Virus record (IMG/VR): IMGVR_UViG_3300025892_000021
Span: 1-61,364 of that record
Reading direction: 5' to 3' (one strand)
Source of the DNA: a virus
DNA: 61,364 nucleotides
In this document: in pieces, positions 1-61,364 of the stretch
Numbering within the stretch: position 1 is the first letter of the stretch
Layout: every line of letters starts with the position of its first letter
The notes under the pieces: generated by a model
What the model was told of the DNA's origin: nothing
Seen by the model: the letters and a program-made list of their open reading frames with translations, nothing else
The model's database searches: none
Made by a program: the position numbers and the translations under genes

Positions 1-1228
1 CTTTGCAAGAACGAACTTTGTACCCATCTCTTGCATCACTATCGTGTTCTCTGTCAGTTTGAGTAATAATCAAACTATCATTGTAATCATGTTTGCGATG
101 GAAATAAAATGAATTAATTTTAATTCCATTCCATTCAAATGAGCTTTCAAAGATGTTTCTCATATTATACGGCATAGCATTTACAACTTTTGCATAATTA
201 GCTTTTGCATCAAACAAGTCAGTTGAATCTGCGAGTTTTCTCTTGGCAATCTCTTGAACACCTTTAGATGCAACAACTAAATACTTTGCAATAGTTTTCT
301 GAGTGGATTTGTTATACTCCAATGACTCTCTACTATGATGCAACTTTACTGCACCCAATGGAACTCTAAGATAAAAATTATCTTGTTGTAAAAGATTCCT
401 GCAAATTTCTCTGAGTTGTTCGTCTTGAACGAAATTAGTTAAATTAATAGCATCTGTATCAACAGGATACTTTACTCTACCCATGAGAACATGGGAACGA
501 TTGCTACTATGTCTGTAACCATACTTGGAACTATCATTCTCTTTAACAAAGAACCAATCATCATTATCGCTTTCTAAGATTCTTTCTCTCTTAGCAATGA
601 AATCATCTTCAACACCAATAAATTTTGGCATTTCTTCATCAGAAAAGAACTCGAAAAACTTCTGTACAATTTCTTTAAACTCTGATACATCTGAATCAGA
701 TACGGCAACTTCGATAGACAAACCTGTTGGTTCGTTAGTTGGTTCTGCTTCACCAATCATTGCAATCTTGGTATCGTCATCATCATTGACGAAAACATTG
801 TAAGTCTTTTTTACTCCACCATGATAAGAGACACAAGTAAAGTTTTCACCATAAGACAATGGAGCAAACTTACCGATACCGAAAGCGCCGATATAATTGT
901 TTGACTCTCTCTTGGTTGACTTACCATACTTTGAGTAAAGACCAAACACATCTTCTTGGCTAAGACCCCCACCGAAATCACGAACTGCAAAAGTTGGATT
1001 CATGTTGGTTGGCAACTTTACTTCGATAGAACGAGAAGCATTTGCTTCTGCATTTGCATCGAGTGCATTTGCGGTAATCTCTCTAACAACTGCAAGACGA
1101 GTGTTAGAATAGTTGTTACGAAGAAGAGATGCAACATATCTCATGTCTTCCGCATCTATTGTACAATTTACAGATTCAAAATCGTGACTCTGTACTACTT
1201 CTTTACTTTTTTCTTTTGTGATAATCAT
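1..1228 (-). CDS. rIIA: RIIA-like GHKL ATPase, 3' end outside window
   Basis: Translated from the ATG at 1228 this frame stays open to base 1, giving about 409 residues without a stop, so the C-terminus lies outside. The N-terminal half is a GHKL ATP-binding fold: VREITANALDAN (E and N of motif I), then RDFGGGLSQEDV (the DxGxG box), then GAFGIGKFAPLSYG (glycine lid). This order and spacing match T4 rIIA-type proteins of large myoviruses, membrane-associated proteins tied to lysis inhibition and exclusion. Hsp90/MutL-type functions are less likely because the middle segment looks phage-specific. It is served by the promoter at 1275-1303 with a leader of roughly 40 nt and no clear Shine-Dalgarno. 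Confidence 0.85.
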   Translation of the reverse strand, partial: MIITKEKSKEVVQSHDFESVNCTIDAEDMRYVASLLRNNYSNTRLAVVREITANALDANAEANASRSIEVKLPTNMNPTFAVRDFGGGLSQEDVFGLYSKYGKSTKRESNNYIGAFGIGKFAPLSYGENFTCVSYHGGVKKTYNVFVNDDDDTKIAMIGEAEPTNEPTGLSIEVAVSDSDVSEFKEIVQKFFEFFSDEEMPKFIGVEDDFIAKRERILESDNDDWFFVKENDSSKYGYRHSSNRSHVLMGRVKYPVDTDAINLTNFVQDEQLREICRNLLQQDNFYLRVPLGAVKLHHSRESLEYNKSTQKTIAKYLVVASKGVQEIAKRKLADSTDLFDAKANYAKVVNAMPYNMRNIFESSFEWNGIKINSFYFHRKHDYNDSLIITQTDREHDSDARDGYKVRSCK

Positions 1229-1274
1229 TTTTTTTCGCTTTCTTTGTTTGTGATAAAATTTAAACTATGCCCAT

Positions 1275-1303
1275 ACCTTACTATAACTAATTTTGTTTGT
1301 CAA
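1275..1303 (-). promoter_or_regulatory. Promoter for rIIA
   Basis: On the minus strand: TTGACA, 17-nt spacer, TAAGGT. The -10 box ends 46 nt before the rIIA ATG, so this is one of the few promoters here with a real leader. Confidence 0.75.
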
Positions 1304-1310
1304 TCTTTTT

Positions 1311-1496
1311 TTATTTTTTTATTCTCCATGATGATGAACTTAATGAAATTTTAATTTGATTAAAATGAAGATAAACATTTTCAAGTTTGTTTAATTTACT
1401 TTTGTTCTCATTTAAATAGTCTAACATTTTTAATTTAGATGTAAAGACTATAAACCTTTCGTTTCCATTTTTTTTGTGCGCAATATGATATTTCAC
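1311..1496 (-). CDS. Small basic hypothetical protein
   Basis: A 61-residue, Lys/Ser-rich protein starting with GTG. Its start overlaps the stop of the upstream gene (GTGA arrangement), which suggests coupled translation. No family recognised. It is the last gene before the rIIA promoter. Confidence 0.6.
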   Translation of the reverse strand: MKYHIAHKKNGNERFIVFTSKLKMLDYLNENKSKLNKLENVYLHFNQIKISLSSSSWRIKK

Positions 1497-1768
1497 AAAA
1501 CATTTCCATGCTCATCATCACAATAGACTCTATCAGTCATTGCAGGGTAATGCCCACCTTTAATATTTGTTGGGTTTAATTGTTTTTCTAATCTTTGCTC
1601 AATATCTAGTAAAACATTATCTGCATAAATTATATCTTGCATATCTTTATCATTAATACTAGCACCTTCTTCAAGATCGTCAAGCATATTTTCGCAAGAA
1701 CTAATTATCCCTTTTAATATAGTCTCCTCTAGAGGATCATCTTCTTTATTTATTTCTATTCTATTCAT
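1493..1768 (-). CDS. Acidic hypothetical protein
   Basis: 91 residues, acidic first half, predicted mostly helical, ending in a short polar tail. Overlaps both neighbours by 4 nt, so it is part of a translationally coupled run. No family recognised. Confidence 0.7.
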   Translation of the reverse strand: MNRIEINKEDDPLEETILKGIISSCENMLDDLEEGASINDKDMQDIIYADNVLLDIEQRLEKQLNPTNIKGGHYPAMTDRVYCDDEHGNVL

Positions 1769-2430
1769 GCTACCATTAATTCTTCTAGTTGATCGTAATC
1801 AAACTCACCTTTTTTTGCGGGAACTATAACTTCACATAGAAACATTTTGATTGCCTTGCATATATCAAGATACTCATCCCAATCATTCATACTTAACATA
1901 TTTCCTTCACCTTGTCCACCATACGCCATGCGATAACCTTCTTCAAGAGGAGCGTGTTTTGCATTAGGGTCTTTTACCCATTGTTGAGTTTTTTGGCAAT
2001 AATGATGACTACGAGGATTGTGCATACTATTTATATAAGTAAGAATATCTATACGACCTAATTGGTTTCCACAACTATCAACATTCATTTCCGCTCTCAT
2101 ATCAACAAAGTCAACATTTGCTCCAACAAATTCATCATTTGTATTCTTTAATTGGACATGGACTGCACCATATTTGTCTTGAGAACGATATGTGTGAGAT
2201 GTACCATTATGGTTACTTTGAGAAATAATTGTGCAATCTAACTTCTCGCAAGTTTTGATATTACGATCACTTTTACTTTTATAACTAAGAATATTATCTT
2301 CGGGCATAACTTTCTTAACTAATCTATTACTCTTGAATATAATTGAGTCGGGACTCCAACGATTCCAACGAATTGGATAATGCCCAATACCTTTATGCTC
2401 TACTCTTACATCTGTGAAATAATTTTTCAT
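1765..2430 (-). CDS. Hypothetical protein, 221 aa
   Basis: Soluble 221-residue protein with many His, Trp and Asn residues in the first two thirds (for example HYPIRWNRWSPDS near the start) and an acidic C-terminus. No catalytic motif is obvious. It overlaps the downstream gene by 4 nt and probably belongs to the unit started at the 2651-2679 promoter. Confidence 0.75.
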   Translation of the reverse strand: MKNYFTDVRVEHKGIGHYPIRWNRWSPDSIIFKSNRLVKKVMPEDNILSYKSKSDRNIKTCEKLDCTIISQSNHNGTSHTYRSQDKYGAVHVQLKNTNDEFVGANVDFVDMRAEMNVDSCGNQLGRIDILTYINSMHNPRSHHYCQKTQQWVKDPNAKHAPLEEGYRMAYGGQGEGNMLSMNDWDEYLDICKAIKMFLCEVIVPAKKGEFDYDQLEELMVA

Positions 2431-2443
2431 AACTTTTCGCTTT

Positions 2444-2644
2444 TTATATTTTGTTTATTTTTGTTTTATCTAATGATTGTGAATGTAATTCACTTATACT
2501 ATCTAACAATTCGGGAAAGGAGTCAAGCCAATTCTGAACTTTTTTGCAAGCCTCTAAAACTCTTTTGTTTTCATCTGTGCTTTCTCCGATAGCAGAGACT
2601 TCTGCTTCATCAATGATTATTTGTAACTCTTCTGTGACTTTCAT
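2444..2644 (-). CDS. Small acidic hypothetical protein
   Basis: 66 residues, acidic and helical, no recognised domain. It is the first gene behind the 2651-2679 promoter; only 6 nt separate the -10 box from its ATG, so its mRNA is predicted to be leaderless. Confidence 0.7.
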   Translation of the reverse strand: MKVTEELQIIIDEAEVSAIGESTDENKRVLEACKKVQNWLDSFPELLDSISELHSQSLDKTKINKI

Positions 2645-2650
2645 AATCGT

Positions 2651-2679
2651 ACTTTAGCAAATATATTTTTATATGTCAA
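2651..2679 (-). promoter_or_regulatory. Promoter, leaderless type
   Basis: TTGACA, 17-nt spacer, TAAAGT, then 6 nt to the ATG at 2644. The surrounding 30 or so bases are nearly identical to the promoter at 3130-3158. Confidence 0.8.
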
Positions 2680-2683
2680 GTAA

Positions 2684-2896
2684 TTAATCTACCAAATCAA
2701 AAGTATTTGGATTTTCCATCTCCTCTTCAATTATTTCCATATCAACTTCAAGAGAAGCATCTACATAATTAGGGTCTGTTGGTAATGGAACACTATTACT
2801 TTCAACTTTGGTAATTGCTTGTTCCCAAGATTCCGCTTCAACTTCTACTTGGGCATAAACTTGCCATGAACATGGTACTCTATATGTTTTTTTCAT
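2684..2896 (-). CDS. DpnD/PcfM-like small protein, paralog 1
   Basis: 70 residues built as a short beta strand (YRVPCSWQVYAQVEVEA) followed by ESWEQAITKVES and an acidic tail. The pattern strand-(V/I)EAxxxxEAxxK recurs in three other genes here (3768-4013, 5412-5633, 5615-5824) and resembles the DpnD/PcfM-like family, whose function is unknown. Its start overlaps the stop of the upstream gene. Confidence 0.7.
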   Translation of the reverse strand: MKKTYRVPCSWQVYAQVEVEAESWEQAITKVESNSVPLPTDPNYVDASLEVDMEIIEEEMENPNTFDLVD

Positions 2897-3123
2897 TATG
2901 CTATCTCCAATTTATAGTATTCGTTTTCTATTAAATCATTATCACTCAAAGAGTCAAGACCTAAGTATTGTTCATAAACCTCACGAATATATTCAAGGCT
3001 TTTTCCTACATAGAAAGAAGCACCATAATCGGGGGCAGAAAGACCATTCTCTCTGTCTATTCTAATAATAGTGTCCAACATTTTTTGTGGTTCAATATTC
3101 CAAACTTTTCTTACGTATTTCAT
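2896..3123 (-). CDS. Hypothetical protein, first gene of unit
   Basis: 75 residues, helical, ending in acidic/aromatic residues. No family recognised. The ATG lies 6 nt after the -10 box of the 3130-3158 promoter, so it is predicted to be translated from a leaderless mRNA together with the DpnD-like gene downstream. Confidence 0.7.
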   Translation of the reverse strand: MKYVRKVWNIEPQKMLDTIIRIDRENGLSAPDYGASFYVGKSLEYIREVYEQYLGLDSLSDNDLIENEYYKLEIA

Positions 3124-3129
3124 AATTGT

Positions 3130-3158
3130 ACTTTAGCAAATATATTTTTATATGTCAA
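3130..3158 (-). promoter_or_regulatory. Promoter, leaderless type
   Basis: TTGACA, 17-nt spacer, TAAAGT, 6 nt to the ATG at 3123. Near-duplicate of the promoter 479 bp to the left. Confidence 0.8.
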
Positions 3159-3175
3159 GATTTTTTAAAATTTTT

Positions 3176-3373
3176 TTAATTTTTTCCAAAGAGTTGATTC
3201 CATTCTTCTCTTATTTCAATGTCAGCAATATCATCTAACCCTTCAAATCCCTCTATTAACATAGTTATCATCTCGCTTGTACCCATGTTCATTGCCTCTG
3301 CTTCAGCGAGATCATGCCTCATGTCATCTATTGATGGTTCGCCTTCTCTTGTTTGTCTTTCTGTTGTTCTCAT
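3176..3373 (-). CDS. Small acidic hypothetical protein
   Basis: 65 residues with a charged, helical sequence (for example EGFEGLDDIADIEIREEW). No family recognised. It directly follows the interrupted gene at 3376-3582 and ends just before the 3130-3158 promoter. Confidence 0.6.
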   Translation of the reverse strand: MRTTERQTREGEPSIDDMRHDLAEAEAMNMGTSEMITMLIEGFEGLDDIADIEIREEWNQLFGKN

Positions 3374-3375
3374 AT

Positions 3376-3582
3376 TTAATCTTCTCCTTGTTGTGTTCCT
3401 ACAATCAATAATTTAACATCTCCACCATCGTCTGTCAAGCCTAATTCTTCGACAACTTGTCCGAATATCGACCCATCAGAGGGTTCAATTCTAATCCATG
3501 CACAATTTTGTCCATCTTCTGTCTCTTAGACGTCCCACTCATGCTCAAGCAATCTAGCTTTCTGATACTTTGTTAATTTCAT
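3376..3582 (-). pseudogene. Small gene interrupted by an in-frame TAA
   Basis: Reading from the ATG at 3582 gives MKLTKYQKARLLEHEWDV, then TAA (3526-3528), then a further 49 in-frame codons (ETEDGQNCAWIRIEPSDGS and on to VGTQQGED) and a proper stop at 3376-3378. Both halves have protein-like composition and fit as one 68-codon gene, with the ATG overlapping the end of the upstream gene as is normal here. Either a nonsense mutation has killed the gene, the stop is read through, or there is a sequence error. No internal ATG, GTG or TTG clearly restarts the second half. Confidence 0.6.
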
Positions 3583-3775
3583 ATAAACTATCTAATTTAA
3601 TGTATTGCTCATCTATCTGTGTTTCTAGCGATTTTATGTATTTATAATTATTTCCTCTTCGGGAATCTTCATAATCTAACTCAATTTCGAGATGTCTAAT
3701 AGACTTCTTTGTATCGTATATTTCGTTTTTAATTTCTTCTTCTTGTTTTAAACCTTCCATAGCTTTTTTATTCAT
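3554..3775 (-). CDS. Coiled-coil hypothetical protein
   Basis: 73 residues, nearly all heptad-like charged helix (KKSIRHLEIELDYEDSRRG region). No family recognised. Overlaps both the DpnD-like gene upstream and the interrupted gene downstream. Confidence 0.65.
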   Translation of the reverse strand: MNKKAMEGLKQEEEIKNEIYDTKKSIRHLEIELDYEDSRRGNNYKYIKSLETQIDEQYIKLDSLYEINKVSES

Positions 3776-4013
3776 TTAATTTATTTTTAATGTGAATTGA
3801 ATAATCCCCTTCCTTAACATATAAATCATCTTCTGTTAATCTCCAACACTCTTCTCCTGCCTCGTATTCATCTGCATACTCAATATTAAAATCGCAATCT
3901 CTGAGAGTTGATTCAATACTAAGTTCTCTTACCTTTTGTTCGGCTTCTTCTTTTGATTCGGCTTCAACATAAAAAGTATTATATATTTTAATTCCTACTG
4001 CGTAATTTTTCAT
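3768..4013 (-). CDS. DpnD/PcfM-like small protein, paralog 2
   Basis: 81 residues: strand YAVGIKIYNTFYVEA, then ESKEEAEQKVRELS, then an acidic, aromatic tail. Same plan as the genes at 2684, 5412 and 5615. Function unknown. Overlaps its neighbours on both sides. Confidence 0.7.
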   Translation of the reverse strand: MKNYAVGIKIYNTFYVEAESKEEAEQKVRELSIESTLRDCDFNIEYADEYEAGEECWRLTEDDLYVKEGDYSIHIKNKLNE

Positions 4014-4164
4014 TTTGATCTAATAGTTCGTCTAGTAAATGTACAATACCCCAACCCATTTCTTCGTCAAGTAGTCCATGAACACCTTCGCCCTTATCAT
4101 CATGCCACAAAATTGATAGCAAATGATCCCTTTGTTTTTCTAGTAATTTGTAATCAATGTTCAT
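3988..4164 (-). CDS. Small acidic protein, 58 aa
   Basis: Starts MNIDYKLLEKQRDHLLSILW and ends NEKLRSRN at 3988. The ATG (4162-4164) overlaps the TGA of the upstream gene as ATGA, the arrangement used by most genes here, and the frame is open for 58 codons with protein-like composition. No family recognised. Confidence 0.65.
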   Translation of the reverse strand: MNIDYKLLEKQRDHLLSILWHDDKGEGVHGLLDEEMGWGIVHLLDELLDQNEKLRSRN

Positions 4165-4655
4165 TTTTTTGCTATATATTTATTTAGATAATTGCCCGAA
4201 GCTTCCATGTTTTTTAAGTGACCTTCAAAAACAGGGTCATCGTCTCCCATTAATTTTTGTCTATATTCTTCTGCCATATCAGAACCCCATTCATCAACTG
4301 ATTCATCAGATAAATCACAAGCAATTTCTATATTAGTAATGTTGTGCCATGCTTCTTCAGCAAAGACACTACCATCCTTATTGCGACTTGGTCTTTTAAA
4401 CCTTTTATTGCAATTCTTTTTGATATGCCTATCTATAATTTCAATATCATCTTTGACGCAAGCCAAGCGATGTTTAAGTTGAGCATTTTCTAATAGCAAT
4501 CTTTCTAAATTATCTTTAGTTATTTTTTGTTCGACTTCATTTAGGTAAGTGCAAGCATCTTCAAGGGTCAAGTTAGATGCTTTAGCTTTTTCTGCAAGAC
4601 TCATGTTTACAGAGTCTTCATAAGTTGGGTGATCGTCTCCTATAATTTCTTTCAT
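4161..4655 (-). CDS. Hypothetical protein with coiled coil, 164 aa
   Basis: A helical N-terminal half with a likely coiled coil around residues 45-80 (ENAQLKHRLACVKDD), then a basic stretch NKRFKRPSRNKDG and an acidic C-terminal part. No family recognised. It is the first gene of its unit; the ATG is 6 nt from the -10 box at 4662. Confidence 0.75.
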   Translation of the reverse strand: MKEIIGDDHPTYEDSVNMSLAEKAKASNLTLEDACTYLNEVEQKITKDNLERLLLENAQLKHRLACVKDDIEIIDRHIKKNCNKRFKRPSRNKDGSVFAEEAWHNITNIEIACDLSDESVDEWGSDMAEEYRQKLMGDDDPVFEGHLKNMEASGNYLNKYIAKK

Positions 4656-4661
4656 GTTCGT

Positions 4662-4690
4662 ACCTTAATCTATTTTTTTCTTTCTGTCAA
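4662..4690 (-). promoter_or_regulatory. Promoter, leaderless type
   Basis: TTGACA, 17-nt spacer, TAAGGT, 6 nt to the ATG at 4655. Confidence 0.75.
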
Positions 4691-4825
4691 GACTTTTTGT
4701 GCAATTCTTGTTAAATTATATTCTTCTTCAGTTAAATAGGAATAACTAAATAGAAATTCTTCTTTAGTCAACCTGTCAAAGTCATACATTTTTTCTTTAT
4801 CATCTAAGAAGTCAGTTGCTTTCAT
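4670..4825 (-). CDS. Small hypothetical protein, 51 aa
   Basis: I take the ATG at 4825 (MKATDFLDDKEKMYDF), 5 nt after the upstream stop at 4830. Starts further up (4855, 4897) are possible but would overlap the upstream gene more than usual here. Acidic, helical, no recognised family. Its 3' end overlaps the promoter at 4662-4690. Confidence 0.6.
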   Translation of the reverse strand: MKATDFLDDKEKMYDFDRLTKEEFLFSYSYLTEEEYNLTRIAQKVLTERKK

Positions 4826-4829
4826 TTTT

Positions 4830-5123
4830 TTATGGGTTTTTGATTTTTTTGCCATCAACACTAATCTCTCCTCTAATATATGCGCCAAAGTCATCATTAT
4901 TTAAATGAGATGTATCGGGCGGAACAACACCAAACTCTCCACCTATACCTAAAAGTTTTGCTCTATCATTAAGTCTTTTGTTCATCTGCTCTTTTAGTTG
5001 AAACATTTCTTCTACAATATCTTCAATAAGAGGATAACCTGCTAACTCGAAAAGACGAGTGTCTAGTCCACTTTCAACTTCAAATAAACTATCTATTTTA
5101 TGCGCTTCTTCTATTTTATTCAT
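4830..5123 (-). CDS. Hypothetical protein, 97 aa
   Basis: Helical N-terminal two thirds (EMFQLKEQMNKRLNDRAKLLG) followed by a short hydrophilic tail with VVPPDTSHLNNDDFGAYIRG. No family recognised. Its start overlaps the stop of the AbrB-like gene by 8 nt. Confidence 0.7.
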   Translation of the reverse strand: MNKIEEAHKIDSLFEVESGLDTRLFELAGYPLIEDIVEEMFQLKEQMNKRLNDRAKLLGIGGEFGVVPPDTSHLNNDDFGAYIRGEISVDGKKIKNP

Positions 5124-5415
5124 TTTCTTTTATTTTTTCTTTTACTGCTTCCTCGCAGAGTTCATTAAATGTAATATTTTTTTCATGTGCGAACATCATA
5201 TACTTTAACAAATCATCACTACTAAAGTCAAGCTCAATTTTCTCATATTTTCGTAAATCAATTTTAACTTTTCTGATAATAAATGCTTCGTCTTGTGGGA
5301 TAAATTCTAATTCATCACCAACTTCCCATCCTAATCTCTTTAATAGATCATCGGGCAAGCGAAAATATAATTCACCATCAAAACTTTCTTTAACTTCTAA
5401 TTCTGAGACTTTCAT
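5116..5415 (-). CDS. AbrB/SpoVT-like domain protein
   Basis: 99 residues. Residues 16-50 read ELYFRLPDDLLKRLGWEVGD then ELEFI and FIIRKV, the swapped-hairpin AbrB/MazE pattern (hydrophobic-P-xx-hydrophobic-LGW-xGD). This fold usually binds DNA as a dimer in transition-state regulators and antitoxins. The C-terminal half is acidic and helical (FAHEKNITFNELCEEAVKE) and not part of the classic fold. No toxin gene is recognisable beside it, so a stand-alone regulator is more likely than an antitoxin. Confidence 0.65.
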   Translation of the reverse strand: MKVSELEVKESFDGELYFRLPDDLLKRLGWEVGDELEFIPQDEAFIIRKVKIDLRKYEKIELDFSSDDLLKYMMFAHEKNITFNELCEEAVKEKIKENE

Positions 5416-5633
5416 TTTAATTCCATTGAATCTTCTCCAGATTCTTTTTCCCTTTCTTCTACAAAACTAACTTCAGCATTTTGTTTCCATGTTTTACTTA
5501 TTTCCCAATCAGCATCAACTTCATCAAAAGCCCTACTGACTGCATCATCTTTCGATTCTGAATCAATAAAATAAGTGCGATAAGTTGTGCTTGCTATTTC
5601 TATTTCAAATGTTTTCATTTTATTTCCTCGCAA
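5412..5633 (-). CDS. DpnD/PcfM-like small protein, paralog 3
   Basis: 73 residues. Starts MRGNKMKTFEIEIASTTYRT; M6 is an alternative start. Strand plus FIDSESKDDAVSRAFDEVDA follows the shared paralog plan, then an acidic tail. Overlaps the AbrB-like gene by 4 nt. Confidence 0.7.
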   Translation of the reverse strand: MRGNKMKTFEIEIASTTYRTYFIDSESKDDAVSRAFDEVDADWEISKTWKQNAEVSFVEEREKESGEDSMELK

Positions 5634-5824
5634 CTAAAAACTCCTCTATCTCTATGAGTGTGATCACCATGATATTTAGTTAAGTCGTGATTGTAAAAAA
5701 GTTCTTCACAACCATGTTCGTCAAGTAATTCTTCTGCAATTTCTTCTGCTTCATCTACATTCTTAGCTTCAACTACAATGTATCCACCAATTTCTTCTGT
5801 TACTGATAATCTATACTTCTTCAT
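5615..5824 (-). CDS. DpnD/PcfM-like small protein, paralog 4
   Basis: 69 residues. YRLSVTEEIGGYIVVEAKNV followed by DEAEEIAEELLDE is the clearest DpnD/PcfM-like sequence of the four paralogs. The tail is His-rich (HDLTKYHGDHTHRDRG). It is immediately upstream of paralog 3, so a tandem duplication is likely. Confidence 0.75.
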   Translation of the reverse strand: MKKYRLSVTEEIGGYIVVEAKNVDEAEEIAEELLDEHGCEELFYNHDLTKYHGDHTHRDRGVFSCEEIK

Positions 5825-6095
5825 TATTTTTACTCTCCATTATTTTTTTAGCATCCATTAAAGCATGACAGAACTCTTCAATCTTGTCAACAGGAATCTG
5901 AAAAAACTTATTATTACTTCTTCCTTGACTCGTAATTGCAGTACAAGCAACAAACTCATTAAAGTCATAAGCCATAATTTCAAGCCCACTAAGCCCGCTC
6001 CAATCTTTTGAGCTAGACCAAGATGTTTGCTTTGCCCTCTCTGTCTTTTTTCTACCTTTAGACCAAACGATTTGTTTTTCTATTTTATTTACCAT
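5811..6095 (-). CDS. Hypothetical protein, 94 aa
   Basis: Basic, Ser/Trp-rich N-terminus (KGRKKTERAKQTSWSSSKDW) and an acidic helical C-terminus. No family recognised. First gene behind the promoter at 6102-6130, whose -10 box is 6 nt from the ATG. Confidence 0.7.
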   Translation of the reverse strand: MVNKIEKQIVWSKGRKKTERAKQTSWSSSKDWSGLSGLEIMAYDFNEFVACTAITSQGRSNNKFFQIPVDKIEEFCHALMDAKKIMESKNNEEV

Positions 6096-6101
6096 ACCCT
6101 T

Positions 6102-6130
6102 ACTTTCGCATATTTCTTGAGTATTGTCAA
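6102..6130 (-). promoter_or_regulatory. Promoter, leaderless type
   Basis: TTGACA, 17-nt spacer, GAAAGT, 6 nt to the ATG at 6095. Confidence 0.75.
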
Positions 6131-6158
6131 GAATTTTTTAAAACTTTTTTAAAAAAAA

Positions 6159-6566
6159 TTAGTAGACACCAACTTCTAAATGTTCTTTTGTAATAAAAAT
6201 TGCTATTTTTTTTGAAACAGAACGAGTAGTCCATGATTTTTTTGGGAAAACCCATTTTCCGTTTTCAACTGACACTTTTCCAATTTCTTCATCAAATAAA
6301 TATTCAATTTCATCTCTTACTTGTTCATAAATACTATTACATAAAAGATGTTTAAATAATTTAATGCTAAATATAGGACTTATTTCTACATCATAAAGAT
6401 ATTCTTCTACAATTTTTTCAACTGAATCTCTAAAATCACGAACCTCATCGTGTGCGTGAAATTTTAAATCTTTAAACCAATCATCTTCTAGTAAATTAAA
6501 AATAATATTTGAAAGTTCTTTTTTGAAATAATTTAAATCTTTTATTGTCGTTTCTGAATCTATCAT
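6159..6566 (-). CDS. Hypothetical protein, 135 aa
   Basis: Mostly helical, rich in Phe, Glu and Lys, with a Trp-containing basic segment NGKWVFPKKSWTTRS near the C-terminus. No family recognised. It is the last gene of the run that begins upstream, ending just before the 6102 promoter. Confidence 0.7.
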   Translation of the reverse strand: MIDSETTIKDLNYFKKELSNIIFNLLEDDWFKDLKFHAHDEVRDFRDSVEKIVEEYLYDVEISPIFSIKLFKHLLCNSIYEQVRDEIEYLFDEEIGKVSVENGKWVFPKKSWTTRSVSKKIAIFITKEHLEVGVY

Positions 6567-6572
6567 ATTTTT

Positions 6573-6962
6573 TTATTCTTCGTACATATAAATCGGAGTG
6601 TATTCTCCCAAATAAGCACATTCAATATTAAAATTAAAAAACTCTATTGATTCATCGGGAGTCATACCATCTCTTTCGACAAGGGTTTCCACAATCTGAT
6701 TAACAGAATAAATAACTCTACCATCACTAGAATATCCCATAATTGCATCATCATGCCCATCGGCAAATAATGCTTTAGGATTGTGTTCTCCAATAGTTTC
6801 CTTTAAGTCTGCCAAGCGATTGGCTCGATTCTCTCTTATTTCTTTTATAACATCTTTTTCTTTATTCATATCTTCTAATGTAATCGCTCTTAAATTTTTA
6901 AGCTCTTCTAGTAATGGTAATCCTTTTGAATTTAAACAGATCATTGTTACCAAACTAGGCAT
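6573..6962 (-). CDS. Hypothetical protein, 129 aa
   Basis: Contains an ADGHDDAIMGYSSDGRVIYS segment resembling small phage proteins of unknown function that describe a conserved acidic loop, flanked by helices. No enzyme motif. Its start overlaps the upstream gene by 16 nt. Confidence 0.7.
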   Translation of the reverse strand: MPSLVTMICLNSKGLPLLEELKNLRAITLEDMNKEKDVIKEIRENRANRLADLKETIGEHNPKALFADGHDDAIMGYSSDGRVIYSVNQIVETLVERDGMTPDESIEFFNFNIECAYLGEYTPIYMYEE

Positions 6963-7186
6963 ACCCTATTCCCATCCTCATCTTCATGTCCACCACTAAG
7001 CACCCAATCCTTCATAAAAAATACTGCATTTAATTGAGCTTTGGATATTTTACTAGACTCCGAATCCATCTTCTCTGCCCTTGCAAGAGTTCTGTATTCA
7101 TCTATTACTTCATCCATAAGTTCAAGTGCTTTCTTTTGCGCAAAGGCTTTTCCTGCATCATAATCATCCATTATTTCACTCATCAT
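6947..7186 (-). CDS. Hypothetical helical protein
   Basis: Start taken at the ATGATG around 7183-7186, which overlaps the upstream stop; a start at 7198 is also possible. About 79 residues, helical, ending SGGHEDEDGNRVCLVW. No family recognised. Confidence 0.6.
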   Translation of the reverse strand: MMSEIMDDYDAGKAFAQKKALELMDEVIDEYRTLARAEKMDSESSKISKAQLNAVFFMKDWVLSGGHEDEDGNRVCLVW

Positions 7187-7388
7187 AAGTTTCCCCATCT
7201 CTTTCTTTCATTATTGCTTCATATATTTCATGGAGAAAATCTTTTCTAATATTATATAAATTAGATTTACCTACCTTGTATATATCTTCTCCTTTGTGGT
7301 CTGATATTTTTCTGTCAATATCTCTTACTGCAAGTAATGCCATGCTAAATCCATGTCTTGCTCCACTATTAAATTCATCATGCGCCAT
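7176..7388 (-). CDS. Hypothetical protein, 70 aa
   Basis: Soluble, helical, no known motif. It is the first gene after the tRNA, 18 nt downstream of the tRNA 3' end, so it probably shares the tRNA transcript. Confidence 0.65.
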   Translation of the reverse strand: MAHDEFNSGARHGFSMALLAVRDIDRKISDHKGEDIYKVGKSNLYNIRKDFLHEIYEAIMKERDGETYDE

Positions 7389-7406
7389 ATTTATTTATAA
7401 GTTTAG

Positions 7407-7480
7407 TATCAGAGGGTAGGATCGAACTACCGACTTTTGGATTATGATTCCAACGCTCTAACCGACTGAGCTACTCTGAT
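7407..7480 (-). tRNA. tRNA with CAT anticodon (Met or Ile2)
   Basis: A 74-nt cloverleaf: acceptor ATCAGAG/CTCTGAT, D-arm with AGCTCAGTCGGTTAGAGC, anticodon stem TTGGA/TCCAA around loop ATCATAA, and T-arm GGTAG-TTCGATC-CTACC. The anticodon is CAT. It lacks the GGG/CCC anticodon stem of initiators, so it is elongator Met or, after lysidine modification, an AUA-reading Ile tRNA. The discriminator A is followed by CTA, so CCA is not encoded. The 5' end overlaps the end of the upstream coding region by 7 nt. Confidence 0.9.
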
Positions 7481-7731
7481 ATATATTTGATTATTTCTCC
7501 ATTTAAATTTAATTCTCTTTCAATTTCTTTAGCTACACTTTCACCAACAGATATTTCGTGATCTTTTGAAAGGGAATCTAATAATTGAACTAAATTTTTT
7601 CCTGTTTTTTCTCTACCTTCTTCTCCTGTTAAAAATAAATTGTCAGCAGTTACAAGCATAAGATCATCTAATTTAATGATGATATGATTGATTGCATCTG
7701 TGCTACCTCTTATTCCTAATTTAATTTTCAT
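7471..7731 (-). CDS. Hypothetical protein overlapping the tRNA
   Basis: 86 residues, beginning MKIKLGIRGSTDAINHIIIK. No family recognised. Its last codons and stop (7471-7473) lie inside the 5' part of the tRNA gene, an economical overlap that suggests the tRNA is processed from this mRNA. Confidence 0.65.
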   Translation of the reverse strand: MKIKLGIRGSTDAINHIIIKLDDLMLVTADNLFLTGEEGREKTGKNLVQLLDSLSKDHEISVGESVAKEIERELNLNGEIIKYISE

Positions 7732-7734
7732 ATA

Positions 7735-7905
7735 TTATATGCCGTGTTTACTACCAACCCTAGTTAGTTCTTTCATTAATTTATTATGTTCTTCTATATA
7801 ATCCAACATAGGCATTAGAACCTCTTGTACTAATTTCTTATCTTCTTTATTGTGGCTTGCATTAAGTCTAATAATTTCTTGATGTATTTTATCTTTTAAG
7901 CTCAT
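7735..7905 (-). CDS. Small helical protein, 56 aa
   Basis: Frame from the ATG at 7905 (or 7911): MSLKDKIHQEIIRLNASHNK and so on to GSKHGI, stop at 7735. Overlaps the end of the upstream gene by 17 nt. Charged and helical, no family recognised. Confidence 0.6.
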   Translation of the reverse strand: MSLKDKIHQEIIRLNASHNKEDKKLVQEVLMPMLDYIEEHNKLMKELTRVGSKHGI

Positions 7906-8101
7906 TATCATGCAATTTTCTTTTATTAACTATTTTTTCCATTGGTGGAAACCTTCCATAATTGCCCACCCCATCATAATCAGCATCATCACGTATTAAT
8001 TCTAAAACTTTTTCGTTTTTAATCATGCTATCATTTATAGACTTATCTACTTTTTTGCGATGAATATATTGATGAATAATTTTTTTAATATATTTTATCA
8101 T
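7889..8101 (-). CDS. Basic hypothetical protein, 70 aa
   Basis: Lys/Ile/His-rich N-terminal helix followed by DDADYDGVGNYGRFPPMEKI. No family recognised. The ATG overlaps the TGA of the upstream membrane peptide gene. Confidence 0.65.
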   Translation of the reverse strand: MIKYIKKIIHQYIHRKKVDKSINDSMIKNEKVLELIRDDADYDGVGNYGRFPPMEKIVNKRKLHDNELKR

Positions 8102-8214
8102 TTTTTAAATTTATTATCTATCCAAACTTTATAAGTATAAAGTGCCATTAATATAAATGTCAAGGTAAAACCATCTGACCATGACAAATCCCATAATTCT
8201 TTTACTTCACTCAT
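8098..8214 (-). CDS. 38-aa single-span membrane protein
   Basis: Starts at the ATG 8212-8214 with an unusually strong AAAGGAG Shine-Dalgarno 9-10 nt upstream, and ends in ATGA overlap with the next gene. The sequence MSEVKELWDLSWSDG is followed by one hydrophobic segment (FTLTFILMALYTYKVW) and a short basic tail, so an N-out or N-in single-span peptide is predicted. Function unknown. Confidence 0.7.
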   Translation of the reverse strand: MSEVKELWDLSWSDGFTLTFILMALYTYKVWIDNKFKK

Positions 8215-8248
8215 TTATTGCATCTCCTTTAATTTTATTCATAATGTA

Positions 8249-8277
8249 ACCTTACTAAAAAAAACATAAATTGTCAA
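8249..8277 (-). promoter_or_regulatory. Promoter with 34-nt gap to start
   Basis: TTGACA, 17-nt spacer, TAAGGT. Unlike most promoters here it leaves a leader long enough for the AAAGGAG ribosome site of the 8098-8214 gene. Confidence 0.75.
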
Positions 8278-8295
8278 TAAAATTTTTTTATTTTT

Positions 8296-8544
8296 TTAAA
8301 AACCTTTTTCATATTTATGAAGCAACCAAGATAAAAGACTTTTTAAAGACTCTTTATATCTTTTTGGGTTATTTCTTTCTTTCCAAAAAATTAATTCTTT
8401 TTCGCAAAAAATAAACTCTTGTTTTATTAATTTTAATTCTTCTTTAGTTCCAACAATGTTAAAATCATTTATAAATTTTTTAATATATTCAAGCAACTCC
8501 TCATTATGAGGAGTATCAAATTTATCAGACATCTTCTTCAACAT
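8296..8544 (-). CDS. Hypothetical helical protein
   Basis: 82 residues, Lys/Glu-rich helices (TKEELKLIKQEFIFCEKELI). No family recognised. Overlaps the upstream gene by 20 nt and ends just before the 8249 promoter. Confidence 0.65.
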   Translation of the reverse strand: MLKKMSDKFDTPHNEELLEYIKKFINDFNIVGTKEELKLIKQEFIFCEKELIFWKERNNPKRYKESLKSLLSWLLHKYEKGF

Positions 8545-8782
8545 ATTTATTTAATGCTTCAAGTTCATCATTTGCAGTTGCAAGCTCAGAAATAGCATCT
8601 TTAGCATTATTATAAAAATCATCAGTCGAATGATCTCCTATACCAACCGATTTTTCATCCATAAGATGTAAGGTTAGTAAAGCCTTAGACTTTCTAGCTT
8701 CAATATCTGACTTTAACATATTGTATAATTTAGTGTTCATAATGTTTAATTTATTTGTTTCAATCCTGCTCTCTTTCTGCAC
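8525..8782 (-). CDS. Hypothetical helical protein
   Basis: 85 residues, acidic C-terminal helix; M15 is an alternative start. No family recognised. Overlaps neighbours on both sides. Confidence 0.6.
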   Translation of the reverse strand: MQKESRIETNKLNIMNTKLYNMLKSDIEARKSKALLTLHLMDEKSVGIGDHSTDDFYNNAKDAISELATANDELEALNKYVEEDV

Positions 8783-9039
8783 TCTATATTTGATTTGTAT
8801 AACTCTTGTTGATACTTTAGTTCGCTTTCTGCTCCTTGTAAAGTAAAGATAGCTTTGTCTTCAGTAATTCTTCCATCAAGTACCATACTAACACAATTCA
8901 CTACTTCTCTTGCAGTAACTCGATAAGGAAAATTTCTGCAAATAAACTTATAAAACTTACCACTTATTTTGCCGTGCTTTAGTTTTCTATGCAAGAATTT
9001 TCTGTATTTGCAATTTTTAGTATTATGTAAAGTTTTCAT
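8746..9039 (-). CDS. Basic hypothetical protein, 97 aa
   Basis: Very basic first 35 residues (KNCKYRKFLHRKLKHGKISG) with two Cys, then a helical half. The basic N-terminus could bind nucleic acid; no fold is recognised. Confidence 0.65.
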   Translation of the reverse strand: MKTLHNTKNCKYRKFLHRKLKHGKISGKFYKFICRNFPYRVTAREVVNCVSMVLDGRITEDKAIFTLQGAESELKYQQELYKSNIECRKRAGLKQIN

Positions 9040-9042
9040 TAT

Positions 9043-9342
9043 TTACCAATCAATAGGTTCTTTCATTTTATTTATTTGAAGTTTGGTTTCTTCAGAAAAT
9101 TCTCTATCTGCGTCAACTCTCCACTCTGCATCTTCACCTTCGGGGTAATCAATATAGCAATAATGAGTAACATCTCCTGTTAAGAATCCTGCTTCGCAAC
9201 CAAATACATGGTTATTTGAACTAGGATAGCCTTCATCCCTACCATAATAAAAACCTGTCCATACTCCCGTGCCTTCAAAGAAGTAAAGCAATCTCTTTCC
9301 CTCTTCGGGAGTTTTGTCTTCAACTTTAATCCAATTAATCAT
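9043..9342 (-). CDS. DUF551-like protein
   Basis: Begins MINWIKVEDKTPEEGKRLLYFF, the typical opening of DUF551-like phage and prophage proteins (W-I-x-V-x-D-x-x-P-E-x-G), and later has VTHYCYIDYPEG where the family has a VTHW element. Function unknown. ATGA overlap with the upstream membrane peptide gene. Confidence 0.7.
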   Translation of the reverse strand: MINWIKVEDKTPEEGKRLLYFFEGTGVWTGFYYGRDEGYPSSNNHVFGCEAGFLTGDVTHYCYIDYPEGEDAEWRVDADREFSEETKLQINKMKEPIDW

Positions 9343-9503
9343 TTATTCGTAGTATCCCATACTTTCCCATCTTTGTCAAGATCAGAACTCCAAATCATTA
9401 ACTTTTTATAAACAGGATAAAGGAATGCAAGGTAGTCGCAATACAAAAATACACTAACTAAATGCCCCAATAAATAAAGTAATCTGCTTAAAAGTGATTT
9501 CAA
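9339..9503 (-). CDS. Small membrane protein, 54 aa, TTG start
   Basis: An open frame of 54 codons with hydrophobic LKSLLSRLLYLLGHLVSVFL then YCDYLAFLYPVYKKL and a polar tail. The only plausible start is TTG at 9503, directly after the upstream stop, and the stop overlaps the next ATG as ATGA. The overlap and membrane composition support it as real. Confidence 0.55.
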   Translation of the reverse strand: MKSLLSRLLYLLGHLVSVFLYCDYLAFLYPVYKKLMIWSSDLDKDGKVWDTTNK

Positions 9504-9505
9504 AT

Positions 9506-9697
9506 TTATCTTTTAATTTTATGAATTATTGAAAGTATACCCGCCTCATTTTTTGTATGAAGTTGTTCTCCATTTACAAAAGTAACCTTCCACCATTTTT
9601 CTTTCTTCTTAACAGGATCAACACGTTCTTTAATATAAACTACATTTTTAGGATTAATATAGTATTTTTCATTATTTGAATCTTCTATTTGTATCAT
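9506..9697 (-). CDS. Small beta-rich hypothetical protein
   Basis: 63 residues. INPKNVVYIKERV followed by KWWKVTFVNGEQLHTKNEAG resembles the short beta sheet of FlbD-like proteins, but is too short for a firm assignment. Overlaps the upstream gene by one base. Confidence 0.6.
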   Translation of the reverse strand: MIQIEDSNNEKYYINPKNVVYIKERVDPVKKKEKWWKVTFVNGEQLHTKNEAGILSIIHKIKR

Positions 9698-9987
9698 TAG
9701 TCAAACATATCTCCTTCGTCTATTTTATACAAATCATTTTGCCAATCTTCCACCTTTTTGTCAACCATTTTTTGCTCTGTTTGTTTTAAATGACCTTGTC
9801 TATTATCATTTATTTCTTCTTGGGTAAACCACTTATATTCTGAATTAATTAATTCATCTACATTGCTTGGATGATACCCCATGCTTACCATTAGACCCTT
9901 GAACATATCTGCCAAACTTTCTACATCTACATCCTCATCAGTTTCGACGCTAAAAGTCTTACCATAATTAGTTATTGTTATTTTCAT
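9697..9987 (-). CDS. Hypothetical protein, KGL-family paralog A
   Basis: 96 residues. MKITITNYGKTFSVETDEDV then LADMFKGLMVSMGYHPSNVD. The F/L-KGL-hydrophobic-xxxGY/H segment also occurs in the next gene (9988) and at 11267-11509, so these form a small paralogous set. The C-terminal half is polar. Function unknown. Confidence 0.7.
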   Translation of the reverse strand: MKITITNYGKTFSVETDEDVDVESLADMFKGLMVSMGYHPSNVDELINSEYKWFTQEEINDNRQGHLKQTEQKMVDKKVEDWQNDLYKIDEGDMFD

Positions 9988-10176
9988 TTACTTAGAGTTG
10001 TGAATTAAGCGAGTTTCCAATGCTCCTTTAAGGCAACCATCTATTTTTTCTTCAGAGTGTCCTATGCCCATAAGTAGACCTTTAAAATACAAAATCATGT
10101 GATATAGGTCTTTGCTATTTGGATTATTACTTTCAACACTATGAGTTTCATCATCTATTTCAATTAATATTTTCAT
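9988..10176 (-). CDS. Hypothetical protein, KGL-family paralog B
   Basis: Start taken at the ATG 10174-10176, which makes an ATGA overlap with the upstream 47-aa gene; 10188 is the longer alternative. MKILIEIDDETHSVES then LYFKGLLMGIGHSEEKID parallels the neighbouring paralog. Function unknown. Confidence 0.7.
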   Translation of the reverse strand: MKILIEIDDETHSVESNNPNSKDLYHMILYFKGLLMGIGHSEEKIDGCLKGALETRLIHNSK

Positions 10177-10316
10177 TTTTTTTTCCAATTTATTTGTTCG
10201 TAATTTTTTTTAAAATTTTCTGATATATTTCTAGGAGAATCTCCTTTACCATTCTGATTTTTTGGTTTAGATTTTACTTGTTTAACTTTCTTCTTTGATT
10301 TCTCCTTCATTTCCAT
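10173..10316 (-). CDS. 47-aa very basic protein
   Basis: MEMKEKSKKKVKQVKSKPKN and so on to NWKKK; about a third of residues are Lys. Overlaps the end of the upstream gene by 35 nt (30 nt if it starts at 10310) and the next gene by ATGA. Possibly a nucleic-acid-binding peptide, but that is only a guess from charge. Confidence 0.55.
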   Translation of the reverse strand: MEMKEKSKKKVKQVKSKPKNQNGKGDSPRNISENFKKNYEQINWKKK

Positions 10317-10581
10317 ATAGTTCATCTAGGGTTATTGCTTCAGATTTTTCATTCTCATTATAAAGCGGAGCAAATTTTATTTCTTCATAGTTTAAAACAT
10401 TATAATAAGATTTGTTTGCATCGTCAAGCATTAATCTTAATGTTTGCAATATATCTTCGGGGCTTTCACCTATGATTTCAGAGTTTTCAGAGTGTGCTGA
10501 AATTTTCCCATCATCATTATATATTACTTCATATAGCCCATAAGAATCATCTTTGTTTTTAATTATTCTATAATTCCACAT
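10282..10581 (-). CDS. Conserved hypothetical protein (MWNYRII family)
   Basis: 99 residues starting MWNYRIIKNKDDSYGLYEV, with YNDDGKISA and an EDILQTLRLMLDDA helix. Small bacterial and phage proteins beginning W-N-Y-R with an E-V-x-Y-x-x-x-G strand are widespread and uncharacterised. Start overlaps the upstream stop. Confidence 0.7.
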   Translation of the reverse strand: MWNYRIIKNKDDSYGLYEVIYNDDGKISAHSENSEIIGESPEDILQTLRLMLDDANKSYYNVLNYEEIKFAPLYNENEKSEAITLDELYGNEGEIKEES

Positions 10582-10814
10582 TACTTAATGTTACCCCCAT
10601 GTTTTTCATCTAAATAACTCATTAACTCCATAAAGATATTTAATGTGGGATTATTTTTTTCAACATATTCAAAAGCCTCTTCTTCAGAAAGATTTCTATT
10701 TAGTAAAGTTTGAGGCGCGGATACTCTCACTCCATCTTTAGTGAAAACCATTATAGCCTCTTCTTTATTTAAAAGTATTTTTGTTCCTTTTTTGTTTTGT
10801 CCTAATATTTTCAT
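10581..10814 (-). CDS. Small hypothetical protein
   Basis: 77 residues, beta-rich start (GTKILLNKEEAIMVFTKDG) and a helical C-terminus with ELMSYLDEKHGG. No family recognised. Confidence 0.65.
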   Translation of the reverse strand: MKILGQNKKGTKILLNKEEAIMVFTKDGVRVSAPQTLLNRNLSEEEAFEYVEKNNPTLNIFMELMSYLDEKHGGNIK

Positions 10815-10817
10815 AAT

Positions 10818-11264
10818 TTAATATATATAAAATGCTCCATCTCTTAAAAATTCAATAAACTCTTTGAGATAACTTTTGTTAGATTCTCCCGAAAATCTAG
10901 TAACTAGAGCGGATTGCTCTTGATTCCAAATCTTTGCTCTCTCTTTAAGAAATTTATCATCAATGGGTATTGTCTCCCTTTCTTCTACTCTCTCATCGGG
11001 TATATCGTCTAGGGAAGACTCTAAGGCATCGCTAAAGGCTTTTGCATCTTCAGCAATAACTTTTTGACCATTATTTCCAAAATATCTTCCCCCATGATTT
11101 TTTTGAAATTCTTCATAGTCTTTATAGTTTTCAAATCTACCTTTATCTATTTGAGTTCCTTGTGGTTTCCAATCGTAAGCTAAAGCTAAATTAATAACTT
11201 CTGCCCAACCCCACATATTCCATCTAAAATATTTATTATTTTCGTTTGTTAAATCGTATCCCAT
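10818..11264 (-). CDS. Hypothetical protein (MGYDLTNENNKYFRWN type)
   Basis: The start at 11264 gives MGYDLTNENNKYFRWNMWGW, a pattern seen in uncharacterised bacterial and phage proteins, followed by LALAYDWKPQGTQ and a helical C-terminus ending in EFLRDGAFYIY. 148 residues. A longer start at 11294 would overlap the upstream gene by 28 nt. No catalytic residues identified. Confidence 0.7.
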   Translation of the reverse strand: MGYDLTNENNKYFRWNMWGWAEVINLALAYDWKPQGTQIDKGRFENYKDYEEFQKNHGGRYFGNNGQKVIAEDAKAFSDALESSLDDIPDERVEERETIPIDDKFLKERAKIWNQEQSALVTRFSGESNKSYLKEFIEFLRDGAFYIY

Positions 11265-11266
11265 GA

Positions 11267-11509
11267 TTATTTTTTTTTTATATTTTTTGACCAAATTCCC
11301 AAATAAGGATCGAAAGAGTGATTATCAAACCAATCATCATCTATTCCTAAAAATTCTTGTAACTCAACAAAAGAAGTGCAATCGTTAGGATTGAAATCTG
11401 AGCTAGTCATACTATTAACATCATAACCAACTTGAGCAACCAATCCCTTTAAGTGGTGCATAAAATCGTTCATTCCGAAATTTTCTTTTCTGTAATCATG
11501 TATATTCAT
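11267..11509 (-). CDS. Hypothetical protein, KGL-family paralog C
   Basis: Start taken at 11509 (MNIHDYRKENFGMNDFMHHL), downstream of the upstream stop at 11538; 11551 is possible. KGLVAQVGYDVNSM matches the segment in the genes at 9697 and 9988. Acidic and aromatic C-terminus. Function unknown. Confidence 0.65.
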   Translation of the reverse strand: MNIHDYRKENFGMNDFMHHLKGLVAQVGYDVNSMTSSDFNPNDCTSFVELQEFLGIDDDWFDNHSFDPYLGIWSKNIKKK

Positions 11510-11537
11510 ATTTATATATATTTTTATCAACCGCTTT

Positions 11538-11816
11538 CTAGTTCCAATCAAAATCTACTGACGTAGCAAAAGCCAATCTATCTTTCCAAGGATTACCATA
11601 TTTATCAACTTGATTAGGGTCGGTGATTTTTACTATGATATTTGCACCCCAAGGATTTAATTCTTCTCCATCGGTAGAGTAATCACAATCAATATTCAAT
11701 GTAGGACTATCTTCTACATGAATATCTTCTTTGTAATCAAGAAACCAAACAGGTACAGACAACCCCTCTTCGACTAAATCTTCTCTAATTGTTAAATGAC
11801 TATCTTTTACGCTCAT
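11538..11816 (-). CDS. Hypothetical beta-rich protein
   Basis: 92 residues, acidic, with short alternating strands (NPWGANIIVKITDPNQVD). No family recognised. Separated by 1 nt from the upstream gene. Confidence 0.65.
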   Translation of the reverse strand: MSVKDSHLTIREDLVEEGLSVPVWFLDYKEDIHVEDSPTLNIDCDYSTDGEELNPWGANIIVKITDPNQVDKYGNPWKDRLAFATSVDFDWN

Positions 11817-11817
11817 A

Positions 11818-12003
11818 TTATTTTTTATTTGTATTGTTTAAACTTAAACCTAGTTCTTCTCTGATATATCTTTTCTTTTCGCCATTCAAGAGTAATTGTT
11901 TATTTAATTTAAATGCTTCTGTCTTCGTCATTAAAATTGGTCTTTGTGGTAAAATTGGGTTTGCTTTATCCCAATCAACTGCAATGTAAGATATAAAGCT
12001 CAT
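11818..12003 (-). CDS. Small hypothetical protein
   Basis: 61 residues. MSFISYIAVDWDKANPILPQ then TKTEAFKLNKQLL and a basic tail. No family recognised. Confidence 0.6.
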   Translation of the reverse strand: MSFISYIAVDWDKANPILPQRPILMTKTEAFKLNKQLLLNGEKKRYIREELGLSLNNTNKK

Positions 12004-12020
12004 CTTGGCAATAGTATTGC

Positions 12021-12230
12021 TTATTTAGCAATATACATGGCATCAATTTCTTCAAGCTCATCTCCGTAAGGATAAACTCTGACTCTTAATTCGTCAGCAT
12101 CGTTTACGATCTGAAGAGAGTAGTCTCCGACTTTAAGCCAAGCAAAGTGGTTAGTCATTTCAAAATCTTCTCCTTGATCGTTGCTAGGTACAATATTGTA
12201 CATTTTACTATCTTGTGCATTCACATTCAT
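12021..12230 (-). CDS. Small acidic beta-rich protein
   Basis: 69 residues with the strand pattern HFAWLKVGDYSLQIVNDADELRVRVYPYG broken only by short turns. Starts at 12230, overlapping the upstream gene by 23 nt; M10 is an alternative. No family recognised. Confidence 0.65.
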   Translation of the reverse strand: MNVNAQDSKMYNIVPSNDQGEDFEMTNHFAWLKVGDYSLQIVNDADELRVRVYPYGDELEEIDAMYIAK

Positions 12231-12786
12231 ATCTATTCTCCATTAATTGTTTAATTTTATCTTTAACTTGATACCAAAGTTCTTTAGAATCATCTTTTAA
12301 CTTTTGTATTCCATAATCATACCAAACTTCGCAAATTCTGTCAATGTTTTTATCATCGGGTTTTACAATAAAATGATTCCAATTTTTTTCTCCATCAATT
12401 ATTTCTTGCTCAATCCATTCAGCAGGAAAACCATCGGGGAAATACATTAATTTATTATTATGTGCGAATTCCCTAGCAAGAGAAACGAAACTTCCCTCTG
12501 TTTTATGGCATTCGTAATAGTTTGAATCTTTGCCCCAAGATTCATAAGTGCTAATATAAAATTCAAAAGTATCTTTAATTGCAACGCTTTCTTGTCTCCA
12601 CTTTGGTTGCTCTTCATCTCCATGCTCTACAAGTTCAACACTATGTTCTTTGCCGTACCATTTCATATGAGACATAACCTTTTTGCTAGAATAAGCTAAA
12701 CTTTTAAACTCCTCTAAGAGTTGTTTGTTAGACTTGGTAGTCTGTGTCGTTCTTTTGAAACTTGTTGTGTGTCCTTCTCCACTCAT
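12208..12786 (-). CDS. Hypothetical protein, 192 aa
   Basis: Polar Thr/Ser-rich start, then a Trp- and Glu-rich body (MKWYGKEHSVELVEHG; EIIDGEKNWNHFIVK) and a helical C-terminus. No family recognised. First gene behind the promoter at 12796, whose -10 box is 9 nt from the ATG. Confidence 0.7.
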   Translation of the reverse strand: MSGEGHTTSFKRTTQTTKSNKQLLEEFKSLAYSSKKVMSHMKWYGKEHSVELVEHGDEEQPKWRQESVAIKDTFEFYISTYESWGKDSNYYECHKTEGSFVSLAREFAHNNKLMYFPDGFPAEWIEQEIIDGEKNWNHFIVKPDDKNIDRICEVWYDYGIQKLKDDSKELWYQVKDKIKQLMENRYECECTR

Positions 12787-12795
12787 AATATAAAT

Positions 12796-12824
12796 ACTTT
12801 ACTAAAATATAAATTATTTGTCAA
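12796..12824 (-). promoter_or_regulatory. Promoter, leaderless type
   Basis: TTGACA, 17-nt spacer, TAAAGT, 9 nt to the ATG at 12786. Confidence 0.75.
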
Positions 12825-13212
12825 GCTCAAATTCTACCTCAAAATTGCCGTAACTCTTATTATAACTAAATAAATATTGCTCTCTATCTGTATCTATTTG
12901 ATGATACTTATTTTCTTGAGTTGGTGGATTAACTGCATAGCAAGCTACATCCCAAGACCATGTGCTAGGGTCAGTATATTCATACTCTCCCGAACCATCT
13001 TGCTTGACTACGCACCACTCGTCTCCACAATGAATATTGTAATCTACATAATTACCATCTCCCAAGTCATAGCTATGCCAATAATCAAAGTTATCTCCTT
13101 CAGTTTTAACTTCGGGATTTGATATAACTTTTTTGATATGAGCTAATGCTAGATCAATTATTGCTAACTGAACTTTTTCGGGTGCTTTCCAAGTTTCTAT
13201 TGTGCTAATCAT
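12814..13212 (-). CDS. Hypothetical protein, 132 aa
   Basis: Helical first quarter, then an acidic aromatic region (YWHSYDLGDGNYVDYN; GSGEYEYTDPSTWSWD) suggesting a compact beta fold. No catalytic motif recognised. Its 3' end overlaps the promoter of the next gene. Confidence 0.7.
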   Translation of the reverse strand: MISTIETWKAPEKVQLAIIDLALAHIKKVISNPEVKTEGDNFDYWHSYDLGDGNYVDYNIHCGDEWCVVKQDGSGEYEYTDPSTWSWDVACYAVNPPTQENKYHQIDTDREQYLFSYNKSYGNFEVEFELDK

Positions 13213-13447
13213 TGTTTACCTTTCCTTCTTTATTTGAAATTGTTCCATTTGCTAAAAGTGTCTCAAAAGTATTCCATAGTTTTTCATATCTAACTTTATT
13301 TAAAGCTATAATGCCGATAAGGATATTGAGTATCTCGTCTTCTGTTGGTGAAACAGGAGAATCTCCTATTCTATACAATAGAGTCTCTAACTCTTCATTG
13401 TTAGTAAACACATCACTTATAGCTTCTTCTAAATCAAATCTATCCAT
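13205..13447 (-). CDS. Small helical hypothetical protein
   Basis: 80 residues, acidic, helical, no family recognised. First gene behind the 13457 promoter; -10 box 9 nt from the ATG. Confidence 0.65.
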   Translation of the reverse strand: MDRFDLEEAISDVFTNNEELETLLYRIGDSPVSPTEDEILNILIGIIALNKVRYEKLWNTFETLLANGTISNKEGKVNND

Positions 13448-13456
13448 AATAAAGAC

Positions 13457-13485
13457 ACTCTAACACAAAAATAAAAATGTGTCAA
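13457..13485 (-). promoter_or_regulatory. Promoter, leaderless type
   Basis: TTGACA, 17-nt spacer, TAGAGT, 9 nt to the ATG at 13447. Confidence 0.7.
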
Positions 13486-14564
13486 GGTTTTTTAATTGTT
13501 TTTCCTATTAAATTTTCTCTTAGTAATCTTATGGCTTTATCTTTACCTTTAACTTCACATTCCCATTTAGCCTCTTGATCGGGATTGATGGCAATAATTG
13601 GAGGTGAATATCTATACGAAAAGTATTCAGCATGAGCGCGAGGTTTATCGGGGCAACCTTCAGACCAATGAAAGACAGGGGCAATAAAATCACCTTCTTC
13701 TAAAATTCTACCTTCACTATTTTGATTTACCCAAGTATAAGCACATCTCTCTGCTTGCCATTGTATGTCTAAAACTTCAGAAGGATTGCAAATATCATGA
13801 AGATTGTCATAACAAACAGGTAAGTTGAATTTAAATTGTTGAAAAATGTAATCGCTAAACTTAATTATATTGTCAACATTCCATGATCCACGATCTTCAT
13901 TTTCTATTGTTAATCTATTATAAACCCCACTATCACATTTCATTAAGTTGTCATAAAAACACTCTGCGACTTCAGAAATCTGATAATTTAAAAAAGATTC
14001 GGGGTCAACACCCTCCTTAACATCCTCATGTTCTGCTCTAGGCAAAGGAGCATTAATGTGAATATTCATTGGTGCAGTATGATCTTGAGGAAGACCTAAC
14101 ATATCAAGAACACTAGCTTGAAAATTTAATTCTTTTATAGTTCTATCTATTGCATCTAAGTTTTTAGACGCAAGAACATTAAATTGATCGGGATGAGAGC
14201 CAATGGATATACCGAAATCTTTTGCTATCTTACCTGCGAATTTTAATTCTTCTTGTATTTCTAATTTATTTGGCAAATCCTCAAGAGAAACGTTCGTAGC
14301 ATCATCAGTAATAAGAGGAAACAGAGCGGAGCTAAGACGATAATGTAAGATGTTATTTTGAGCGCAATGACGAATAATGTAACGAGTAGTGAGAGCATTA
14401 TGCAAAATCTTTTCTGATAATTGTTCGATAGCTTCATCTTTACTATCTTTTACACAAATATCATTGAATCTTCTGCGAGTCATTGTTCTAAAAGAATATT
14501 TAGCTTTATCTTTTTCTTTTAGCTCTTCGCTAATGCAGGTAAGTCCTAAAATAGTATTTTTCAT
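13482..14564 (-). CDS. uvdE: UV damage endonuclease UvdE
   Basis: 360 residues, the usual length for the UVDE TIM-barrel nuclease. Diagnostic segments in order: HYRLSSALFPL, ISIGSHPDQFNVL, PMNIHINAP (family H-x-G-G replaced), RLTIENEDRG, VCYDNLHDIC and PVFHWSEGCPD. These supply the His, Glu and Asp residues that hold the metal cluster. UvdE nicks 5' of UV photoproducts and some abasic sites, starting an excision path independent of photolyase or UvrABC. It has its own promoter at 14573-14601 and no operon partner downstream that is clearly repair-related. Confidence 0.93.
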   Translation of the reverse strand: MKNTILGLTCISEELKEKDKAKYSFRTMTRRRFNDICVKDSKDEAIEQLSEKILHNALTTRYIIRHCAQNNILHYRLSSALFPLITDDATNVSLEDLPNKLEIQEELKFAGKIAKDFGISIGSHPDQFNVLASKNLDAIDRTIKELNFQASVLDMLGLPQDHTAPMNIHINAPLPRAEHEDVKEGVDPESFLNYQISEVAECFYDNLMKCDSGVYNRLTIENEDRGSWNVDNIIKFSDYIFQQFKFNLPVCYDNLHDICNPSEVLDIQWQAERCAYTWVNQNSEGRILEEGDFIAPVFHWSEGCPDKPRAHAEYFSYRYSPPIIAINPDQEAKWECEVKGKDKAIRLLRENLIGKTIKKP

Positions 14565-14572
14565 ATCCCCCT

Positions 14573-14601
14573 ACCTTCTCATAAGGAGCAAATAAAGTCA
14601 A
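14573..14601 (-). promoter_or_regulatory. Promoter for uvdE
   Basis: TTGACT, 17-nt spacer, GAAGGT, 8 nt to the ATG at 14564. The 8 nt read AGGGGGAT, which looks like a Shine-Dalgarno but would mostly be lost if transcription starts 7 nt after the -10 box. Confidence 0.65.
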
Positions 14602-14630
14602 GACAAAAGTTTTATTTTCTTTTTGGCTTA

Positions 14631-14822
14631 TTACCAATTTTTAACTATATTTGCCATTATAAAGAAACAAGTTGTTATATTTACAACGACTATAATCGTT
14701 CTTAGGATTAAGCTAACTCTAGCTTCACTCAAGGAAAGAATGGGAATATCGGGTTGATCTTCATCCGTCTTTCCAACTCTATGATCTAGGGTTCTAGCCC
14801 AAATTAACCAAAGTTTTTTCAT
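14631..14822 (-). CDS. Single-span membrane protein
   Basis: 63 residues with one hydrophobic segment near the C-terminus (VSLILRTIIVVVNITTCFFI). The polar N-terminal part is probably cytoplasmic. No family recognised. Overlaps the upstream gene by 4 nt. Confidence 0.65.
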   Translation of the reverse strand: MKKLWLIWARTLDHRVGKTDEDQPDIPILSLSEARVSLILRTIIVVVNITTCFFIMANIVKNW

Positions 14823-15271
14823 CGTCTTGAATCTACTATTTGTTTATAATATTTTTTGTCCCAAAAGTTGTAATAATTTGTTTTATGCAACTTGTCTGAA
14901 TATTTATTTAATTCACTTAATTTTTGTATCAATAATATAGCATACTCTTTATTATTTGTCTCCACTCCGTTTATTTTATTTATTTGATTGGGGTGATCCC
15001 ATATAAGCCATAAGTCTTTGTCTTTTGAATATTGTTCGTGTGTGTCGCAAAACCATTGAAGCCATTCAGTATCGTATTTGTCTTTATTTCCATATATGAG
15101 ATATAGCATTGGATGTTTTTTATTATCCATGCACTTAATAGCATCAACCCAAAAATCTTTAGATTCTATTATTTCTATTTTATCTAAAAAACTTTTAGCG
15201 AATGGACAAATTGCATGACCGCCAAGCTCATCTCTTTTTAAAGATATATAATCTATATAACCTTTAATCAC
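14819..15271 (-). CDS. Hypothetical protein with CPFAK motif
   Basis: 150 residues starting MIKGYIDYISLKRDELGGHA followed by ICPFAKSFLDK. The CPFA element near the start is reminiscent of DUF1415-like proteins, but the rest (LQWFCDTHEQYSKDKDLWLI) does not settle it. Sits in the metabolic cargo block, overlapping both neighbours. Confidence 0.65.
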   Translation of the reverse strand: MIKGYIDYISLKRDELGGHAICPFAKSFLDKIEIIESKDFWVDAIKCMDNKKHPMLYLIYGNKDKYDTEWLQWFCDTHEQYSKDKDLWLIWDHPNQINKINGVETNNKEYAILLIQKLSELNKYSDKLHKTNYYNFWDKKYYKQIVDSRR

Positions 15272-15662
15272 TTTTAATTATTTCCCAACGATTATCATAA
15301 TTTAATCTAAAAGTACCTTGATGTTTTTCTCCCCAAGAGCATTCATTAGGAGCAAATAAACTCATAAAATATCTTCCATTATCTTTTTTATATAAATGAT
15401 ATATTTGCCCAATAACAGGTTTCATTCTCATCTCTGCATTAAATATTATTTCGTTCCATTTAACATCTTCAGCTAATTCTTCTAATTCTTTTTTTAATTT
15501 ATTAAATCTTTCTTCGTAGTGTTTGTTTGCAGAATGTACTGCACCAACTTTCCATCCACCAAGACTATGGTCGGGTTTAATTACAGGTGCAGATAAATTA
15601 CTTGCATAAGGTAAGGCATAAGCGTTTGGGACATAATTATCGGGCAATTCTTTTTCACTCAT
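15264..15662 (-). CDS. DUF2452-like protein
   Basis: 132 residues. PYASNLSAPVIKPDHSLGGW, a central coiled helix (ERFNKLKKELEELAEDVK), then FNAEMRMKPVIGQIYHLYKK and SLFAPNECSWG. This order matches DUF2452 proteins, small bacterial proteins of unknown role. Overlaps the Ate-like gene by 4 nt. Confidence 0.75.
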   Translation of the reverse strand: MSEKELPDNYVPNAYALPYASNLSAPVIKPDHSLGGWKVGAVHSANKHYEERFNKLKKELEELAEDVKWNEIIFNAEMRMKPVIGQIYHLYKKDNGRYFMSLFAPNECSWGEKHQGTFRLNYDNRWEIIKSD

Positions 15663-16441
15663 CTAAAAAAATGCTCATCATCATATCTTTTTATCTTATC
15701 AAGGTCTTTTGTCTTTTCTATTTTAGAATCTCTCTCGCATAAAAACTTATAATGTTCTATATCATTAGACCACACGTCGCCATTCCAAAACTCAAATCCC
15801 TCGTAATCTGATTTATAGATACAAGATTTTTCGTAACCAAAACCTAAATACATATAATCTTTTTTTTGATCAATGCAATAATCTATCTCTGCTAAATTAG
15901 CATATTTGCCAAGATATAATTTTGGATTCTCATAATCCCATGCAAATTGAGTAGAAAAAACACTATTTGAGCCGACATCTCTCAAGAAAGTAAATGCAAT
16001 AGGACTGCCATTTACATAATAAAGAATAAAATATTTTTTATATTTCTCTCTTTTAATTAAAGGTTCTAAGTCCCAACTTTTAAAGCCTCTATATTTAGTA
16101 TATTTATCAAATATAGAAGTTAAAGTATTTAAATTAATGTCATCAGCACGAACAATCTCTGTAGCAACGTCTTTACATTTTTTTCTAGCTTTCCTTGTTC
16201 TTCTAGTATCTTTAAATAAACTTAAATCAATTCTTGTTTGTCTAGCTTGATACCAATCAGATTTATCTTCTTCAAAGCTATTTGACATTTTTTTAGGTTC
16301 TGTATAGTCATCGGGCAACCAACCTCCTTGCAGGGCTATCTCTTCTTCATATGAGCCAACTTTAGCCATGCAATCAAAAAATAAATAATCATATTCAGTT
16401 ATTGCACCGCAATAATGTTTAAAGTAAATCTTCATTGTCAA
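15659..16441 (-). CDS. Arginyl/leucyl-tRNA-protein transferase-like
   Basis: 260 residues. A central segment WYQARQTRIDLSLF then RRTRKARKKCKD resembles the Arg-rich part of ATE/Bpt enzymes, and the C-terminal half has GNAT-type features: LYYVNGSPIAFTFLRDV, LYLGKYANLAEIDYCI and YMYLGFGYEKSCIYKSDYEG, parallel to the YLGYY...MxYKxxFxP signature. Such enzymes add Arg or Leu to protein N-termini for ClpS/ClpAP or N-degron decay. The N-terminal Cys motif of true ATE1 is not complete (only HYCG and FDC). It overlaps the speD-like gene, so the two are co-translated. Confidence 0.55.
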   Translation of the reverse strand: MTMKIYFKHYCGAITEYDYLFFDCMAKVGSYEEEIALQGGWLPDDYTEPKKMSNSFEEDKSDWYQARQTRIDLSLFKDTRRTRKARKKCKDVATEIVRADDINLNTLTSIFDKYTKYRGFKSWDLEPLIKREKYKKYFILYYVNGSPIAFTFLRDVGSNSVFSTQFAWDYENPKLYLGKYANLAEIDYCIDQKKDYMYLGFGYEKSCIYKSDYEGFEFWNGDVWSNDIEHYKFLCERDSKIEKTKDLDKIKRYDDEHFFR

Positions 16442-16787
16442 AATTAGATCTATCTAAAAATTTATAACCTAATGATTTTGGTTTTAAATTAGATATATAT
16501 TTAAGCACCACATCTTTATCGAAGTATTTACAACTATAAATATCAAGTTGAACTAAATTAGGATTGGATTCTTCCCAAGAGTGCAGACTAATATGACTTG
16601 TAGTTATAAGACAAAAAGCACTTATTCCTTCATTGTCTTTTTTGTCGCATCTTACAGCTCTAGGAGCATATAAAATCTCCATATTTATTTCTTTTACTAA
16701 TTGTCTTATCCAAGATTTAGTAAAATCTATATTTGTGAAAGGAGTTTTTTCAAAAGTAGCATTGACAAGTAAATGATTGTGATCCAT
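16419..16787 (-). CDS. speD: S-adenosylmethionine decarboxylase-like (SpeD)
   Basis: 122 residues, typical of small prokaryotic proenzymes. GISAFCLITTSHISLHSWEE followed by LVQLDIYSCKYFDKDVVLKYI matches the SAMDC core: the Ser of TSH would become the pyruvoyl group after autocleavage, the His of LHSW is the proton donor, and the Cys of YSC the active-site Cys. The residue before the Ser is Thr rather than the usual Glu, so processing should be tested. Product would be decarboxylated SAM for spermidine. The start is TAATG-coupled to a 26-aa membrane peptide gene. Confidence 0.7.
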   Translation of the reverse strand: MDHNHLLVNATFEKTPFTNIDFTKSWIRQLVKEINMEILYAPRAVRCDKKDNEGISAFCLITTSHISLHSWEESNPNLVQLDIYSCKYFDKDVVLKYISNLKPKSLGYKFLDRSNFDNEDLL

Positions 16788-16867
16788 TATTTATTCCACT
16801 TGTATGACTCTCTAATGCAAAAAAAATATAATATAGATAGTAATCCAATAACAATTATAGCCTCCAT
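16787..16867 (-). CDS. 26-aa membrane peptide
   Basis: ATG at 16867 and stop at 16787-16789 are both in TAATG overlaps with neighbouring genes, so the ORF is punctuated on both sides. MEAIIVIGLLSILYFFCI then RESYKWNK is one hydrophobic span plus a short basic tail. Confidence 0.6.
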   Translation of the reverse strand: MEAIIVIGLLSILYFFCIRESYKWNK

Positions 16868-17070
16868 TATTTTTCGTCTCCTTGTCTCCAGTTTATGCAC
16901 CACTTATAGCTTTGAACTCCTGTGATTTTCCCCCTATCTTCTTCTTTTATTTGAGAAACTGCACTTCGTAAATTAGTTTGTAATGTATCAATCAAAACAT
17001 AAAGTTCTGATATTTGCTTGTCTTTTCTAATTAATTCCAATGTATATTTTGTATCTTTATTCATTACCAA
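16867..17070 (-). CDS. Coiled-coil hypothetical protein
   Basis: 67 residues with heptad-like helix (QISELYVLIDTLQTNLRSAV) and a basic Trp-containing end. No family recognised. Overlaps the Mpo1-like gene by 7 nt. Confidence 0.65.
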   Translation of the reverse strand: MVMNKDTKYTLELIRKDKQISELYVLIDTLQTNLRSAVSQIKEEDRGKITGVQSYKWCINWRQGDEK

Positions 17071-17378
17071 ATAGATAGTTTGCCTCTTAATACATCAAAA
17101 AACATTAACCAATCACAAGCTTTAGCTTTTAGTGTGGTTTTGCCTCCGTCTTTTACTCCTTCTAATGCTAGAGGTTTGTTTTTTTCAAAAATACGATGTC
17201 CCGACCAAGCAAAAGGATAAACAACAAAAGGGATCAAGGGAATTAAATACCAATGCCATTCGTAAAAAACATAAAACGCAAATCCAAGTGTAAAAAGCTG
17301 ACCTATAAAGTGCAATAATCTACATTTAGGATTTTGATGTTTAGTTAAATAAAACTCGTAATATTCTTTACTTATCAT
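17064..17378 (-). CDS. Mpo1-like (DUF962) membrane protein
   Basis: 104 residues beginning MISKEYYEFYLTKHQNPKCR followed by LLHFIGQL, two hydrophobic spans, then FAWSGHRIFEKNKPLAL and FFDVLRGKLSIW. The N-x-x-N-R-x-x-H, G-H and FE-KNKPA elements are the DUF962/Mpo1 signature; yeast Mpo1 is a Fe-dependent dioxygenase of 2-hydroxy fatty acids in the membrane, and bacterial relatives are uncharacterised. The conserved His residues are present. Confidence 0.8.
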   Translation of the reverse strand: MISKEYYEFYLTKHQNPKCRLLHFIGQLFTLGFAFYVFYEWHWYLIPLIPFVVYPFAWSGHRIFEKNKPLALEGVKDGGKTTLKAKACDWLMFFDVLRGKLSIW

Positions 17379-17382
17379 GATA

Positions 17383-17886
17383 TTAAAATTTATTATAATT
17401 TTCTTCTACTATTTTTCTAGCAAAATCTGCCTCATGCCAATCTTTAACTTCAACTACTTTATTATTTAAGTCTTTATAATGAGAAAAGAAATTTTGACAT
17501 ATTTTCAAAAATTGAGGATCAATATCAGACAATCCTTTATATTCTCTAACATGAGATATTGGAGTTCCAAGAATTTTCCAATCTTTTTCTCCATCATCCT
17601 CCATATCTAAGACACCAATGACTCTACATTCAACAATAGTACCCCTATCTATTGGAGTGTTATTGTACACCAATAAATCTAAAGCATCTCCGTCTTCAGC
17701 TTTTGTGCTTGGAATAAACCCATAACTAGATGGGTATACCATAGCGCTAATTAAACTTCTGTCATAAATAAAAGCCTCTAAATCGGGGCGATATTCATAT
17801 TTGACATTAGTATCTTTAGGTATTTCTATAACTCCATAAACTCTATTTGGAGAATTTGGATGTTTTGATATGTTGTATAAGTTCAA
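17383..17886 (-). CDS. ppa: Inorganic pyrophosphatase, family I
   Basis: 167 residues, normal for soluble hexameric PPases. EIPKDTNVKYEYRPDLEAF, YPSSYGFIPSTKAEDGDALD and LDMEDDGEKDWKIL contain the Lys, Glu, Tyr and Asp residues that bind Mg and pyrophosphate. It hydrolyses PPi, which would pull DNA and RNA synthesis forward. It is the first gene after a short gap from the upstream 77-aa gene and is next to the Mpo1-like gene. Confidence 0.92.
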   Translation of the reverse strand: MNLYNISKHPNSPNRVYGVIEIPKDTNVKYEYRPDLEAFIYDRSLISAMVYPSSYGFIPSTKAEDGDALDLLVYNNTPIDRGTIVECRVIGVLDMEDDGEKDWKILGTPISHVREYKGLSDIDPQFLKICQNFFSHYKDLNNKVVEVKDWHEADFARKIVEENYNKF

Positions 17887-17917
17887 TATTTAATATAATA
17901 ACTTTAATAGTTACATT

Positions 17918-18151
17918 TTAAACATCATTTAGAGAACTTTCTCTTTCTAAGACTTTACTTTCATCAATCCATTTTTTAGAATATTTGCAATATCTTTCAA
18001 CAGAAATATTTTGCATCTTAATGTTTTTTATCTTTGCCATTTTACAATGAAAGGCTAAGGCTTGTATTGGGCTGTCAGCCATGTAGTAGTGATGGCTATT
18101 TATTTCAGCATGATCTACTCCAATATTATATTCTATTCTATATTCATTCAT
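17918..18151 (-). CDS. Hypothetical protein, 77 aa
   Basis: MNEYRIEYNIGVDHAEINSH begins a beta-rich domain followed by AFHCKMAKIKNIKMQNISVE. No family recognised. Overlaps the upstream coding region by 8 nt. Confidence 0.65.
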   Translation of the reverse strand: MNEYRIEYNIGVDHAEINSHHYYMADSPIQALAFHCKMAKIKNIKMQNISVERYCKYSKKWIDESKVLERESSLNDV

Positions 18152-18335
18152 TTCTATTACTACATTCTTTTTTTAAAAAATTTAAATATTTTTCAACATC
18201 TTTTATTTCTTTACATATTTTTTCTAGATTTTCTTTATTGGGTTTATTTATTGCATGAATTAGTTCTAGAGAAAGTTCGTGCATTTCTTCTATACATTTC
18301 ATAAAATATCTTTTTTGCTCGATAGATAATTTCAT
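18144..18335 (-). CDS. Helical hypothetical protein, 63 aa
   Basis: Charged helices, Cys near residue 14, no family recognised. First gene behind the promoter at 18341-18369; 5 nt separate the -10 box from the ATG. Confidence 0.65.
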   Translation of the reverse strand: MKLSIEQKRYFMKCIEEMHELSLELIHAINKPNKENLEKICKEIKDVEKYLNFLKKECSNRNE

Positions 18336-18340
18336 TTATA

Positions 18341-18369
18341 AATATAACAAAAATTATAAAAAAAGTCAA
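18341..18369 (-). promoter_or_regulatory. Promoter, leaderless type
   Basis: TTGACT, 17-nt spacer, TATATT, 5 nt to the ATG at 18335. It lies directly downstream of the tmRNA 3' end and probably drives the 17.4-18.3 kb genes. Confidence 0.7.
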
Positions 18370-18378
18370 GTATAAAAA

Positions 18379-18774
18379 TGGTGGAGATGGCGGGAATTGA
18401 ACCCGCGTCCTAATAATCTTCAAGCAAGCATATCTACAAGTTTAGTCAATTTTTTTTAAAGTTATGATATTGACATCCAACTCCCTATTACAATTATTCA
18501 CTCAAAATGAGGTCTCCGAATACTCAGCGATACAGTTTATTAACAGGTAAACCTTTTCTGTTTTGCAGATAAATTACCCCTTGTCCTTTATATCTGCGTC
18601 AAAAGGCAAGAGGTAGCAGACTTACGCTGCTAGGGCAAGCGACTCGCTCTGAGGCGAGTAAGCTTTAATACGTGACTTGTTGCCATGTAAGAGTTTGCAC
18701 TTTTTTAACGAAGCCAAGTACACCTCCGACTTGCAATGCAAGAATTCAATTTTAGTCGAATCCTGTACATCCCC
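18379..18774 (-). ncRNA. ssrA: Transfer-messenger RNA (tmRNA)
   Basis: 396 nt with tRNA-like ends: 5' GGGGATG pairs with 3' CATCTCC, then ACCA; CCA is encoded. The T-arm reads GCGGGTTCAATTCCCGC. Pseudoknot 1 is visible as CGGAG/CTTCG plus GTACTT/AAGTGC. Twelve nt after it the frame GGC AAC AAG begins (18684), with A at position -4 as in E. coli, and runs 20 codons to TAA at 18622-18624: a tag starting GNKSRIKAYS and ending SESLALAA. The TAA lies in the loop of a TAGCAG/CTGCTA helix, as in helix 5. tmRNA rescues stalled ribosomes and marks the peptide for proteolysis. It is one-piece, not permuted. Confidence 0.93.
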
Positions 18775-18794
18775 ATAAAATTTCAAAGATCTAT

Positions 18795-18825
18795 ACTATA
18801 TTAATACACAATTTTTATTTTTCAA
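18795..18825 (-). promoter_or_regulatory. Possible promoter for the tmRNA
   Basis: TTGAAA, 19-nt spacer, TATAGT, about 20 nt before the mature 5' end. The spacer is longer than at other promoters here, so this is tentative; read-through from the upstream sigma operon is the alternative. Confidence 0.35.
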
Positions 18826-20428
18826 TATTAACACTTTCGAAAAAACTTTTAAAATCATTTTTTGAAATAGTTTTTTTTCTTACTAAATTAATTAATATAG
18901 AACGAACAGAAGACTTATTTAAATTAATATGTTTAGATATTTCCTCATATTTATATCCCGACCTTAATGCTTTAAGTATATAAGAATATTCATAGTTTTT
19001 ATATGGTTTTTCTTTTATTTGTTGGTATTTAGGAATCAACCCTTTTCTAACAAAGGTGGTTCTGTGACCATGAATAACATAAATAGGAAGTTTTAATTCT
19101 TCAGAAATAAAATTCATATAATCATTATTTATAAAACCTTCGATTAGAACATTAGATACTAAATAATTAAATTTACTTGATAATATTTCTTTAATTGTAT
19201 CTGAATTTTGATTTTTTTTATTAAGTTTAATTATTTCATAGCCTATATTAAAATACTCAACTATTCTTTTCTTTTGACATTCTGTAACATTATGCTTTAC
19301 TCTAATACAATCAAATAATTTACTTTTAAAAACCCTCCTCAAAAGCTTCATTCTTTTTATCCTCATTTTAGATGTTTCAAGCAAGACTCCTGTTTTGTAA
19401 AGGTGAGTTTCTTTAGCTCTAATAGAACTAATTGGCTTGCCTAGTTTTTTAGAGATTTCTTCTCCAGGGCAACCGCTTGTAGAAAGTTTTATAAGTTGAG
19501 ATTCTTCTTCATCCGAAAAAGTTTTTATATATATTTGTTTTTTCTTTTTTAAAAGAAAGCCTAATTTAAGCCATCTAGATTGATTAATTATTTGATATTC
19601 GGAATATTTACCATTTAAAAAATTCTTACTTATATACTCTCCTGTATAGGTATTAGGGTTTTTTAGTAAAATAGAAGATAAAACTTTTTTATCTACATCA
19701 TTAAAGTAAACATGATCGTTGTGTTCAAAAAAATCATTTATAGCATTATTTCCTTCTGTAACTTTTTCAAAAACTTCATCATTTAAAACTTTACTAGAAA
19801 TACCTTCTTTTAATACCCCTATGGATTTTACTTTTTGCACTATCTTCTGGTAAGTTATATCAATAGCTTGTCTAGTTACTCCGAGATCTTCGGCTATATC
19901 TTTTTGTTTTTTTCCTGACTGTAAACTTGTAAATATTTTACATTCATTATTAGTTAGTCTTGATTTTATTTCATTTAAAATGTACTTATATTTGTCGCCA
20001 ATATTTATATTTTCTACTTCAGCCTCAACTCCATGTGACTCAAGGAAAATATCTAAAGTGCTTTTCTCTCCCTCATCTGTATAATAAATTTTATCTACTC
20101 TATTCGCATTCCATTTTCCAGATTTCTTTTTTCCATCTGTTTCTCTAGAGTAAATCCATTTGATTAGATTCCTACAATATATAAAAGAGGTATGCTTGAA
20201 TGATTCAAGATCAAATTCTTTACCTTGAGATTCAACATAATCAAATATTTTTTGTTTATTTTTTACTAAATAAAGATTTACTTCCGACAAGAGTTCATCG
20301 CTACTTAGTGGATGACTATTACTTTTATATTTTCCAATTATTTTTACCAAATCCTGTTGGAAATCAATTAAATAGTAGTCAAACTTTTTTATTTTTTTGT
20401 GTTCTGCTGTATTTTGTTGGGAATTCAT
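18815..20428 (-). CDS. Sigma-like factor with extra HTH domains
   Basis: 537 residues. The first 200 parallel the gene at 21909-22592: a helical region, W-Y/H-rich middle, then a region-4-like HTH LTNNECKIFTSLQSGKKQKD followed by IAEDLGVTRQAIDI. The rest contains at least two further HTH-like segments (SGCPGEEISKKLGKPISSIR; RSGYKYEEISKHINLNKSSV). No region 1 and no clear classic region 2 are seen, so it may be an alternative sigma factor or a sigma-derived regulator. It overlaps the partner-type gene upstream by 50 nt and ends just before the tmRNA. Confidence 0.6.
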   Translation of the reverse strand: MNSQQNTAEHKKIKKFDYYLIDFQQDLVKIIGKYKSNSHPLSSDELLSEVNLYLVKNKQKIFDYVESQGKEFDLESFKHTSFIYCRNLIKWIYSRETDGKKKSGKWNANRVDKIYYTDEGEKSTLDIFLESHGVEAEVENINIGDKYKYILNEIKSRLTNNECKIFTSLQSGKKQKDIAEDLGVTRQAIDITYQKIVQKVKSIGVLKEGISSKVLNDEVFEKVTEGNNAINDFFEHNDHVYFNDVDKKVLSSILLKNPNTYTGEYISKNFLNGKYSEYQIINQSRWLKLGFLLKKKKQIYIKTFSDEEESQLIKLSTSGCPGEEISKKLGKPISSIRAKETHLYKTGVLLETSKMRIKRMKLLRRVFKSKLFDCIRVKHNVTECQKKRIVEYFNIGYEIIKLNKKNQNSDTIKEILSSKFNYLVSNVLIEGFINNDYMNFISEELKLPIYVIHGHRTTFVRKGLIPKYQQIKEKPYKNYEYSYILKALRSGYKYEEISKHINLNKSSVRSILINLVRKKTISKNDFKSFFESVNIEK

Positions 20429-21425
20429 TGCTCCAATTTATATTATATATCTTTTTAGATCTAACTAAAATTTTATCAAAATGAGATTGTTTTAAACCTA
20501 AGAATTCAGCGGTTTTTTTTCTGCTGTTTTTAAATTTTGGCAAAGTTTCTTTTATTTTAGGTATTATTTCACTATAAAATTTTTTTCTTTTTTCTTTTTT
20601 AGCTTTTTTGATATTTTCAATTCTTATTTTATGGTCTTCTTCTGTCATAAAACTAAAAGGGATTTCCCCCTCGCTCATTCTTTTTTTCATCACTTTTTTT
20701 TGAGTAGACGATCTTTGTTGCTTTGACACTCTAGGCGGAGGAATGCGAACATAAGGGTATTCTTTATTCCACCAATCTAAAGGCTCTATCCTAGTCATCA
20801 TTTTATAAAGAGTATTTCTACCAACTTTTAGATATTCAGCAGTTTTCTTTCTATTATTTTTTAAAAGTTTAAAAGCTTCTATTATTTGTTGTTTAGTCTT
20901 TTCCATCTCTTCCTTATCCCATTTAATCCATTTGCCCTTATATATCATGCCTTTTCTTTCTTCGATGGGTAAATATATACCCTTTCTATTTATATGAGAC
21001 CAATTATCTTTACCTTTTTTAAAACCAATAGTAGACAATAATTCATAGTTTGTATAATTAAACCTATTCGATTTTCCTTCATCTCTTGGCATTTCTTTTT
21101 TAAAAAGAACATTATTATAATTAGGGAATGAAGCTTTTTTTATTTGATCCCAATTTTCAAATGTTAGCCTTCTATTCATATGTAGTTTATAATTTCCATG
21201 AAACATAAAACCATGAACGGATTTTATTTTTTTTACTAAACCTTCTTCTTTTAGTTTTTTTATCAAAATTAATTTTGCAAAATCATAAGATTTAGCTCTT
21301 ATAAATGTTTTGAAATCTTTTTCTGAACCATCAAAATAATGCTCAGTATAATTTATATTCCAATATTGATCTACATTAAATACTTTGTTTCTAAAAATTT
21401 TTTGAATACTCTTTGATTTTTTCAT
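20379..21425 (-). CDS. Partner-family protein with Fis-like HTH repeats
   Basis: 348 residues. Residues 20-110 form a domain shared with 22589-23011 and more weakly 25968-26435: YWNINYTEHYF, FIRAKSYDFAKLILIKKL, KIKSVHGFMFHGNYK, then W-x-x-I and SFPNYNNVLFK. The C-terminal part has two similar Fis-type HTHs (FKLLKNNRKKTAEYLKVGRN; LPKFKNSRKKTAEFLGLKQS). Basic throughout. It is nested between two sigma-like genes, overlapping both, so a regulator or cofactor of those sigma proteins is a fair guess, not shown. No named family matches the first domain that I can recall. Confidence 0.6.
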   Translation of the reverse strand: MKKSKSIQKIFRNKVFNVDQYWNINYTEHYFDGSEKDFKTFIRAKSYDFAKLILIKKLKEEGLVKKIKSVHGFMFHGNYKLHMNRRLTFENWDQIKKASFPNYNNVLFKKEMPRDEGKSNRFNYTNYELLSTIGFKKGKDNWSHINRKGIYLPIEERKGMIYKGKWIKWDKEEMEKTKQQIIEAFKLLKNNRKKTAEYLKVGRNTLYKMMTRIEPLDWWNKEYPYVRIPPPRVSKQQRSSTQKKVMKKRMSEGEIPFSFMTEEDHKIRIENIKKAKKEKRKKFYSEIIPKIKETLPKFKNSRKKTAEFLGLKQSHFDKILVRSKKIYNINWSNEFPTKYSRTQKNKKV

Positions 21426-21909
21426 TTTTGTCTTTAAAAAATAATTTCATTCTCTTGATCATTGAACTCTTTAACCTTGAAGTGTTAGTTGGCTTTATGG
21501 ATAATTCTTTTGAAATTTCTTTTACACTAAAGCCTTCTCTCAACATTTTATATATTTTATACTGCTTATTTGATAGATAATTTTGTATTTCTAGATCTAA
21601 TTTTATTTTTTCATCTTGAATTAGATAATGAAAAGGGTCTTCAATGGCGGGGAAATCTTTGTGTTGAAAATTTATAAATTTATTATTCCATCTCTTTCTC
21701 TCAGTTAAATATCTTTTTATTTGAAATCTAGTAATTGTCATAGCCCAACCTGAAAACGATTTTGAATTATCATATTCATTTCTTTTTTTTATTAATATCA
21801 AATTAACATTTTGAACTATATCTTCAGCATTTTTGTGATCATAAACCACACCATATACATATTTTCTTATTCTAGGTTGTATAAATTCTAAATCTTCGTC
21901 TGTAAGCAT
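21391..21909 (-). CDS. ECF-type sigma factor
   Basis: Start taken at the ATG of a TAATG overlap with the upstream stop (a GTG at 21918 is also in frame); 172 residues, standard ECF size. Region 2: VVYDHKNAEDIVQNVNLILI then KSFSGWAMTITRFQIKRYL (the -10-recognition helix). Region 4: LSNKQYKIYKMLREGFSVKE then ISKELSIKPTNTSRL (HTH that reads -35). No anti-sigma gene is recognisable. It could direct phage promoters, but the window's promoters look more sigma70-like. Confidence 0.8.
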   Translation of the reverse strand: MLTDEDLEFIQPRIRKYVYGVVYDHKNAEDIVQNVNLILIKKRNEYDNSKSFSGWAMTITRFQIKRYLTERKRWNNKFINFQHKDFPAIEDPFHYLIQDEKIKLDLEIQNYLSNKQYKIYKMLREGFSVKEISKELSIKPTNTSRLKSSMIKRMKLFFKDKNEKIKEYSKNF

Positions 21910-22592
21910 TAGCGACACTCTTTTTTAAATAAATCTTCAATTGACTGCTTGCCTATGGAGATTTTTCCCCAACTCTCATCTTTGAAAAAGTCAAATTTAA
22001 ACCTACAGCTAATTTTTTCTTTTAACTTTATCATATTAAAAGAAATAGCTTGATGAGTACATCCAAGAACATCAACCATATCTATTTGCTTGTACCCTTG
22101 GGATAATAAAGACATAATTTGAATTTCATTTGAAGTTAGCCAATTACTATAATCCTTCATTAATTTCATTAAATATTTATATTTATAAGAATCGTCAAAA
22201 TTATCTAAATCCTCACAACCAAGAGTTTCACAAGCAAGTTCAAAAGATGTTATTTTTCCATCTTCAGTATTATGCTCAAAATCTAACCTTCTAGATTTAA
22301 ATTTATCATCTCTTGCCTTACAATGATACCATGATATTGATTTTTTTAAAAAACAACAAATAACATATTTAAAAGTTTCAAAATTAAATTCAGTAAATTT
22401 ATCATCTCTGTAGTTGATAATTTTTTCTTTACCCTTAATTGCATTATAATTAAAATCGCTAAGAATTTCTTCAATAGACATAGCATGAAAATCTTTTCTT
22501 TTAGATCCTATCAGTTTTTTTAAATCTGGTTGGAATTCAGATAAATATTGATGAAATTTCTCTTCATCGGTATTTTTTTGAACAGTATTCAT
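21909..22592 (-). CDS. Sigma-like factor
   Basis: 227 residues, similar along its length to the first 200 residues of the protein at 18815-20428. A helical region with SIEEILSDFNYNAIKGKEKI, a W/Y-containing middle (SISWYHCKARDDKFKSRR), then a C-terminal HTH: LTSNEIQIMSLLSQGYKQID followed by MVDVLGCTHQAISFNM. Sigma region-4 logic is clear; region 2 is divergent. Its 5' end overlaps the partner-type gene by 4 nt. Confidence 0.65.
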   Translation of the reverse strand: MNTVQKNTDEEKFHQYLSEFQPDLKKLIGSKRKDFHAMSIEEILSDFNYNAIKGKEKIINYRDDKFTEFNFETFKYVICCFLKKSISWYHCKARDDKFKSRRLDFEHNTEDGKITSFELACETLGCEDLDNFDDSYKYKYLMKLMKDYSNWLTSNEIQIMSLLSQGYKQIDMVDVLGCTHQAISFNMIKLKEKISCRFKFDFFKDESWGKISIGKQSIEDLFKKECR

Positions 22593-23011
22593 TTTAAATT
22601 TTTAATCTTATTTTCATTCCTTATTTTTATTTCAAACTCATCCATACGGACTAATAAATGTCTAAATAAAAAATTATTTTCATTAGGGTAAGCACAATTT
22701 CTTATATTCTCCCAATCTTTTATATTAATAATGTTTTGAGATCTATCATTTGACCTGTCAAAATGGTAGTTTTTATGAAACATAGAGCCTCTTATATTTT
22801 TTATTTTTAAGAAAGGAGTATCGTCTTTTATCTTTTTAAATAAGATTTTTGTTGCAAGATCAAACGATCTAGCTTTTATTACAGATATATATGTTGACTC
22901 TTCTTTTTTATTCTCAAATAATGAATATTGAATCTTCCAATATTGATCAAAACTAAATTTTTTTGACCTAAAAGCTTTTTGTTTTATAGAACTGTTATTC
23001 TTCATCTTCAA
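22589..23011 (-). CDS. Partner-family protein, short form
   Basis: 140 residues, basic. Shares with the gene at 20379: FDQYWKIQYSLF, VIKARSFDLATKILFKKI, KIKNIRGSMFHKNYHF, then W-x-x-I and AYPNENNFLFR, but lacks the Fis-like HTHs. It immediately precedes the sigma-like gene and overlaps it by 4 nt. Function unknown; the repeated coupling with sigma-like genes is the main clue. Confidence 0.6.
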   Translation of the reverse strand: MKMKNNSSIKQKAFRSKKFSFDQYWKIQYSLFENKKEESTYISVIKARSFDLATKILFKKIKDDTPFLKIKNIRGSMFHKNYHFDRSNDRSQNIINIKDWENIRNCAYPNENNFLFRHLLVRMDEFEIKIRNENKIKNLK

Positions 23012-23234
23012 ATTCTTGATTTACTTCCCTTCTAAAATTTTCATTATTTTCATATTCACCAACAGACCTGCCTACTTTAAAAGCATACTTATCTATAAAA
23101 AATACTAAACAAGATATAACCCAAGGTTCATAATCAACAAGGCTAAAGTTAGTAAATAATAATATAAATATTAACAAATAAGGGGCAAATTTATTTACAA
23201 TATATTCAATCGCTACTGCATTTAAAAAACTCAT
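22995..23234 (-). CDS. Two-span membrane protein
   Basis: 79 residues with two hydrophobic segments (FAPYLLIFILLFTNFSLV and EPWVISCLVFFIDKYAF) and an acidic tail. No family recognised. Overlaps the partner gene by 17 nt. Confidence 0.65.
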   Translation of the reverse strand: MSFLNAVAIEYIVNKFAPYLLIFILLFTNFSLVDYEPWVISCLVFFIDKYAFKVGRSVGEYENNENFRREVNQEFEDEE

Positions 23235-23235
23235 G

Positions 23236-23568
23236 TCATTTATTGTCTAAAGGTTTCCAATAAATATTTTTAAATAAAATAAAATCTATTTTGCTTGGCT
23301 TGATCCAATCATTAATAAGAGCTTCAAATTCTTGATTAGCATACCATCTCCATTTGTCTCTATCCCTGCTTTGATCATTTTCATCATCTTCATATTGAAG
23401 ATGATCAAAATCGTACACAGGGACGTCTATACCCACAGGCTCTCCATATGGCACAGGCTCATTAGTGTTTTCATAAAAAAACTCATTATCATCTCCAGCA
23501 TAAACAACCTCATTAGAGCTTAGTGATGCAAATTTATCATCATGTAATATTAATTTTATTTTTTCCAT
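23236..23568 (-). CDS. Acidic hypothetical protein, 110 aa
   Basis: Rich in Asp, Glu and aromatic residues (YDFDHLQYEDDENDQ), with a basic Trp cluster RDRDKWRWYANQEF. No family recognised. Confidence 0.65.
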   Translation of the reverse strand: MEKIKLILHDDKFASLSSNEVVYAGDDNEFFYENTNEPVPYGEPVGIDVPVYDFDHLQYEDDENDQSRDRDKWRWYANQEFEALINDWIKPSKIDFILFKNIYWKPLDNK

Positions 23569-23573
23569 ATTTT

Positions 23574-23876
23574 TTATTCGTTAAAAAATTCTAATTGATC
23601 TTTATTAATAGTTCCTCTATCTACTTCCGATTGTAGCATACTTTTGTTTGATTTGTCAAGATTATTTTTTTTACTTTTTCTAAGCCAATTTCTTTGAGCC
23701 ATTCTAACAACAAAACGCATGAATGCAAAAGCATAAATTTTATTTAATTTTATACTACCACCACCAGTCGAATATCCACCCTCATTCTCTCCATGTGGAG
23801 CGATTTTAATTGTGAAATCTTTATTTTCTTCGTTATACTCAAAAGTTGCGTATTTCAATTCTTTTTTAATCTTCAT
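23574..23876 (-). CDS. Hypothetical protein, 100 aa
   Basis: Beta-rich N-terminus (KYATFEYNEENKDFTIKIAP), a Gly/Ser turn GGYSTGGGSIKL and a basic helix RMAQRNWLRKSKKN. No family recognised. Overlaps the methyltransferase gene by 11 nt. Confidence 0.65.
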   Translation of the reverse strand: MKIKKELKYATFEYNEENKDFTIKIAPHGENEGGYSTGGGSIKLNKIYAFAFMRFVVRMAQRNWLRKSKKNNLDKSNKSMLQSEVDRGTINKDQLEFFNE

Positions 23877-24912
23877 TTCTTATTTGTTTTAATATTTCCA
23901 AGCACATGGTCGGAGGAAAACATTCTCCTAAAACTTTTCTAATAAACCCTTCTGAATATTTATTTTTAAATTTATTTAAAAATTGAGAAGGTAACCCACA
24001 TAAAATAGATAATTCTTCAACAGACATCACTCTTGCATCAGAATAAGTTCCATCAGTAAGTAATTTTCCTGGATGCACATTATTTTGACTAGATATAGCT
24101 CCATTGCACATTGTGACAGTAGGAGAAGGTTTATCCCAATCTATTCTTTTATATGTAGTCATAAACCCTTTAATTCTTCTTCCATCTTTTTTAGGGTAAT
24201 GAATTTTATTATTAAATGCAGTTTGACCTGTTGGAGTACTCTTCATCCAAATTATATGATGAGGATTATGTTTTTTTGCATAATGCCAAGGTATTGAACT
24301 TGATCTTCCAGATTCTAAAGAAGGTAGATGTCCTATAGCATCCTTAACGGTAATAACTTTGGTCATTTTTTGGGGATGATTCCATGTTTCATCTTTAGAA
24401 ATTAAACCTATAAACCTTTTTCTTGATTGAGGAGTGTTGTAATCCTTTGCATTAAGGACATCACATCTAATCTTCCAAGGCGATGGTAATCTAGATTCTA
24501 TATATTTAATTATATTAACTACTTCTCCGTCTATATTTATCCAAGTATTAGCCATACCTGCAACATTTTCTATCAACATATAACTTGGTTTTATTTCATT
24601 AAAAACATCCATTGCATGAACTATTAAAGAATTTCTAGGATCATTTTGAGATCTTTTTGCATTAGCTACACTCATCCCTTGACATGGTGGGGTTGCTAAT
24701 ATTATATCTATATTAGAACATTTTTTATATATATTTTCTTTTGTATCTGATTTTGTTATATCCCCACATAAGACTTCTGTATTAGGATGTAAGTCTTTAT
24801 ACATCTTACATCTATCTTCGTGCAATTCGTTCGCAACGGAAACATCTATATTTAATTTATTTAAATAAATTTCTCCAAAACCAACGTTTGAGAATAAAGA
24901 TAGAGCTTTCAT
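23866..24912 (-). CDS. dcm: DNA cytosine-C5 methyltransferase
   Basis: 348 residues. Motif I LSLFSNVGFGEIYL at the start, motif IV ATPPCQGMSVANAKR with the catalytic Cys, motif VI YMLIENVAGM, and motif VIII/IX-like NAKDYNTPQSRKRFIGL. The C-terminal target-recognition part is followed by a final helix (FIRKVLGECFPPTMCLEIL). It transfers methyl from SAM to C5 of cytosine. No restriction partner is recognised beside it, so an orphan, protective or regulatory methylase is likeliest. It has its own promoter at 24961. Confidence 0.93.
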   Translation of the reverse strand: MKALSLFSNVGFGEIYLNKLNIDVSVANELHEDRCKMYKDLHPNTEVLCGDITKSDTKENIYKKCSNIDIILATPPCQGMSVANAKRSQNDPRNSLIVHAMDVFNEIKPSYMLIENVAGMANTWINIDGEVVNIIKYIESRLPSPWKIRCDVLNAKDYNTPQSRKRFIGLISKDETWNHPQKMTKVITVKDAIGHLPSLESGRSSSIPWHYAKKHNPHHIIWMKSTPTGQTAFNNKIHYPKKDGRRIKGFMTTYKRIDWDKPSPTVTMCNGAISSQNNVHPGKLLTDGTYSDARVMSVEELSILCGLPSQFLNKFKNKYSEGFIRKVLGECFPPTMCLEILKQIRNED

Positions 24913-24960
24913 TATATTAGAACTTGGATTTAAAATTGGATTCGAACTTTTGTTGGTATC

Positions 24961-24989
24961 ACTTTACTAAATTTTTTTCGATATGTCAA
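24961..24989 (-). promoter_or_regulatory. Promoter for the methyltransferase
   Basis: TTGACA, 17-nt spacer, TAAAGT, 48 nt to the ATG at 24912. One of three promoters here with a leader. Confidence 0.75.
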
Positions 24990-24996
24990 GAAAAAA

Positions 24997-25419
24997 TTAC
25001 AACCAATATTGATTTAAAGAAAGAAAGTCTGAATAAACCATCTTCCAAATTGAGAATCTTGTTTTATGATTCCCTGCCCAAATAAAATTTTTTTGCAACA
25101 TATAAAAACTTGAACCATAATTATATAAAGGCTCACTGAAGTCGTAAATATATAAAATATGAGATATTTTTTTTTCAGAAAAAGATTGAACTTGAATTAT
25201 TGGAGAAGAATTGTTAATTTTTTTTACTATAATTTTATTTAGAATAAATTTAATTGGATTAGTTGAATCATATTTAAGTACATCTAGATGATCTGAGCTT
25301 GTGGCAGTGCCTTTTACTAATAAAGATTCGCAAAATTTATTGTTATAATCGCATAGTAAATTCTCAAAAAATGGCTCACAATCTTTGAATAAATGCTTAA
25401 CTGCTGGACTCTTGTTCAT
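24997..25419 (-). CDS. Hypothetical protein next to HNH nuclease
   Basis: 140 residues, Ser/Asn/Phe-rich, with mixed beta and helix (KFILNKIIVKKINNSSPI; SFSEKKISHILYIYDFSEP). No family recognised. Overlaps the HNH gene by 23 nt, so they share a transcript. Confidence 0.65.
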   Translation of the reverse strand: MNKSPAVKHLFKDCEPFFENLLCDYNNKFCESLLVKGTATSSDHLDVLKYDSTNPIKFILNKIIVKKINNSSPIIQVQSFSEKKISHILYIYDFSEPLYNYGSSFYMLQKNFIWAGNHKTRFSIWKMVYSDFLSLNQYWL

Positions 25420-25984
25420 GTTTCCATTTTAGAATAGCCTCACAAAGAATATAAAGTTCTTCAACACTTAGGTCATTTTTTGCATAATTAGCTTGCTTAG
25501 TACATATGCCCAGATTATCTAAATCATTAGTTCCACCTTTTGAAGTTGGAATGATATGATCCAAATGATATGTTTCTGACTTATTTATATTAATTTTTTT
25601 TCCAGTAAGATAACACTTAGGATTATCGCCGAATTTTTCTATAACATCTTTAACTGAAAAATTTTTGGAAACATTATTAACAAAAGCATGTGTTCTATTT
25701 CTGTACTTCCGTTTTTTAAATGTTTTTATTTTAGTTCTAAAAGTTTCATAGCTTTCTTTAGAGCATCTAGATTTAAAAGCACTTATTTTTTTAGTCAACC
25801 TATGAAGAGATGTAGTATTTCGAGCTTTTACTCTTTTTTTCTCAGAAGAATTCTCGCCACAATGATAAGATATTACAGATTTTGAAACCCCTAAGATGCT
25901 TTGTATTTCATTATAGCTTTTTCCTTCTGCTCTTAATCTTAATATATCGTCTTTTCTTGCTTTATTGTTAAGTTTCCTCTTCAT
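25397..25984 (-). CDS. HNH endonuclease with N-terminal HTH
   Basis: 195 residues. Residues 8-38 form an HTH (KARKDDILRLRAEGKSYNEI then QSILGVSKSVISYHCG). A basic middle leads to the HNH: CYLTGKKININKSETYHLDH, IIPTSKGGTNDLDNLGICTK, then a helix ANYAKNDLSVEELYILCEAI. The HH, N and H of the fold are present. Free-standing HNH enzymes of this type are usually homing or mobile nucleases. Overlaps the partner-like gene by 17 nt. Confidence 0.8.
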   Translation of the reverse strand: MKRKLNNKARKDDILRLRAEGKSYNEIQSILGVSKSVISYHCGENSSEKKRVKARNTTSLHRLTKKISAFKSRCSKESYETFRTKIKTFKKRKYRNRTHAFVNNVSKNFSVKDVIEKFGDNPKCYLTGKKININKSETYHLDHIIPTSKGGTNDLDNLGICTKQANYAKNDLSVEELYILCEAILKWKHEQESSS

Positions 25985-26435
25985 TATTATCTTTAGACCC
26001 GACGATCAAGGATTTATTACCTTTTACAAATTTACCTTTTTTATCTCGCTTTCCAATCTCTATCTTTAAATTTTTATTCCAAGGAGTAAACCCTTTTTTA
26101 AAAGTTCCATTGTGATTTCTAGATTTTGAGAGAGGAGTTTTAAACCAATTATGTTTTTTAAACTTATAAAGCTTGTGTTTTGTATTAGGGTAAGAGACTC
26201 GATTTAATAAATCTATTTGTTTGTCTGATAATTTTCTACCTCTATAATTATTTTTATTAATTAAATAAGAGCGAACATTGCTTAATTCAAATACCATATA
26301 ATCTTTACTAATTTTTCTTCTTAAAGTAGATTTAGAATCCTCTATAGAAGAAGATTTTATTATAGTTTTATAATCTACCTTTTTATCTACTGATAACGAA
26401 AAGTAAACTATGTATAATTCATCAGTATTTTCCAT
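25968..26435 (-). CDS. Partner-like protein, third member
   Basis: Start taken at the ATG 26433-26435, which sits 6 nt after a -10-like box; 26471 is the longer alternative. 155 residues. TIIKSSSIEDSKSTLRRKIS, KNNYRGRKLSDKQIDLLNRV then SYPNTKHKLYKF track the AKS...SFPNxNNxLFK pattern of 20379 and 22589, but more weakly. The end is basic. Coupled with an HNH nuclease rather than a sigma gene. Confidence 0.55.
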   Translation of the reverse strand: MENTDELYIVYFSLSVDKKVDYKTIIKSSSIEDSKSTLRRKISKDYMVFELSNVRSYLINKNNYRGRKLSDKQIDLLNRVSYPNTKHKLYKFKKHNWFKTPLSKSRNHNGTFKKGFTPWNKNLKIEIGKRDKKGKFVKGNKSLIVGSKDNNEEET

Positions 26436-26441
26436 TATATT

Positions 26442-26471
26442 ATATAATAACGATCTTTGATTAAAATTCAA
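26442..26471 (-). promoter_or_regulatory. Weak promoter, leaderless type
   Basis: TTGAAT, 18-nt spacer, TTATAT, 6 nt to the ATG at 26435. Weaker match than the others; it is just downstream of the terminator at 26474. Confidence 0.45.
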
Positions 26472-26473
26472 AC

Positions 26474-26503
26474 AAAAAAGCCCCCCATTTCTGGAGGGCT
26501 TTA
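26474..26503 (-). terminator. Rho-independent terminator
   Basis: On the minus strand AAAGCCCTCC, loop AGAAAT, GGGGGGCTTT, then a T-run. It closes the unit of the membrane protein (26525) and barrel protein (26802), and is the clearest intrinsic terminator in the window. Confidence 0.88.
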
Positions 26504-26524
26504 ATTAAGAAAATCTAAAAAGAA

Positions 26525-26782
26525 TTACTTCTTCTTAGAGGCATCACAAGAGCCAGATTGATTCCCTAAGAGGGAAACGATCAATACAAGTGTAATCACA
26601 CCTGCAAGACTAGCTCCTGGTCCGACAAAGCCATTTACTATGCCTTGTAGGTTTCCGATGACATCGATGCCTGATTCTGCCCCAAAAACAACTTGGGAAA
26701 GTACAAGCAATCCAATCACGGATAGGAGTACGGCGCTAATGCCACAAACGGCACACTTTACTTTATTTACTACTTCATTCAT
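26525..26782 (-). CDS. Small two-span membrane protein
   Basis: 85 residues with two hydrophobic spans (VLLSVIGLLVLSQVVFG and GASLAGVITLVLIVSLLG) separated by a Gly-rich loop, and a polar tail SGSCDASKKK. A holin-like or pore topology is possible. Base composition looks less AT-rich than its neighbours. It is followed at once by a terminator and lies 19 nt after the barrel gene, so the two are probably one unit. Confidence 0.7.
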   Translation of the reverse strand: MNEVVNKVKCAVCGISAVLLSVIGLLVLSQVVFGAESGIDVIGNLQGIVNGFVGPGASLAGVITLVLIVSLLGNQSGSCDASKKK

Positions 26783-26801
26783 AATGTTTTTTATGTTAAA
26801 A

Positions 26802-27452
26802 TTAGAAGGATACGGAAAGAGAAAGACCTACAATGGATTCTCCATCAGAAATAAGATCAGAATCAAAATAGTCATAGGACAGCCCCAATTCAGCATTATC
26901 TGATACAGACTTAGATGCAATAACACCTACTCCGTAATAATCTTCATTTACTGATGCACTAGCATCAGTGTTGCCATAAAGACCATGAACACATAGATTA
27001 GCAACTTCTGTTTCAAGCTTATGCTTTCCAGAAAGTTCAAATGTGTACAGATTCTCACTAGTATTTCTGTAAAGAGTTACGGATGGAGAAAGGACTGTAT
27101 CGAAGCTGAGAGATAGCCTAGCATCAAGATATGCATCTCCTGCGACTTCTTCAAAATGCTCCAATCCAATGTAGACATCAAGAAGGTCAGCTAATTGCTT
27201 TGAGCCTCCAAGCTCGATGACATATGCATCAGAACCTCCCGATGTCGATTGATTAGTGGATGCCCCTACAGAAGCATTGAATCCACCGATATCTGAATCG
27301 AGAGATAGGGAAGACTGAACAGCTTCAGATGAGAGAACAGCCCCCCTCCTGAAATAGTCAGATGCATAGCCTACGGAAATAGATCCCGCTGTAGCAGATG
27401 CGACGTTAAAAATTAGACACAGCAGTGCCGTCATGTATGTTTTTGTATTCAT
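26802..27452 (-). CDS. Outer-membrane beta-barrel protein
   Basis: 216 residues. A signal peptide (MNTKTYMTALLCLIFNVAS then ATAG) is followed by alternating strands, for example ISVGYASDYFRRGAVLSSEA, ASASVNEDYYGVGVIASKSV and ELGLSYDYFDS, ending in GLSLSVSF with the C-terminal Phe typical of outer-membrane proteins. The SVGYASDYFRRG start resembles TIGR02001-type barrels. For a phage, a host-like porin could alter adsorption, exclude other phages or change permeability. It must be exported by the host Sec and Bam systems. Codon use and composition are less AT-rich than the flanking genes. Confidence 0.8.
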   Translation of the reverse strand: MNTKTYMTALLCLIFNVASATAGSISVGYASDYFRRGAVLSSEAVQSSLSLDSDIGGFNASVGASTNQSTSGGSDAYVIELGGSKQLADLLDVYIGLEHFEEVAGDAYLDARLSLSFDTVLSPSVTLYRNTSENLYTFELSGKHKLETEVANLCVHGLYGNTDASASVNEDYYGVGVIASKSVSDNAELGLSYDYFDSDLISDGESIVGLSLSVSF

Positions 27453-27484
27453 ATGTTATATGTATGATTAAAAGATTTTAAAAA

Positions 27485-27706
27485 TCAATCTTCAAAAAAG
27501 TCTTCATCGACTTCAAATTCAATATCTTCTCCAACAAGTTCATTTATCTTATCGTTTATAATACGAATGTTTTTAAAAAATTCAAGTTTTTTCTCTTGTA
27601 AAGCTCCAATTTCGGTAAAAATGTTTATATCAAACTCTTCAATGTATCTATCACAAAGGGAATCTAGGTCAAATCTAAATGCATCTGTTTGTTCATCGAA
27701 ATCCAC
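27485..27706 (-). CDS. Acidic helical hypothetical protein
   Basis: 73 residues starting with GTG, very acidic, coiled-helix centre (GALQEKKLEFFKNIRIIND) and acidic end. No family recognised. A TATACT box 5 nt upstream hints at leaderless expression, but no good -35 is seen. Confidence 0.6.
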   Translation of the reverse strand: MDFDEQTDAFRFDLDSLCDRYIEEFDINIFTEIGALQEKKLEFFKNIRIINDKINELVGEDIEFEVDEDFFED

Positions 27707-27725
27707 AATTAAGTATATTACACAA

Positions 27726-28244
27726 TTATTTAGATTTTTGCCAAATGGACTTTCTTTTAATTTTTAATATATCAGATGTTTTTATCTGCGACATTAATTC
27801 TTCATCTCGCCTATTATAAAATATATATTTAGCATTAACCGCTCTTTTTGCATACTCCTTATTTTTATCTATTAATTTTTCGCAAAGTTCGTATAAAGAT
27901 ATTCTGTCCACTACTAAAAAATAATCTTTTTTTTCGAATGCTATGTAGTCTGCTTGTTTTAAAAGCCAACCATCATAACCATATTCATTTTTATATTCGA
28001 TCCAAGTCCATTCTTCACTTGGGTTTTTATCTTTTGCACTTTCTTTTTTTTGAGCTTTAACATCGACACCTTTTCTTTTACCTTTTTTTGTTATCCAAAT
28101 ATCAATGCCTAAAACTTTATTTTCATACTCGCTAGAAAGATCGCAATGAAACCCTCTTTTTGATGCAATACCTATAAATTTTCTCTCTGCTTCGTTTCCT
28201 ATTTTTGCAGAACCTCTTTTGTCATATTTATGTTGATAGGGCAT
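27726..28244 (-). CDS. PD-(D/E)XK-type nuclease-like protein
   Basis: 172 residues. IGNEAERKFIGIASKRGFHC supplies an early Glu, LGIDIWITKKGKRKGVDVKA supplies D...VDVKAQ, close to the D-(D/E)xK active-site ladder of Holliday-type and phage nucleases. The rest is basic. A DNA-processing role is likely; the substrate is unknown. Separated by 2 nt from the RuvB-like gene. Confidence 0.65.
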   Translation of the reverse strand: MPYQHKYDKRGSAKIGNEAERKFIGIASKRGFHCDLSSEYENKVLGIDIWITKKGKRKGVDVKAQKKESAKDKNPSEEWTWIEYKNEYGYDGWLLKQADYIAFEKKDYFLVVDRISLYELCEKLIDKNKEYAKRAVNAKYIFYNRRDEELMSQIKTSDILKIKRKSIWQKSK

Positions 28245-28246
28245 TA

Positions 28247-29197
28247 TTAAAAAGATAAAGATTTAGCAAGCTTCCTGCCTTTGGCGGTAATTTTCCTCTT
28301 AACATCTATCTCCATTAGATTTTGCTTTAAGAGATATTTTTCATGATCACTCCTTAATGAGGTAGTACTCAAGCCTGTCTTTGCTCCAAGCATAGATAAA
28401 GTACAAGATCCAGATTCCATAAGCACTTCTAATATTTGCCTTTCAGTGCAAGTAATTCCAAAAGGAAGTACCCCAAGAGTATCGCAAAATTTATTATAAT
28501 GATTGATATCAAAAACATCTACATTTTCTGAAGCTGCATAAAGATTAATATCTTTTGATCTTAACTTTGCATTCCTAGCATTACCCCTAACTACAGAACT
28601 TAATTGAGAAAGGACATCTTTAGAAACATCACAGTCTATAGAGAGCGAAAGTATTTCACCTAATTCTTTTTTACTATAAGGATCAAAGTCAACAGATGTT
28701 AGCCTATCCTTTAATGGAGGGAATAATTTATCGCTTTCAGTAGTAGCAAACATAAAAGTTTGCTTCTTGAAATTAAAAGGATATCTAGTTTCTTTCCAAT
28801 TAAACTCTCTGATATGAGAGTCAGTTGTATCTAAAACAGTCAAAAGAGCCATAGTTAAATCTCTTGGTAATTCATGAGCCTCATCAAAAAGAATTGAAAT
28901 TTCATTATCAAGAATCAATGGAATGAAAATTTGGTCAAAAAAGTCATCATTATTCTTTATTGCCGAGCAATTAAGTTCAAGGAGTGTTCTTTGAGAACCA
29001 TCTTCATTCTTTAAGTTTCTTGCAAATTTCTGAGCAAATGCGGTTTTGCCAAGACCTTTAGCTCCAAAGAAACCTAAAAAAGGGGAGACTCTAGTTTTAT
29101 TAAAAGCTTTTAGATAAAAGTTAAGCTTTTTCTTGACATTTTTTTGACCTACTAATCCATTAAAAGGATCTTTGTTTTTCGTTAATAGAATGCTCAT
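28247..29197 (-). CDS. RuvB-like AAA+ ATPase
   Basis: 316 residues, close to RuvB length. Walker A FFGAKGLGKTAFAQK, Walker B EISILFDEAHELPRDL, sensor MFATTESDKLFPP, then an Arg finger region KDRLTSVDFDPYSKKELGEI. The C-terminal third is a winged helix (LPFGITCTERQILEVLMESG, TAKGRKLAK) like that of RuvB, which drives branch migration with RuvA. A clamp-loader subunit is the alternative, but the winged helix favours RuvB. It follows a possible Holliday nuclease, which fits recombination or packaging. Confidence 0.75.
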   Translation of the reverse strand: MSILLTKNKDPFNGLVGQKNVKKKLNFYLKAFNKTRVSPFLGFFGAKGLGKTAFAQKFARNLKNEDGSQRTLLELNCSAIKNNDDFFDQIFIPLILDNEISILFDEAHELPRDLTMALLTVLDTTDSHIREFNWKETRYPFNFKKQTFMFATTESDKLFPPLKDRLTSVDFDPYSKKELGEILSLSIDCDVSKDVLSQLSSVVRGNARNAKLRSKDINLYAASENVDVFDINHYNKFCDTLGVLPFGITCTERQILEVLMESGSCTLSMLGAKTGLSTTSLRSDHEKYLLKQNLMEIDVKRKITAKGRKLAKSLSF

Positions 29198-29199
29198 AA

Positions 29200-29475
29200 T
29201 TATTCTTCCTCCTCAAATGTTGTTAATGTAAAAGGAATCTTAACAGAAGGTTCCTCTTTTGTCAATGGCAAAGCAATAGGCTCTGAAGTTTCATCTTGAA
29301 TTAAGCCAAGACCTTCAAGCCATACTCTACTAACTACGATTGGAGTCTTCTCGCTTATATAATCTTTTAAGCTAGAAAAGGGAATTTTGACAAAAGAATT
29401 AGAACCTTTCTTTCTTCCGCTTCCCTTTTTTCTTAAGCCTCCATCTTTATTTACTGTGGGTTTTTTTGTTTTCAT
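29200..29475 (-). CDS. Basic phage hypothetical protein
   Basis: 91 residues with Lys/Gly/Arg-rich N-terminus (DGGLRKKGSGRKKGSNSFVK) and an acidic end. It reads like a small DNA- or RNA-binding phage protein. First gene of the RuvB-like unit, ATG 6 nt from the -10 box. Confidence 0.65.
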   Translation of the reverse strand: MKTKKPTVNKDGGLRKKGSGRKKGSNSFVKIPFSSLKDYISEKTPIVVSRVWLEGLGLIQDETSEPIALPLTKEEPSVKIPFTLTTFEEEE

Positions 29476-29481
29476 GCTTGC

Positions 29482-29510
29482 ATTGTCGCATAAAAAACAA
29501 GATACGTCAA
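29482..29510 (-). promoter_or_regulatory. Promoter, leaderless type
   Basis: TTGACG, 17-nt spacer, GACAAT, 6 nt to the ATG at 29475. The -10 box differs from the usual TAARGT. Confidence 0.6.
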
Positions 29511-29533
29511 GGTTTTTTTAAAATTTTTTAAAA

Positions 29534-29800
29534 TTATTCTAAAAAACTATCTGGAATTTGATCATGATCTGTATTTACACCTCTGTCTTTTGACTCATAG
29601 ATAATCAGATCAGGAGCTTTAGGGTTTTGTTTTAATTTATTAAGAAAAATAACAATAGGAATTTCTTTTTCTCCCTCTTGCCCTTTGTTAATCTTAAAAA
29701 ATCCAGAATAAAATTTCTGAGATTTTCCATCTTTCTTCCAAAGAACCCCTAGTTCTCGTTTTTTCCATTCAGAATCTGTTTTGTTTTCATTATTATCCAT
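29534..29800 (-). CDS. Hypothetical protein, 88 aa
   Basis: Charged start, then KDGKSQKFYSGFFKINKGQE and EKEIPIVIFLNKLKQNPKAP, a beta-rich small domain. No family recognised. Start is 6 nt after the -10 box of the 29807 promoter. Confidence 0.65.
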   Translation of the reverse strand: MDNNENKTDSEWKKRELGVLWKKDGKSQKFYSGFFKINKGQEGEKEIPIVIFLNKLKQNPKAPDLIIYESKDRGVNTDHDQIPDSFLE

Positions 29801-29806
29801 TATATA

Positions 29807-29835
29807 TTAATAAGTGGATAACAAAAAATATGCAA
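29807..29835 (-). promoter_or_regulatory. Promoter, leaderless type
   Basis: TTGCAT, 17-nt spacer, TATTAA, 6 nt to the ATG at 29800. The -35 and -10 are weaker than most, but the spacing matches the rest. Confidence 0.5.
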
Positions 29836-29857
29836 CCTAAAATGATATATTTTTTAC

Positions 29858-30700
29858 TTAGGTTTTTTCGCTAGTATACCCCATCTTTTTATACTTCAAG
29901 TGATCGGAATATGTTTTAGCTTGATAAGCTTTTCCCTGTTTATCATACATGGTATGGGGCTTAAACTTTTCTCCTTCTTCTTGTCCGTGTTCGGCTTTAG
30001 ATTCTTTCTTATCTTCTTTTTTATCTTTATCTTCATTTTTGGGACTTTTCCCCTTTTTTTGAAGAATTTTCTTTTGCAAGGCAGGAGGAAGAGTTTTTTG
30101 TTCTTTTGTTAATTCTGCCTTAGATTCTTTTTTCTTCTTAGAAGATTTTTGAGCTTTCTTTAAAGATTTTGGATCTGGGTAATCTTTATCTCCTGGTTTT
30201 GCAGGTTTATAATTCTTGCCCATTCTTTTTTTCTTATTTCTTATATTCTCCCAAAGCCCAGGTTTTGCTTGAGTTTCATCTAATTCATCTAAGATAATGT
30301 ATTCCTTTTCTTGTTCTGTTATTTCGACATCAGATCCTTGTACTTTTGTGCCAGCACGCCATTGTTTGCAAGACCAGTATCTAGCTTTTGTTTTCGGACC
30401 TGGATTGGCACAGTTATGCCTAGCTCTAAAAGATTTTCTTCTTTTAGGGTCATCTCTTTTTATCTCCATATTTGGGTCTCCGAAATTTACTTTAACTATA
30501 TTACCCTTTTCATTTTTAACGTAAACAGAAAACTTTTTAGGACCTCCTGAAGTTCTGAAAGGTTTATTTAACTTCTTACCTTTATTTTTTTCAGAAGCCC
30601 AAATTTCTTCAGTTATAGGTAATCCTAAAGTATCATCTTCGCAGTCGCAGAGATGATATGACTTTATTTCATTTGAAAAATCTAATTCTATTTTTTTCAT
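29858..30700 (-). CDS. Conserved phage protein, DUF5872-like
   Basis: 280 residues. GGPKKFSVYVKNEKGNIVKV followed by NFGDPNMEIKRDDPKRRKSF and RARHNCANPGPKTKARYWSC is a segment conserved in marine and other large phages (DUF5872-like). The second half is extremely Lys-rich low complexity (KSLKKAQKSSKKKKES) and ends in a Tyr-rich tail. A head or DNA-binding role is possible; nothing here decides it. It is divergent to the plus-strand gene at 30658. Confidence 0.7.
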   Translation of the reverse strand: MKKIELDFSNEIKSYHLCDCEDDTLGLPITEEIWASEKNKGKKLNKPFRTSGGPKKFSVYVKNEKGNIVKVNFGDPNMEIKRDDPKRRKSFRARHNCANPGPKTKARYWSCKQWRAGTKVQGSDVEITEQEKEYIILDELDETQAKPGLWENIRNKKKRMGKNYKPAKPGDKDYPDPKSLKKAQKSSKKKKESKAELTKEQKTLPPALQKKILQKKGKSPKNEDKDKKEDKKESKAEHGQEEGEKFKPHTMYDKQGKAYQAKTYSDHLKYKKMGYTSEKT

Positions 30701-31038
30701 GTGTAATATATTTTGTGTTGCTAATTATAGATGCAGAATTAACTGCTCCACCAAGCGAGGTTACCCTCTTTAGGGATATTACACTTTATTCTAACATTTT
30801 TCTAAAAAAAAATGTAGTTCTGGAGTGTAAGAAATCCGATAGAGATTTTTACTATAAATGGTTAAGAGAAAAAGCTGCATGGGATTATGTGGAAGATTTC
30901 ATAAAACCAAAGACTGAGGGTGGAATAGCTATTAGAGTAGAATCTGGAAATATAGTGGTTCCAAGAATAAACTACTATAATTTTGGAGAAATAATAAATA
31001 AATTAAGCATTTATAAATCTGACAATTCTTTAAGCTGA
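30658..31038 (+). CDS. Exported or anchored plus-strand protein
   Basis: 126 residues. MTLFHLKNLILFFSCVIYFV then LLIIDAELTAPPS reads as a signal peptide or anchor, followed by a folded basic part (KKNVVLECKKSDRDFYYKWL; VVPRINYYNFGEIINKL). It is one of only two convincing plus-strand genes. Its 5' end overlaps the divergent gene by 43 nt and its 3' end the convergent gene by 28 nt. No family recognised. A later start would remove the signal peptide. Confidence 0.6.
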   Translation: MTLFHLKNLILFFSCVIYFVLLIIDAELTAPPSEVTLFRDITLYSNIFLKKNVVLECKKSDRDFYYKWLREKAAWDYVEDFIKPKTEGGIAIRVESGNIVVPRINYYNFGEIINKLSIYKSDNSLS

Positions 31039-31460
31039 TCTAAATTTTTAAAAGGTTTAAAACTTTCTGTAGAAAAAAGATCTAATGAAAATTTATTGTC
31101 TACGTTATATTTTTCCGCAGGGAGCATAGTTGTATATATTTTTATCTCTTTTTTAAAATCTGGATTAAAAAAGTTTAAAATCTGGCGAGAATTATGAATA
31201 TTTTTATAAGAAATTTGAGCAAGAAATTTACTAAATGGATATTGATATGAAAGCTTATCTTTAATATCTATAAACAAAGAAGCTTTTGTTATTACGAAAT
31301 AATTACAAGGCTCTTTATTGTAAAGCAATGGCTTTCTACCTTCTGTGATTTTAGAAAATTCATTTAGAAAATCAAAAGAGACATTATTATTACGAAGAAA
31401 ATTTAATACAAAACTATTTCGATTGCAATATATGAAATATTTGTTAACAATATTATTCAC
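31011..31460 (-). CDS. Hypothetical protein, 149 aa
   Basis: Rich in Asn, Phe, Tyr and Lys (NKYFIYCNRNSFVLNFL; SFDFLNEFSKITEG). No domain recognised. Overlaps the SHD1 gene by 4 nt and converges on the plus-strand gene. Confidence 0.65.
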   Translation of the reverse strand: MNNIVNKYFIYCNRNSFVLNFLRNNNVSFDFLNEFSKITEGRKPLLYNKEPCNYFVITKASLFIDIKDKLSYQYPFSKFLAQISYKNIHNSRQILNFFNPDFKKEIKIYTTMLPAEKYNVDNKFSLDLFSTESFKPFKNLDQLKELSDL

Positions 31461-32473
31461 CGTATTCCACTATTGGGGTTTTTTGTTAATCTATAATATT
31501 CCATGAAGAATTCCCTGTCTGTCTCTATGCTTGAGTATATAGCTTTAAAATTCATTTTTTGAGGAAGATAAGGATCACCGCAAGGGTCTATCAAACAACC
31601 AGCAGGGCAATGCATAGTTTTTTTAATGTTCCTTAGGGGAGAAGAGCCTATTTTAAGTGGATTTCTGGACAAAACAATATATGACAATGTTTTAAAATTA
31701 GGTAATGATTTGTCGATATATCTAATGTTGTTACATCCAACCTTTAAATAATTCAACCAAACACAATTTACTAAAGGATCAATTGATTTTATTCGATTTT
31801 GTGAAAGGTCACATGCAACTAGGTATTTTAACTTAGATAAAGGCTCTAATTTTTCGATATGACAATCTCTAATCCTAACAGTCATTAGTTTGGGAAACTT
31901 TAAAAGAGCATCAAGATTCTTTACGGTTTCATATTCCTCAATTTCAATACTTAAAATTTCAGAAGAAGGCAGTGATGATATTGGCAAACAAGACGAACAA
32001 TAATCCTTAGGCAGACTAATGATACCACGTTTATCATAATTTTTTCTATAAATTTCTATTCCTGAGTATCGATCAGGAGAATAAGGACGAATGGATAATT
32101 CTTCATTAATAACTTTTTCTAAAACACAAGTATAATCTTCAGCACTAGAAGTTCCCCATTTCGGAGGTAAAACTTGACTATGGTTATTAAAATTTGTAAA
32201 AACAAATGTATTTTCTTTAGCTTTAGGTTTTAAAACATTTTTCTTTTTATTTTTGTTTGCATCCCATTCTCTGACGAAAGCTTGATCAGACGGAATTAAT
32301 TTATCAATTCTTAAAGAAATCTTATCGCCTGATGGCTTTTTAAGACTCACAATACGATTACTAAAATCAATTAACTCTGCATTTATCGTACTACCATGAG
32401 TACTAGTCCAACTTCGAGACTCTACAGTCAATGAAGTTATAAAAAATATGACTGAAATTTTAACGATATTCAT
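31457..32473 (-). CDS. Secreted SHD1 plus leucine-rich-repeat protein
   Basis: 338 residues. A short signal peptide (VKISVIFFITSLTVES), then an SHD1 domain: RSWTSTHGSTINAELIDF, IVSLKKPSGDKISL and IPSDQAFVREW. This R-x-W-T-S...G-x-x-x-x-A-x-x...V-x-L-x-K-x-x-G pattern is common in Planctomycetes and Verrucomicrobia. From about residue 170 there are LRR-like units (LKYLVACDLSQNRIKSIDPL; LKVGCNNIRYIDKSLPNF), and CPAGCLIDPCGDPY near the end. Likely acts outside the cytoplasm, possibly binding a host or phage ligand. It looks acquired from the host lineage. Confidence 0.75.
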   Translation of the reverse strand: MNIVKISVIFFITSLTVESRSWTSTHGSTINAELIDFSNRIVSLKKPSGDKISLRIDKLIPSDQAFVREWDANKNKKKNVLKPKAKENTFVFTNFNNHSQVLPPKWGTSSAEDYTCVLEKVINEELSIRPYSPDRYSGIEIYRKNYDKRGIISLPKDYCSSCLPISSLPSSEILSIEIEEYETVKNLDALLKFPKLMTVRIRDCHIEKLEPLSKLKYLVACDLSQNRIKSIDPLVNCVWLNYLKVGCNNIRYIDKSLPNFKTLSYIVLSRNPLKIGSSPLRNIKKTMHCPAGCLIDPCGDPYLPQKMNFKAIYSSIETDREFFMEYYRLTKNPNSGIR

Positions 32474-32996
32474 GTCTCAATAACCTCCATCTATCTGAAT
32501 CTATTTCTTTACTACCTTTATTGATAGCAAAAAGCATGTCTACAATTTCGCCCACACTATTATATATATACTTGTGAGGGAGCATACCAAGCACCCAAAG
32601 AGGAGTTTTTGACTTTCCCCCTTCCATGCTTATAAAAATAGGCTTTTTCATCCTAACAGCAGTAACTATTTCTTCGCCACTACCCCAACTAGCAACCTCT
32701 GGAACTAAATGAGCAATTATAAAATCACTTCTATCAACTAAATTTAAATCATAAGATCTAATGATTTTCATTCTTTCTGTCACTCTGTCATACTGCTTTG
32801 TCTTCATCCAAACATTCATTTCTTCTCTTGATGCTTCATCCTCTTCAACATCTTTTACGAATGGTTTTTTGTATGGATCAAAGCAAGTTATACCTAGTGG
32901 AGTTAAACTTTCCGTAACATCAGATCTCCAATTTCGACCACTTAGATATTGCATATGACCGACCAAATAACATTTAGTTTTATTTAGTAGATTCAT
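32460..32996 (-). CDS. Nucleoside 2-deoxyribosyltransferase-like protein
   Basis: 178 residues. YLVGHMQYLSGRNWRSDVTE, GITCFDPYKKPF, VDRSDFIIAHLVPEVASWGS then GEEIVTAVRMKKPIFI match the NDT-like fold (Y-L-A-G-P, D-x-x-x-x-x-V-A, W-G-x-x-x-E). Such enzymes swap bases on deoxyribose; phage homologs may salvage or modify nucleotides. The catalytic Glu (GSGEE) is present. Overlaps both neighbours by 4 to 14 nt. Confidence 0.75.
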   Translation of the reverse strand: MNLLNKTKCYLVGHMQYLSGRNWRSDVTESLTPLGITCFDPYKKPFVKDVEEDEASREEMNVWMKTKQYDRVTERMKIIRSYDLNLVDRSDFIIAHLVPEVASWGSGEEIVTAVRMKKPIFISMEGGKSKTPLWVLGMLPHKYIYNSVGEIVDMLFAINKGSKEIDSDRWRLLRHEYR

Positions 32997-33880
32997 TTTT
33001 GATCTTTAAGTTTTTTTAATATTTCTCTAGCTTCCTTTGCTGGAATATCTTTAAAGTCATTCCATTCAGACGGATTTGAATTTGCATCTATTTTATAAAT
33101 TCCAGCAGTATGCCAAGATCTTAACAAATCTTTTAATTTTTCAAAATCTCCTACTCCAGATTGTTCGGCTTGACTTTTTAAAACACCTTGAGGGGATAGG
33201 GATATTGAGCTTCCTTTACTTATAGAGGAAGATAAATTAGATTTATCAATCTCATCATCACCTACGATATGAATATTTAAGAAATTTCTAACACATCTAA
33301 CAAAAGCTCTATTACATGCAATAGTTTCTAGAAATTTAGTGGCAAAGCTACTCGTATTTTCTAGAGTTGCATTCGCCATATCTTGAAAAACAATAGGCTC
33401 TCCCCCTGTTTCATAATTTCCTATAAAAGTCATAGTGCAACAAACAGCAACATGATTAAGTTCACACTTGTCAGAATAATAACTGACACCCTCAAAGCCT
33501 CTAAGTCTAGCTAACTCTTTTATTCCGCTAAGCTTAATTAATAGTTGGTAATCTTTTAGCCCTTCTACAGTCTTGGGAACTTCTTTTTTTCTAGCCTCAA
33601 ACCAAGATTTATTAGGAAACAAATGTTCATCCTTAACCATACGTCTCCAATCTATAGAACCATCTTCATTGAAGTGGTATTCAACATTAGAAAGAAGACC
33701 GTCTTGATCTCTTTTGTACTTAGCTATCGATTCTGCACGTCTTGATTGAGTTATTGAGTTTGATGGAATTTTGTTTTGTATTTTTAATACAGCTTCCTTC
33801 ATTGACTCTTCTACTTCTTTGCTGACATTTATGTCAACTTCGTTTTTATTTTTACTTCCCTTTGGTCTTCCCCTTGGCAT
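32993..33880 (-). CDS. Putative ssDNA-annealing/recombination protein
   Basis: 295 residues. An AT-hook-like start MPRGRPKGSKNKNEVD, then a Lys/Trp/Tyr-rich body: YYSDKCELNHVAVCCTMTFI, PIVFQDMANATLENTSSFAT and TIACNRAFVRCVRNFLNIHI. The last resembles the A-x-x-R-A-x-x-R element of Rad52/Sak-type annealing proteins. The C-terminus is acidic-basic helical. Placement beside SSB-like and nucleotide genes supports a recombination role; the family assignment is tentative. Confidence 0.5.
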   Translation of the reverse strand: MPRGRPKGSKNKNEVDINVSKEVEESMKEAVLKIQNKIPSNSITQSRRAESIAKYKRDQDGLLSNVEYHFNEDGSIDWRRMVKDEHLFPNKSWFEARKKEVPKTVEGLKDYQLLIKLSGIKELARLRGFEGVSYYSDKCELNHVAVCCTMTFIGNYETGGEPIVFQDMANATLENTSSFATKFLETIACNRAFVRCVRNFLNIHIVGDDEIDKSNLSSSISKGSSISLSPQGVLKSQAEQSGVGDFEKLKDLLRSWHTAGIYKIDANSNPSEWNDFKDIPAKEAREILKKLKDQK

Positions 33881-35039
33881 TTTTATTCTCCTTGTTATAT
33901 ATTATGTAGTAATCTAGGTCTTCCCAAAAATCTGAATTATCTATAACCTCTTGATATTCAGAACTAATCTCCTTATTTAAGACCCAATGAGCTTTGCTTG
34001 CGAATCTTTTTCCGTTTGAGATTAATATTTTAGAAGACTTCATGATTGCATTATTACATATAACTGCAGAAGAGTCAAGATCTTTTTTTGTTTTTCTTTC
34101 AAATAAAGAAATTTCTTCATCCATATTCTCTAATCTTAGAGATTGAAGTTTAGAAGAATCTTTTACAAAAAGTTCATAGGGTATTTGTAATTTTTTTAAA
34201 ATTTTTAAAAAATTTAAATCAACTCCGTCCGTAACATCTAATGTTATTCTAGCTATAGAATTTCTTGCTGCTTGGCAAAAATCAGAGCTTAAAGGTTTAT
34301 TTAATATGATGCCTAACTTTCTTCCTTGTGCAAATTGAAAGACATTGTTTTCATCAAAATGCAAATCCATCCGAATGTTGACGAGGGAATTTTTTAAGAA
34401 GGTAGAATCAGGAATAAAGTCAGGAACAATTTCAATTACTCTTATGTTGTAAGAAGATCCCACATGCACTTGGGAAAGATTTTCAAAATTTGTTTTTATA
34501 TTTAAAGATTTTAATATATTTTTAGCTATAGATAAAGGTTTTATTTTATTTATGGTTTTGGGGCTTTCATGAAAACTATAACTAAAATTTTTATCTTTTG
34601 GAGAGTCTATTAATTTAGAATTACTAGCCAATGGAAAGCAAAAAGAATCAGAAGGCTCATGAGAAAACAAAGATACAATAGGAATTTTGGAATGAGCAGA
34701 TAGGTAAGAAAAATGATCACAAGAATTAAAATGAAGCAAAGACTTATTTATTATATAAGAATTTTGATTAAAATTAGCTAAGCCACACATTCTATAAACA
34801 CCTTCATAAACAGGATCTTTTTCAGATCCTAATTGCAAAATAGATATACCCTTTTCTTTTAAAAAAGGAGTTATAATATCAATTACCTCTTGCCAGTATT
34901 CATAGTGTTTACTTTGTATTAAAGAGGAGGAATTAAATGTTAAATATTTATCTTGTATAACAGGAAAAAAACAATTATTAACAAATGGTTTTGATATTTT
35001 TAAACCAGAATGTAGACTGTATCTTTCTAATTTATTCAT
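33852..35039 (-). CDS. GT9-type glycosyltransferase, C-terminal half
   Basis: Start taken at ATG 35039 (MNKLERYSLHSG), overlapping the upstream stop by 8 nt. ISILQLGSEKDPVYEGVYRM, NKSLLHFNSCDHFSYLSAHS and KIPIVSLFSHEPS fit the nucleotide-sugar half of heptosyltransferase-like GT9 proteins. The matching N-terminal half is fused to the end of the upstream gene, so the domain seems split. The last 230 residues are unassigned. Confidence 0.6.
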   Translation of the reverse strand: MNKLERYSLHSGLKISKPFVNNCFFPVIQDKYLTFNSSSLIQSKHYEYWQEVIDIITPFLKEKGISILQLGSEKDPVYEGVYRMCGLANFNQNSYIINKSLLHFNSCDHFSYLSAHSKIPIVSLFSHEPSDSFCFPLASNSKLIDSPKDKNFSYSFHESPKTINKIKPLSIAKNILKSLNIKTNFENLSQVHVGSSYNIRVIEIVPDFIPDSTFLKNSLVNIRMDLHFDENNVFQFAQGRKLGIILNKPLSSDFCQAARNSIARITLDVTDGVDLNFLKILKKLQIPYELFVKDSSKLQSLRLENMDEEISLFERKTKKDLDSSAVICNNAIMKSSKILISNGKRFASKAHWVLNKEISSEYQEVIDNSDFWEDLDYYIIYNKENKNAKGKTKGK

Positions 35040-36945
35040 CGTGCAAATCAAAACAAAGATTGTCTAAACCTCTGTAATTTAATTTTTGTTGAGTTAATAT
35101 CCCAAGGTTGCAATAATAATCAAAATAAGATTTTTCCATACCAGAACCTAACATTATATGTTCATTTTCCATCTGGGGGCTATATGGTATAACTTTATAT
35201 ACCAAAGGATTAGAAGTGAGCATCTCATGATACTTGGAATCACAAGCAAAAAATAAATCATAATCTGGATGAGTCTTTTTGAAAGATTCTAAAAGAGCTG
35301 TTGACATAAATATGTCTTCTTCTCCCCCTTTTAGAACAAACAATGCTTTTTTATTGCCTTCATTTTTAATGATATCAAAAAAGTCTACAGATTTATTATT
35401 AGCTATTTCTTGATTTTCTTGCATAGCAACCTTTCTAAAATAAGCTAAAACTCCATCTCTACTTCCTCCTTGATCTAAAACTTTCATCCAATGTTTATGT
35501 CCATCATCAGAAGAATCTAATTCAACTTTTAATATATTTTTATATAATTCTATGAGCCAAGACGAGTTATCTTCTGTTTGACTAGGTGTATAATTTGGGT
35601 TTCTTTCTGGCTTCTCAAAAGAGAAATCATAATTCATACTAGGCATTTCGTCTAATATTTTTTCTAGTTTTGACCCTATAGATTCAATTGAATAATTTTC
35701 GACCACATATTCTCTTGATTTTTTTCCCATAGAGATTTTTTTTAGATGATCCATGTTGTAAACATCGTCAAGTTTTTCTGCTATACTGTTTGGGGTTGTA
35801 CTTGCTTTTATAAATTGAGTTCCTGGCTCTCTATATTCAGACCAATCTAATGGAATGCCTCCTGATTCTGGACTACATCCCTCTTTTCCACAAGAATAAT
35901 CAGTAACTAAAGTTATTAGCTCACAAAGTTTTGCTTCTTGAATTGGAATTTCCTGACCTCCCGATGTAAAAGGGTGACAATAAACATCCATTAAATTGTA
36001 AATTTCATTTAACTGATCTTCGCTAACTCCCGCAGTAATAGATATTGTTTTGCAAGATTTTTCCGCCCCGCAATATGGGCAATTTATACCTTGACCTATG
36101 AAGGAGCTTATGTGATAATTTTTACACTTATCACAATAATAAGTGCATAAAATATCTTTAGAGTCTAACCCCTTTTCTTTTATAAATCTAGGGATATCCC
36201 AGCCTTCAGCCCAATTACTATGAAGCAATAATTTAGCTTTTGATTCGGGATTTTTTTCTTTAAATATTTTAAACCCATCAAGAAGATTTGGGACACTTTT
36301 TCTTAGTTGGTTTCTAAACACAAAACCAATTACAAAATCATCTTCAGATATGGCAAATCTATTTCTTAATGAATCCCTGTCTTCATGATTTAATTTAAAA
36401 AATTTTGAAACATCAATACACCCGTGAAGAGTTCTGACATGATCATGCCCTTCTTCTCTTAATGCTTTCTCAGCAAAAGATGACCAGACATAGTAATACT
36501 TGATTGATGATGCGCATTTTATTGCATCAGGTAATATAGGCAAACTATCAAGAGTAGTCCAAACCATGCAATTTATTTTATTCCACCAAGGTTTTTTTGA
36601 GTACCCAGAAAGTCCCCAAATATCTTCAACTCCTAGATATATGTCTGGCTTTTCTTTTTTTATTACATCATCTATAACCATAGAGCCGTAGGAGGCAGAC
36701 CTTCCTAGATTTGGATCTTTGTTAATTCTATCTATAGATTCTTGGTCTCTAGGCAACCCTCCCACACTTTTCCAGGGAAGCTTTTCTAAATCTTTATGAC
36801 CTTGAGAAACTCCATTACTTAATTCCACTATATCATATTTGCCTGTAAGGCATAAATATTTTAGAATATTTTTAGCATGTTTACCAAAACCACTAAGCAA
36901 ACGTGAGTGATTACTATGGTATAATACTTTCTTTTTTTTAGACAT
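35032..36945 (-). CDS. GT4 glycosyltransferase fused to a GT9 half
   Basis: 637 residues. GT-B start KKVLYHSNHSRLLSGFGKHA; donor half has VIGFVFRNQLRKSVPNLLDG, then LNEIYNLMDVYCHPFTSGGQ with EIPIQEAKLCE, the E-x7-E signature. Between them sits a zinc ribbon (YYCDKCKNYH ... INCPYCGAEKSC). From about residue 545 a second domain, KKALFVLKGGEEDIFMSTAL then YDLFFACDSKYHEML, is the acceptor half of GT9. Sugar donor and target are unknown; phage DNA, virion or host surface are all possible. Confidence 0.75.
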   Translation of the reverse strand: MSKKKKVLYHSNHSRLLSGFGKHAKNILKYLCLTGKYDIVELSNGVSQGHKDLEKLPWKSVGGLPRDQESIDRINKDPNLGRSASYGSMVIDDVIKKEKPDIYLGVEDIWGLSGYSKKPWWNKINCMVWTTLDSLPILPDAIKCASSIKYYYVWSSFAEKALREEGHDHVRTLHGCIDVSKFFKLNHEDRDSLRNRFAISEDDFVIGFVFRNQLRKSVPNLLDGFKIFKEKNPESKAKLLLHSNWAEGWDIPRFIKEKGLDSKDILCTYYCDKCKNYHISSFIGQGINCPYCGAEKSCKTISITAGVSEDQLNEIYNLMDVYCHPFTSGGQEIPIQEAKLCELITLVTDYSCGKEGCSPESGGIPLDWSEYREPGTQFIKASTTPNSIAEKLDDVYNMDHLKKISMGKKSREYVVENYSIESIGSKLEKILDEMPSMNYDFSFEKPERNPNYTPSQTEDNSSWLIELYKNILKVELDSSDDGHKHWMKVLDQGGSRDGVLAYFRKVAMQENQEIANNKSVDFFDIIKNEGNKKALFVLKGGEEDIFMSTALLESFKKTHPDYDLFFACDSKYHEMLTSNPLVYKVIPYSPQMENEHIMLGSGMEKSYFDYYCNLGILTQQKLNYRGLDNLCFDLHDE

Positions 36946-36961
36946 TTAGGATTTATTACCT

Positions 36962-37582
36962 TTAAAAAGGAGGGTCTTGATCGTCATCTTCATCAACTTC
37001 CTCAGGTTCGGAAGGCATTGGTTTTGAGGAGCTATCTGACTTTTGATAGTTGTTTTTTCTGTTCTCTTCGTTTTGTTTTATTTTTGCATCGATAAATTTC
37101 AATACATACATTTCTAGAAGTTTTAAAATGATTTCAACTTCTCCTGGATCAAGACCTATTTTAAAAGTATTACCCTTACCTTTAGATATAGACAATCCAA
37201 AAGCTGGAACTTTTTCTTTTTCATCTTTATAACTCTTGCTTGATGGATCATATTTTGATACTTTTACATCTTTATCCCAAGGAGAAAACTTTATTGAAGT
37301 GTTATTTCCATCAAAAGAATGAAATGTAGAATACTCATGTCTGTTTTTAAATGCGCTCATAATCTCCCCACATTCAAGCTCGTTAATCTTGACATTAACT
37401 GTCTTTTCTGGATTTTTTGAATTGCCAGAAAAAGATCCAATCTTTTTCTCATCGTTCCATGAGTGCTGAGCAATAGCACTTATGTAGAAAGCTGGGAGAG
37501 GGTTGTTTTTGTTCACCCCGATTGAAAAAGTAAAGGCTGATCCTGTATTCTTACTGTTTGGTTTGTATAGTTGTATTGACAT
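36962..37582 (-). CDS. Single-stranded DNA-binding protein candidate
   Basis: 206 residues. MSIQLYKPNSKNTGSAFTFS begins a beta-rich domain that resembles phage ssDNA-binding proteins of the Whirly/RNA-editing-related type. The last 20 residues EPEEVDEDDDQDPPF form the acidic tail with terminal Phe that SSBs use to recruit replication proteins. Sits among replication genes. No canonical OB motif is clear, so the fold is inferred. Confidence 0.65.
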   Translation of the reverse strand: MSIQLYKPNSKNTGSAFTFSIGVNKNNPLPAFYISAIAQHSWNDEKKIGSFSGNSKNPEKTVNVKINELECGEIMSAFKNRHEYSTFHSFDGNNTSIKFSPWDKDVKVSKYDPSSKSYKDEKEKVPAFGLSISKGKGNTFKIGLDPGEVEIILKLLEMYVLKFIDAKIKQNEENRKNNYQKSDSSSKPMPSEPEEVDEDDDQDPPF

Positions 37583-37588
37583 AATTTT

Positions 37589-38095
37589 TTATTGTTCTAG
37601 TATTTTTATAATTGATTTTTGATATTTATTAATAATTGCTTTTTTAGCACAAGCTGTACAAGACGCTCCCCCAGCTTTCTCAATGGCTTTTTGGTATTCA
37701 CCATAGAGTTTTTTATAGCCCTTAAAGGAGCATTTTTCTCCAGAAAAGAAATTGTTTATTTCAATTTTTGTTTCAGGAGGTTGAAGATGGGGAGCTATAT
37801 CTAAATCTTGAGAATCTGAAAAATCTTGAGCCTGTTCAATTGTATCAAATATATATTGACGTGGTAGATTACTCTCACTGGGTAGAATAGAAATCTCTTT
37901 GATTTCATTTTTGTCATTATAGCTAATTCCAATTTTTTGATTGGGCATGAATTTATAGCCCCTAGAAGAAGCAAGCTCGCAAACCTCTTGAAAAGAAAAT
38001 GCTTCATCGAAATATTCCCTATCAATTTCAGACTCATCTAGCTCTTCAAACTTGATTATTTTATTCCCAACATGAGTTAATTCAAATTTATTCAT
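37589..38095 (-). CDS. Hypothetical protein, 168 aa
   Basis: Acidic first half, then PETKIEINNFFSGEKCSFKG and a C-terminal KAGGASCTACAKKAIINKYQ with a CxxC pair. The CTAC could bind a metal. No family recognised. It overlaps the Clp gene by 8 nt. Confidence 0.65.
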   Translation of the reverse strand: MNKFELTHVGNKIIKFEELDESEIDREYFDEAFSFQEVCELASSRGYKFMPNQKIGISYNDKNEIKEISILPSESNLPRQYIFDTIEQAQDFSDSQDLDIAPHLQPPETKIEINNFFSGEKCSFKGYKKLYGEYQKAIEKAGGASCTACAKKAIINKYQKSIIKILEQ

Positions 38096-40499
38096 AATTT
38101 AGATCAGAAATGTTAATATTAACTTTACCAGATTTATGATTTATAATAAATTCTGAAACTTTATTTTCTATATTTTTTTGAATTATTTTCTTGATTGGTC
38201 TAGCTCCCATTTTCATATTAAAAACATAATCTTTTAATGAATATAAGGCTTTTTTTGAAACATTCAAGTCTAAACCTTTATCTTTTAATAAATTATTTTT
38301 TAATAAATTAATTTCTTTATCTAAAAGGGCTCCTACGTTAGCTTTAGAGAAATCGTTAAAGACAATAACATCATCAATTCTATTGATGAATTCTGGGCTC
38401 AATTCTGACTTTGCCCTATCTAAGATTTTATCTTTTTTCGTAGAAGAATTTGAACCAGCAAAGCCTATTCCTCCAGATTTTTCTATCAAGTCAGAACCTA
38501 TATTACTCGTCATTATAACAATGCAATTAGAGAAATCAGAAACCCTTCCGTAATTATCAGTAAGTCTGCCCTCATCTAAAAGTTGTAGGAATATATTTAC
38601 TACATCTGGGTGAGCTTTCTCTATTTCATCAAATAAAACTACTGAATAAGGTTTGTTTTTGACTTTATCCGTCAGCTGACCTCCGTCCTCATAGCCAATA
38701 TATCCAGGAGATGAACCTATTAACCTTGATATGTTTATTTTTTCTGAATATTCAGACATATCAATATGTATTAAGTTATCTTTACTGCCAAAAAAATTAC
38801 TTGCTAAGGATTTTGCTAAAAAAGTTTTTCCGACTCCTGTTTTTCCCAAAAGAAGGAATGAACCTATAGGCTTGTTTTCTTCAGACAAACCACTTTTTGA
38901 TCTAATTATTGAGTTGTAAACAGATTCAACGGCATGATCTTGAAATAAAACTTCATTTGATAATTTATTTTTTAAATTTAATAAAATTTCAGTGTCTTTT
39001 TTGCTGAGATTTTTTACTGGAACTCCAGTTCTAGAGGAGATAACTTCAAAAATGTCTTCTTGAGTAACATAAAACTTTTTCTTTTTATAACTCTCAGCCC
39101 ATCCGTTAAGAACTTTCTTGTATTTTCCTAGAAGAACATCTTGTTTGTTTTTATATTTACCTTTATTAGACTCAGACTTATCCTCTTTAACCATCAAATT
39201 CTCTATTTGCTTTTCTATTTTTTGAGCTTCAAGTGGCTTGTTAAAACTTTTCATTTTAACCCTTGCCCCTGCCTGATCTATTATATCTATAGCTTTATCA
39301 GGTAACTGTCTATCAGTTATATATCTAATAGAAAGATCTACAGCCAATTTTAAAGCATTTTTTCTATAAACAACATGATGAAACTTTTCATATTGACTTA
39401 TTATACCCTCTATTATTTTTAGAGTTTCAGATGAAGATGGTTGATTAACTTTTATTTCTTGGAATCTACGCTCAAGAGCAGCATCTTTTAATATATTTTT
39501 ATTGTATTCCTTTGGTGTTGTAGCTCCTATACATCTAATAGCTCCTCTTGCCAATGCTGGTTTTAAAATATTTGCAGCATCCATGCTTCCTTCTGTAGCT
39601 CCAGCACCAACAATTGTATGTATTTCATCTATAAATAAAATTATATTAGGAGACTTAGAAGCTTCATCTATAAGATTCTTCATTCTTTCTTCGAATTGAC
39701 CTCTGTATTTTGTGCCAGCTATCATTGCCGCCATATCAACTTCATATATAGTTTTATTAGCTAAAAAGTCAGTGCATGTATTGTTTACTATTTTCTGGGC
39801 GAGACCTTCAACTAATGAAGTTTTTCCTGTTCCAGGTAATCCAATTAATATTGGATTATTTTTATTTCTCCTGCATAATATTTCAGACATTTTTTCTATG
39901 TCTGCATCCTTGCAGAAAACTTTATCAAACTTACCTTCGGATGCCAACTCATTATAGTTTTTTGCAAAAGAATGAAGAATGCTTGGTTCTGATGAATCTT
40001 TATTTGAGATAGTTTTTTCAAATGTTTTTTGTATTCTTGCATTTTCCCACTCTCCTGTTATAAAAAAATTTTTAAGCTTCTCTTTAGATTTTTCTATATC
40101 AACGTGAAAATTTTTAAGAAGTTGACCAAAGGGAGAATTCTCGTAAACAAGCATAACATAAAAGATATGCTCTATACCAACATAATCATGATCTAATTCT
40201 TCAGCTAATTCGATAGACATCTTGAAAACTTTAGTGAAATCTTTTGAATACTCTTTTAACTCTATAGAGTCCATGGGGTTGTAAAAATCTCCATCAATTG
40301 AATTAAAAACTAAAGATTTGAATTCATCAAGAGATATTCCAATTGAATCAAAGAAATTTATAATAGTAGATTGATCAGAGTCGAGCACTGAAAAAAGAAG
40401 GTGATTTAAATCTATAAAATCAGAATTTAAAGCATGGGCCGTCTTTTTCGAATCAGAGATTATTTTCTGAACTCGCGGTGTGAAATTTGATTTTTTCAT
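38088..40499 (-). CDS. Clp/Hsp100 AAA+ unfoldase, ClpA/ClpC type
   Basis: 803 residues. Clp N-domain at 1-150 (NSDFIDLNHLLFSVL; LDHDYVGIEHIFYVML), first AAA+ with Walker A IGLPGTGKTSLVEG and Walker B IILFIDEIHTIVGAG, a short middle region, second AAA+ with LLGKTGVGKTFLAKS, SVVLFDEIEKAHPD and sensor IVIMTSNIG. The loop after it, KSGGIGFAGSNSS, matches the I/L/V-G-F/L tripeptide that docks ClpP. So it could feed a host ClpP peptidase; no clpP is in the window. Immediately follows Pol III alpha, with 1 nt between. Confidence 0.88.
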   Translation of the reverse strand: MKKSNFTPRVQKIISDSKKTAHALNSDFIDLNHLLFSVLDSDQSTIINFFDSIGISLDEFKSLVFNSIDGDFYNPMDSIELKEYSKDFTKVFKMSIELAEELDHDYVGIEHIFYVMLVYENSPFGQLLKNFHVDIEKSKEKLKNFFITGEWENARIQKTFEKTISNKDSSEPSILHSFAKNYNELASEGKFDKVFCKDADIEKMSEILCRRNKNNPILIGLPGTGKTSLVEGLAQKIVNNTCTDFLANKTIYEVDMAAMIAGTKYRGQFEERMKNLIDEASKSPNIILFIDEIHTIVGAGATEGSMDAANILKPALARGAIRCIGATTPKEYNKNILKDAALERRFQEIKVNQPSSSETLKIIEGIISQYEKFHHVVYRKNALKLAVDLSIRYITDRQLPDKAIDIIDQAGARVKMKSFNKPLEAQKIEKQIENLMVKEDKSESNKGKYKNKQDVLLGKYKKVLNGWAESYKKKKFYVTQEDIFEVISSRTGVPVKNLSKKDTEILLNLKNKLSNEVLFQDHAVESVYNSIIRSKSGLSEENKPIGSFLLLGKTGVGKTFLAKSLASNFFGSKDNLIHIDMSEYSEKINISRLIGSSPGYIGYEDGGQLTDKVKNKPYSVVLFDEIEKAHPDVVNIFLQLLDEGRLTDNYGRVSDFSNCIVIMTSNIGSDLIEKSGGIGFAGSNSSTKKDKILDRAKSELSPEFINRIDDVIVFNDFSKANVGALLDKEINLLKNNLLKDKGLDLNVSKKALYSLKDYVFNMKMGARPIKKIIQKNIENKVSEFIINHKSGKVNINISDLNYE

Positions 40500-40500
40500 T

Positions 40501-43053
40501 CTATCTTAAATCAGATAATTTCATATAAATTTTCTCATCTACTATACTGGCTTCGTTCAAAAAAAGAACATCGTCACCTTTTGATCCTAGCAATAAAACT
40601 ATATTGTCTTTTTCTGGAATCTTAGATTTACTTTTAAATTTAGAAAGTTTTTTGTCTCTTCCGTCAACCATAATTGCATTGTACCTGCCGAATTCATCAC
40701 TTACGGAAAGTCTCATATAATCATTTCCATTTTTGCTTTTTCTACATATGACATCATCTACAACTGCAATATATTTAGAAATTTTATTTTTTTCACAAGA
40801 GTAAAAATAAGAAGAATCATTTAACCTCTCTGCCTGATCTCCGAATGAATCTCTCAGTGAATTACTATAGCTAAAACCTAATAAGGATTTTTCAAAATAC
40901 CAATTAGCGAAATCTTCATATTTTCTATTTTTATCATAAATTAATTTATAATTTTTATAATTTTTCTTCAAAGTTTCAAATCTTTTTTCTGGCATTATTG
41001 GTCTTTTGTCATCGCCTATTAAATTATTTGATACTGCATCATGAACGGAATTTAATATATCATAATTATATTTTTCTCCAAGAGAAATAAAATTTCTCTT
41101 TTCCCTTTCTGTTAGAAGGTTAAAAACTTGAGCTTCTAAAACTAACCTTGGCCTGTTTGTCTTGTAGCTAGATAATGACCCAGCTTGAATTAATGCAGAA
41201 AGAATTCCTATATTTAGACCAGCAGATTTAGCCGCCAAAAATATATCATACTTGTTAGGTTTTTCTGAATCTCTAAAATCTTTTAATGCAGATAAAGATT
41301 TTTCGCTAATACCTTTTACACTATTTAGTCCAAACCTTATGTCTTTACCTTCTATTGTAAAATCCATTTCGGAAAGGGATAAATCTGGAGACAATAATTT
41401 TATATTAAAATACGATAACTCTTGGCATATTTTATTTATTTCTTGTTGGGGAGAAGGTTCATATTTAGTCATTTTCAACAAGCTAAGAAAAAACTCTTGA
41501 GGATGGTTAAATTTTAAATAACAAGTCCAAGCTGATAATATTGAGTAAGATATTGAGTGGCTTTTATTGAAAGAATAATTAGCGCTATCTTCAGCAACTT
41601 TCCATAAAACATTGCCAACTTCTTCGTCTAGCTTATTTTTTAATATCATTTTTGATATTTTTTCTCTCCATTTAGGCATTTCTTCTACTTTCTTTTTGCC
41701 CACTATCCTTCTTAGTTGCTCAGACTCATCTAAAGTAAAGCCAACTTTAACAGCCATCTTCATTAGCTGCTCTTGATAAAGAGGAATTCCACCAGTATAA
41801 CTTAATACATCATCAAAAAAAGAATTAACACTTTGAAAGTCTCCAGTTTCAGAATACCTTTGATAATAATCCATGAAATCCATAGCTCCTGGCCTTGCTA
41901 TCGCAATAACAGCACTTAACTCCTCAAGGTTTTTAGGTTTTATTTTTTTACAGACCATATAATTTGCATCCGCTTCAATTTGAAATAATCCATGAGGAGT
42001 TCTAAGCTCTTTAAAGTGATGGTATATTCTATTACAAGAAAGATCAATATCTTCTGGATTTAAATTAATTTGATTACATGTGTCATGAATAGCGGATAAG
42101 GTTCTCAGTCCTAATATGTCAAATTTGACCATTAACTCGGCTACCCAGTTCATGTCATAGCCTGTTACTATTGAACCATCATTTGTTTTTTGTATCGGGC
42201 ATATTTCGGTTATTTCACTAAAAGATATTGCTATGCCTGAAGGGTGGACTCCAGTATTCTTTTTAAGTCCTTCTATTTTTCTTGAAATTTCATATATTAG
42301 TTTATTTTTATCACAAAAATCCTTAAACTCTACTGATGAAGAATAAGCTTCTTTTAATTTACAGACAATGCCGAAATTTTTTGGAATAAAATCACTTATA
42401 TTATTTACATCTTGCTCAGAAAGCTTTCCTACTATTTTCCCGCATTCTTTTGTACATAATTTACTGCTAAGAGTATTTAGAGTCAATATTTTAGAAGTTC
42501 TATTGGGGTGCTTCGACTCAATATAGTCAATAACTTTTTGCCTATGTTCGTAAGCTATATCGTTATCAACATCAGCCAACAAACTTCCATCTAAATATTT
42601 TATATTATTTTTTTCTATTATTTTTGCTCTGCTTTTTGATACGAATCTTTCAAAAAACAAATCATATTTTATTGGGTCAACTTTAGTGACTCCAATTAAA
42701 AAAAGAACTAAAGATCCCGCTGCAGACCCTCTTCCTGGGCCAGTAGGTATATTAGTTTCCTTGCAATAATTAATAACATCCCAATTTAAAAGTATGTAAT
42801 CAATAAACCCTAAATTAGATAAGACAGAAAGCTCTTCTTTTAATCTTTTCTTATAAACGGTTGATTTTTTAGAATTAGATAAATCTTTTTTGATAAATTC
42901 TGACTCACAAAGAGAAGTTAAGAACTCAAGATTAGAAGATTGTTTTGGGATGTTTAATTTTTTATAATATTTATCTTCAATTTCTAAACTAGGAAGTCTA
43001 ACTCCTGGAGGATGACAATCTTTATAACTGGAAAACTGTTCTGTAAAATTCAT
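40501..43053 (-). CDS. dnaE: DNA polymerase III alpha core, PHP domain absent
   Basis: 850 residues, short for DnaE because the N-terminal PHP domain is missing. Palm: TNIPTGPGRGSAAGSLVLFL, then LLADVDNDIAYEHRQKVIDY (catalytic Asp pair) and MVKFDILGLRTLSAIHD (third Asp). Later a fingers region with SYSILSAWTCYLKFNHPQEF, HhH-like IGILSALIQAGSL and an OB domain (KYIAVVDDVICRKSKNGNDY). The PHP-like domain is encoded 1.8 kb upstream. The core should polymerise if partnered; exonuclease activity would come from the adjacent gene, separated by 1 nt. Confidence 0.9.
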   Translation of the reverse strand: MNFTEQFSSYKDCHPPGVRLPSLEIEDKYYKKLNIPKQSSNLEFLTSLCESEFIKKDLSNSKKSTVYKKRLKEELSVLSNLGFIDYILLNWDVINYCKETNIPTGPGRGSAAGSLVLFLIGVTKVDPIKYDLFFERFVSKSRAKIIEKNNIKYLDGSLLADVDNDIAYEHRQKVIDYIESKHPNRTSKILTLNTLSSKLCTKECGKIVGKLSEQDVNNISDFIPKNFGIVCKLKEAYSSSVEFKDFCDKNKLIYEISRKIEGLKKNTGVHPSGIAISFSEITEICPIQKTNDGSIVTGYDMNWVAELMVKFDILGLRTLSAIHDTCNQINLNPEDIDLSCNRIYHHFKELRTPHGLFQIEADANYMVCKKIKPKNLEELSAVIAIARPGAMDFMDYYQRYSETGDFQSVNSFFDDVLSYTGGIPLYQEQLMKMAVKVGFTLDESEQLRRIVGKKKVEEMPKWREKISKMILKNKLDEEVGNVLWKVAEDSANYSFNKSHSISYSILSAWTCYLKFNHPQEFFLSLLKMTKYEPSPQQEINKICQELSYFNIKLLSPDLSLSEMDFTIEGKDIRFGLNSVKGISEKSLSALKDFRDSEKPNKYDIFLAAKSAGLNIGILSALIQAGSLSSYKTNRPRLVLEAQVFNLLTEREKRNFISLGEKYNYDILNSVHDAVSNNLIGDDKRPIMPEKRFETLKKNYKNYKLIYDKNRKYEDFANWYFEKSLLGFSYSNSLRDSFGDQAERLNDSSYFYSCEKNKISKYIAVVDDVICRKSKNGNDYMRLSVSDEFGRYNAIMVDGRDKKLSKFKSKSKIPEKDNIVLLLGSKGDDVLFLNEASIVDEKIYMKLSDLR

Positions 43054-43054
43054 A

Positions 43055-43696
43055 TTATATTTCTATTTGCCATATCATTTTATGATAAACTTCAAAAGTT
43101 TTTTCAACATCATAAAGAGCATCATGTAAAAAGTTTTCATCAAATTCTATACTATAATCTTTGCATAATTGTTTTAAGTTTGTTTTTACACCCCTAACTC
43201 TATGATGTAATAATTTATATTGCCATTCTATTAATTTAGAATCTTTTGAAAAGCTTATATCATTTTTCAAACCTCTAGCTATGCAATTTGTATCAATAAC
43301 TCTATTTATATAAGAATAATTAGAAGGCTTTTTTAGAAGTTTTCTATGCAAATTATGTATATAAACATCAAAACCTAAAACATTGTGACCAATAATAATG
43401 TATTCATCATTAAACAAATATTTTTCAAACTCTTCAAGAACATTATTTGCATCTTTTTTTAATCTATTATATTTAGATTTTGAAAACCCAGTTATTCTTG
43501 CTGCATCTGCGGACACTTTTAAATCATCCCAAGATATATAAAAATCTTTTTTATCTATGATTTTTTTTCCTTGGCATACCAAAAAACCCAATTGCCAAGG
43601 TTTGTTTGCAGTAAGACCTAGATTTAGGTTGCATGTTTCATAGTCAAAAATCAAATATTTTTGATTGTTTTTAAATCTTAAAAGATCTTCAGTCAT
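43055..43696 (-). CDS. dnaQ: DnaQ-like 3'-5' exonuclease
   Basis: 213 residues. DEDDh residues: YLIFDYETCNLNLG (Exo I), IIGHNVLGFDVYIHN (Exo II) and FLHDALYDVEKTF (Exo III, HxAxxD). This is the usual epsilon-type proofreading fold and would proofread the alpha core downstream, 1 nt away. The gene is co-translated with a 56-aa basic gene. Confidence 0.9.
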   Translation of the reverse strand: MTEDLLRFKNNQKYLIFDYETCNLNLGLTANKPWQLGFLVCQGKKIIDKKDFYISWDDLKVSADAARITGFSKSKYNRLKKDANNVLEEFEKYLFNDEYIIIGHNVLGFDVYIHNLHRKLLKKPSNYSYINRVIDTNCIARGLKNDISFSKDSKLIEWQYKLLHHRVRGVKTNLKQLCKDYSIEFDENFLHDALYDVEKTFEVYHKMIWQIEI

Positions 43697-43859
43697 TTTT
43701 GTTAAAAGCTTTTTTTAAATCTTCAATTAAATTAACCTTAGAGCCTTTGGGTAATTTTTGATACTCTTTTTTTAATCTCCTTAGCATTCTTTTATGCTCT
43801 GGCACTGAAGGATCATAGTTTATGATTTTTTTAAGTTCAGATGTTTTTTTCTTATTCAT
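43689..43859 (-). CDS. Small basic protein, 56 aa
   Basis: MNKKKTSELKKIINYDPSVP then EHKRMLRRLKKEYQKLPKGS and VNLIEDLKKAFNKND. The ATG forms an ATGA overlap with the GMP reductase-like stop and the stop overlaps the dnaQ start by 8 nt. Very basic; could bind nucleic acid or the polymerase. No family recognised. Confidence 0.65.
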   Translation of the reverse strand: MNKKKTSELKKIINYDPSVPEHKRMLRRLKKEYQKLPKGSKVNLIEDLKKAFNKND

Positions 43860-44890
43860 AATTGAATATAACGAACATCCTTAAAAGAATCAAGAGACTC
43901 TCCGCCAGAGTAACTAATAGAGCTTTGAAGATCTTGAGTGATTTCATTTAACTTTTCCCCATAAGTCATTCCATTATTTGGTATCTTGTTAAGCGTCCCT
44001 TCAATATTATTGTTGTGACCTTTATTTTCCGCACTAGCAGAACCGAAATAAGCCTTGTGATTTGCACCATTAATGTTGATTGTTGAAGCGGGGCTATCTG
44101 TGCAAGAAGCAAATAAACTACCAGCCATTACCATACTAGCTCCAGCTACTAATGCTTTTGCTATATCGCCATTGTTTTTTATTCCTCCATCTGCTATAAT
44201 TGGTATTTTTTTAGGTATGTCAAAATCTTTAGAAAATATTTTTGCTTTAAGAGTTATTTTTTCTAGAGAGGCATCTGATATCATAAATCCATCTTCTAAA
44301 TTAAAAGAAACATTAGCACATTTTTTTACACAAGTAAACATAGGCATTGTGAAGCCTGTTTTATCTTTTGTGGTGCAGGGACTTCCTTGACCTATTCCGA
44401 CTTTAATAATGTCAGCACCCCAAGCAGAAAGATCAGCCACCGCATCTGGGGTAGCAACATTACCTGCAATAATTTTTGCATCAGGAAGGTGCTTTTTGAT
44501 CCACTCGATCATTATCTTCATTCGTTTACAATGACCGTGAGCAATATCAATGGTTAAATAATCAATTCGATGACCCCTCTTGCTGATCTTTTGAATTGCC
44601 ATCTTGTCTGGAGCTTTAACTCCAACGCTAAATGAAATGTTATCCCAATCTTGGCTATTAGCGACATCTTCGGCCAGATCACGATCAAAACGATGCATAA
44701 TATAGAAGAAGCCGTGGGAACTCATCCACTCGCATGTACTGATATCTATGACAGACTTCATATTAGCAGGGATAATCGGTAATAAAAACTTTTTACCAAA
44801 AAGATTCACAGAAGGATTACAGTCAACTCTACTGTGAACCTCACTGTAATTAGGAATTAAACAAATATCTGAATATTTAAGAGCTTTCAT
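43856..44890 (-). CDS. guaC: GMP reductase / IMP dehydrogenase-type enzyme
   Basis: 344 residues, a TIM barrel without the CBS pair, as in GuaC. DIIKVGIGQGSPCTTKDKTG carries the catalytic Cys; RIDYLTIDIAHGHCKRM, AKIIAGNVATPDAV and PIIADGGIKNNGDIAKALVA fit the phosphate and NADPH sites. GuaC converts GMP to IMP with NADPH; IMP dehydrogenase does the reverse step via XMP. An unusual insertion (KCANVSFNLEDG to FDIPKK) follows the Cys loop. It is between the polymerase PHP and core genes, so it may shift purine pools during replication. Confidence 0.82.
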   Translation of the reverse strand: MKALKYSDICLIPNYSEVHSRVDCNPSVNLFGKKFLLPIIPANMKSVIDISTCEWMSSHGFFYIMHRFDRDLAEDVANSQDWDNISFSVGVKAPDKMAIQKISKRGHRIDYLTIDIAHGHCKRMKIMIEWIKKHLPDAKIIAGNVATPDAVADLSAWGADIIKVGIGQGSPCTTKDKTGFTMPMFTCVKKCANVSFNLEDGFMISDASLEKITLKAKIFSKDFDIPKKIPIIADGGIKNNGDIAKALVAGASMVMAGSLFASCTDSPASTININGANHKAYFGSASAENKGHNNNIEGTLNKIPNNGMTYGEKLNEITQDLQSSISYSGGESLDSFKDVRYIQL

Positions 44891-45647
44891 GTTCTAGGTA
44901 ACTTTCGAATGAAAATTCATCACTTGATGAATGATCTAAATTAGGACAATCTAAAGATCTGGCTCTAGCACCAAAACTTCTATTGCAAATACATTTATAA
45001 GTTTGGAAAGCTGCAAAATCTTTTTTCCTTTTATAAAAAATACTTTTAGTCAAATAAGTGTCATATTTATTTTTAATACAATATTCTTTTACTAAAGGTT
45101 CAACTATTAAATCGAAAGGTAGACCATTTCTTTCTATAAAAAATTGAGGCTTACAAAAAGAAAAATCAGGAATACAATTTTTAAAATTTAAACAATTATT
45201 AAATAAAAAAGAATCGTAAAAAGGAATAGCTAAAATTAAATCATCTGAGAAATAATCAGATAGATGTTTGTAATCTATTCTTCCCCATCCCTCTACATTT
45301 GCAAAACTATAAATTTTATTTAAAAGATTACAGCCTTTTTTATTTTTAGCAAAAATAATAATCTTACTGTCATCTGAATTTGAAGAGTCTTTTGGGTTTA
45401 CTAAACAATCTTGGCAAATTGAAATTCTTAAACCAAAAATTAAATTTATATTTAAAGATTCAGCATTTTTCAAAGCTTCTAGAAATCCTGTAAGACAATC
45501 TTCAACTAAGACGACATTTGTAAGATTATTACTTACGGCTATGTCAAATATACTATCGCTAGAATACTCGTCATTATCTGAACTAGGCAAATTCAGATTT
45601 AAAATACTTTTTCCTATGGAGAAATCAGACTTAAATAATGGAAGCAT
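44877..45647 (-). CDS. Stand-alone PHP-like domain of Pol III alpha
   Basis: 256 residues. SIFDIAVSNNLTNVVLVEDC, LTGFLEALKNAESLNINLIF then GLRISICQ follow the PHP start of DnaE (A...A-L-T-D...G-A-x-x-F...G-x-K-x-I-x-G-x-E), and residues near the end resemble the PHP-to-palm linker. The metal ligands HxH are absent (KSDFSIGKS), so it is probably structural. It would pair with the core at 40501-43053. The start is 6 nt after the -10 box. Confidence 0.6.
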   Translation of the reverse strand: MLPLFKSDFSIGKSILNLNLPSSDNDEYSSDSIFDIAVSNNLTNVVLVEDCLTGFLEALKNAESLNINLIFGLRISICQDCLVNPKDSSNSDDSKIIIFAKNKKGCNLLNKIYSFANVEGWGRIDYKHLSDYFSDDLILAIPFYDSFLFNNCLNFKNCIPDFSFCKPQFFIERNGLPFDLIVEPLVKEYCIKNKYDTYLTKSIFYKRKKDFAAFQTYKCICNRSFGARARSLDCPNLDHSSSDEFSFESYLEHESS

Positions 45648-45653
45648 TCATTT

Positions 45654-45683
45654 ACTATAACATGAATACATACATAATGTCAA
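45654..45683 (-). promoter_or_regulatory. Promoter for the polymerase unit, leaderless type
   Basis: TTGACA, 18-nt spacer, TATAGT, 6 nt to the ATG at 45647. It probably drives the PHP gene, GMP reductase, exonuclease, Pol core and Clp genes. Confidence 0.75.
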
Positions 45684-45689
45684 GTAAAA

Positions 45690-45971
45690 TTAAGTTATTA
45701 TTTTTCTTTTAAACTTCTGATCTCTTTCTAATTTGTCCATTTGTTGTGCTTGGACTTCGCCCTTATGTATAATTTTAATCGGTTTCTTTAGTTTTTTTTC
45801 AACTAAAGGGTCGTGACCGTAAATTTCTCTATATTCACTCTGAGTAGACTCAGGCGGCTCTGGAGTAGGCTCAGGTGGCTCAGGCGGCTCTGGAGTAGGC
45901 TCAGGTGGCTCAGGCGGCTCTGGAGTAGGCTCAGGTGGCTCAGGCGGCTCTTGGAGGCATTCGATCTTTAT
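45690..45971 (-). CDS. Pro/Glu-rich frameshift extension without own start
   Basis: A 93-codon open frame read as IKIECLQEPPEPPEP and on to KFKRKIIT. It has no ATG, GTG or TTG upstream within the open frame, and begins at an A10 run where the upstream gene ends (VKKK then TAA). A -1 slip would fuse it to the 355-aa membrane protein, giving about 448 residues. The extension has three perfect PPEPPEPTPE repeats plus a flanking partial copy, and a basic end. Confidence 0.55.
   Translation of the reverse strand: MKIECLQEPPEPPEPTPEPPEPPEPTPEPPEPPEPTPEPPESTQSEYREIYGHDPLVEKKLKKPIKIIHKGEVQAQQMDKLERDQKFKRKIIT
45862..45951. repeat. 30-bp tandem repeat, 3 copies
   Basis: Three exact copies of a 30-bp unit starting ggagtaggctcaggtggctc, with a degenerate partial copy before it. 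They encode PPEPPEPTPE-type repeats in the frameshift extension. Confidence 0.92.
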
Positions 45972-47035
45972 TTTTTTTTTACTGCAAATTGAGATGTAGC
46001 ACAGACTATCATCATTATAGCTAAAGGATCAAAGACAAAAATTATAACAATAATAATAATTCTTACTGCGTCAGATAAATTTATTTCAGAACCTGTAGAG
46101 TCACTAATAAGCTCAGCAACATATTTTACTGGGCCTACTTCAGTTTCTATCGCTAAATTTTTGTTAGACAATTCGAACTTTTCTAAATTCAATTTATCGA
46201 TTGATTCATATGCAATAGCGATTTGATTTTTATAACCACTTATCTCAGTAATGCTATCATCATCTACTTGGTAATCTTTATTTTCAAATTTTTGGATTTG
46301 ATCTCTAATTAAACCAACTTCAGTTTCTGCCTTTTTTCTTAAATAAGAAATATTTTCTGTATAAGAATTTATTTTTTCTTGAATACTTTCTCTTTCTTTT
46401 GATTGAGACTCCTCTAAGTCTTTTATTTTTTTGCCTTGGCTTGAAAATATCCCACCCTTTTCGCTTCGAACTAATGTTAATTGAGCATCAAGTTCAGATA
46501 AGCGAGTATCAAGAGATCTCATCGCTTCCTGATCTATCGAAATGTCTTTTTCCATTCTATCGTAAATAGATTGTATTTTTTCTACATTAGAATCTATAAT
46601 ATTTTTATCTCTATCTTCTACTGAATTATCTGCATCTTCTATCTTAGATATTAAAGATTCATTTCTTAAAATGGCTTGTTCTTCTCTAATTACTTTGGAA
46701 TCAATTTGTGAAACCTTGAGGTTTATAGATTCAGAAACACTTTGATGCTCTATATGAGCCTTACTTAAAAATCCAAAAATACCCATACTAGTAATTAGCA
46801 TTAGTACTATAATAGCAAAAGAGAGATACGACTTAGAGAAAAAAGATACAATTTTCCAATTCCTATGAGTCCAGACCGCACTAATGATCTTGGCTACTTC
46901 AAGAGCAATAGCCATAACTACAACAGCAGTTACAGCTCCTGGAAACATAGTCGCAATGCCAATAACACTAAAGAAAGCGGCAACAATAGACAGCCCTAAG
47001 GCTGATATAAGCAATAAAATATTTAATACTTTCAT
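45968..47035 (-). CDS. Membrane/coiled-coil phage protein
   Basis: Start taken at 47035 (MKVLNILLLISALGLSIVAA); 47050 is a longer alternative. Two to three spans at the N-terminus (GAVTAVVVMAIALEVAKIIS; YLSFAIIVLMLITSMGIFGF), a long charged coiled coil at about residues 100-270, and one last span IIIIVIIFVFDPLAIMMIVC. This plan is typical of a virion-associated or membrane phage protein of unknown role. It stops immediately after an A10 run that could shift ribosomes into the Pro/Glu-rich frame. Confidence 0.75.
   Translation of the reverse strand: MKVLNILLLISALGLSIVAAFFSVIGIATMFPGAVTAVVVMAIALEVAKIISAVWTHRNWKIVSFFSKSYLSFAIIVLMLITSMGIFGFLSKAHIEHQSVSESINLKVSQIDSKVIREEQAILRNESLISKIEDADNSVEDRDKNIIDSNVEKIQSIYDRMEKDISIDQEAMRSLDTRLSELDAQLTLVRSEKGGIFSSQGKKIKDLEESQSKERESIQEKINSYTENISYLRKKAETEVGLIRDQIQKFENKDYQVDDDSITEISGYKNQIAIAYESIDKLNLEKFELSNKNLAIETEVGPVKYVAELISDSTGSEINLSDAVRIIIIVIIFVFDPLAIMMIVCATSQFAVKKK
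45971..45980 (-). promoter_or_regulatory. A10 slippery run, candidate -1 frameshift
   Basis: On the minus strand GTA AAA AAA AAA TAA; ten adenines allow a -1 slip to ATA AAG ATC. The stop falls directly after the run, which favours slippage. A run-length sequencing error would give the same picture. Confidence 0.5.
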
Positions 47036-47084
47036 ATTATATATATACACAAATAAAAAAAATATAAAATTTTAAAAAAAAGTG

Positions 47085-47090
47085 TATAAT
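47085..47090 (+). promoter_or_regulatory. TATAAT box before plus-strand gene
   Basis: TATAAT lies 6 nt before the ATG at 47097, the same leaderless geometry as on the other strand. No good -35 is seen 17 nt upstream. Confidence 0.45.
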
Positions 47091-47096
47091 AGTATT

Positions 47097-48221
47097 ATGG
47101 GAGAACTTGATACATATATAGCAGAGAAATTTAGTTGTGTTGGACAATTTAACGGATTCCCTTTTCTATTAAAGGAGAAACCGTCTTATATAACTGGAGA
47201 AGGAATAGGGATGACTGGTACGAGAGCCCTTCAATCTACCGTAAATCATTATTGGAATCTGCAAAGCATACAAGCAGAATTCGTTATTAAAACTATAACA
47301 GTTCCAGCAGGATATGAATCTGGGTTTGCCTATTCAACAGGCATTGGTCAAGTAGGCGCAAATTTAAACACTGGTCATGTAGTTGGTGTTGAGTATGAAG
47401 TTGTAGATTCGTTTCTTGAAAGTGGGTTTGAACCATCTGATAGGCAATATTTTGAAGTAACTGGAGAGTCTCAAAGTCTCACTGTAGATAATTATGGTCT
47501 AATAAATGGAAGCGGGTCTGGGTACGCATCTTGTTTTGTTTCAAAAGAGCCTAATTTTTATGTCCCAATAACTATTCAGCCAGATAATACAGGAGCATTT
47601 TTAATTACAAATGAGTCTGGAGTGGCTGAGTATTTTCAAGGATTATCTGATTATGGTAATTATGAAAAATTTGAAATGAATATGATGTTCGATTACGGAA
47701 ATCAAACATCTGACGAAGTAGGAGGAGAGTTTAATAATATAGAGTATTATTCATTCCCTCAAACTGGATATATAGTTCCGAAACAAGGATGGAGTTTTGA
47801 AATTGAAGCTTCAAAAGTAAAAGGGTTTTATTATGAATATGAATATATAGATCCAGATTCAGTAAAACCTCAAGGGGGTTTGGTTATTAATAAAAATAAC
47901 CCCATGAAATTTATAGATTCTAGGCAAGGAACTAGTTTAATAGGAGAACCTTTGCCTGGTGGATCATCTCAATATATAGACACTAGAGATCAAAACGGAC
48001 TAGTTACATGTGGGCTTCCAGGACCTAAGAAAAATAGTTATACTGGCTCGACATTCAATCAAACATTCCCCAAAAAAGTTGCTAAAAAATCAAGGAGCGG
48101 CTCTAAGAAAAATAGAAAAGTTCCTACAGCTAGAAAAAAGAAAGTAAACGATAAAGTATCAGGAGGGGCTGCTAAATTCGTACCTAATTGGACTGTAAGC
48201 GGAATAAATCGAAAATTATGA
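47097..48221 (+). CDS. Large plus-strand protein with basic tail
   Basis: Start taken at ATG 47097 (MGELDTYIAEKFSC) because a TATAAT box sits 6 nt upstream; 47082 is also in frame. 374 residues, beta-rich and Gly/Asn/Ser-rich in the middle (SGFAYSTGIGQVGANLNTGH), ending in a Lys-rich tail (KKVAKKSRSGSKKNRKVPTA). The composition suggests a virion or surface protein, but no family is recognised. It is the second clear plus-strand gene. Confidence 0.65.
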   Translation: MGELDTYIAEKFSCVGQFNGFPFLLKEKPSYITGEGIGMTGTRALQSTVNHYWNLQSIQAEFVIKTITVPAGYESGFAYSTGIGQVGANLNTGHVVGVEYEVVDSFLESGFEPSDRQYFEVTGESQSLTVDNYGLINGSGSGYASCFVSKEPNFYVPITIQPDNTGAFLITNESGVAEYFQGLSDYGNYEKFEMNMMFDYGNQTSDEVGGEFNNIEYYSFPQTGYIVPKQGWSFEIEASKVKGFYYEYEYIDPDSVKPQGGLVINKNNPMKFIDSRQGTSLIGEPLPGGSSQYIDTRDQNGLVTCGLPGPKKNSYTGSTFNQTFPKKVAKKSRSGSKKNRKVPTARKKKVNDKVSGGAAKFVPNWTVSGINRKL

Positions 48222-48341
48222 TCTCTTCTTGATTGTCTGTTGTTTTGACTTGGGAAGTAAACCTTTTTTTAAAAGATTCGCGTATCGCTTTAAGCGATCT
48301 TCTCTATCTTTAGCTTCTTTCGATTCAACTTTCTTTGACAT
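48216..48341 (-). CDS. Small basic protein, 41 aa
   Basis: MSKKVESKEAKDREDRLKRY then ANLLKKGLLPKSKQQTIKKRS. Converges with the plus-strand gene, overlapping its stop. Very basic helix. Weak support because it is short. Confidence 0.5.
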   Translation of the reverse strand: MSKKVESKEAKDREDRLKRYANLLKKGLLPKSKQQTIKKRS

Positions 48342-48426
48342 GGAATTTAATATCTTGCCTTTTCTTTTTTAAGAGAAGATTTCCTTTAATGAAAACTAAA
48401 TTATTATTTTTTATTAAAACTGACAT
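48325..48426 (-). CDS. Small basic protein, 33 aa
   Basis: MSVLIKNNNLVFIKGNLLLKK and on to KFHVKES. It sits between the nuclease gene and the 41-aa gene with overlaps at the 3' side. Low confidence by length alone. Confidence 0.4.
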   Translation of the reverse strand: MSVLIKNNNLVFIKGNLLLKKKRQDIKFHVKES

Positions 48427-48434
48427 ATTATGTA

Positions 48435-49499
48435 TTACACGAAAATATCTGAATCGTCAGTTTTAAAATGAGGGCACCCTTCATAAGTCTTTTTTTCAGA
48501 ATACTCTCCTTCAGCTAGCATTACATCTTCTTCTTCGAAGACAGATCTTAATAATTTACCTTCTTTATTAAAAATTGCATAATAATCAAATGGTTTTCTA
48601 TGTTCACATATAAAACTTTGAATCTTTTCTCCACTTTTATCTAAAACATATTTACCTCTTAATTTTTTAAAACCATGCTTCCCGCACATAAGTGGCCCCC
48701 CAAATGTACCATCAGATGGATAATTTTTTTCAGCAGCAAAGTTAGAGCAAGCATCCTCCTCGTTAAAATTTTCTAAATATTCTTGAACTGAACTCAATTG
48801 ATATTCAAAACCTTCAAGCTCCTCTTCTGAGATTCTTTCCATTGTTAAAACTCCCTTCCCAGGATTTCCTAGAAGGTCTTTAGAAAGATCAAATTTTACA
48901 AATAAAAATTCTACTTCCACTTCTTTATATTCAGGGTATAGTTTTTTTACCGCCAAGCAATACATTAAATTTTGTAAATTATCAGATATTTCTTTACCTT
49001 TAAATACTTGCTTGCTAGTTTTAAAGTCCCTAATTAAAGCTTTTTTTTCATTTGAATATAAAAACAACTTATCTATAAAACCTCTAATTTTATATTTTTT
49101 TCCACCTTCGTTTATCACTAAATTAAACTCTTTTTCTGATATGTCTTCAGAAGGTTTTGATATATCTGCGCCGAAAAAATCATATAGAAGACCCTCTACT
49201 GTCATTGTATCTATAAGCTCCATATTCTCATCATCTGCAACATTTAATTTAGAGGCATAAGACTTAACTAATTTTGTTACAGCCTTTGATGCGTGTATAG
49301 TCCCAGAAGCAATTATAGAATCATAATGATGTCTATGTCTTTCCTTGCCTAAAAGCTCAAATACCAAGTGGCAGACAGAACCTCTGCTAGATCCATCATT
49401 GCCTTTTTGTGGAAGCTTTAACACATAAGAGCTCCAGTATTTCCAGCTGCAACTTTGAGCTGTTTTTATTCTACTGGCAGAAAGAAAAACATCATGCAT
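48435..49499 (-). CDS. RecB/Cas4-like PD-(D/E)XK nuclease
   Basis: 354 residues. N-terminal LSASRIKTAQSCSWKYWSSY, early RGSVCHLVFELLGKE, then KIRGFIDKLFLY and ALIRDFKTSK with QNLMYCLAVKKL: the GxID...DxKTxK...Q-Y order of the RecB nuclease family. The C-terminal part has several Cys (ACSNFAAEK, LMCGKHG, SFICEHR, EGCPHFK) and could hold an Fe-S cluster as in Cas4/AddB types. A DNA-end processing role during replication or recombination is likely. Overlaps the primase gene by 8 nt. Confidence 0.85.
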   Translation of the reverse strand: MHDVFLSASRIKTAQSCSWKYWSSYVLKLPQKGNDGSSRGSVCHLVFELLGKERHRHHYDSIIASGTIHASKAVTKLVKSYASKLNVADDENMELIDTMTVEGLLYDFFGADISKPSEDISEKEFNLVINEGGKKYKIRGFIDKLFLYSNEKKALIRDFKTSKQVFKGKEISDNLQNLMYCLAVKKLYPEYKEVEVEFLFVKFDLSKDLLGNPGKGVLTMERISEEELEGFEYQLSSVQEYLENFNEEDACSNFAAEKNYPSDGTFGGPLMCGKHGFKKLRGKYVLDKSGEKIQSFICEHRKPFDYYAIFNKEGKLLRSVFEEEDVMLAEGEYSEKKTYEGCPHFKTDDSDIFV

Positions 49500-50532
49500 A
49501 ATTATTTTTAAATTTTTTAAATTTTTTGAAAAAAGTTTGAGGCATTTTTTTATATTTCAGCATTTTGTCAATTTGTTTTATTATATTAATGTCATGAGCC
49601 TGTTTTTCTATATTTTTATTAGATTCAGCCCATTGATGAATGTCGCTTGAGTCCATATCTCCAAAGTCATTTTTTTGAGGAAGACTTATAAATATTTTAT
49701 TATAATCTATGAAAGATTGAAGTTTTATAAAGTTTTTTAGAGCACCATTTAAACCTGCATTTTGAGAAGACATTGAGTCATTATTAAATGATATAAATAT
49801 TTTTTTAGGACTTAGTCCTACTAAATAAGATATTAAGGATGGGGAGATGTCCACTCCAAAAGTACAAAGAGTGTTTCTAATTCCATTTTCAAATAAATTT
49901 AACATATCACCTATACTTTCGACAAGAATAACTTCATTATTAGAATCTATATATGATTTTGATATGTGATTAGGATAAATCCACTTTGATTTTACTCCTA
50001 TGTGCTTCCATTTAGGTTTATCTTTATGGTCTATCATGTCTCTTCCTGAAAAGCCATGTATTTTATTATTTAAATTATAAATAGGGAAAACAAATCTTTG
50101 ATACATTTTTCCCTCAGTAGCAAGCCCTCCTTGAAAAACTTTAAGAGTTTCGGAGCTTATTCCCTTGTTGTTATAAAATTTATAATGAGGCAATAGTCTC
50201 TCTAGACAATTATCTGGATATATTTTTTCCATTTTTATTTTTTTTGGAGAATGAGAAAATTCAAAATCAAAAGGCTTTCTTTTAGTATAATATTTTTTAA
50301 CAATTTCATCATCATCTGTCCCTAATGTAATTTTTAAAAGTTTTTCAAAGGGCATGAACGCTGTTTGCTGGACATAATCTTTCCATATTCCAGTGTCTTT
50401 ATATATTTGTATCGCAGTGTTATTGTCTCCATTTCTATAGACAGCACTAGTTTGCCAATAAGAACCTCTATCGGAGAGTTTATAGCCCAATGAGGTTAAC
50501 ACCTCTTCAAAATTTTGATTATCTTTATCCAT
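49492..50532 (-). CDS. dnaG: DNA primase, Toprim (DnaG-like)
   Basis: Start taken at ATG 50532, which overlaps the helicase stop. 346 residues. An N-terminal domain with GSYWQTSAVYRNGDNNTAIQ and TGIWKDY, then the RNA-pol-like core: QRFVFPIYNLNNKIHGFSGR, the Toprim Glu in VILVESIGDMLNLFENGIRN and FISFNNDSMSSQNAGLNGAL, where the usual DxD is NND. A zinc-binding domain of the classic CHC2 type is not evident. It primes lagging-strand synthesis with the adjacent helicase. Confidence 0.83.
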   Translation of the reverse strand: MDKDNQNFEEVLTSLGYKLSDRGSYWQTSAVYRNGDNNTAIQIYKDTGIWKDYVQQTAFMPFEKLLKITLGTDDDEIVKKYYTKRKPFDFEFSHSPKKIKMEKIYPDNCLERLLPHYKFYNNKGISSETLKVFQGGLATEGKMYQRFVFPIYNLNNKIHGFSGRDMIDHKDKPKWKHIGVKSKWIYPNHISKSYIDSNNEVILVESIGDMLNLFENGIRNTLCTFGVDISPSLISYLVGLSPKKIFISFNNDSMSSQNAGLNGALKNFIKLQSFIDYNKIFISLPQKNDFGDMDSSDIHQWAESNKNIEKQAHDINIIKQIDKMLKYKKMPQTFFKKFKKFKNNYA

Positions 50533-52045
50533 TGAATAAATCTGGAAGGTCACTTTCTCCGTCAGTTTCTGGGGAAACACCCTCTATTCTAAGATGCTCA
50601 ACCAAGTCTCTTAAATCTCCCCTCTCCCTTATGTTAAAATTATTAAAATCTAAGTTTATAAAATTATTTTTTAAAGACCCATCACCCATTCTTATAGGTT
50701 GTATCGCTCCCTGTGGGTCTTGCCCTAAAGATCTATTTTTCAAAGCAACAAGCTTATGAGTCCCGAAATTTAAATGTTCTGCTATTTCGGCTGGCTCCTT
50801 GGCTCTAAGTATAAACATATGAGAACAAAATTGAATTATTCTATCTGATAGCGAAACTACTGTTTCATCTTCAACTATATTATCTGAGCTCCTATTTCTA
50901 CTTGTACCCAATCTGTTCATTTGAACACTTGTCATCATAGATATAACTGGCTCTCCGTCAAATACTATTTCTTTTTGAATTAAAGCTTTAAATTTATCAA
51001 CCATTTCTCCAACAATTTGCCACTCGCTCTTATTGGAGCTAGAAGAAGCAAAAGTTGTCTTTATGTAATCAAAGCTAAAAATCATTTGATTACCTCTTTT
51101 AACTTTAGAAAAATAAAATTTTCTAATAATATTTATCATTTCATCTACAGACATTCCTCCACAATTAAAATAATAAAAGTTCATTTTTTGGATTTTTTTC
51201 CAAACAGATCTGACTTTATTAACAACTTCGTCTCCTGCTTGCCTCCATCTACCTGTTTCTAATAAGCTTAATTGAACTCCAGAGATTGCTGCACACTGCC
51301 TCATTATAAGCTCTTCTTTACTCATTTCTCCATTATCAAAATGTAATATTGGAATGTGATCATTTGATGCTGAAACTTTAGAGCAAAAATCCATACAAAA
51401 TTGAGTTTTACCTATTCCTGATCTAGCCACAACAACACTAATATTACCTGGCCTAAGTAAAGATCCATATATTTCATGCAATCTATTATGAGGGCCAGCT
51501 AAACCAAAGTCATCTATTGGATTATTTCCCCTTTCTTCTATTTTTTCTTCCATCACTTCATATAAATTTTCTGGAATAGATTCAGAAGATTCATATATAT
51601 TTATCCTTTTATGATAAAGTTCATCAGCTTTATTGACGATTTCATCATAAGAACTGTTAGCCATTTTGTTCATGGCTTTACTTATTTCTATACCAGATTG
51701 AGATATTTCCCTTCTTATTGTGACCTTTTTAAGTTCTTTTGCAGTTTTTAGAACCGATGCAAAAGACATTTTTCTCATAAAAAGAGCTTGAATGTATTCC
51801 AAAGGATCTATCCCTTCTTCAAAAGAAATACCTAAAGATCTTAATTGATCAGAAATTAAAATCTCATCTAAAACTTCGCCTTTTTCTAAAGAAGATCTTG
51901 TTACGAAAAAAATAGATTTATTAAGCAAACTACTCTCTGAATAAAAATCCGACTCAGATATAAAAGGAGATATTTCAAAAAATGAATCTGGATGCTGTAA
52001 GAGTCCGCTTAGTAAATGTTGTTCTAAATCGTAGTTGTATATCAT
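50525..52045 (-). CDS. dnaB: DnaB-like replicative helicase
   Basis: 506 residues. N-terminal helical domain DLEQHLLSGLLQHPDSFFEI and a RecA-like core with Walker A VVARSGIGKTQFCMDFCS, Walker B-like MIFSFDYIKTTF, and NIVEDETVVSLSDRIIQFCS near the arginine finger. It unwinds ahead of the fork as a hexamer and loads the primase. It is the first gene of its unit behind the promoter at 52055. Confidence 0.9.
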   Translation of the reverse strand: MIYNYDLEQHLLSGLLQHPDSFFEISPFISESDFYSESSLLNKSIFFVTRSSLEKGEVLDEILISDQLRSLGISFEEGIDPLEYIQALFMRKMSFASVLKTAKELKKVTIRREISQSGIEISKAMNKMANSSYDEIVNKADELYHKRINIYESSESIPENLYEVMEEKIEERGNNPIDDFGLAGPHNRLHEIYGSLLRPGNISVVVARSGIGKTQFCMDFCSKVSASNDHIPILHFDNGEMSKEELIMRQCAAISGVQLSLLETGRWRQAGDEVVNKVRSVWKKIQKMNFYYFNCGGMSVDEMINIIRKFYFSKVKRGNQMIFSFDYIKTTFASSSSNKSEWQIVGEMVDKFKALIQKEIVFDGEPVISMMTSVQMNRLGTSRNRSSDNIVEDETVVSLSDRIIQFCSHMFILRAKEPAEIAEHLNFGTHKLVALKNRSLGQDPQGAIQPIRMGDGSLKNNFINLDFNNFNIRERGDLRDLVEHLRIEGVSPETDGESDLPDLFNG

Positions 52046-52054
52046 ATGTTATGA

Positions 52055-52083
52055 ACCATAACATAAAAAATAAAAAAAGTCAA
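52055..52083 (-). promoter_or_regulatory. Promoter for the helicase unit, leaderless type
   Basis: TTGACT, 17-nt spacer, TATGGT, 9 nt to the ATG at 52045. Confidence 0.7.
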
Positions 52084-52087
52084 GCTA

Positions 52088-52348
52088 TTATTCTTCAGGA
52101 ATATCAAAAGATATTTCACCCTCTTCTAATTCAATAAGGTATTTTTCTAAAGCTTTTCTTAATCCCATTTCTACTATTTGAGAGCTACTTCTAGAGTAAA
52201 CAAGAGCCCTCCCTTTGTCATCAACGTAAGTAAGAACATAACCAGAACTACCTTCTGAGTTACCAGTAAATTCATAAAGTTGATCGAGGAAGCTCTCTGG
52301 TATTTGGAAATTCGGAATATCCTCTGGATTAAAATCTTTTTCTTGCAT
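52088..52348 (-). CDS. Acidic hypothetical protein, 86 aa
   Basis: Acidic start, SSGYVLTYVDDKGRALVYSR in the middle, acidic end. No family recognised. Confidence 0.65.
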   Translation of the reverse strand: MQEKDFNPEDIPNFQIPESFLDQLYEFTGNSEGSSGYVLTYVDDKGRALVYSRSSSQIVEMGLRKALEKYLIELEEGEISFDIPEE

Positions 52349-52365
52349 TACATAATATGTTACAC

Positions 52366-52776
52366 TTATAAATCTATTCCGAGCTTTTTAAAAAAACTTT
52401 TATTTAGAACATCTGATTCATAAATTTCGATAAGTTTTATATCATTAATATCACAAAAATCTGACTTTTGCTTATCTCTTCGAAGCTGATCTATGTAATT
52501 CATTTTATGATTTCCATGAAAAAATGGAACATATTTCCTATGTTGTTGTCCTTGAACCTCTACTGCAATTTTTTTTGAAGCATTATAGAAATCCAAACTT
52601 AACTTAGTTCCAGCGACAGGGAATTCTTCAAAGACAACATGATTAAACCAAAAATCTTTCAAAAATTGCTTAGTATTAAACTGAATTTTACTCCTACTTG
52701 ACTTTTCCCAGTCAATTATATACTTCCTTATTTTTGGAACTCTCTTTTCACTGCCATGTAATGTTTTAAATTTCAT
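52366..52776 (-). CDS. Vsr/DUF559-like PD-(D/E)XK endonuclease
   Basis: 136 residues. FPVAGTKLSLDFYNASKKIA then VEVQGQQHRKYVPFFHG and DQLRRDKQKSDFCDINDIKL with LIEIYE: the D...E-x-Q-G...E ladder and C-x-x-N of Vsr-like nucleases common in phages. Probably a homing or repair nuclease. Abuts the glycosyltransferase gene. Confidence 0.75.
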   Translation of the reverse strand: MKFKTLHGSEKRVPKIRKYIIDWEKSSRSKIQFNTKQFLKDFWFNHVVFEEFPVAGTKLSLDFYNASKKIAVEVQGQQHRKYVPFFHGNHKMNYIDQLRRDKQKSDFCDINDIKLIEIYESDVLNKSFFKKLGIDL

Positions 52777-54620
52777 TAATACTGCCTGCCGTTCCCATGT
52801 CCTCGATCATAATATGTTAAAGGTTCTTTTATATTTACACAATCAGTAATAGATAGAATGCGCTTCCAGAATTCATAATCTTGACCTTTCTTATATCTTC
52901 TAGTTTCATTCAAGAGCCCAACTTCTTCCATGATAGATTTTTTAACCATAACAGAAGACCCTATTAAGAAATTATGAATAGATAAAGTTTTTTCATTCCA
53001 AAAATTAGGCACTCCATTTGGAAAATCACCAGCATACTTTTTAATTCTTTTATCTATGCCTCCTAAATATAATTGATATTCCTTTTGGGGATCGAAAACC
53101 CCTCTGCCTTGAACAGCCTCAGTGCTACACATACCGCTTCCATGCTTTTGCATGACTTTTACTTGTTTTTCAATTTTAGTTGGGTACCATGCATCGTCAT
53201 CATCTAAAAAAGCTATATATTTCCCTTTAGATATTTTTAGACCATAATTATATGTATATGATCTACATCTAAAACCATGAGCCTCGTTAGAGTTTTCAGG
53301 CAAATTTATCCATATGACCCCAGGTGGGATTTCATTTTTATAATCCGAATCAGTAGAGCCATCATTTATAATTATAATTTCAAGATTTTTATATGTTTGA
53401 TTTTTTACAGATTCTACAGCTTTTTTAAGAAACTCCCACCTGTTAAAAGTTCCAATTACAACAGAAACTTTTGGCTCTTTCTCGTTATTAAAATGCTTTA
53501 CTTTTACCTCTCTAAAAGTTTTTGAATTTTTTTCTTCTTTAATATTGACTGCTTGTGAATTTTTTGAGAAACCAGCTTGTGTCATTATTTTAGCTTGTGT
53601 ATATCCAGAATACCCCTCTATTTTATGACCATGATTTCCTAGCCCTATAAACTTGTGTGTTTTTTTATACTTAGAATTAAATATATTAAAAGATTCAGTA
53701 TTGCTAGAAACTTTTTCAGTAATTAAATTTTTAGAATGAAAGTTATTTTTTATATATTCACTACATGAATTTCTATATGGAAGCACTACCTCTTCATACT
53801 TTTCAAGGCAAAGATCGATAACTTTTTTTGTTTTTTTCATGTCGCCTAAAGATCCATGAGGCATCAAGAAAATTTTATTAGAATCTATATTAAGAGAGTT
53901 TAAGGATGATTTTTCAAATTCAAAAATAGATATTCTTTGACCCACAAAACGCCCATACTCTAATTTTTCATGTGGAGGAAATTTTTTAGAATTAGGGATT
54001 TTACTTTTTTCTGGAGATTTATTGTGATCAATTACAGAATCTAAAAAAAGTGGTAAAATTTTTTTAGTTAAGAAAGTTTGATCTTGAGAATATCTAAAAT
54101 TATAATTATGTGATTTACAGAAACTATCAATCTCTTCTATAATATTAATTTTTAAATCTTTATTAATTACGCCCCACATTCCACCCATAACAGCAGACCA
54201 GTGACCTGCATCACAATCGTGCATAGTGTGAAATGATTTTTTAGAAGAAAGCCACTCGTTTACAGCAGCAGATTCTCTAGGATTAACTAATGAATCTGTG
54301 TCTCTAGAAATAGTAGCAAAAACATCACTATCTCCAGCTGTAAAAAACCTCCAATACATAGGTGGGATTTTAGAATCTATAATTAAAAACTCGCAATCTT
54401 CTTTACTAATCTGTATCAAATTAGAAGGCTCTTCGTCGCAATAAAATCTACAAATCCAACCTGGATAATGTTTTTTTGCTAAATCTATATTCTTTAATAT
54501 TCCTTTTGAGTATTTATCGTCAGAGCCATAAAGACTAAAGCTTATGACTTTTTTATTTTTTTCTTTTTTAAGCGAGCCTATCTTTATATCAAAAAAAGGA
54601 CTGTTTTTAAAAGAGTTCAC
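52776..54620 (-). CDS. Two-domain glycosyltransferase, GT2 at C-terminus
   Basis: 614 residues. The first 300 contain KVISFSLYGSDDKYSKGILK and PPMYWRFFTAGDSDVFATIS then RDTDSLVNPRE, a DxD-type GT-A-like domain with unusual start. From about residue 380 a clear GT2: PKVSVVIGTFNRWEFLKKAV, SVKNQTYKNLEIIIINDGST then GKYIAFLDDDDAWYP and KGQDYEFWKRIL. Linker HKIEGYSGYTQAKIMTQAGF is odd. Transfers sugars to unknown acceptors. Confidence 0.8.
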   Translation of the reverse strand: MNSFKNSPFFDIKIGSLKKEKNKKVISFSLYGSDDKYSKGILKNIDLAKKHYPGWICRFYCDEEPSNLIQISKEDCEFLIIDSKIPPMYWRFFTAGDSDVFATISRDTDSLVNPRESAAVNEWLSSKKSFHTMHDCDAGHWSAVMGGMWGVINKDLKINIIEEIDSFCKSHNYNFRYSQDQTFLTKKILPLFLDSVIDHNKSPEKSKIPNSKKFPPHEKLEYGRFVGQRISIFEFEKSSLNSLNIDSNKIFLMPHGSLGDMKKTKKVIDLCLEKYEEVVLPYRNSCSEYIKNNFHSKNLITEKVSSNTESFNIFNSKYKKTHKFIGLGNHGHKIEGYSGYTQAKIMTQAGFSKNSQAVNIKEEKNSKTFREVKVKHFNNEKEPKVSVVIGTFNRWEFLKKAVESVKNQTYKNLEIIIINDGSTDSDYKNEIPPGVIWINLPENSNEAHGFRCRSYTYNYGLKISKGKYIAFLDDDDAWYPTKIEKQVKVMQKHGSGMCSTEAVQGRGVFDPQKEYQLYLGGIDKRIKKYAGDFPNGVPNFWNEKTLSIHNFLIGSSVMVKKSIMEEVGLLNETRRYKKGQDYEFWKRILSITDCVNIKEPLTYYDRGHGNGRQY

Positions 54621-55636
54621 TCTGGAATCAAGATATTACCGCAAGGCTCATCCTTCAAAACGAGCCAGTGAGGACTATTCCCTTCTATAAAATTTGGAGA
54701 TATTTCTATGCCCGAACCTCTTCTTCCTGAGTAAATGTTTCTCTCTGTTAATACAGGAGAATATATTTTTTCTTGAACTCCAAGCAGACATGCCCAAAAA
54801 CTGAAAGAGGAGTTTGCTCTAAATACTGATCTTGCAAAATAAATTCTTAGAAAATCTGGAAACCAATCAAATGCTATATCTTTAAAATACTCAGAGCCGT
54901 CAGGATAAAACCAAGACCCTCTCCTCGTAAACCAATCATTGTCACTAGGTTTGCCTACTCCCCATTTACCACTCCAATCGTCGCTTGTCCACTCCATCTT
55001 GGAAGGATCTATGTCAAATTTTTTAAAAGCTTTTTCATATGACTTTTTAGAAATAACAGAATAGCCATAATTACTATCATAGCTAGGGTTTGAGATATCA
55101 TCTCTTCTTAAATGAGCTATATCATAAGTTCCTTGTTTATCTTCTAGTTTTTTATATATATCAAGATTTTTAATTTCATCTTTAAATTTAAATATATTTT
55201 TTAAAAAATTTAAAGACATACCTGAAAAAATTTCAGAATTGTATGCAGCTATGTCGCTGAACCAAACATTTTTCAAGCCAGACCAGCATCTAGAATTATT
55301 AGAAGGATCTAAAAAAAGCATATTCTTTTTTGATCTAAATGAGTAATCTTCAAATGCTTTTTTTCTATGATCATTATTATCAAAATCTCCTTTACTCTGG
55401 TTAATGTTTAATTTTAACTCTTCGTCTTTTAAAACTTTATGACAAGAATCTTTAAATAAAAAATCTCCTTCCCATTTAGATGGAAGAAGGAAATTTAAAT
55501 TAAACTTATCTGCATAAGAAGCTCCATATGCATATTGATGCATTCTGTTTCCGAATCTCCCTTGCCATTTTGCTAGAACTATATCTCCAGATTTTCTAGC
55601 TCTAGTCTTGGTTTGTTTTTTAATTTGTTTTGCCAT
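54617..55636 (-). CDS. GT11 fucosyltransferase-like protein
   Basis: 339 residues. WQGRFGNRMHQYAYGASYAD corresponds to GxGRLGNQMFQYA of alpha-1,2-fucosyltransferases, DIAHLRRDDI to H-x-R-R-x-D, and FRANSSFSFWACLLG to S-N-S-T-F-S-W-W-A. These bind GDP-fucose. A Lys-rich N-terminal 20 residues may attach it elsewhere. The nearby GT2 gene overlaps it by 4 nt. Confidence 0.78.
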   Translation of the reverse strand: MAKQIKKQTKTRARKSGDIVLAKWQGRFGNRMHQYAYGASYADKFNLNFLLPSKWEGDFLFKDSCHKVLKDEELKLNINQSKGDFDNNDHRKKAFEDYSFRSKKNMLFLDPSNNSRCWSGLKNVWFSDIAAYNSEIFSGMSLNFLKNIFKFKDEIKNLDIYKKLEDKQGTYDIAHLRRDDISNPSYDSNYGYSVISKKSYEKAFKKFDIDPSKMEWTSDDWSGKWGVGKPSDNDWFTRRGSWFYPDGSEYFKDIAFDWFPDFLRIYFARSVFRANSSFSFWACLLGVQEKIYSPVLTERNIYSGRRGSGIEISPNFIEGNSPHWLVLKDEPCGNILIPE

Positions 55637-56719
55637 TTAAAAGTTTGAGTTTATATATTGTAAAATAAAACTAGAAAATTTCTCATTTTCTTCTAAAAAA
55701 TCTACAAATTTAGACTCTCCTTGTATTTTTTCTGGACATTCTATACCATTCTCTTCACAAGCTGAGAGTATTTCTTTATCTATGGATATCCAAGCTCCTT
55801 TTTGCTCGATATATCCCCAGAGCTTCATCATGTCTATAATTTCCCTTTCGACCCAAATACTTTTTCCGTTAGATCTTCCATATCTAATTGGATATTTTAC
55901 AATGGCACCTGTTTTTTCATTAACACTTTTTCTAAATATAATTTTACAAAAATGTCCAATAGGGTTACCTTTATCTTCAAGCTTTGATGCAGTTGGGTTT
56001 GTAAATATTATATCTGGATTATACCTTTCTTGAAATTCAAGAATAAAATTAGAATAATGTTTTACCGCATTCCCTCCAGCTTGCTTTACTTTTGGGCCTC
56101 CTCTTGCAGCATATGGATTAGTAGCGACTTCTACTCTTACTTGAGATGTTAATATCATCATATGTCCCATTTTTGTTATAGGTAGAACCATTTTTTTTAA
56201 GAAAACTGAAGTGACTAAAGCTCCCCCAGCAACCTGTTCGCTCTCGTCGAAAGGTTTGTCAAGATCTCCAATTCTACATAAAGCATCTACACTGTCAACA
56301 ATAAACATATACTTCTTATCTTCAGGATTATCTTCAACCAACATTCTGATTAATTGAAATACTTTTTCAAATACATTACAATCAAACCTAAAAAAACTTT
56401 CTTCACTAGTATCTATTCCGCTTCTAGATAGAATCTCAGGAGATAATCTGCCTTCGCTGCGAATATAAACAACCATTCCTTTCTTCCCGAAATGTTTTTG
56501 GAAGTTCTTTGCAATAGTTAGCGCACAACTAGTCTTTCCTCCTTCATTTACTCCTGTAAATCTGTGAGCACCAGAAGGAAGACCTCCGCCAAGAGCCAAA
56601 TCTAAGTTAAGACTTCCTGAAGAAATTTTATAATCATCTTCTTCAAAATTATTGTAATGATATTTCTTATTCTCTTTATCTGATAAGAATTTATTAATTT
56701 GATCTAATGTTTCACTCAT
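55637..56719 (-). CDS. recA: RecA/UvsX-type recombinase
   Basis: 360 residues. The Walker A is GVNEGGKTSCALTIAK (GxxxxGKT), Walker B YMFIVDSVDALCR, then MILTSQVRVEVATNPYAAR and GGPKVKQAGGNAVKHYSNFI, the L2 loop region. The C-terminal part is acidic and helical. It forms filaments on ssDNA for strand exchange. The Walker A differs from the bacterial GPESSGKT, which fits a phage line. The start overlaps the upstream gene by 8 nt. Confidence 0.9.
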   Translation of the reverse strand: MSETLDQINKFLSDKENKKYHYNNFEEDDYKISSGSLNLDLALGGGLPSGAHRFTGVNEGGKTSCALTIAKNFQKHFGKKGMVVYIRSEGRLSPEILSRSGIDTSEESFFRFDCNVFEKVFQLIRMLVEDNPEDKKYMFIVDSVDALCRIGDLDKPFDESEQVAGGALVTSVFLKKMVLPITKMGHMMILTSQVRVEVATNPYAARGGPKVKQAGGNAVKHYSNFILEFQERYNPDIIFTNPTASKLEDKGNPIGHFCKIIFRKSVNEKTGAIVKYPIRYGRSNGKSIWVEREIIDMMKLWGYIEQKGAWISIDKEILSACEENGIECPEKIQGESKFVDFLEENEKFSSFILQYINSNF

Positions 56720-57059
56720 TTTTTAAAAAATCTTTTATTGTTTTGTTTGTTTTATTATAAGAAAAATCTTTTCCAGTTTTTTCGGATATTTTTATAGGTT
56801 TATATTGCTTGGGTTCATAAGAAAATTCAAGGAATTTTTTCTTTAAAGTTTTTTTTCCGTAATCGCCCTTTAGGAAGATTAAACTATCGTACTTCTGATT
56901 AAATTTAATTAATTTCCAGAAATCTACATTAGGGTAGAGGGAGAATAATTCATTTAAAAACTTCATTTCCCTAGCCCAGAATGGTCTTTTATTCTTAGAG
57001 GGAATTGTTATCATTCTTTCAACTATGGCTTTTTTTTCGCCCTGTTTTAGCTTAAGCAT
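56712..57059 (-). CDS. Basic hypothetical protein upstream of recA
   Basis: 115 residues, Lys-rich (MKFLNELFSLYPNVDFWKLI; DYGKKTLKKKFLEFSYEPKQ). No family recognised; could be a recombination accessory by position alone. First gene behind the 57066 promoter, start 6 nt from the -10 box. Confidence 0.65.
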   Translation of the reverse strand: MLKLKQGEKKAIVERMITIPSKNKRPFWAREMKFLNELFSLYPNVDFWKLIKFNQKYDSLIFLKGDYGKKTLKKKFLEFSYEPKQYKPIKISEKTGKDFSYNKTNKTIKDFLKNE

Positions 57060-57065
57060 AATTCA

Positions 57066-57094
57066 ACTATAGCAAATTTAATAAAGAAAGTCAA
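57066..57094 (-). promoter_or_regulatory. Promoter for the recA unit, leaderless type
   Basis: TTGACT, 17-nt spacer, TATAGT, 6 nt to the ATG at 57059. Confidence 0.78.
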
Positions 57095-58536
57095 GAGCAA
57101 ATAGGATGATATGTTTTTTTATCAATATCATAATACATTATATCATGTCTAATACCAAACACTCCGTTATTTGCAACTAATTTAAAATTAGCTAAATTAC
57201 TTTTTGATTTTTTCTCATTCTCCGAATTAATATAAAAGAATCCCTTTTCTTTTTCTAGATTTGTTAAATTCTTTATTGATAAATTTTTATCATTTTTTAT
57301 AGATTTATTATATTTTGAATTGTCTAATAATAATGTAGAATCAGGATATAGAGCATTAACTCTATTTATTAAATCAGTATCCTGATATCCCATTCCATAA
57401 AAAGATTCATCATAACCACCAGATTTTTCAAAAACCTCTCTTCTCATTGATATTCTTCCATAATTTCCACTAAACCATTCTTTCCTACACCATTGATGAC
57501 ACATATTTATATTAGAATTTTTAAAAAATATATTATATAAGTAAAGTGCCCCGTTTTTACCTACAAAATTATCACAATCCAAATTAACTAAAATTTTACC
57601 TTCGGATAAATAATGAGTTGTATTTTTTGCAATAGATGCATGCCAGTAAGGAAAATCAAAAATTTTAAAAAGTTTTAAATATCCAGATTTTATATGCTCA
57701 GGAAAGCTAGATATAAGCCATTCGAAAACTGAATCTTGAGAACCAAAATCAGTTACAACAAACTCGCAATGATCCTGAAACATTATATTGTCTTCTAAAT
57801 TTTTTAATAATGTTTTTTTAATTTGACTTTTTCTATTTTTTATAGAAATACAAAAACTAATTTTTTTTACTGAAGAAAAATTTTCCTTATATATATAAAA
57901 GTTTTTTCTTTCAAAGTTCCTACAAGATTCCTCATGATATAAGTGATATCCTGTTGCATTTTTTACCACAAATGGAGTTATTTCCTTTAATTTATTATGA
58001 ACAAAGTCTAGATCCTCCCAACCCCAACCAACTATATTATTATCAAAACCATTAGAAGAATCGAACTTTTCCTTTTTTACTAATATGGAATACTTGCTCA
58101 CATAAGTATCTGGATTGCCTTTATGTAAATTTGTAGCCGACGATTTTTTTATAAATAAATTACTCTCCTCTTCGTTTATTCTGTAGACTTCTGAGAAAGG
58201 GCTTATTAAGTCTTGATCGTCAACTTGTTGTATGACACTTTCAAAATCCAATATAACATCAGCATCTATAAACCATAAATATTTTGTTTTGGAATTTTCT
58301 CCAGCTATATTGTAGAGCCTAGATTTATGAAAAGGAGAATTAGAATAATACATTATTCTAGTAAATAAAGCGCCTTTTTTAATAAAAGCAGAACCTTCTT
58401 TATTTGTAGAGTCAGGCTCTTTTTGTTCTGATATAATTATATCAGCATTAATTTTTTTTAAATTTTTTAATAAAAAAACTAAATTTCTGAACCTTAAATC
58501 AGACGAGTTCTTATATGCAATAATAAAAGTGAACAC
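57091..58536 (-). CDS. Tandem GT-A glycosyltransferase
   Basis: 481 residues, GTG start 5 nt from the -10 box. Two GT2-like halves: MFTFIIAYKNSSDLRFRNLV with YLWFIDADVILDFE and DNNIVGWGWEDLDFVHN; then KKISFCISIKNRKSQIKKTL, KILVNLDCDNFVGKNG and ESFYGMGYQDTDLINR. The G-W-G-W/Y-E/Q-D-x-D elements are the C-terminal acceptor motif of chondroitin-polymerase-like enzymes. Acceptor unknown. Confidence 0.78.
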   Translation of the reverse strand: MFTFIIAYKNSSDLRFRNLVFLLKNLKKINADIIISEQKEPDSTNKEGSAFIKKGALFTRIMYYSNSPFHKSRLYNIAGENSKTKYLWFIDADVILDFESVIQQVDDQDLISPFSEVYRINEEESNLFIKKSSATNLHKGNPDTYVSKYSILVKKEKFDSSNGFDNNIVGWGWEDLDFVHNKLKEITPFVVKNATGYHLYHEESCRNFERKNFYIYKENFSSVKKISFCISIKNRKSQIKKTLLKNLEDNIMFQDHCEFVVTDFGSQDSVFEWLISSFPEHIKSGYLKLFKIFDFPYWHASIAKNTTHYLSEGKILVNLDCDNFVGKNGALYLYNIFFKNSNINMCHQWCRKEWFSGNYGRISMRREVFEKSGGYDESFYGMGYQDTDLINRVNALYPDSTLLLDNSKYNKSIKNDKNLSIKNLTNLEKEKGFFYINSENEKKSKSNLANFKLVANNGVFGIRHDIMYYDIDKKTYHPICS

Positions 58537-58541
58537 AAAAT

Positions 58542-58570
58542 ATTATACCTTTTAAAAGATATAATTTCAA
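58542..58570 (-). promoter_or_regulatory. Promoter, leaderless type
   Basis: TTGAAA, 17-nt spacer, TATAAT, 5 nt to the GTG at 58536. This is the closest to the E. coli consensus -10. Confidence 0.75.
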
Positions 58571-58575
58571 GGTCA

Positions 58576-61364
58576 TTATGGATAAGTCGGAGTAACAGGG
58601 TATGTGGGTGTTACAGTTGCAGGAGGTGTGGTCGCAGGAGGTGTGGTAGCAGCAGTCGGGGTAGCAGTCGGGGTAGCAGTCGGGGTAGCAGTCGGTGTCG
58701 GGGTAGGTGTTGGAGTATCAGTCTCCGTAGGGGTTGGAGTCGGGGTTGGGTCACAACAATCTTCACAAGTAGAAAAATCTTCATAACCATTTAAAGCATC
58801 GTAAACTGTAGATTCTTTTAAAGTAAAGTCATTTAAGAAAGCTTTATCGTTACAATCTGAAGCTCCACCACAGTTACTTGCATCAACTAAACCTACATTA
58901 TGATAGCATTGACCACCTTTAGTGACAACACTAGGAAGAGTGACATCATCCTCAATTGCTACATAAAAATATTGTTCAGCTGAGCCTCTGTCGTCTTTAC
59001 AGCAAGGTTTACTTGAATCACTTTGATTTTTGCTTTCGCTTTCGGCACAAATATTATATTTTGCGCACTTTCCTGTAGGGCAGTCTAATGCTTCCAGATC
59101 TGTTTGACTTTTAGCAGTTGCAGTTACAGAAGTTTTACACAACCAATTCCAAGCCTGATCTATAGTCTTGTCTCCTCCGTCATCGCTATAAGTATCATCT
59201 GTTTTATATGTTTCTCCAGCGAATTCAAACCTAAGATTCTTACCTAATTTAATTTTTTGATCTGTAATACTAGGACCATTTTCATCTGGATTATACCCAC
59301 CGTTATCAATTGCATTAATTGCAGATGTCACCGAAGCGACATTTTTAAATGTACCATCACTTTTACAACTATATGTAAATGTAAGCATAAATTGAACATC
59401 AGCTTCATTAGAGCCAGCTGGTAAAATTTCTTCATCAAATGGAGTTTGATCATTACCTGCATCGCAATCAGGGTCAAGCACATGCTTGACTTTTACTACG
59501 GGAGTATGATCAGTACATGTACATTCATTACATTTATAACCCTCTTTTCCAAATGGTTGTCCTTCTCCGATGCAATTTCCTGGAACAGTTCCGTTACACC
59601 AGTTATCAGAATACAAAGACTGTCTATCATAGCTACATCTAACTTCCTCAAACATATTGGCATTTAATACACAAGTGCTTGGTCTTCCACAAACGCAAAA
59701 TCCGTAAGGATTTTCATTTGCATCGCCAATCTCTCCACAATTAGTATTATTGCCAGTTCGGTTGTTTCTTCCTGCCGCTTGTCTTTGCGCATTGATTGCA
59801 TCGTATCTTTTATCCGCTATGCATTGCCTGGTGTTCTCACACAAAGCTCCTTCAGCATTTGTTGCAACCCCTCCCCATTCTTTTCTAGAAGGATCATAAG
59901 TCATATCAAGGTAAGAGCCGCAAAAATTAGTGGGGTTATCTGAATGTTTGAAGGCAGGGCAGAAAGTAGCATCAATACAACCTGCATCTCCATTCGGAAT
60001 GAAGTCTGGATTAGGGTCTCCATTATCGAGGTTACCGCATATTAGCTTTTTGTAGTTAGATTTTGTTAAAGGAATAAGCAAATCAGGTCCTGTATTACCA
60101 GCCTTAAAACAATTATCATCTGCAGGATCGCATTCACATTGACATTCTGGGCATTTTATGCAATCTCCTCCAGGATTTTGACCAAAATTAGTACAAATTT
60201 GACTTTTAGGACGGGGAGTATTATTTACTGAAGTATCTATTACATCCGCTCCAAGTGGACAACAATACTCCTCAGAGCCAATTTCTTGATATTTAAAAAA
60301 TCTAAGTTTACCTTTACAAAAATTCTCTTTAGGTTTTTGAGGCATGCAGGATCTTTGACAATTAGTTTTTCTGGTCTGTTCCCTATCGCAATCATCGTCT
60401 GGATCGGGATTTACTACAGGAGGCCATGGATTTACAGGCGTGAAATTAAAATCACTAACTGGGGTAGGAGGAGACTCTGTAGTTGTAGGAGATTCTGTAG
60501 GAGTTGAAGTTGCTGTAGGTGTTACAGTAGAAGGCGGTATAGTTTGAGTTGCAGTAAAAGTGACCGTAGGGGTAGGAGTAGGGGTAAGTGTGGGTGTTGG
60601 GCTAACGGTTTTAGGCGTTATAGTCCTAGTAGGAGTAAGCTCAGGAGTATTTGTTATAGTATAAGCCGTCTCAGTAAAAGGAGTTTTAGCCTTAGTATGT
60701 ATAGGTTTAGTCTCAGTAAAAGGAGTCGGACTTTCTGTAGGAGTGCGTACTGGAGTATCAGTTGGAGTTTTTAAATGAAAACTAGGAGTTGGAGTGAGAG
60801 CACATCCAGAACAATGATTATCTAAAATAGAAAAATAAGCACTATCCTGATTTGTATGAGGAATTATTGAAAAAGTATTGTTTTTTCCACAAAATGTGAG
60901 CTTAGTTATTCCGCTATAAGATGCAGATTGAACATCTCCCGCACAATCTATATAAATATAAGTTCCACTATCTGATCTTTTTTGAGATTCAAAAAGAAAA
61001 CAGACGCAATTTGTTGGAGATAGTGTAGGTGGAGTTATCGTGGGAACTAATGATGTAACAGTCGGAGTATATGCAGTAGGACCAATAGAGTGAGTATAAG
61101 GAGTTTTTGTTGATGTCGGAGTTAAAGTCGGCGTAGGTGTTGGAGTAGGTGGAGCACTTAGAGTACTCGTTGCTGTTGGGGTAGCAATAGTAGCGGTCTG
61201 CGTAGGTGTTGGAGTAGGTGGAGCGCTTAGAGTACTCGTTGCTGTTGGAGTAGGTGGAGCGCTTAGAGTACTCGTTGCTGTTGGAGTAGGTGGAGCACTT
61301 AGAGTACTCGTTGCTGTTGGGCTAGGTGGAGCGCTTAGAGTACTCGTTGCTGTTGGGCTAGGTG
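58576..61364 (-). CDS. Cys-rich, Pro/Thr-repeat protein, 5' end outside window
   Basis: Reading frame 0 is open from the window edge to the stop at 58576, at least 928 residues; the ATG at 60345 is internal. The part in view runs: PPTPTATSTLSA-type 12-residue repeats, TPTP linkers, a short Cys-containing module (FSILDNHCSGCA), more Thr/Pro linkers, a long Cys-rich region (CIKCPECQCECDPADDNC; CVCGRPSTCV; CCKDDRGS), and a last TPTPTPT repeat ending VTPTYPVTPTYP. The Cys pairs suggest disulfides, so it is probably extracellular on the virion (fibre, adhesin). No signal peptide is visible because the start is missing. Confidence 0.7.
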   Translation of the reverse strand, partial: PSPTATSTLSAPPSPTATSTLSAPPTPTATSTLSAPPTPTATSTLSAPPTPTPTQTATIATPTATSTLSAPPTPTPTPTLTPTSTKTPYTHSIGPTAYTPTVTSLVPTITPPTLSPTNCVCFLFESQKRSDSGTYIYIDCAGDVQSASYSGITKLTFCGKNNTFSIIPHTNQDSAYFSILDNHCSGCALTPTPSFHLKTPTDTPVRTPTESPTPFTETKPIHTKAKTPFTETAYTITNTPELTPTRTITPKTVSPTPTLTPTPTPTVTFTATQTIPPSTVTPTATSTPTESPTTTESPPTPVSDFNFTPVNPWPPVVNPDPDDDCDREQTRKTNCQRSCMPQKPKENFCKGKLRFFKYQEIGSEEYCCPLGADVIDTSVNNTPRPKSQICTNFGQNPGGDCIKCPECQCECDPADDNCFKAGNTGPDLLIPLTKSNYKKLICGNLDNGDPNPDFIPNGDAGCIDATFCPAFKHSDNPTNFCGSYLDMTYDPSRKEWGGVATNAEGALCENTRQCIADKRYDAINAQRQAAGRNNRTGNNTNCGEIGDANENPYGFCVCGRPSTCVLNANMFEEVRCSYDRQSLYSDNWCNGTVPGNCIGEGQPFGKEGYKCNECTCTDHTPVVKVKHVLDPDCDAGNDQTPFDEEILPAGSNEADVQFMLTFTYSCKSDGTFKNVASVTSAINAIDNGGYNPDENGPSITDQKIKLGKNLRFEFAGETYKTDDTYSDDGGDKTIDQAWNWLCKTSVTATAKSQTDLEALDCPTGKCAKYNICAESESKNQSDSSKPCCKDDRGSAEQYFYVAIEDDVTLPSVVTKGGQCYHNVGLVDASNCGGASDCNDKAFLNDFTLKESTVYDALNGYEDFSTCEDCCDPTPTPTPTETDTPTPTPTPTATPTATPTATPTAATTPPATTPPATVTPTYPVTPTYP
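58652..58690. repeat. 12-bp tandem repeat, coding
   Basis: Repeats of gcagtcggggta, encoding TPTA units near the C-terminus of the Pro/Thr-rich protein. Confidence 0.8.
61223..61364. repeat. 36-bp tandem repeat, coding
   Basis: Four near-identical 36-bp units starting gcgcttagagtactcgttgc, the last cut by the window edge, with another copy near 61154. They encode 12-residue APPTPTATSTLS repeats. Confidence 0.9.

Follow-up and report, generated by a model that had tools for sequence, protein, structure and literature searches.

Diverged sigma factors invariably paired with a partner gene in uncultivated phages: a possible transcription switch acting on GTGTA promoters

Results

Five overlapping genes and a tmRNA

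The window analysed here, a single strand read 5' to 3', covers positions 1 to 61,364 of IMG/VR record IMGVR_UViG_3300025892_000021 and, like all contigs in this study, represents an uncultivated virus and is possibly incomplete. Five open reading frames (ORFs) lie on its minus strand, each overlapping its neighbour, in the transcribed order partner A (22589–23011), sigma-like A (21909–22592), an ECF-type sigma factor (21391–21918), partner B (20379–21425) and sigma-like C (18815–20428). Order, strand and overlaps are as described in the initial annotation, which was made without database searches, with slightly different start choices: partner A (about 138–140 amino acids) probably starts at ATG 23005 and less likely at TTG 23011, and both GTG 21918 and ATG 21909 are possible for the ECF gene (175 amino acids from the latter). 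A phage tmRNA (18379–18774, minus strand; Rfam RF00023, E = 3e-53, and ARAGORN), overlooked in that annotation, lies directly 3' of the operon.

Sigma factors of the operon

The presence of three sigma factors in the operon, originally proposed from the letters and translations, was borne out by the Pfam match of the ECF protein and by the fold and Pfam matches of sigma-like C. The ECF protein matches Pfam Sigma70_r2 (E = 2e-13) and phrog_1740 (E = 5e-16); its gene was found in 15 of 16 records, being absent from contig G008, and its position differs among relatives. On its AlphaFold model, sigma-like C (537 amino acids) is a predicted sigma2-sigma4 factor with an extension similar to the D5 protein of phage T5, comprising sigma2 (10–97), sigma4 (144–206), a D5-like segment (about 259–400) and a C-terminal helix-turn-helix (HTH; 478–523). 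A fold search with this model returns mostly sigma factors, with the sigma4 region (146–206) aligning to 3vfz over 61 residues (Z 10.4, rmsd 1.1) and the sigma2 region (10–102) to 5uxx over 81 residues (Z 9.2, rmsd 3.0), and the protein matches Pfam Sigma70_r4_2 (E = 3e-8). The idea of a split sigma factor, with sigma2 and sigma4 on separate proteins, was rejected because sigma-like C holds both. The D5-like segment, which had escaped the first reading, matches phrog_323 (E = 5e-13) and D5 (tblastn, 28% over 108 amino acids).

Sigma-like A (227 amino acids), which pairs with partner A, has diverged sigma2 and sigma4 regions; its similarity to the ECF family emerges by profile comparison only (P 84%, E = 7e-6). 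The stretch of about 200 residues said to be common to both sigma-like proteins is present, the homologues A and C sharing 32% identity over 235 amino acids (E = 3e-34). A further sigma-like gene (232–240 amino acids) lies near the terminase gene in G005, G008 and G013, the three contigs that have it. No multisubunit RNA polymerase (RNAP) was found in 11 records, with positive controls, which makes the host RNAP the likely target of the phage sigma factors. Searches for a single-subunit RNAP (PF00940) and a T4-type capsid (PF07068) gave no match in the phages, but their controls were equally silent.

The partner domain and its HNH-adjacent paralogue

Partners A and B share a domain, as initially noted (39% identity over 123 amino acids, E = 3e-24), and the motifs AKSxxxA, MFHxNY and PNxNNxLFK are present in the window and conserved among relatives. 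Judged by these alignments, the similarity of the two partners, like that of sigma-like A and C, is far above chance. Partner A consists of this beta-beta-alpha-beta domain only, has no HTH, and gave no match in Pfam or PHROG. Partner B (348 amino acids; AlphaFold pLDDT 87.9) carries the partner domain at about 1–115, followed by a basic linker with NRFN...GFKKG, a Fis-type HTH at 169–216 and a second near 302–327; two stretches match Pfam HTH_8 (Fis; E = 2e-8), and its HTH aligns with those of Fis/NtrC in fold searches (Z about 7, rmsd 1.6–2.8), the only confident match of Foldseek against the PDB. The fold of the N-terminal domain is similar to that of ribosomal eL20 at Z about 6–6.7, where values below 8 may reflect a mere common arrangement. 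Tiny viral proteins also align to partner B (TM 0.74–0.82 by target length, the N-terminal domain being assumed as the aligned part), a likeness to very small phage proteins that had escaped the initial annotation.

The window holds a third copy of the domain, likewise missed at first (25968–26471, minus strand; 167 amino acids). This homologue of partners A and B contains the segment FKKGFTPWNK, also found in HNH proteins, matches phrog_1891 'HNH endonuclease' (E = 4e-4), to which partners A and B have no match, and adjoins an HTH-HNH endonuclease gene (25397–25984, minus strand; HNH_4, E = 2e-8). The diverged paralogue adjoins an HNH nuclease gene in 7 of the 7 records where it was placed, and these copies form a separate clade in the tree, without the MFH motif. 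Given its occurrence next to an HNH nuclease, the partner domain need not be a sigma-binding domain.

Invariant pairing among relatives

Partner genes always flank sigma-like genes in the 20 records surveyed (the window, 17 virus contigs and two contigs binned into bacterial MAGs), each of the 27 sigma-like genes having a partner immediately upstream (27/27). The paired genes mostly overlap or abut, and the pairing is kept though pairwise identities drop to about 24–26%. Copy numbers of partner and sigma-like genes are equal in every searched contig, the one exception being a pair cut by the contig end. Eight records carry a second pair; in the partner tree as in the sigma-like tree the copy-1 genes group together, which indicates duplication of the pair as a whole. 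The initial annotation had suggested a regulatory module of sigma plus anti-sigma or co-activator, to be abandoned should the partner domain match a known unrelated family, such as an HNH accessory, with no genomic association with sigma genes. The tie of the partner family to sigma genes stands, while exclusivity of the domain to such genes does not: a relative of the domain lies beside HNH genes, yet no sigma-like gene in these records lacks its partner. Among 50,697 cultured-phage records, no relatives were found of either partner, sigma-like A, the HNH-adjacent paralogue or the terminase-linked sigma-like protein (two matches at E 3–6 are at chance level), and the D5-like segment of sigma-like C was the only part with matches.

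Two promoter classes positioned relative to the start codon

Two nearly exclusive promoter classes were detected, with 1 ATG carrying both, of 132 and 65. Class E has TTGAC at −38 to −35 before the ATG (148 versus 4 expected), and class P has GTGTA at −17 to −14 (63 versus about 6 expected, Poisson P 7e-42). Both are placed so that the start codon lies at about +1, an arrangement that is new here. Class P has no −35 hexamer and shows no conserved upstream element to which a partner might bind. Neither class occurs at these offsets in the controls, whether T5-like or unrelated, where the GTGTA count is 0. Class P, first found in contig G008, is present again in the window and in each of the 10 other relatives, and homologous genes keep the same class across relatives. 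A plain sigma70 consensus scan of 16–31.5 kb performed no better than shuffles (88 versus 85); the promoters are revealed only by position relative to the ATG. When expectation-maximisation was seeded with GTGTA, it moved off to GC-rich hairpins, and the position-specific count was used instead.

Class E promoters (TTGACA-type, as read by host sigma70-type factors) precede early and replication genes, and a promoter of this class stands before the partner gene in nine records with a single pair. In the window, TTGACA-N17-TAAAGT (24961–24989, minus strand) precedes the methyltransferase gene heading the run into the module, and a second class E-type core promoter, TTGACA-N18-TACAAT with TG (23630–23659, minus strand), lies within the run, upstream of the module. 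Class P precedes a virion/tail protein gene and, in three phages, a gene of 672–678 amino acids at the portal position, whose identity as portal rests on its place after the terminase and was not confirmed by profile search. It is also found before genes that are not obviously late, such as that of a Clp-like protease in G013. Class P elements in the window serve a 379-aa ORF (ATG 47097; element 47082–47086, plus strand), a divergent 360-aa ORF (ATG 47035; 47046–47050, minus strand) and an 86-aa ORF (ATG 52348; 52361–52365, minus strand). GTGTA also lies upstream of the tmRNA (18805–18809, minus strand), at −35 from the mature 5' end, and occurs at −31 to −35 from this end in 5/6 phage tmRNAs.

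Discussion

A candidate transcription switch

We give an even chance to the proposal that the module is a transcription-switch operon of large tailed phages, whose partner-sigma pair reads the GTGTA promoters. The host main sigma factor (sigma70) would transcribe the operon early, from TTGACA-type promoters, after which the sigma-like proteins would bind the host RNAP core. Produced in step with them from the overlapping upstream gene, the partner would bind the sigma-like protein and activate rather than inhibit it, as a DNA-binding co-activator or specificity subunit, with partner B using its Fis-type HTHs as a co-activator. The resulting holoenzyme, and not one formed with another phage sigma factor, would then read class P promoters before the portal-position gene, other virion genes and the phage tmRNA, the pair thus switching on later genes. 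A narrower version, which we consider rather unlikely, has a DNA-binding protein related by descent to a homing-nuclease accessory as an obligate sigma partner, steering sigma to a minimal GTGTA promoter with no −35 element and the start codon at about +1; if true, a nuclease-type targeting module would aid promoter choice by sigma, and duplication of the unit would have given two holoenzymes per phage.

The reader of class P could instead be the terminase-linked sigma-like protein or the ECF factor, the partner-sigma pair controlling another gene set; this is an unlikely explanation, in favour of which are the sigma-like gene near the terminase in three contigs and the ECF gene in 15 of 16 records. 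However, in G013 the gene run with the terminase-linked sigma is itself headed by a GTGTA promoter, so some other factor ought to act earlier, G008 has ten class P sites without an ECF gene and, with only two promoter classes detectable, no third set remains for the pair to control. That the partner inhibits, as an anti-sigma or timing factor holding its own sigma until late infection at a ratio fixed by co-transcription, seems improbable. One-to-one pairing and joint duplication are equally expected of sigma/anti-sigma pairs, and partner A, small and of one domain, lacks an HTH, but the partner gene lies upstream and not downstream of sigma, partner B carries two HTHs of the Fis type, as is typical of DNA binding, and, a weaker point, the partner matches no known anti-sigma family (Pfam, PDB sequence, Foldseek/VIA-align). 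These HTHs, the upstream gene order and the early promoter before the partner lead us to lean towards a DNA-binding co-activator over an anti-sigma factor.

About as improbable, in our view, is a homing-nuclease accessory role, in which the partner has come to lie next to a number of genes and adjoins sigma through inherited gene order and not function. Such an origin would suit the paralogue at 25968–26471, with its constant HNH neighbour, HNH-type segment and phrog_1891 match, and the partner A relative in contig L004, which has an extra N-terminal Cys-containing segment. Against it, adjacency to sigma persists down to about 25% identity, through duplication and ECF rearrangement, and was never seen broken, and the HNH-adjacent copies are set apart in clade and motif.

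Relation to known systems

The proposed co-activator role finds its closest parallel in phage T4, where sigma functions are split between gp55 and gp33 and the gp45 clamp is needed; sigma-like C, by comparison, has both sigma2 and sigma4, and the partner differs from gp33 in fold and in having HTHs. The late promoter element of T4 is a TATA box, and the element here is GTGTA. The likeness lies in a phage sigma (gp55, sigma2-like) and a phage co-factor (gp33, which occupies the sigma4 place on the beta flap) redirecting host RNAP to late promoters, a role that is proposed for the present pair (PMC2988020). With the T5 late regulator D5 (phrog_323, Demerecviridae), only residues 259–400 of sigma-like C are shared, which match annotated D5 proteins and are here fused to a sigma factor; the T5-like controls lack both promoter classes at the offsets described. 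RbpA, Crl and GcrA are small proteins that work with a given sigma factor (PMC7403470), but they are bacterial and no sequence or fold match to them was found, while the partner is phage-encoded, operon-linked and co-duplicated with sigma. ECF factors have the sigma2-sigma4 architecture common to the sigma proteins here, but sigma-like A and C have diverged beyond full recognition by Pfam, and C adds a long HTH-rich extension. HNH-associated proteins with FxKGFTPWNKG (phrog_1891) resemble the third paralogue in segment and neighbouring HNH gene, whereas partners A and B adjoin sigma genes and have no nuclease domain.

Implications

A handful of model phages have supplied most of the known phage sigma factors. 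In the present case, sequence alone yields a conserved sigma-partner unit together with a phage-specific promoter with dozens of sites, so that promoter recognition by the pair is directly testable in vitro. The placement of both promoter classes points to a programme of apparently leaderless gene expression in these large uncultivated phages, and the motifs would allow early and late genes to be called in phage genomes with mostly unannotated genes. That one domain occurs both next to a nuclease and next to sigma factors is relevant to the question of how parts of mobile nucleases give rise to transcription factors.

Conservation and duplication of the partner–sigma pair

The sigma module lies on the minus strand of the window, a 61 kb uncultivated virus record, and comprises, read in the direction of transcription, partner A (22589-23011), sigma-like A (21909-22592), an ECF sigma gene (21391-21918), partner B (20379-21425) and sigma-like C (18815-20428), with a tmRNA gene (18379-18774) downstream of sigma-like C. 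The initial annotation had proposed this five-ORF order, together with homology within the partner pair and within the sigma-like pair, and all were confirmed, with 39% identity over 123 aa for the partners and 32% identity over 235 aa for the sigma-like proteins. With the window included and two near-identical contigs counted once, 20 records were found by searching contigs from uncultivated viruses and from bacterial genomes. Two of the 20 are contigs binned into metagenome-assembled genomes (MAGs), one of these labelled Halobacteriovorax; separate searches of cultured phages found none with these genes. The window also encodes a protein (31457-32473) that matches SHD1-like and LRR domains. 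SHD1-like domains are frequent in Verrucomicrobia and Planctomycetes, and host hints from this protein and from the relative in the Halobacteriovorax MAG therefore diverge.

Whether partner genes always flank sigma-like genes had been left as a check, and a partner gene is located immediately upstream of all 27 sigma-like genes in the 20 records. The two genes of a pair usually overlap or abut; in records L016 and L018 they are about 210 nt apart, and the second helix-turn-helix (HTH) of partner B is in a separate frame. A split partner B, its second Fis-type HTH following a stop in a separate frame, is located at G004:66888-67876 and G009:55960-56972. Twelve records carry one pair and eight, including the window, carry two (one of these cut at a contig end), and this case aside, partner and sigma-like copy numbers agree contig by contig. 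Since the first copies group together in both the partner and the sigma tree (support 71/41 and 100/97), the pair was most likely duplicated as a unit. Identity falls to 26% among partners and 24% among sigma-like proteins, so the two genes have stayed adjacent through long divergence. The position of the ECF gene varies, being upstream of the first pair, between pairs or, in several single-pair records, elsewhere on the contig; it was not detected in G008, a possibly incomplete contig.

Sigma proteins and the partner domain

The ECF gene matches Pfam Sigma70_r2 and phrog_1740. The predicted structure of sigma-like C (mean pLDDT 75) returned mainly solved sigma factors (Foldseek, VIA-align), with Z 10.4 and rmsd 1.1 over 61 residues for sigma4 and Z 9.2 and rmsd 3.0 over 81 residues for sigma2, while sigma-like A is tied to sigma factors through its homology to sigma-like C and, more weakly, through profile comparison with the ECF family. 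Sigma-like C also contains a segment (residues 259-400) that matches the family of the T5 D5 regulator (E 5e-13), and annotated D5 proteins gave weak tblastn matches to it. Sigma-like C is 537-549 aa long in the window and the relatives nearest to it and shorter elsewhere, down to ~220 aa in some single-pair records. A further sigma-like gene, encoding 232-240 aa with Cys pairs, belongs to a conserved gene run close to the terminase gene in three loci (L121:17317-18015, L146:18969-19679 and L129:13842-14564); a search for cultured relatives of this terminase-linked sigma found none.

Partner B, which was confidently modelled (pLDDT 87.9), has a beta-beta-alpha-beta domain followed by a helix, together with a basic linker and two HTHs of the Fis type; partner A has only the N-terminal domain. 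In line with the earlier impression that the domain lacks a named family, it matched no Pfam or PHROG entry. One partner A (L004:4720-5331) has an extra N-terminal ~70 aa bearing Cys/His pairs, which other partners lack. A third, diverged paralogue (25968-26471; profile probability 94.6%, E 7e-8 against partner A) adjoins an HNH endonuclease gene in 7/7 records where it could be placed and carries an FKKGFTPWNK segment known in HNH proteins; the domain is therefore broader than its sigma association. Very small phage proteins match the partner B model, and small early proteins may often have a partner-like fold. Several tiny window ORFs (2684-5824) share a VEAxSxxEA strand-helix pattern resembling the partner domain.

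Two promoter classes

Two motifs were first suggested by a k-mer scan of G008, after which words were counted by exact distance to ATG starts in the window and 11 relatives (~1.19 Mb). This revealed essentially two signal families and an A-tract near -45. Class E (TTGACA-type) has TTGAC at -38 to -35 (148 observed, ~4 expected) with TGnTAwrGT near -12, while class P has GTGTA at -17 to -14 and no -35 hexamer (63 observed, ~6 expected; Poisson P 7e-42, a nominal value because the relatives share ancestry and sites are not fully independent). Outside the discovery contig, the ten other relatives retain 50 class P sites against ~5.5 expected. Under a slightly different class definition (132 class E, 65 class P), both classes occur at a single ATG. 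Controls, consisting of two T5-like phages plus 25 unrelated viral loci, had neither class at these offsets. Promoter class is kept among homologous genes (14 P clusters), the P-versus-E comparison giving only two exceptions, a family with a both-element member and an epimerase-type gene. The spacing of both classes implies transcription starting at or next to the ATG, and since the ATG would thus be at about +1, most such mRNAs are inferred to be leaderless. Phage tmRNAs were located in the window, L012, L011, L020, L034 and L036, and in five of these six, the window's included, GTGTA also occurs upstream, 31-35 nt from the mature 5' end. Tag peptides of the phage tmRNAs are mostly unusual (ARAGORN), that of the window being ANSYMATSHVLKLTRLRASRLP, which does not end in LAA.

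Class E precedes small early ORFs and genes for a DnaB-like helicase, the DnaE PHP part and a UV endonuclease, and its genes are shorter than those of class P (median 106 vs 209 aa, P 3e-5). In nine single-pair records class E precedes the partner gene, with the ATG at ~+1; the window module itself lacks a leaderless promoter, but there are TTGACA-type promoters upstream of it, at 24989-24961 and 23659-23630. The window encodes DNA polymerase III alpha in separate genes, a PHP-domain protein (44877-45647) preceded by a class E promoter and a polymerase part (40501-43053). Class P precedes a 672-678 aa gene after terminase in three phages (a putative portal, by position), the next gene (538-544 aa) in two phages and a protein with virion/tail matches, although for some class P genes late expression is not evident.

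A possible regulatory cascade

As sequence results, both the pairing and the promoters are solid. A search of 11 records, with positive controls, revealed no genes for a multisubunit RNA polymerase (RNAP), and the phage sigmas therefore most likely act on host RNAP. The partner could be an anti-sigma, but its HTHs, its place upstream of the sigma gene and its early promoter favour a putative DNA-binding co-activator. T4 gp55/gp33 likewise combines a phage sigma with a co-factor (PMC2988020), but the present module is not a member of that system, as its sigma domains are unsplit and its partner fold and promoter differ. The analogy with the sigma-activators RbpA, Crl and GcrA (PMC7403470) is functional only. 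GcrA-type activators use methylated promoters (PMC7403470), and a C5 cytosine methyltransferase gene (23866-24912) is the first in the run of genes that continues into the sigma module, so a link may be possible.

Class P might instead be read by the ECF factor, although the presence of class P in G008 despite the undetected ECF gene argues modestly for the pair, or by the terminase-linked sigma, whose own gene run in G013 starts with a class P promoter, again a modest point in favour of the pair; both comparisons involve contigs that may be incomplete. In the simplest cascade, host sigma70 would transcribe class E genes, the partner–sigma pair among them, and the pair would then direct RNAP to class P promoters. 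Against these rivals, we give the pair about an even chance of being the reader of class P.
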